Source: Rubrivivax sp. (GTDB taxonomy: Bacteria > Pseudomonadota > Gammaproteobacteria > Burkholderiales > Burkholderiaceae_C). From it: 13,614 nt of DNA. A program made the position numbers and the translations under genes. The stretch is from assembly GCA_027484885.1 (NCBI GenBank), contig JAIXSD010000686.1, positions 1 to 13,614 of the forward strand. The letters run 5' to 3'. Position 1 is the first letter of the stretch. Every line of letters begins with the position of its first letter. The notes below the pieces were generated by a model, which did no database searches, was not told the DNA's origin, and worked only from the letters and a program-made list of their open reading frames with translations. This document shows, one piece after another, positions 1-13,614 of the stretch.

Positions 1-912
1 CCGGAGGGGCGCGAGGCGCTGCGCAACACGCGCTCGGCCACCAAGTCGGTGGCGGGCATGTTGCTGGGCCTGGCCATTGCCGATGGGCATGTGGCCAGCG
101 TCAAGGCCAGCGTGCTGGATCACCTGCCGCGCCAGGCCGAGCATGGGCGCCGGGAGCCCCGCAAGGCGGCCATCAGCTTCGAGGACCTGATCACCATGAG
201 CGGGCCGCTGGAGTGCAATGACTGGAACGAATGGTCGCGCGGCAATGAGGAGCGCATGTACCTGGTCGAAGACTGGGTGGGCTTCTTCTGGGAGCTGCCG
301 ATGCGCGGCTTTCCGGCCTGGGCCACCGCGCCCAAGGACTCGCCGCACGGCCGCGCCTTCAGCTACTGCACGGCAGGCGTCAGCACCCTGGGCGCGGCCT
401 TGAGCGCTGCGGTGCGCGAGCCCCTGGCGCAGTACGCGCAGCGCCGCCTGTTCGAGCCGCTGGGCATCACGGCGGCCCAATGGCAGTTCTTGCCGGCCGT
501 GCCGCAGCAGCAGCAGCAACAAGCCGGCCCGCCGATCCCGCAAGCCGGTGGCGGCCTGGGTTTGCGCAGCCTGGACCTGCTCAAGCTGGGCCAGCTCTAC
601 CGTGACGGTGGCCGTTGGCAGGGCCGGCAGCTGCTGCCCGCCGCCTGGGTGGCGGCCTCGCTGAGCCCGCAGGCGCGCATGGATGATGGCACCGATTACG
701 GCTACCTGTTCTGGGGCCACCAGTTCCAGCTGGGCGAGCGCCGCATCCGCAGCTGGGCCATGAACGGCGCCGGCGGCAACACGGTGCAAATCATTCCCGA
801 GCTGGACGCCGTGATCGTGATCACCAGCAGCAACTTCCAGGTGCGCAATGCGCCGAAGCTGACGATGGATTTGCTGGCCAAGCATCTGTTGCCGGCCTTG
901 CTGGCGAATTGA
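1..912 (+). CDS. Serine hydrolase, class C beta-lactamase-like (5' end missing)
   Basis: The frame is open from base 1, so the N-terminus lies outside the window; 303 codons remain before TGA. Residues 12-15 (S-A-T-K) form the SxxK motif carrying the nucleophilic serine and general-base lysine of penicillin-binding-protein/beta-lactamase-fold hydrolases. A GTG at 49 would remove this motif and is therefore not the start. Y122-C-T stands where the family usually has Y-x-N, and N255-G-A-G-G-N with the following hydrophobic strand fits the third (KTG-equivalent) region. The stretch FEPLGI is also typical. Family members are esterases, D-amino-acid peptidases or cell-wall related; true beta-lactamase activity is not implied. 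A six-glutamine run (505-522) lies in a loop before the C-terminal part. It converges with the minus-strand gene ending at 1028. The family call is firm; the substrate is unknown. Confidence 0.85.
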   Translation, partial: PEGREALRNTRSATKSVAGMLLGLAIADGHVASVKASVLDHLPRQAEHGRREPRKAAISFEDLITMSGPLECNDWNEWSRGNEERMYLVEDWVGFFWELPMRGFPAWATAPKDSPHGRAFSYCTAGVSTLGAALSAAVREPLAQYAQRRLFEPLGITAAQWQFLPAVPQQQQQQAGPPIPQAGGGLGLRSLDLLKLGQLYRDGGRWQGRQLLPAAWVAASLSPQARMDDGTDYGYLFWGHQFQLGERRIRSWAMNGAGGNTVQIIPELDAVIVITSSNFQVRNAPKLTMDLLAKHLLPALLAN

Positions 913-976
913 CTCGTCGGGGCGGCATCGACCTGCACGAGGCCTGGCGCGCTGGCGTGAGCGGGTCAGGTCTTGC

Positions 977-992
977 TCAAGCGAAGGCTTGA
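977..992. terminator. Small hairpin between converging genes
   Basis: A perfect 6-bp stem (TCAAGC 977-982, GCTTGA 987-992) with a GAAG loop lies between the stop codons of two converging genes (912 and 1028). The position suits a bidirectional terminator, but the stem is short and no T-run follows on either strand. It is a weak candidate. Confidence 0.25.
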
Positions 993-1027
993 AACGCCAG
1001 GCCCGGCACTGAGCTGGCGGCCGGTCT

Positions 1028-1471
1028 TCACACCTTGGCGAGAAAAGCCGCCGCGTCACCTGCTTCACACGGCCAGTCGGCAAAAACGCCGACCAGATTG
1101 CATTCCACGCAGTGGCAGGCGATGTAGTACCAGCGCACCTTGTGCGTGCCCTCGACCACGGATACGCCGGACATCAGCTCGAACACCTCGTTCTCGCACA
1201 CGCACTCGTGCGTCTCGGGTTGCGCGCCTTCCAGGTGGTCGGCGCTGTCGCCCATCAGATGCTCTTGCCCGCAGTCGGTGCAGGTGCGGATGGCCACGCC
1301 GGCTTCTTCATCGCTCTGCAGCGCAAAGGTCCGGCAGCCGCAGTCGCTGCATTTGGAGGCGGCAAAGCGAGTGGCCTCGTGGCGGTTCGCGACGCTGTAG
1401 CTGCGCAGCTCGGCCTGGGTGTCGCCCGAGGTGGTGCCGTACCAGAACTCGCCTTTTTTTGTCAGTGCCAT
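1028..1471 (-). CDS. Cysteine-rich zinc-ribbon-like protein, unknown function
   Basis: 147 residues, no signal peptide or membrane segment, so probably cytoplasmic. I do not recognise the family. It has three clusters of cysteines: C41-S-D-C44-G-C46 and C64-T-D-C67-G, spaced like the two knuckles of a zinc ribbon; C90-V-C92; and C119-H-C121-V-E-C124, with C135 near the end. This pattern suggests one or two bound zinc ions. The N-terminal part (FWYGTTSGD, then SYSVANRHEATRFAASK) is basic and polar. The start at 1471 is chosen because GGAG lies 8 bases upstream; an upstream start at 1633 would add 54 residues of low-complexity, proline/arginine-rich sequence without support. It follows the solute-binding-protein gene on the same strand after 166 bp containing a possible terminator, so co-transcription is uncertain. 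A role in nucleic-acid or redox chemistry would be guesswork. Confidence 0.7.
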   Translation of the reverse strand: MALTKKGEFWYGTTSGDTQAELRSYSVANRHEATRFAASKCSDCGCRTFALQSDEEAGVAIRTCTDCGQEHLMGDSADHLEGAQPETHECVCENEVFELMSGVSVVEGTHKVRWYYIACHCVECNLVGVFADWPCEAGDAAAFLAKV

Positions 1472-1479
1472 GGATGTGG

Positions 1480-1483
1480 CTCC
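1480..1483 (-). promoter_or_regulatory. Ribosome binding site deciding the start at 1471
   Basis: GGAG on the minus strand, 8 bases before the ATG at 1471. It supports the short version of the zinc-ribbon-like gene over the longer open frame beginning at 1633. Confidence 0.6.
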
Positions 1484-1573
1484 ATTCTTTTCTCGCTCAT
1501 TCAGACATTCACTCAAGGTCGGCGGCTCGGCCGCCCTAACGCCAATCTCGCCCCGATGATCTGAATTTTGCCC

Positions 1574-1596
1574 GGACGCCCGGTGAAGCGGCGTCC
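1574..1596 (-). terminator. Hairpin downstream of the solute-binding protein gene
   Basis: Perfect 7-bp stem GGACGCC/GGCGTCC (1574-1580 with 1590-1596) and a 9-base loop, 42 bp past the stop of the binding-protein gene on the minus strand. On that strand it is followed by GGGCAAAATTC rather than a T-run, so it may be a terminator, a transcript-end stabiliser or chance. Confidence 0.3.
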
Positions 1597-1637
1597 AGGC
1601 CTCGGGTCTTGGGCGCGGGCCCCGTGGACACATCAGC

Positions 1638-2459
1638 TTATTTCACACGGTAGGCATCGAGATCACGCAGCCGGCCGATCTCCTGCCAAAAAGATTCGGC
1701 CGCCGAACGCCTGACGGGATCGAGGTCTTGCCGTATCGCAATATAGAAGTCCTGAGTGAGCAGCGAGGTGCGCAGCGCTTCCAGCTTGGGCAGGTCCTGC
1801 TCAGTCGGCTTTGAGCTGGCCAGGTAGGACTGAAGCGAGTATCGCGGCACGACCGCCAGATGGGTGCGTCCGGCCACGAGCTTGTTCAGAGCCTGCTCGT
1901 AGGAGGATGCTCCATCGTCGACTCTGGCGCCGACAGCAGTCAGGCGTTCCATCAGCAATGACACACCGCGCCGCACACCGATCAGGGGCTGAGCCTCTGG
2001 CGTGAAATCTCGGCCGTCCCAGTCGAAGTGGGTTCCGGCCCGCCGCACCAGGATGTACTCAATGGTCATCACTCGGCGCGATCGATCGATCTGCCGGTCA
2101 GCGAGTCGGGGAAAGGCGAAGGATTCGGTGTGCACCAAGATCGGGGCGGCAAACATGCCGTCGATCGCGCCGCTCAACAACAGAGCCCGGCATCTTGGCT
2201 GAGGCAAGCGCTCGAACTCAATCTGGAGTCTGGCGCCTTTGGCGGCGTCGCGAAGCAGCCGCTCCGTCAAACCAGGCCTGCTCTCATCACCACTGAAAAA
2301 CGGGGGCAGCGGCACATCGACCACACAAACGCGCAACACCTCATCGGGTGCAGCCAGAACGAGCCCTGAGGGCAGGCAAGAGAGCACAAGGGCGATGAGG
2401 CTTGCTGCAACAAGCCTCGAATTTCCTATCCCTGGGGGCTTTGGGAACTTCATGCGCAT
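1638..2459 (-). CDS. Periplasmic solute-binding protein (family 3-like), orphan
   Basis: 273 residues. An N-terminal signal peptide is visible: basic start (MRMKFPK), hydrophobic core at 17-35, likely cleavage after residue 36 (VLA-AP). The mature part has the layout of an extracellular solute-binding protein family 3 / type II periplasmic binding domain: a first strand VLRVCVVDVPLPPFF (41-55), a mid-segment IGVRRGVSLLM (160-170) typical of the second lobe, YEQALNKLVAGRTHLAVV (187-204) where ligand-dependent lobes rejoin, and FYIAIRQD (238-245) near the end. Such proteins bind amino acids or small anions, or act as sensory domains. No permease or ATPase is adjacent, so it may be a standalone sensor or serve a distant transporter. 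The start at 2459 has GGAG 8 bases upstream; an ATG at 2492 without a ribosome site would only lengthen the n-region. The ligand cannot be told. Confidence 0.75.
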   Translation of the reverse strand: MRMKFPKPPGIGNSRLVAASLIALVLSCLPSGLVLAAPDEVLRVCVVDVPLPPFFSGDESRPGLTERLLRDAAKGARLQIEFERLPQPRCRALLLSGAIDGMFAAPILVHTESFAFPRLADRQIDRSRRVMTIEYILVRRAGTHFDWDGRDFTPEAQPLIGVRRGVSLLMERLTAVGARVDDGASSYEQALNKLVAGRTHLAVVPRYSLQSYLASSKPTEQDLPKLEALRTSLLTQDFYIAIRQDLDPVRRSAAESFWQEIGRLRDLDAYRVK

Positions 2460-2467
2460 CCGAGCTG

Positions 2468-2471
2468 CTCC
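2468..2471 (-). promoter_or_regulatory. Ribosome binding site deciding the start at 2459
   Basis: GGAG on the minus strand with an 8-base spacer to the ATG at 2459. It favours this start over the ATG at 2492 and gives a normal-length signal peptide. Confidence 0.6.
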
Positions 2472-2552
2472 GGTACGTTGACCGCTCGTCAAAATGTAAC
2501 CGGTGTCGCGCCCAACCCATGAGGGCGCTCGCGCACGCGTGTCACCGGACCG

Positions 2553-2572
2553 CGGGACGGAGTCGCGTCCCG
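2553..2572. repeat. Inverted repeat, 7-bp stem
   Basis: CGGGACG (2553-2559) pairs perfectly with CGTCCCG (2566-2572) around a 6-base loop. It stands directly beside the longer 12-bp palindrome and belongs to the same structured intergenic island. Confidence 0.6.
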
Positions 2573-2576
2573 GTGC

Positions 2577-2609
2577 AGGGTCAGGCCTGGAATTTCAAGG
2601 CCTGACCCT
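2577..2609. repeat. Perfect 12-bp inverted repeat, REP-like element
   Basis: AGGGTCAGGCCT (2577-2588) and AGGCCTGACCCT (2598-2609) are exact reverse complements around the 9-base loop GGAATTTCA. It lies between the stop of the membrane-protein gene (2727) and the start of the binding-protein gene (2459), both minus strand, so it could terminate or stabilise the upstream transcript. No T-run follows. A degenerate second copy seems to follow at about 2634-2670, where GGGTCAGG, CCTTG-CGATT-CAAGG and GGACCCT recur in the same order. A family of dispersed repetitive extragenic palindromes is the likeliest explanation. Confidence 0.7.
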
Positions 2610-2712
2610 CTAGCCCGCTCTGCTCTGGCCCTGGGGTCAGGTGTTGCCTTGCGATTCAAGGTTGGACCCTCTGCCCCTGCTTTGTGGACCAGTGACCCTC
2701 TGGCCCGCTCTT
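2604..2712. repeat. Imperfect direct repeats GACCCTCT-GCCCGCTCT
   Basis: The string GACCCTCT(A/G)GCCCGCTCT occurs at 2604-2621 and again at 2694-2711 with one difference. A shorter related copy, GACCCTCTGCCCCTGCT, starts at 2665. The unit ends where the 12-bp palindrome's right arm begins, so the copies look like successive degenerate ends of one repeat element. Confidence 0.6.
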
Positions 2713-2726
2713 GCCCTCCCGCCTGG

Positions 2727-4859
2727 CTACCGTAGGCGCTTCAACACCTGTTCAGTGAACATGCGCACCATGAGCCCCGGCACGTCGTCGTAGGCGGGGC
2801 ATGTCCGGGCCCCATGCCAGCTGCGCTGTGACAGGTCTCCGCCGCCTCGGCGTGGCGGCGGCTGGTAGGCGTAGGCCTCGAGCTCGCCCAGGACCTGGCC
2901 TGAGCGTGTGTCGGTCACACGAACAAGGGCGCCGGCCACCCAATGCATGCGATCGCCGGCATGGCCATGGGGCAAGTAGCTGACGGCATACTGCGCCGCT
3001 TCGTCCGTCGGTATCGGCGCCGTGAGCAGCGTCTTGTCCGCCGCCAAGCGGTGGCGCAGGTAGCTGCCGTCGGGCTGGCGCACGTCGACAAAGTCGTAGC
3101 CCTTGAGCGTCACGCGGCTCGCGTCGAAGCCGGGGCTCCAGCCCGGGTGGTCGCGTCGGTCGTTGATCTCCACATCGAGGAAGGCGCGCACATAGGCCGT
3201 GCCGCCCGCGTCGCCGGGGATGCCCGCCTCGGGCCAGTCCCGGTCAGCATGGGCGTTCGGGGCCTCCTCACCACGCAGCTCGTCCAGGCGCACCCCGTCC
3301 ACGCCCCCGACCGGATATGAGCGACGTGCGCCGGCCGACCGGCATCGTGCTGCGAAGAGCGCCTCGCCAGCGCTTGTCTCGCGGGCCAAGGCGTCAGCCA
3401 CCGCGCGGCGGGCGGCAAACTCCCGCGCCGGCAGGGCGGCCAGCAGCGCCAGACCCCCGATCACCACACTCGCCATCACGCGCTGACGCGGCATGCGCAG
3501 CAGTAGACCGAAGGCGATCAGCAGCGCCGCCATGCCCACCGTCTGCATGAGGAGCAGGTGGCCTTGCGGCCCCAACAGCTGCGTTAACGGCACGCCGAGG
3601 CGCGGCGCCAGCCAGGTCAGCCGCAGGCATTGCAGCAGCTCCATCGGGCTGAGCATCAATCGTGCACCGGGTGCGCGCCCGGCGTAGATCATCAGCGCCG
3701 GCAAGACGACCAGTACCAGGCCGAGCACCAGGCCCAATGCCCGGGCGGCGCCGCGTGACGGGCGCCAGGCGCGCAGCACCAGCAGGCCCAGCAGCGCGCC
3801 CCCAGACCACAGCGCACCCAAGTACAAGCGCGCTTCGGTGTCGGGGCTGACAGCGTCCAGCCACCGTGCGGGCTCGGCCATGAGCTGGCGCCAGGCGATG
3901 CCCGGGGCAGCCTGCGGCGCGGCGGCTGCAAGCGGCGGTGTGGCCGGTGCAGTGGCAGTGGCAGTGGCAGTGGCAGTGGCAGTGGCCGGGGCCGGGGCCG
4001 GGGCAGGGGCCGATGGCGCCGATGAGGCTGCCTCGATCAGGCCGCCGGGCTTGTAGGTGAGCGAAGCTTGGCGGGTGGCACGGTCGTAAGTCCAGACATG
4101 CGTCACGCGGCCGCGCAGCACGTTGACCAGCGCAAACCGGTTGCCGTCTGCGAACACCTGCAGGCCGTCGAAGCTGCGCGTTGTCGGCTGGCGGGCCTCC
4201 GCAAGCTGGGGCAGAACTCCGTTCAGGGGACGGACCTCTTCAATCGCGCCTCGGGCATCCAGAAGCAGCAGTTCCGCCTCGGCCGATAGGGCTGCGAACC
4301 CGCCTGTGGCGGCGTTGAAGGCGAGGCTCGCGATGTTTTGGCTCTTGATCGGCCGAGCGTCCAGCCAGCGGCGCGCGCGCGTGTCGAAACGGTAGAACTG
4401 CGCATCGCTGCCGGTGGACACGATGGCGAGCACGCCCCGCGCTTCGTCCCAGGCCAGGCCGGTGGCCCAGGACAGCCGAGGCAGGTTCGGCGCTGGCGGC
4501 ACGTTCTGGCCGGGGGTGTCGCGCTCAGGCGCGTCTGCTGCGGACAGTTGCCAGGCCAGCATGCCGCCATTGCCGGTGAGGTAATAGGTTTCCAGGCCAT
4601 CGGCGCGCACGACCGCCGCGCTGACGGACTGCCGCGAGGAGAACCCGCCGCCCAGCACCTCGGCTGAAGGCGGCGTGCCGGCGCCCGGACCTGACGGTGT
4701 CCAGAGCAGGCGCGTGCCCTCCACATCGAGCAGACTGAAGTTCATCGGCGTCCCCGGCGCGTCTGCCGCTCTGACGGAGGCCAGCAACACGGACAGCAGC
4801 AGCCCTAGCAGGCCGATGAGCACGTGGGAAAAGCGAATTAGGCGCAAGGACGAGGGCAT
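2727..4859 (-). CDS. Large exported multi-pass membrane protein, unknown function
   Basis: 710 residues from the start chosen at 4859. Order of parts: an N-terminal signal or anchor helix (about 10-28); a domain to about 285 with short repeated strands and WTY/FDT/LLLDARG stretches reminiscent of a beta-propeller (inferred); an Ala-Pro/Ala-Thr linker (about 284-308); four predicted membrane helices (about 346-363, 373-394, 434-455, 462-477); and a C-terminal domain. That last domain begins FAARCRSAGARRSYPVGGVDGV (cysteine at 506), a pattern I associate with uncharacterised Cys-x-x-Ala-Gly proteins of Pseudomonas and Burkholderiales; this is recollection, not a search result. The C-terminal part contains many aromatic and charged residues. 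ATG 4859 has GGAG 4 bases upstream; ATG 4904 adds 15 residues, lacks a ribosome site and lengthens the n-region. It lies 322 bp behind the lipase gene on the same strand, so a shared function is possible. Not recognised with certainty. Confidence 0.7.
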   Translation of the reverse strand: MPSSLRLIRFSHVLIGLLGLLLSVLLASVRAADAPGTPMNFSLLDVEGTRLLWTPSGPGAGTPPSAEVLGGGFSSRQSVSAAVVRADGLETYYLTGNGGMLAWQLSAADAPERDTPGQNVPPAPNLPRLSWATGLAWDEARGVLAIVSTGSDAQFYRFDTRARRWLDARPIKSQNIASLAFNAATGGFAALSAEAELLLLDARGAIEEVRPLNGVLPQLAEARQPTTRSFDGLQVFADGNRFALVNVLRGRVTHVWTYDRATRQASLTYKPGGLIEAASSAPSAPAPAPAPATATATATATATAPATPPLAAAAPQAAPGIAWRQLMAEPARWLDAVSPDTEARLYLGALWSGGALLGLLVLRAWRPSRGAARALGLVLGLVLVVLPALMIYAGRAPGARLMLSPMELLQCLRLTWLAPRLGVPLTQLLGPQGHLLLMQTVGMAALLIAFGLLLRMPRQRVMASVVIGGLALLAALPAREFAARRAVADALARETSAGEALFAARCRSAGARRSYPVGGVDGVRLDELRGEEAPNAHADRDWPEAGIPGDAGGTAYVRAFLDVEINDRRDHPGWSPGFDASRVTLKGYDFVDVRQPDGSYLRHRLAADKTLLTAPIPTDEAAQYAVSYLPHGHAGDRMHWVAGALVRVTDTRSGQVLGELEAYAYQPPPRRGGGDLSQRSWHGARTCPAYDDVPGLMVRMFTEQVLKRLR
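3949..4008. repeat. Hexanucleotide tandem repeat inside the membrane-protein gene
   Basis: Six perfect copies of GCAGTG (3949-3984), then three of GCCGGG (3985-4002) and one GCAGGG (4003-4008). On the coding (minus) strand they encode Ala-Pro repeats followed by Ala-Thr repeats, the linker between the N-terminal domain and the first inner membrane helix. Each unit is 6 bp, so slippage changes the linker length by two residues without breaking the frame. Confidence 0.9.
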
Positions 4860-4980
4860 GGGTCTCCGGGCGGAACGGCTGGCGCCGAAAGCTGCGATTC
4901 TCATGGGATCGGGTAGATCTCGGACCCAAGGAGGCCAGGCCGCCGAGAACTACGTCACTGACCCTCGCCGCGTTCGAGGA

Positions 4981-5029
4981 GGCCGGCTGTGGCGCGAAGC
5001 CCCGCGCTTCAGCGCTTCAGGGGCCGGCC
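4981..5029 (-). terminator. Nested hairpin downstream of the lipase gene
   Basis: Outer arms GGCCGGC (4981-4987) and GCCGGCC (5023-5029) pair perfectly; inside, GAAGC (4996-5000) pairs with GCTTC (5006-5010) around CCCGC. It follows the lipase frame on the minus strand. No T-run, so it is only a candidate terminator or structured spacer. Confidence 0.3.
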
Positions 5030-5082
5030 TTCTTGATCCGCGAGCCTCCCTTCGAGCCTGCTTGGGCCTGTGAGAGCCTGGC

Positions 5083-5181
5083 TCAGGGCTGTGGGTTGGG
5101 GCTCAGGAGCAGGCGCAGATAGCTGCTGAAGTTTTCGACCGAGAACTCCACCTCCTTCAGATGTGGCAACCGCTTGAACAC
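5083..5181 (-). pseudogene. In-frame extension after the lipase stop, 32 codons
   Basis: Directly after the lipase TGA (5184-5182) the same frame runs on, starting with GTG at 5181, for 32 codons to a second TGA (5085-5083). The peptide (beginning VFKRLPHLKEVEF, ending RLLLSPNPQP) has an amphipathic, ordinary protein-like composition. Either the lipase was once longer and has gained a stop, or this is the surviving end of a lost neighbouring gene, or chance. No ribosome site was found for it as a separate gene. Confidence 0.35.
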
Positions 5182-6636
5182 TCAGCCTGCGGTGCAGGTG
5201 TTCTTGTCGCGCATCCAGTCGACCGTGCAGGTCTGGCCCTTGACCCGAACCTGGCACAGGCCCTCGACCTTCTTTCCGCCGTAGGTGTGGCTGTCATCCT
5301 TTTCTGCCACCGCCAGGGCCGCCATCTCTGGGCGAAAGCCAAAGGCGCCACCCGTGGGGTACTGAGCTACCCGCGCGGCAAGATTGCAGGCCAAAAGCGT
5401 GATCGAGTGGAGTTCCGTGCCCGACTGGAAGCTCCACTTGGGTTTTGCCGCAGCGACGACCGATCGACTTGAAGGGAAGTCAAAGATGACGTCCGTGCGC
5501 CCACTGCGCCGGACCGTGGTGTTTGCGGCGTTTGTAAAGATGCGAACGAGGCTCAAGGCTTCATCGTCTTGGGAAACCCGCACCACCTGTGGGTCTTGCA
5601 CAAATTCCGCCGAGGGATCGGCCATCTTCAATTGCTGCAGCCAGGTCCAACCCGTCACCGGGGAGGTGTTGAATGCGTAGGCTGCGGTGACCCGCCCGTC
5701 CAGGTAAGCCGCGAACTGCGCCAAGCCCCCGCCCAGCGAATGGCCTGCTGAATAAATATGGGGCGCCTTTCCACCGGGTCCTTCGCGGCTTAACTCTTCA
5801 ATCAAGCGCACGAGTTCTCTTTTGATGGCCTTGAACTGGGCCGGTGTGCGGTTCATGGCAGGTCCCAAGCTGGTGGCCCAGTCAGGCAAGATCTGGTCGC
5901 CGTAATCTTCGGTGCCCCGAAAGACGATGACCGCGTGCGTGATGGACCCAGGCTTGGGTTCAGCGGGGCCCGCACGGTAGGCAAAGGTCTCGTAAAACAA
6001 GCCGCCCTCCGACAAGCAGCCGACGGGCTTCCCGTCAGCGCCAGCCCTGAACCAGAGCTCCCAGCGACCGAGCTGCGACCCGGGGGCCAAAGTACCGGAC
6101 GGACCGTAGGCCTTGCCGTCGCCGCTCGCCGCCGCGTTGAGCCGGAGCAAGGGGTGCCCTTCAGCGGTGCAGGCCTTCTCCGGGAGATTTCGAATGGATT
6201 CATCCATGTGGCGTCGGTAGACCAATTTGGTGAGCATCGCCATCCACGCCACCTGACTCACCACTTCTTCAGCGGTTCGTGTCCCGTCGAGCGCGAGGGC
6301 TGGGTAGAACTCAATCGACGCAGGCTTGCTCACATCGGGCTCGTTGGGCAAGGGGCTGCCAGGAACCCGCCCGGCCGTATCCAATCGGCGTGTCGAGGAG
6401 TCCACCAAGGTCAGAAAGCAGTCGTGGGGCTTGGCCGCTGTGCCATCGCTGGCCGTGGCCGGGCTCTCGCCATCTTGCAGGCATTTGGAGAGCTGATCCG
6501 CCACCTGCTTGGACTGCCACTCCCGGTATTCTTTTGCGGCCTCGTAGGCTGGCAGGGTGCCGCACCCCGTCAGGCCCGCACAGGCGAAGACCAAGGTGGT
6601 GAGGCTTAGTGCTGCTGGGCCAAGTTTTGTCGGCAT
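5182..6636 (-). CDS. Lipase lipoprotein, class 3 alpha/beta hydrolase
   Basis: 484 residues. The N-terminus is a lipoprotein signal: hydrophobic core followed by L-T-G-C25, the lipobox whose cysteine is lipidated, so the enzyme is anchored in a membrane facing the periplasm or outside. The catalytic domain covers roughly 120-420. HAVIVFRGTED (234-244) is the strand and oxyanion-hole region of class 3 lipases; G298-H-S300-L-G-G is the nucleophile elbow with the catalytic serine. An aspartate at 357 or 384 and a histidine at 410 (ELHSITLL) are plausible partners by order, not proven. Eleven or so cysteines outside the signal, including C461, C470 and C481 near the end, suggest disulfides. Substrates would be ester lipids; the specificity is unknown. 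The ATG at 6636 has only a weak GGGA upstream. The next gene on this strand is the large membrane protein. Lipases with membrane neighbours occur in type VI effector loci, but no VgrG, PAAR or other secretion gene is seen here. Confidence 0.85.
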   Translation of the reverse strand: MPTKLGPAALSLTTLVFACAGLTGCGTLPAYEAAKEYREWQSKQVADQLSKCLQDGESPATASDGTAAKPHDCFLTLVDSSTRRLDTAGRVPGSPLPNEPDVSKPASIEFYPALALDGTRTAEEVVSQVAWMAMLTKLVYRRHMDESIRNLPEKACTAEGHPLLRLNAAASGDGKAYGPSGTLAPGSQLGRWELWFRAGADGKPVGCLSEGGLFYETFAYRAGPAEPKPGSITHAVIVFRGTEDYGDQILPDWATSLGPAMNRTPAQFKAIKRELVRLIEELSREGPGGKAPHIYSAGHSLGGGLAQFAAYLDGRVTAAYAFNTSPVTGWTWLQQLKMADPSAEFVQDPQVVRVSQDDEALSLVRIFTNAANTTVRRSGRTDVIFDFPSSRSVVAAAKPKWSFQSGTELHSITLLACNLAARVAQYPTGGAFGFRPEMAALAVAEKDDSHTYGGKKVEGLCQVRVKGQTCTVDWMRDKNTCTAG

Positions 6637-7238
6637 ATGTCAGTCCCGTGGTTTGGATTGAGCCTCTAGGCAATGATGAGAGCAAGCGTGTTCAGCTCTC
6701 TAGATCGGCGCCGCGCTATCGTGTCGCGCAATGAGCCGTCCGACATCGGTAGCAGCCCTATCCATAGTTTGGTTGTTTCAAGCGGGTCTTCCGTGCCAGA
6801 GCTGGGTCGGGCCCTTGATTTGACGGCATGCAGTTCGCGTGCACGTTCTGGCGCCTGGTTCGACGCCGCCGGCCAAGAGCATCGCCCCGCTCTGGCTGTC
6901 GCCTGCGGCACCCAGGGCTCTGCTGCCGCGTCCGCCTTTGTAATGCTGTACCGGCTTTCCAGCGGCTCGGTGCGGTGAGGGTCTCTGGCGCCGGAGTGAG
7001 GAATGCAGCTGGCGAAGACGACGGGCGACGTAGCGCACGGCGGGAGGCAGGAGGGACATGTGGGGACTGTTGGAAATGCGCGCGCCGGGATTTCTAATTG
7101 AGACTTGACCCTCGGGTGTGTTTGTGCGGCGGCCTAGGCAACACCTGGGTTCTGCCGTCAACGCAGCGTCCTTCCGACCAGGCGATCCCGCACCTCGCAG
7201 GCAATCCGGGCCGCTCATGCCGGTATTCGCTCAACACT
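6637..7238. other. Gene-poor region upstream of lipase and sugar operon
   Basis: About 600 bp with no gene I can support. Minus-strand open frames (6666-6911 and 6778-7218) show no motif, no ribosome site and arginine/proline/serine-rich composition typical of non-coding GC-rich DNA. A plus-strand 32-codon frame at 7003-7101 has AGGA close before its ATG but no recognisable product. A 6-bp inverted repeat GAGAGC/GCTCTC lies at 6678-6700. The lipase promoter should be here (minus strand), yet no pair of good -35/-10 boxes was found. It may be a decayed gene or a dispersed repeat. Confidence 0.45.
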
Positions 7239-7251
7239 TGTTTAGTAAACA
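7239..7251. promoter_or_regulatory. Probable upstream operator for the LacI-family regulator
   Basis: TGTTTA-G-TAAACA is a perfect 13-bp palindrome, AT-rich inside GC-rich DNA. It lies 33 bp before the -35 box of the promoter at 7284, upstream of a LacI-family gene; such regulators bind palindromes of this size and usually sit near their own genes. A second site with the same core is at 7377-7387. Confidence 0.65.
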
Positions 7252-7283
7252 GCGCTAAAAACACCCGTCTTCGGTTGCTTTGG

Positions 7284-7312
7284 TTGACGCTCAAAAAAGC
7301 GCTGGATATAAA
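7284..7312 (+). promoter_or_regulatory. Sigma70-type promoter for the mannose operon
   Basis: TTGACG (7284-7289), a 17-base spacer and TATAAA (7307-7312): five of six bases match consensus in each box and the spacing is ideal. Transcription should begin near 7319-7321, giving a leader of about 206 bases before the regulator's ATG at 7527. The flanking palindromes imply repression by the LacI-family protein. Confidence 0.7.
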
Positions 7313-7376
7313 CATCACCCATGAATAAAGCCGGGTGAATTGCCTTCGCCCGAGCCTTGGAAGCGCACGATGATGC

Positions 7377-7387
7377 GTTTATTAAAC
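7377..7387. promoter_or_regulatory. Probable downstream operator
   Basis: GTTTA-T-TAAAC, an 11-bp palindrome with an odd centre, shares the ten symmetric core bases of the site at 7239-7251. Its centre (7382) is 137 bp from the other centre (7245), and it lies about 63 bp after the predicted transcription start. Two such sites around a promoter suggest cooperative binding or looping. Confidence 0.55.
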
Positions 7388-7463
7388 CCAAGATCGAAAA
7401 CACCGGAGACACCGTGTTGCTGACGCTGAAGCTGATTTCAGAAACGCCGCTGCTGGGCTTGTT

Positions 7464-7513
7464 GCGCGATCGCGCAGCGCTGGGCTGCGCGCCATCTTGC
7501 CTGCTCGGGCAAG
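7464..7513 (+). promoter_or_regulatory. Tandem hairpins in the leader before the regulator gene
   Basis: CGCGCAGC (7471-7478) pairs with GCTGCGCG (7484-7491) around GCTGG; five bases later CTTGCC (7496-7501) pairs with GGCAAG (7508-7513) around a 6-base loop. The palindrome GCGCGATCGCGC (7464-7475) overlaps the first and could form an alternative. They end just before the G-rich ribosome site and ATG (7527), so they could influence translation, stop transcription partly, or be incidental. Confidence 0.4.
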
Positions 7514-7526
7514 CTGGGGTGTCGGC

Positions 7527-8528
7527 ATGAGCGGAAACGGCAGCGGGGTCACCATCCGCGATATCGCCGAGGCCACGGGCTTGTCGATCGGCACCGTGTC
7601 GCGGGCGCTGAAGAACCAGGCCGGCATGACCGAGGTGACGCGCAACAAGGTGCGCGAGGCGGCGCAGCGGCTCGGTTATGACCTCTCGCAGCTGAAGAAG
7701 GGGCGCATCCGGCGCATCGCCTTCTTGCTGCACAGCCAGCACAACACGCTGGCCTCAAGCCCTTTCTTCTCGCCGGTGTTGCATGGCGCCGAGGCAGCCT
7801 GCCGGCGCGAGGGGATTGCGCTGTCCTTCATCGTCGTGGGCCCGGCCGAGCCGGTGCTGGAGCAGGTGCGTGTGCATGCGCCCGATGCGATCTTGTGCGC
7901 GGGCTTCTTCGAGCCCGAGGTGCTGAGCGCGCTGATGCTGACGGGCAAGCCCATGGTGCTGGTGGACATGAACCGGCGCGGCATGTCCTCGATCAACCCG
8001 GACAATGTGCTGGGCGGCTACCTGGCCACGCGGCACCTGCTGCGCAATGGCAAGCGGCGCATCGCCATGCTGTCGGGCTCGCCGGCGCACTACAGCATCC
8101 AGCAGCGCATCCGCGGCTTTCGCCGTGCGCTGTTCGAGGCCAAGGTGCATGCCGACCCAGAGCTTGAAGTCATCGTGCCCACCATGGGCGAGGGCGACGA
8201 GGGCGTGATGGAGGCCATGCGCAGCCTGCTGGCCCTGCCCAAGCGGCCCGACGCCGTGTTTTGCTACAACGACAGCACCGCCCTGGTGGCGATGAAGACC
8301 TGCGTCAACGAAGGCTTGAAGATCCCCTACGACATCATGGTTGTCGGCTTCGACGACATCAGCAGCGCGGCCGTGGCCGTGCCGCCGCTGAGCACGGTGC
8401 ATGTGGACAAGGAGGCGCTGGGTGCCTCGGGCGTGGAGTTATTGCTGCGCCTCAAACCCGATGAGCCCCCCACCGAACTGGTTCTGCCGGTCGAGATGAT
8501 CGTGCGTGAAAGCAGCAGTGACGATTGA
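7527..8528 (+). CDS. LacI-family transcriptional regulator of mannoside use
   Basis: 333 residues. Residues 8-30 (VTIRDIAEATGLSIGTVSRALKN) are the LacI-type helix-turn-helix, and the DNA-binding domain runs to RLGYD at about 52. The effector domain follows: FFSPVLHGAEAACRREGI (about 80-97), ILCAGFFEP, VLVDMNRRG, the hinge-facing ISMLS-like stretch RRIAMLSGSP, PDAVFCYNDSTALVAMK and VVGFDDISSAAVAVPPLSTVHVD, all standard for sugar-binding LacI proteins. The segment linking the two domains is about four residues shorter than usual and lacks the Pro-Asn…Ala-Arg-x-Leu hinge helix. The start at 7527 is preferred over TTG 7497 because the family's N-terminus begins a few residues before the helix-turn-helix and a GGGGT lies about 8 bases upstream. 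It is the first gene of the sugar operon and probably represses it through the two palindromes before it. The effector could be mannose, fructose or a mannosyl oligosaccharide. Confidence 0.92.
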   Translation: MSGNGSGVTIRDIAEATGLSIGTVSRALKNQAGMTEVTRNKVREAAQRLGYDLSQLKKGRIRRIAFLLHSQHNTLASSPFFSPVLHGAEAACRREGIALSFIVVGPAEPVLEQVRVHAPDAILCAGFFEPEVLSALMLTGKPMVLVDMNRRGMSSINPDNVLGGYLATRHLLRNGKRRIAMLSGSPAHYSIQQRIRGFRRALFEAKVHADPELEVIVPTMGEGDEGVMEAMRSLLALPKRPDAVFCYNDSTALVAMKTCVNEGLKIPYDIMVVGFDDISSAAVAVPPLSTVHVDKEALGASGVELLLRLKPDEPPTELVLPVEMIVRESSSDD

Positions 8529-8618
8529 TTCATTCATGGACCCATTCCCCCACATGCAAGGCATGGCCATGAAGCGATCGAAACCCGCCTCACGCCTCTA
8601 ACTTTTCAATTCACCACC

Positions 8619-9863
8619 ATGTCCAATCTCCCCGACTTTCGCTCTCGGGCGGTGCTGCTCGCCCATGCGCAGCACAGCATGAGCTTCTACCACCCGCGCT
8701 GCATCGACTGGAGCGGTGGCATGTACCACTTCTTCAAGGACGACGGCAGCGTCTACGACGCCGAGCAGCGCCACCTGGTCAGCAGCACGCGCTTCGTCTT
8801 CACCTACGCCATGGCCTACCGCCATTTCGGCGAGCCGGAGTACCTGGACGGCCTGCGCCATGCGCTGAAGTTCCTGCGCGAAGCTCACCGCGACACCGAG
8901 TTCGGCGGCTACAGCTGGCTGCTGCGTTGCCACAGTGGCGGCCGTGAGGTGCTGGACGGCACCCAGCATGCCTACGGCCAGGCCTTTGTGCTGCTGGCCT
9001 ACTCGCATGCGCTGATGGCCGGGCTGGAAGAGGCGGGCCCCTGGGTGGCCGAGACCTTCGCGCTGATGGAGCGCAGCTTCTGGGAGCCCGAGGCCGGTCT
9101 CTACGCCGACGAAGCCAGCCGCGACTGGCGCGAGCGCGGAAGCTACCGCGGCCAGAACGCGAACATGCACGCCTGCGAGGCCCTGCTGGCCGCCTACCGT
9201 GCCACGGGCGAAACGCGTTATCTGGAACGCGCCTACACCGTGGCCTTCAACATCACCCAGCGCCAGGCCGAGCGCTGCGGCGGCCTGATCTGGGAACACT
9301 ACGACAGCAACTGGCAGCCCGACTGGCAGTTCAACATCAACGACCCGGCCAATCTCTTCCGCCCCTGGGGCTACCAGCCCGGCCATTTCACCGAATGGGC
9401 CAAGCTGCTGCTGCAGCTGGAGTCGCTGGGCGGCGTGCTGGAGCGCGACCTGAGCTGGGCTCTGCCCACGGCCGAGCGCCTGTTCAAGGTGGCGGTGGAG
9501 AAGGGCTGGCATGCCGAGCATGGCGGCCTGTGCTACTCCATCTCGCCCGAGCTGGTGATCTGCGACGCGGACAAGTACTTCTGGGTCCAGGCCGAGAGCG
9601 CGGCCGCCGCCGCCCTGCTGGCCCAACGCACCCAGCACCCCTTCTACTGGGACTGGTACGAGCGCCTCTGGGCCTACAGCTGGACGCATTTTGTCGATCA
9701 CGAGCATGGCGCCTGGTGGCGCATCCTCGATGCGCAGAACCGCAAGTACAGCGACGAGAAGAGCCCGGCCGGCAAGGTGGACTATCACACCATGGGTGCC
9801 TGCTACGACATCGTGGCGGTGCTGGATGCCGCCGGCGCGGCCGAGGGGCGAGGCCATGCATGA
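8619..9863 (+). CDS. AGE-superfamily sugar isomerase, probably D-mannose isomerase
   Basis: 414 residues, no signal peptide, cytoplasmic. It is an (alpha/alpha)6-barrel protein of the N-acylglucosamine 2-epimerase superfamily, of the normal length for the mannose isomerase/YihS branch. The residues reported as catalytic in YihS-type isomerases have matching positions and spacing here: R58 (VSSTRF), H184 (RGQNANMH), H256 and E259 (GYQPGHFTEW), and H390 (DYHTMGA). The expected reaction is D-mannose to D-fructose, perhaps also lyxose/xylulose; cellobiose epimerase or sulfoquinovose isomerase activity is less likely given the neighbouring mannosidases. It begins 90 bp after the regulator gene without a clear ribosome site and overlaps the next gene by 8 bases (ATGCATGA). 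It supplies the substrate of the kinase that follows. Confidence 0.9.
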   Translation: MSNLPDFRSRAVLLAHAQHSMSFYHPRCIDWSGGMYHFFKDDGSVYDAEQRHLVSSTRFVFTYAMAYRHFGEPEYLDGLRHALKFLREAHRDTEFGGYSWLLRCHSGGREVLDGTQHAYGQAFVLLAYSHALMAGLEEAGPWVAETFALMERSFWEPEAGLYADEASRDWRERGSYRGQNANMHACEALLAAYRATGETRYLERAYTVAFNITQRQAERCGGLIWEHYDSNWQPDWQFNINDPANLFRPWGYQPGHFTEWAKLLLQLESLGGVLERDLSWALPTAERLFKVAVEKGWHAEHGGLCYSISPELVICDADKYFWVQAESAAAAALLAQRTQHPFYWDWYERLWAYSWTHFVDHEHGAWWRILDAQNRKYSDEKSPAGKVDYHTMGACYDIVAVLDAAGAAEGRGHA

Positions 9864-10797
9864 CGCCCCGCTGATGCTCTGCGTCGGCGAGGCGCTGACC
9901 GACATGATCCACCAGGGCGGGGCGCAGTGGCTGGCCCGCGTGGGCGGCTCCACCTGGAATGTGGCGCGTGCGCTGGCCGCGCTGGGCGAGCGCACTGCGT
10001 TTGCCGGTGCCGTCAGTGCCGACCGATTTGGTGATGAGCTCTGGGCCGCCAGCGAGGCCGTGGGCCTGGATCTGCGCCTGATGCAGCGCGCGCCGCACTC
10101 GCCCCTGCTGGCCATGGTGGAGCAGGGCGAGCCGCCACGCTACTTCTTCATCGGCGACGACAGCGCTGACCTTTATTTCGACCCCACGGTCCTGCCCGAG
10201 GGCTGGTCGCGCAAGCTGCGCTGGGCGCATTTCGGCGGCATCAGCCTGGCGCGCGAGCCCCTGGCCGGCCGCCTGGTCGCCTTGGCCGAGCATTTGAAAG
10301 AGCAGGGCGTGGCCATCAGCTACGACCCGAATTACCGCAAGGTGATGGACGAACGCTACACGCCGACGCTCCATCGCATGGCCGCGGTCGCCGACCTGAT
10401 CAAGGTCTCGGACGACGACCTGCGCGGTTTGTTCCCTGGGCTGGAACTGGATGCGGCGCTGCAGCGCCTGCGCGCGCTCAACCCCAGCGCGCTGTGCCTG
10501 CTGACCCGCGGTGGCCATGGTGCCAGCCTCTACCGTGGCGACGAGCGTGTGGACGCCTTGGCGCCGGCCGTGGCGGTGGTGGACACGGTGGGTGCGGGCG
10601 ATGCCAGCGCCGCCGGCCTGCTCTACAGCCTCAGCCGCCACCCTGATCGCCCTTTGCAAGCCCATCTGCACGCGGCGCTGGCCGCCGGCTCCGCCGCCTG
10701 CCTGCAGTCGGGCGCCACCCCACCGACCCCGCTGGCCATGGGCCAGTTGTTCGATCAGCTTCAAGAACAGCACGTGAAAGAGAAGGTTCCCTCATGA
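9856..10797 (+). CDS. PfkB-family sugar kinase, probably fructokinase
   Basis: 313 residues, cytoplasmic. The N-terminus MLCVGEALTDMI (7-18) and V-G-G-S-T-W-N-V-A-R-A-L-A-A-L-G (29-44) are the first PfkB signature and sugar-binding region. YDPNYR (156-161) and LIKVSDDDL follow in the usual order, and D243-T-V-G-A-G-D249 is the second signature with the anion hole and catalytic base D249. Length is normal for fructokinases. The start at 9856 is well placed, with AGGGGCGAGG upstream; earlier in-frame starts would lie inside the isomerase gene. It overlaps the isomerase stop by 8 bases and its own stop overlaps the next start as ATGA, so translation is probably coupled. In context it should convert fructose to fructose 6-phosphate with ATP, completing a mannose route that avoids mannose 6-phosphate. 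Another ketose or 2-keto-3-deoxygluconate as substrate is possible but fits the neighbours less well. Confidence 0.9.
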   Translation: MHDAPLMLCVGEALTDMIHQGGAQWLARVGGSTWNVARALAALGERTAFAGAVSADRFGDELWAASEAVGLDLRLMQRAPHSPLLAMVEQGEPPRYFFIGDDSADLYFDPTVLPEGWSRKLRWAHFGGISLAREPLAGRLVALAEHLKEQGVAISYDPNYRKVMDERYTPTLHRMAAVADLIKVSDDDLRGLFPGLELDAALQRLRALNPSALCLLTRGGHGASLYRGDERVDALAPAVAVVDTVGAGDASAAGLLYSLSRHPDRPLQAHLHAALAAGSAACLQSGATPPTPLAMGQLFDQLQEQHVKEKVPS

Positions 10798-12257
10798 GTC
10801 ACCGATTCTTGCCCTTGATTTCTTTGTCTTCGATTTCTTTGTCCTCGATGTCCTCGTCCTTGGTCCCGGCTCCGGCGCGCCGCGCGCTCAGCGGCCTGTG
10901 CCTGGCTGCCCTGGCCTCCATGGCCCAGGCTGCGCCGCTGCCCGCGCTGAAGCCTGTCAGCGAGGCCGAATCGGCCCAGCTGGCCCAGCGCGTCAAGGAA
11001 GAAACCCGCCACGCCTGGCGCGGCTACAAGCAGTACGCCTGGGGCCAGGACGCCCTCAAGCCGCTGAGCAAGAGCAGCCACAACTGGTACAAGAGCTCGC
11101 TGCTGATGACCCCGGTCGATGCGCTGAGCACCTTGCTGGTGATGGGACTGAAGGAAGAGTCCGACGAAGCGCGCGAGCTGATCGCCAGCCAGCTGAACTT
11201 CGACCAAGACCTCTCGGTGCAGAACTTCGAGATCACCATCCGCCTGCTGGGCGGCCTGGTGTCTGCCTACCAGCTCAGCGGCGATGCCCGCCTGCTGGCC
11301 AAGGCGGAAGACCTGGGCCGGCGCCTGCTGCCGGTGTTCGAGTCGCCCACCGGCCTGCCCTACACCCATGTCAATCTGCGCAGCGGCAAGGTCAGCGGCA
11401 CGATCAGCAACCCGGCCGAGACCGGCACGCTGATCATCGAGTTCGGCATGCTGAGCAAGCTGACCGGCCAGCCGATCTACTTTGAGAAAGCCAAGCGCGC
11501 CCTGGTGGAAACCTACCGCCGCGCTTCACCGGACGGCGTGGTCGGCTCGGCCATCAATGTCGAGACCGGCCGCTGGGAGCGCACCGACGCCCACATTGGC
11601 GGCGGCATCGATTCCTACTACGAGTACCTGTACAAATGCTGGCGCCTGTTCGGTGACAAGGAGTGCAAGGCCATGTGGGACCACAGCATCGCCGGTGTCA
11701 ACAAGGTGCTGGGCGACGAGACCCAAACCGGCTTCTGGTACGGCCACGCCGACATGAACACCGGCCGCCGCACCAAGACGCAGTACGGCGCGCTGGACGC
11801 CTTCATGCCAGCCCTGCTGGCCATCGGCGGCGATCTCAAGCGCGCCCGCAAGCTGCAGGAATCCAACCTGCGCATGTGGCGCCTGCATGGCATCGAGCCC
11901 GAGTCCATGGACTACAAGACCATGAAGGTGCTGTCGCCCGAGTACGCGCTGCGCCCCGAGATCGTTGAGTCGGCCTACTACCTGCACCAGCTCACCGGTG
12001 ACACCCGCTACCGCGCCATGGGCCGCGAGTTCTTCGAGGACTTCGTGCGCCACTGCCGCACGGAAGCGGGCTATGCGGCGCTGAAGGATGTGCGCACCAA
12101 GGTGCATGAAGACTCGATGGAGAGCTTCCTCTTCGCCGAGACCTTCAAGTACTTCTACCTGCTGTTCTCGCCGAAATCGGTGCTGGACTTTGACGCCGTG
12201 ACCTTCAACACCGAAGCCCACCCGATGCGCCTGTCGGCGCCGGTGCAGGCGCGCTGA
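10794..12257 (+). CDS. Secreted GH47 alpha-1,2-mannosidase
   Basis: 487 residues. It has an export signal (hydrophobic core about 31-44, cleavage near MAQA-AP, 46/47) behind an unusual serine-rich repeat. The rest matches glycoside hydrolase family 47, the inverting, calcium-dependent class I alpha-1,2-mannosidases. TRHAWRGYKQYAWGQDALKPLS (71-92) and TPVDALSTLLVMGL (106-119) are the N-terminal family motifs. FEITIRLLGGLVSAYQLSGD carries acidic E146 (E330 of human ER mannosidase I), GGIDSYYEYLYK carries D273 (D463), and LRPEIVESAYYL carries E389 (E599, probable base) and E392. The final FNTEAHP holds T473, the calcium-binding threonine. All key residues are present, so the enzyme should be active. 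It trims terminal alpha-1,2-mannose from high-mannose N-glycans or fungal mannan. It overlaps the kinase stop by 4 bases, with GAAGG 7 bases before its ATG. GH47 is mainly eukaryotic; bacterial members, such as the Caulobacter one, are few. Confidence 0.93.
   Translation: MSHRFLPLISLSSISLSSMSSSLVPAPARRALSGLCLAALASMAQAAPLPALKPVSEAESAQLAQRVKEETRHAWRGYKQYAWGQDALKPLSKSSHNWYKSSLLMTPVDALSTLLVMGLKEESDEARELIASQLNFDQDLSVQNFEITIRLLGGLVSAYQLSGDARLLAKAEDLGRRLLPVFESPTGLPYTHVNLRSGKVSGTISNPAETGTLIIEFGMLSKLTGQPIYFEKAKRALVETYRRASPDGVVGSAINVETGRWERTDAHIGGGIDSYYEYLYKCWRLFGDKECKAMWDHSIAGVNKVLGDETQTGFWYGHADMNTGRRTKTQYGALDAFMPALLAIGGDLKRARKLQESNLRMWRLHGIEPESMDYKTMKVLSPEYALRPEIVESAYYLHQLTGDTRYRAMGREFFEDFVRHCRTEAGYAALKDVRTKVHEDSMESFLFAETFKYFYLLFSPKSVLDFDAVTFNTEAHPMRLSAPVQAR
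10817..10860 (+). repeat. 15-bp tandem repeat in the GH47 signal region
   Basis: GATTTCTTTGTC(T/C)TC occurs twice in tandem (10817-10831, 10832-10846), and a shorter degenerate unit follows (GATGTCCTCGTCCT). It is AT-richer than its surroundings and encodes Leu-Ser-Ser-Ile-Ser-type repeats ahead of the true signal peptide. An ATG at 10848 (residue 19) inside it would give a conventional signal peptide on its own. Confidence 0.75.
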
Positions 12258-12300
12258 GCAAGGGGCTTGCAATGAAGCAATTGGCTAGGTTGTGTATTCG

Positions 12301-12336
12301 GGTGCCACTGCGTGAGACGCAGGCTGGCGGCGCACC
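12301..12336 (+). repeat. Compound hairpin after the GH47 gene
   Basis: CTGCGT (12308-12313) pairs perfectly with ACGCAG (12317-12322) around GAG; an outer pair GGTGC (12301-12305)/GCACC (12332-12336) can close it. It lies 44 bp past the GH47 stop and may protect the transcript end or act with the next hairpin. Confidence 0.4.
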
Positions 12337-12356
12337 CCTGCGACTCCATGTCCTCC

Positions 12357-12380
12357 GCCCGCTTCGCGGGCTCCCCCTTT
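12357..12380 (+). terminator. Possible terminator of the LacI-GH47 operon
   Basis: GCCCGC (12357-12362) and GCGGGC (12366-12371) form a perfect 6-bp GC stem with a TTC loop, followed by TCCCCCTTT with only three T in a row. Placement after the operon suits a terminator, probably leaky. Confidence 0.4.
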
Positions 12381-12526
12381 ACTTACGTCGCAGGGGCACG
12401 CCACCAGTCTGCTTGGCGCCTGTAACGAACGGGGATTTTGCGGAACGCCAGATGGTGGACCGCGGCGGATGGTGGATGGGTGCGGCCACGGAAGTCAAGG
12501 AGGAGGTCGCGGAGCGGCCGGGGGAC

Positions 12527-13614
12527 ATGAAGTGGACGTACTCAGCCGCCGTCCGCCGCAACGCCTGGTCGTTGCGCATGCGCAGCCTGCTGGGCTTGCT
12601 GGCCGGCTTCTGCCTGCTGCCGGCCGCCGTGCCGCTGCAGGCCGAGGCGGCCCCGCTCAGCGCGGGCAGCATGCCGGTCAACACCTTCATCGGCACCCAG
12701 GACGACGGCAACACCTTCCCCGGTGCGTCGGCGCCCTTCGGCATGATCCAGGTCAGCCCGACTGGCGAGCATTACGCCGGCTGGCGCTACAACGACACGC
12801 GCATCCGCGGCTTCGGCCACTCCTACCTGTCCGGCGCGGGCTGCTGGGAGCAGGGCGGCCAGCTCTCGGTGTTGCCGGTCACGGGGCGCATCGCCCCGGG
12901 CGGTGATTTCGACACGGCCAAGGTCGGCAGCTTCGACCACAAGCGCTACGCGGCCGAGTACACGCATGCGGGCGAAGTGGGGCAGGCCGGTTACTACAAG
13001 GTGCAGCTGACCAGCTATGGCGGCATCACCGCCGAAGCCACGGCCCTGACCCGCGCGGCGGCCGAGCGCTACAGCTTTGCCGCCGGCGTGCCCACCGGCC
13101 ATGTGCTGGTCAATGTGGGCCAGGCCAACGAGAAGCACTCGGTGGTCGGCAGCGAGCTGCGCGTGGGAGACGACCAGCGCAGCATCGAAGGCAAGATCAC
13201 GACCAAGAGCTTTTGCGGCGGCGCTCAGTACACCACCTGGTTCCGCATGGTCTTCGACCGGCCTTTTGTGGCCCATGGCATCTGGGACGGCGCCGGCGCC
13301 TGGCCGGGCGCCAAAGGCCCCAGCCACCAAGGCGAAGCGCGCCCGCATGGCGCCTGGCTGAGCTTTGACCTGCAAGGCGGCAAGGCGGCGGTGACGGCGG
13401 TCAGCGCCATTTCGCATGTCGATGCCGAAGGCGCACGTATCAATCTGCGCGCCGAAGGCCTGGCCCCAGGCGGCGAGCCGCTGAGCTTCGACGCCATGCG
13501 CGCCAAGGCCGAGGCCAACTGGCAGCGTGAGCTCAGCAGCGTGCGCATCGAAGGCGGCAGCGTGGACGACCGCACCGTGTTCTACACCGCGCTCTACCAC
13601 TCGCTCTTGCAGCC
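12527..13614 (+). CDS. Secreted GH92 alpha-mannosidase (3' end missing)
   Basis: The first 362 codons are present; the frame is open at the window's right edge. A signal peptide is visible: basic n-region, hydrophobic core at about 20-38, cleavage near QAEA-AP (41/42). The mature start VNTFIGTQDDGNTFPGASAPFG (51-72) and the following YAGWRYNDTRIRGFGHSYLSGAGC (83-106) are hallmarks of glycoside hydrolase family 92, as is FYTALYHSLLQ at the right edge. GH92 enzymes are inverting, calcium-dependent exo-alpha-mannosidases acting on alpha-1,2, alpha-1,3, alpha-1,4 or alpha-1,6 bonds; the catalytic acidic residues and calcium site lie mostly beyond the window, so the bond specificity is not shown. 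The ATG at 12527 has a G-run directly before it; the ATG at 12578 also gives a fair signal peptide, and ATG 12476 would add 17 residues. It probably works with GH47 on the same glycan. Confidence 0.92.
   Translation, partial: MKWTYSAAVRRNAWSLRMRSLLGLLAGFCLLPAAVPLQAEAAPLSAGSMPVNTFIGTQDDGNTFPGASAPFGMIQVSPTGEHYAGWRYNDTRIRGFGHSYLSGAGCWEQGGQLSVLPVTGRIAPGGDFDTAKVGSFDHKRYAAEYTHAGEVGQAGYYKVQLTSYGGITAEATALTRAAAERYSFAAGVPTGHVLVNVGQANEKHSVVGSELRVGDDQRSIEGKITTKSFCGGAQYTTWFRMVFDRPFVAHGIWDGAGAWPGAKGPSHQGEARPHGAWLSFDLQGGKAAVTAVSAISHVDAEGARINLRAEGLAPGGEPLSFDAMRAKAEANWQRELSSVRIEGGSVDDRTVFYTALYHSLLQ

Follow-up and report, generated by a model that had tools for sequence, protein, structure and literature searches.

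Gene content and operators of the window

The window, which is the whole stretch of 13,614 nucleotides analysed here, is a complete contig (C194 of MAG G000). Five open reading frames, for a LacI regulator, a probable AGE-type isomerase, a PfkB kinase, a GH47 protein and a GH92 protein, lie co-directionally on its + strand between 7527 and 13614. The sequence-only reading had claimed five genes in one direction, and the frames and their Pfam domains bear this out. The AGE and PfkB frames overlap by 8 bases, and the PfkB and GH47 frames by 4 bases. Because the window is a whole contig, GH92 is truncated; the bulk of its missing end was found on contig C762 of the same MAG. The likely signal-peptide start of GH92 is near 12527 or 12578. 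The features, all on the + strand, are as follows.

7240..7250, +: upstream operator O1, GTTTAGTAAAC, an exact match to the palindrome GTTTANTAAAC
7284..7312, +: promoter-like pair, TTGACG (7284-7289), 17 bases, TATAAA (7307-7312)
7377..7387, +: downstream operator O2, GTTTATTAAAC, 137 bases from O1
7527-8528, +: LacI-family regulator, 333 aa, start taken as ATG at 7527; Pfam PF13377 (3e-35) and PF00356 (8e-11)
8619-9863, +: AGE-superfamily protein, probable D-mannose isomerase, 414 aa; Pfam PF07221 (1.5e-110)
9856-10797, +: PfkB-family kinase, probable fructokinase, 313 aa; Pfam PF00294 (4e-39)
10794-12257, +: GH47, probable alpha-1,2-mannosidase, 487 aa; Pfam PF01532 (2e-124)
12272->13614, +: GH92 alpha-mannosidase, incomplete at the contig end; Pfam PF17678 (N-terminal domain, 5e-54) and the start of PF07971

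The operator GTTTANTAAAC is an 11-base odd palindrome that was recognised by eye in upstream regions and then searched genome-wide. Two copies flank the window promoter, where 0.03 would be expected at up to one mismatch. A consensus promoter scanner, whose rule requires a T at the end of the second hexamer, reported nothing at 7284..7312. On visual inspection, several of the other upstream regions show hexamers akin to the promoter pair.

Relatives were compared over loci L006-L085, the best 80 of 395 GH47 loci, so the counts describe only close relatives of the window GH47. Presence in a locus means a tblastn match of more than 100 aligned residues to a G407 protein, and taxon groups were assigned by hand. 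Among these best 80 of 395, a LacI orthologue (66-100% identity) lies upstream of AGE in 14 of the 20 Burkholderiales loci. The position of O1 is similar in relatives, and the O1-O2 spacing is 134-139 in 13 of the 14 LacI-bearing loci and 148 in L026. An operator with at most one mismatch precedes a cluster-gene match by no more than 400 bases in 20/20 Burkholderiales loci vs 1/60 other loci of the same 80. Exact copies in the five locus-bearing genomes are all upstream of LacI or a TonB receptor (14/14); the 13 genus genomes without the locus hold one copy. The raw number of operators is not unusual, since a control of the same letters reversed gives 33 forward sites in 18 genomes vs 15 for the operator; it is the placement that is unusual. 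Conserved palindromic operators at the predicted regulated promoters are consistent with a ManR-like LacI regulon.

Predicted enzymes

The GH47 family is best known from animals, plants and fungi. The window protein carries the whole PF01532 domain (416 bits, cut-off 22.9, residues 72-479). When it is aligned with human ER mannosidase I, E146, D273, E389 and T473 fall on the catalytic and Ca-binding positions, E330, D463, E599 and T688 in the human enzyme. All four are invariant in 20/20 aligned proteins (the window protein and 19 relatives). The earlier statement that GH47 has all catalytic residues is thus upheld by the human alignment. The best PDB match is 4ayo, at 260 bits, with 254 bits for human ER mannosidase I (1x9d). 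By eye, the N-terminus has a signal-peptide-like stretch. From these matches, GH47 is a probable alpha-1,2-mannosidase.

The closest PDB structures listed for the AGE protein are 3gt5 (527 bits) and 5x32 (462 bits). Sulfoquinovose isomerase reaches 157 bits, the 8h1 set of N-acylglucosamine 2-epimerases at most 75 and cellobiose 2-epimerases at most 60. An excerpt of PMC7762179 names 5x32 as the Marinomonas D-mannose isomerase, describes D-mannose isomerase activity in a Pseudomonas geniculata enzyme modelled on 5x32, and gives three histidines for the mannose isomerase type. The window protein combines PF07221 with three conserved active-site histidines (184, 256 and 390, positions matched by eye to the 5x32 alignment), as an AGE-type D-mannose isomerase should. 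On the NCBIfam D-mannose isomerase equivalog NF051846 it scores 239 bits, under the cut-off of 600, and we therefore name it only by its relation to 5x32; a Stenotrophomonas relative scores 212 on this model. By sequence, a known D-mannose isomerase is a far nearer relative of the protein than sulfoquinovose isomerase is. A sulfoquinovose or cellobiose isomerase, a case that the sequence-only reading had said would refute it, is disfavoured by the PDB scores and was rejected on them. No signal peptide was seen by eye. AGE is also present at 60-64% identity in six genus genomes that lack GH47, and so is not specific to N-glycans.

PfkB has its kinase domain and a GAGD motif at residue 246. Among PDB entries it matches Fructokinase 5ey7 best (97 bits). 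On the NCBIfam fructokinase model NF006957 it scores 133 bits, under the cut-off of 450, yet this is the best of 21 models. Because that cut-off is not reached, we infer the kinase substrate from context. Homology supports the gene names and the earlier suggestion of a route from mannose to fructose to fructose 6-phosphate.

For GH92, a linkage prediction from the histidine preceding the GN(E/Q)P stretch in five displayed PDB alignments was dropped, because an excerpt of PMC5930347 reports the conserved histidine in a probable alpha-1,3 enzyme too. The full-length GH92 of L006 lacks this histidine.

The eleven-gene cluster and its distribution

In four genus genomes a TonB receptor, a Trp-halogenase-like gene, GH2, GH31 and PNGase F lie upstream of the window genes, and a GluP-type permease lies downstream. 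PNGase F, GH31 and GH2 are co-directional with the window genes in these relatives. In G401 and G407 the eleven called genes are contiguous from TonB receptor to permease and all are assigned. Genes of relatives were called by codon scores, with genes of the window and of L009 as the training set and a minimum length of 60 aa. Every one of the eleven genes is represented in the MAG, in full or in part, on five contigs and in the order seen in G404. The "compact operon" of the sequence-only reading therefore holds for its single direction, but the window set is only the second part of the cluster; the rest lay outside what that reader could see.

The MAG copy of PNGase F is on contig C272 and lacks its start because the contig ends there. 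Only the two ends of the TonB receptor and part of GH31 are present in the MAG. The receptor domains were demonstrated on the L010 homologue. A ROK kinase adjoins the TonB receptor; this kinase could instead phosphorylate mannose or GlcNAc.

GH47 and PNGase F occur in the identical 5 of 18 genus genomes, PNGase F being restricted to the four relatives and the MAG. Its frames are full-length in the four relatives, and the Y2R2-4 copy scores 654 bits to PNGF-II. Close relatives of GH31 (77-100%) are found in the same five genomes, and the other genomes give 28-36% or no match. ER glucosidase II is among the best PDB matches of the cluster GH31. A bacterial N-glycan utilisation locus has an N-glycan-releasing enzyme, and PNGase F is present in four relatives and the MAG. 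It also has an outer-membrane importer and exo-glycosidases, represented here by the TonB receptor and by GH2, GH31, GH47 and GH92.

The sequence-only reading had proposed a search for GH47 beside AGE and PfkB. Among the best 80 of 395 loci, AGE, PfkB and GH92 all accompany GH47 in 18/20 Burkholderiales and 17/26 Xanthomonadales-type loci, and the Burkholderiales count takes the gene set beyond chance. The Xanthomonadales-type loci of these 80 keep AGE, GH47, GH2 and mostly GH92; their LacI and PfkB are different. The PfkB of L038, the only one of this type compared with the PDB, is closest to Fructokinase 3ljs (406 bits). AGE is absent from 5/26 Xanthomonadales-type and 28/28 more distant loci (best 80 of 395). 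L010 and L012 have GH47, GH92 and the operators, and the locus DNA compared gave no AGE, PfkB or LacI match. PNGase F was matched in 3/20 Burkholderiales loci of the best 80 of 395 and lies farther off in a fourth (L007, which is G409), so the other 16 may obtain their glycan differently.

Proposed pathway, alternatives and known systems

We consider it quite probable that this is a LacI-controlled locus for high-mannose N-glycans in Paucibacter-like Burkholderiales, with mannose metabolised via fructose and fructose 6-phosphate. The observed gene content, gene order, co-occurrence, catalytic residues and operator distribution are the starting point; from them we infer enzyme activities, step order, localisation, LacI binding and inducer. 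The eleven genes would form a cluster for N-glycan utilisation, with its second transcription unit in the window. Oligomannose N-glycans would be cut from glycoproteins of other organisms by PNGase F and taken to the periplasm by the TonB-dependent receptor. There, GH31 would take off any terminal glucose and GH47 would trim alpha-1,2-mannoses; the remaining steps would fall to GH92, for further alpha-mannoses, and to GH2, for the core beta-mannose. Mannose would enter the cytosol through a GluP/FucP-type permease, to be converted to fructose by AGE and then to fructose 6-phosphate by PfkB. LacI may repress both transcription units by binding the GTTTANTAAAC pair at each promoter, probably with formation of a DNA loop, and the presumed inducer would be mannose or a mannoside formed early in the pathway.

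The sequence-only reading had left the choice between high-mannose glycan and fungal mannan. We favour N-glycans in view of the PNGase F, GH31, GH2 and TonB receptor genes of the cluster. That the substrate is instead fungal or algal cell-wall alpha-mannan, PNGase F serving only to detach mannan from mannoproteins, is unlikely. According to excerpts of PMC10154615, GH92 and GH2 likewise occur in a fungal mannan operon, GH99 is an endo-enzyme on yeast mannan and GH97 is tied to galactose-capped mannan; among the best 80 of 395 loci, GH99 follows GH47 in two Lysobacter loci and GH97 is near GH47 in five. However, GH76, an endo-enzyme family on yeast mannan, was found in 0/18 genus genomes by a search that was positive in 2/14 control genomes, and the unbroken sets of eleven called genes in G401 and G407 contain none of GH76, GH99 and GH125. 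PNGase F suits N-glycans, as does a GH31 whose best PDB matches include ER glucosidase II. Fungal mannan as the main substrate is placed second because of the missing GH76 in those 18 genomes and the PNGase F in the cluster.

It is very unlikely that the isomerase-kinase pair serves free mannose or mannosides generally, with GH47 and GH92 as loose accessories. The frames overlap as far as GH47, the operators are common to the cluster, and AGE, PfkB and GH92 keep the company of GH47 at the frequencies given above for the best 80 of 395 loci. These points are set against the AGE relatives in six GH47-free genomes and the man genes of another genus. Of these, manI and manK are presumably isomerase and kinase. 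An excerpt of PMC2996990 lists manI, manK, manP and manR for Shewanella mannosides. The chance that the AGE substrate is another sugar (sulfoquinovose, GlcNAc or cellobiose), with the kinase acting on what is formed from it, is slight in the extreme. The superfamily is functionally mixed, neither AGE nor the kinase reaches a curated equivalog cut-off, the depositors' labels of 3gt5 and 5x32 are GlcNAc 2-epimerase names, and the PDB label of 5x32 is N-acylglucosamine 2-epimerase. Against this, the score to 5x32 is well above those to sulfoquinovose isomerase, the 8h1 set of N-acylglucosamine 2-epimerases and the cellobiose 2-epimerases given above, and the three histidines fit the mannose isomerase type as excerpted from PMC7762179.

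Within the preferred N-glycan reading, a more specific proposal is tentative. The locus might be a Burkholderiales equivalent, for catabolism, of the trimming line in the eukaryotic ER, acting on glucosylated oligomannose N-glycans and ending in the mannose-fructose-fructose 6-phosphate route. PNGase F, a glucosidase-II-like GH31, a GH47 of the ER mannosidase I family, GH92 and GH2 would act in turn. Relatives would swap GH31 for an unrelated GH31 clade, GH97 or, in Lysobacter, an endomannosidase-type GH99. One LacI would govern the line, the exact operator occurring nowhere else in the five locus-bearing genomes. If so, the substrate would include immature Glc1-3Man9 glycans, which none of the bacterial systems found in the open-licence literature is said to target in the portions available.

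Eukaryotic ER N-glycan processing involves glucosidase II, ER mannosidase I and peptide N-glycanase; the PNGase F family differs from the cytosolic eukaryotic PNGase. The GH31 and GH47 families and deglucosylation before alpha-1,2-trimming are shared with the present proposal, whereas the cluster here is catabolic, bacterial and probably extracytoplasmic. Its components are of known kinds. None of the open-licence papers searched describes them joined with PNGase F and an alpha-glucosidase under a single operator, and within that literature the earlier suggestion of novelty stands. Bacterial GH47 would gain a concrete, testable physiological role, and the enzyme set, including PNGase F, may offer new tools for N-glycan processing. 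Cultured strains of Paucibacter, Massilia and Duganella would allow tests of the regulator-operator pair. The locus suggests that its bearers harvest eukaryotic glycoproteins.

The best PDB match of the window GH47 is itself bacterial: CkGH47 of Caulobacter K31 (PDB 4ayo), which cleaves alpha-1,2-mannobiose and is, as excerpted from PMC10685318, a model enzyme for inhibitor studies, with no gene cluster or physiological role given there. Excerpts of the 2023 review PMC10154615 give GH38, GH92 and GH125 as the characterised high-mannose exo-mannosidases, without mention of GH47 or GH31. The Bacteroides thetaiotaomicron high-mannose locus in the same excerpts shares the scheme of release enzyme, glycan import and exo-mannosidases within the envelope. 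It has GH18 and three GH92 where the cluster here has PNGase F and GH47, and no LacI or isomerase-kinase route is named for it there. Shewanella manR, manI, manK and manP (PMC2996990, in part) share a regulator, a permease and, with manI and manK as the presumed mannose isomerase and kinase, both of these enzymes in one mannoside pathway; GH47 and PNGase F are not named in that part. The nix cluster of Xanthomonas campestris, in an excerpt of PMC5700972, is likewise a proteobacterial N-glycan cluster that combines a TonB-dependent receptor with a number of glycoside hydrolases. Its genes include an alpha-L-fucosidase, a beta-galactosidase and a hydrolase that splits GlcNAc-GlcNAc, none of which is among the eleven called genes of G401 and G407, whereas the cluster described here carries PNGase F, GH31 and GH47 and encodes a LacI, an isomerase and a kinase of its own.

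Window genes and the enzymes they encode

The window spans an entire contig, and the assembly from which it derives comprises 4.06 Mb in 779 contigs with a completeness of 76%. The five genes listed in the sequence-only reading are real, point in the same direction and lie where that reading had placed them.

7527-8528, + strand, LacI regulator
8619-9863, + strand, AGE protein (probable D-mannose isomerase)
9856-10797, + strand, PfkB kinase (probable fructokinase)
10794-12257, + strand, GH47
12272->13614, + strand, GH92

The GH92 gene extends past the contig end and is thus incomplete. The catalytic residues of GH47 had been described as fully kept. They do line up with those of human ER mannosidase I, and all 20 proteins aligned have them unchanged. 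Its nearest relatives with names are Paucibacter proteins (96-97% identity). The AGE protein scores 527 bits against PDB chain 3gt5 and 462 bits against 5x32, compared with 157 bits for sulfoquinovose isomerase. Both chains were deposited as GlcNAc 2-epimerase. In PMC7762179, 5x32 is named as the Marinomonas D-mannose isomerase, and an enzyme modelled on it is reported to have its lowest Km for mannose. The best match of the PfkB kinase is a fructokinase, yet below the threshold. The cluster GH92 of the relative G404 (locus L006, 11440-14217) lacks the His that precedes the GN(E/Q)P stretch in the five displayed PDB relatives.

The cluster beyond the window

Two relatives of the same genus, G401 and G407, carry eleven called genes uninterrupted by further called genes, in the order TonB receptor, Trp-halogenase-like gene, GH2, GH31, PNGase F, LacI, AGE, PfkB, GH47, GH92 and MFS. 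In Paucibacter sp. Y2R2-4 (L009, apparently the same contig as G407), PNGase F, GH31 and a GH2 of beta-mannosidase type lie directly upstream, and a GluP-type MFS permease lies downstream. This PNGase F has three Pfam domains and scores 654 bits against PDB PNGF-II.

A variable insert separates PNGase F from LacI in G404 (4.9 kb) and in a further relative, G409 (9.5 kb). Window bases 1-7236 appear to be an insert of the same kind, with the following contents.

1-912, truncated serine hydrolase (PF00144)
1028-1633, open frame without Pfam match
1638-2492, open frame without Pfam match
2727-4904, open frame without Pfam match
5182-6636, open frame without Pfam match

The protein of 1028-1471 is found again in the G404 and G409 inserts.

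Each of the eleven genes is present, whole or in part, in the metagenome-assembled genome of the window, on five contigs.

C56 (L116), TonB receptor start; at 966-2824, divergent from it, a ROK-family kinase and a neighbour gene
C632 (L131), TonB receptor end, Trp-halogenase-like gene (3604-5094), GH2 and part of GH31
C272, PNGase F without its start
C194, the window
C762, GH92 end and MFS

Aligned with the G404 region, these contigs have an identical order and a DNA identity of 82-95%, which suggests that they lie next to one another in the organism's genome. In G401, G404, G407 and G409, too, the Trp_halogenase relative (PF04820, the domain being shown on the L015 homologue) has the TonB receptor on one side and GH2 on the other. 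By eye, the gene paired with the ROK kinase looks CutC-like. Inspection by eye also shows, in G407 and G401, a pair resembling these two genes close to the cluster.

Conservation and regulation

GH47 is rare in the order: one of 399 sampled genomes encodes it, the window's own. Within the genus it occurs in 5 of 18 genomes, and PNGase F occurs in the same five, a coincidence with a chance of 1 in 8568 under random placement, in arithmetic that ignores kinship. The cluster GH31 has relatives at 77-100% in these five genomes; the remaining ones give matches of 28-36% or none. The AGE isomerase is spread more widely among the 18 (at least 82% identity in the five GH47-bearing genomes and 60-64% in six more; one further genome matches weakly and the last six do not match). 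GH76 was searched in the 18 genomes and found in none.

A scan of bacterial genomes gave 395 encoded GH47 relatives; the loci of the best 80 were examined (20 Burkholderiales, 26 Xanthomonadales-type, 6 other Pseudomonadota, 28 remaining). Locus counts here and below refer to these 80 and to the stretch of DNA examined around each GH47. The grouping of GH47 with AGE and PfkB, first read from the window alone, recurs: each accompanies it in 18 of the 20 Burkholderiales and 21 of the 26 Xanthomonadales-type loci. The Burkholderiales counts are GH92 20, AGE 18, PfkB 18, MFS 16, LacI 14, GH2 14, TonB receptor 9, GH31 8, halogenase-like gene 7 and PNGase F 3. Those of the Xanthomonadales-type loci are LacI 23, AGE 21, PfkB 21, GH2 21, MFS 20, GH92 19 and PNGase F 0. 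AGE is present in 4 of the 6 other Pseudomonadota loci and in none of the remaining 28.

Compared with G407, the Xanthomonadales-type AGE (56-61%), GH2 (57-62%), GH47 (63-77%) and GH92 (61-71%; L059 and L075 are distant exceptions at 32-33%) are similar, whereas LacI (30-34%) and PfkB (27-31%) lack a close relationship. One such kinase, that of L038, was compared with the PDB and scores 406 bits against 3ljs, deposited as Fructokinase. One functional set thus seems to have been put together with differing regulators and kinases, and this speaks for the pathway being real.

Two exact copies of GTTTANTAAAC lie upstream of LacI, 137 bases apart, flanking TTGACG-17-TATAAA; 0.03 would be expected in the window by chance at one mismatch. 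Fifteen exact sites occur in the 18 genomes. Fourteen belong to the five genomes with the locus, and each of these precedes LacI or the TonB receptor by up to about 530 bases. The remaining one, the single site in the 13 other genomes, falls within a mechanically defined open frame of G403, where the 12 kb examined contain no cluster gene. For the reversed control pattern the 18 genomes give 33 sites, 8 of which belong to the five. A site with no more than one mismatch, no more than 400 bases before a LacI, AGE, MFS, GH47 or TonB receptor match, is found in 20 of 20 Burkholderiales loci. Among the other 60, L035 alone has one so placed; none is found in the 26 Xanthomonadales-type loci, which have a different LacI. 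The two sites of the LacI pair lie 134-139 bases apart in 13 of 14 loci and 148 apart in the other; for the TonB-receptor pair the distance is 121-124 in the six cases measured. For these putative operators, the pattern is that expected of a repressor looping DNA across the promoter.

A further unit is noted at L014 16453-18663, L015 16203-18337, L016 16237-18398 and L026 16235-18396. It comprises a second LacI, about 60% identical, two GTTTAGTAAA(T/A) sites belonging to this LacI and separated by 113 bases, and another GH92 that is only distantly related. It looks like a paralogous duplicate of the regulatory unit.

Proposed pathway and known systems

By eye, signal-peptide-like starts are present on PNGase F, GH31, GH2, GH47 and GH92 and absent from AGE and PfkB, suggesting an extracytoplasmic site for glycan trimming and a cytoplasmic one for sugar metabolism. 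The core beta-mannosidase step would leave GlcNAc2, for which the cluster has no dedicated enzyme. GH20 lies near GH47 in Rudaea (L060), and eight further loci match this GH20. The nearest model for the ROK kinase of C56 is GlcNAc kinase, with a score under the cut-off; the kinase may use GlcNAc, glucose or mannose.

The GH31 of L009 matches maltase-glucoamylase (526 bits), alpha-glucosidase II (442) and neutral alpha-glucosidase AB (403) in the PDB. The last is the alpha subunit of ER glucosidase II. Undibacterium loci have a GH31 whose identity to that of L009 is only 38%. GH97 is found in L014, L015, L016, L026 and L035, and GH99 lies directly 3' of GH47 in two Lysobacter loci (L023 11284-12381, L019 11299-12396). 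GH31 or GH97 is present in 12 of 20 Burkholderiales loci, or 14 counting longer stretches of G404 and G409 (L007). This distribution is compatible with a proposed removal of a glucose cap; according to PMC10154615, however, galactose may be the target of GH97 and mannan that of GH99.

The names manI and manK stand for a mannose isomerase and a kinase, and so for mannose use by an isomerase-kinase route. Both are listed for Shewanella in PMC2996990. A bacterial GH47, from Caulobacter, has already been studied (PMC10685318), and PNGases and bacterial N-glycan loci are already known (PMC10154615 and PMC5700972). Searches of the open-licence literature yielded no paper uniting GH47, PNGase F, an alpha-glucosidase and the mannose isomerase-kinase route in one regulated locus. 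Judged from that literature, the components are known separately, and the new part is their union in one regulated locus.
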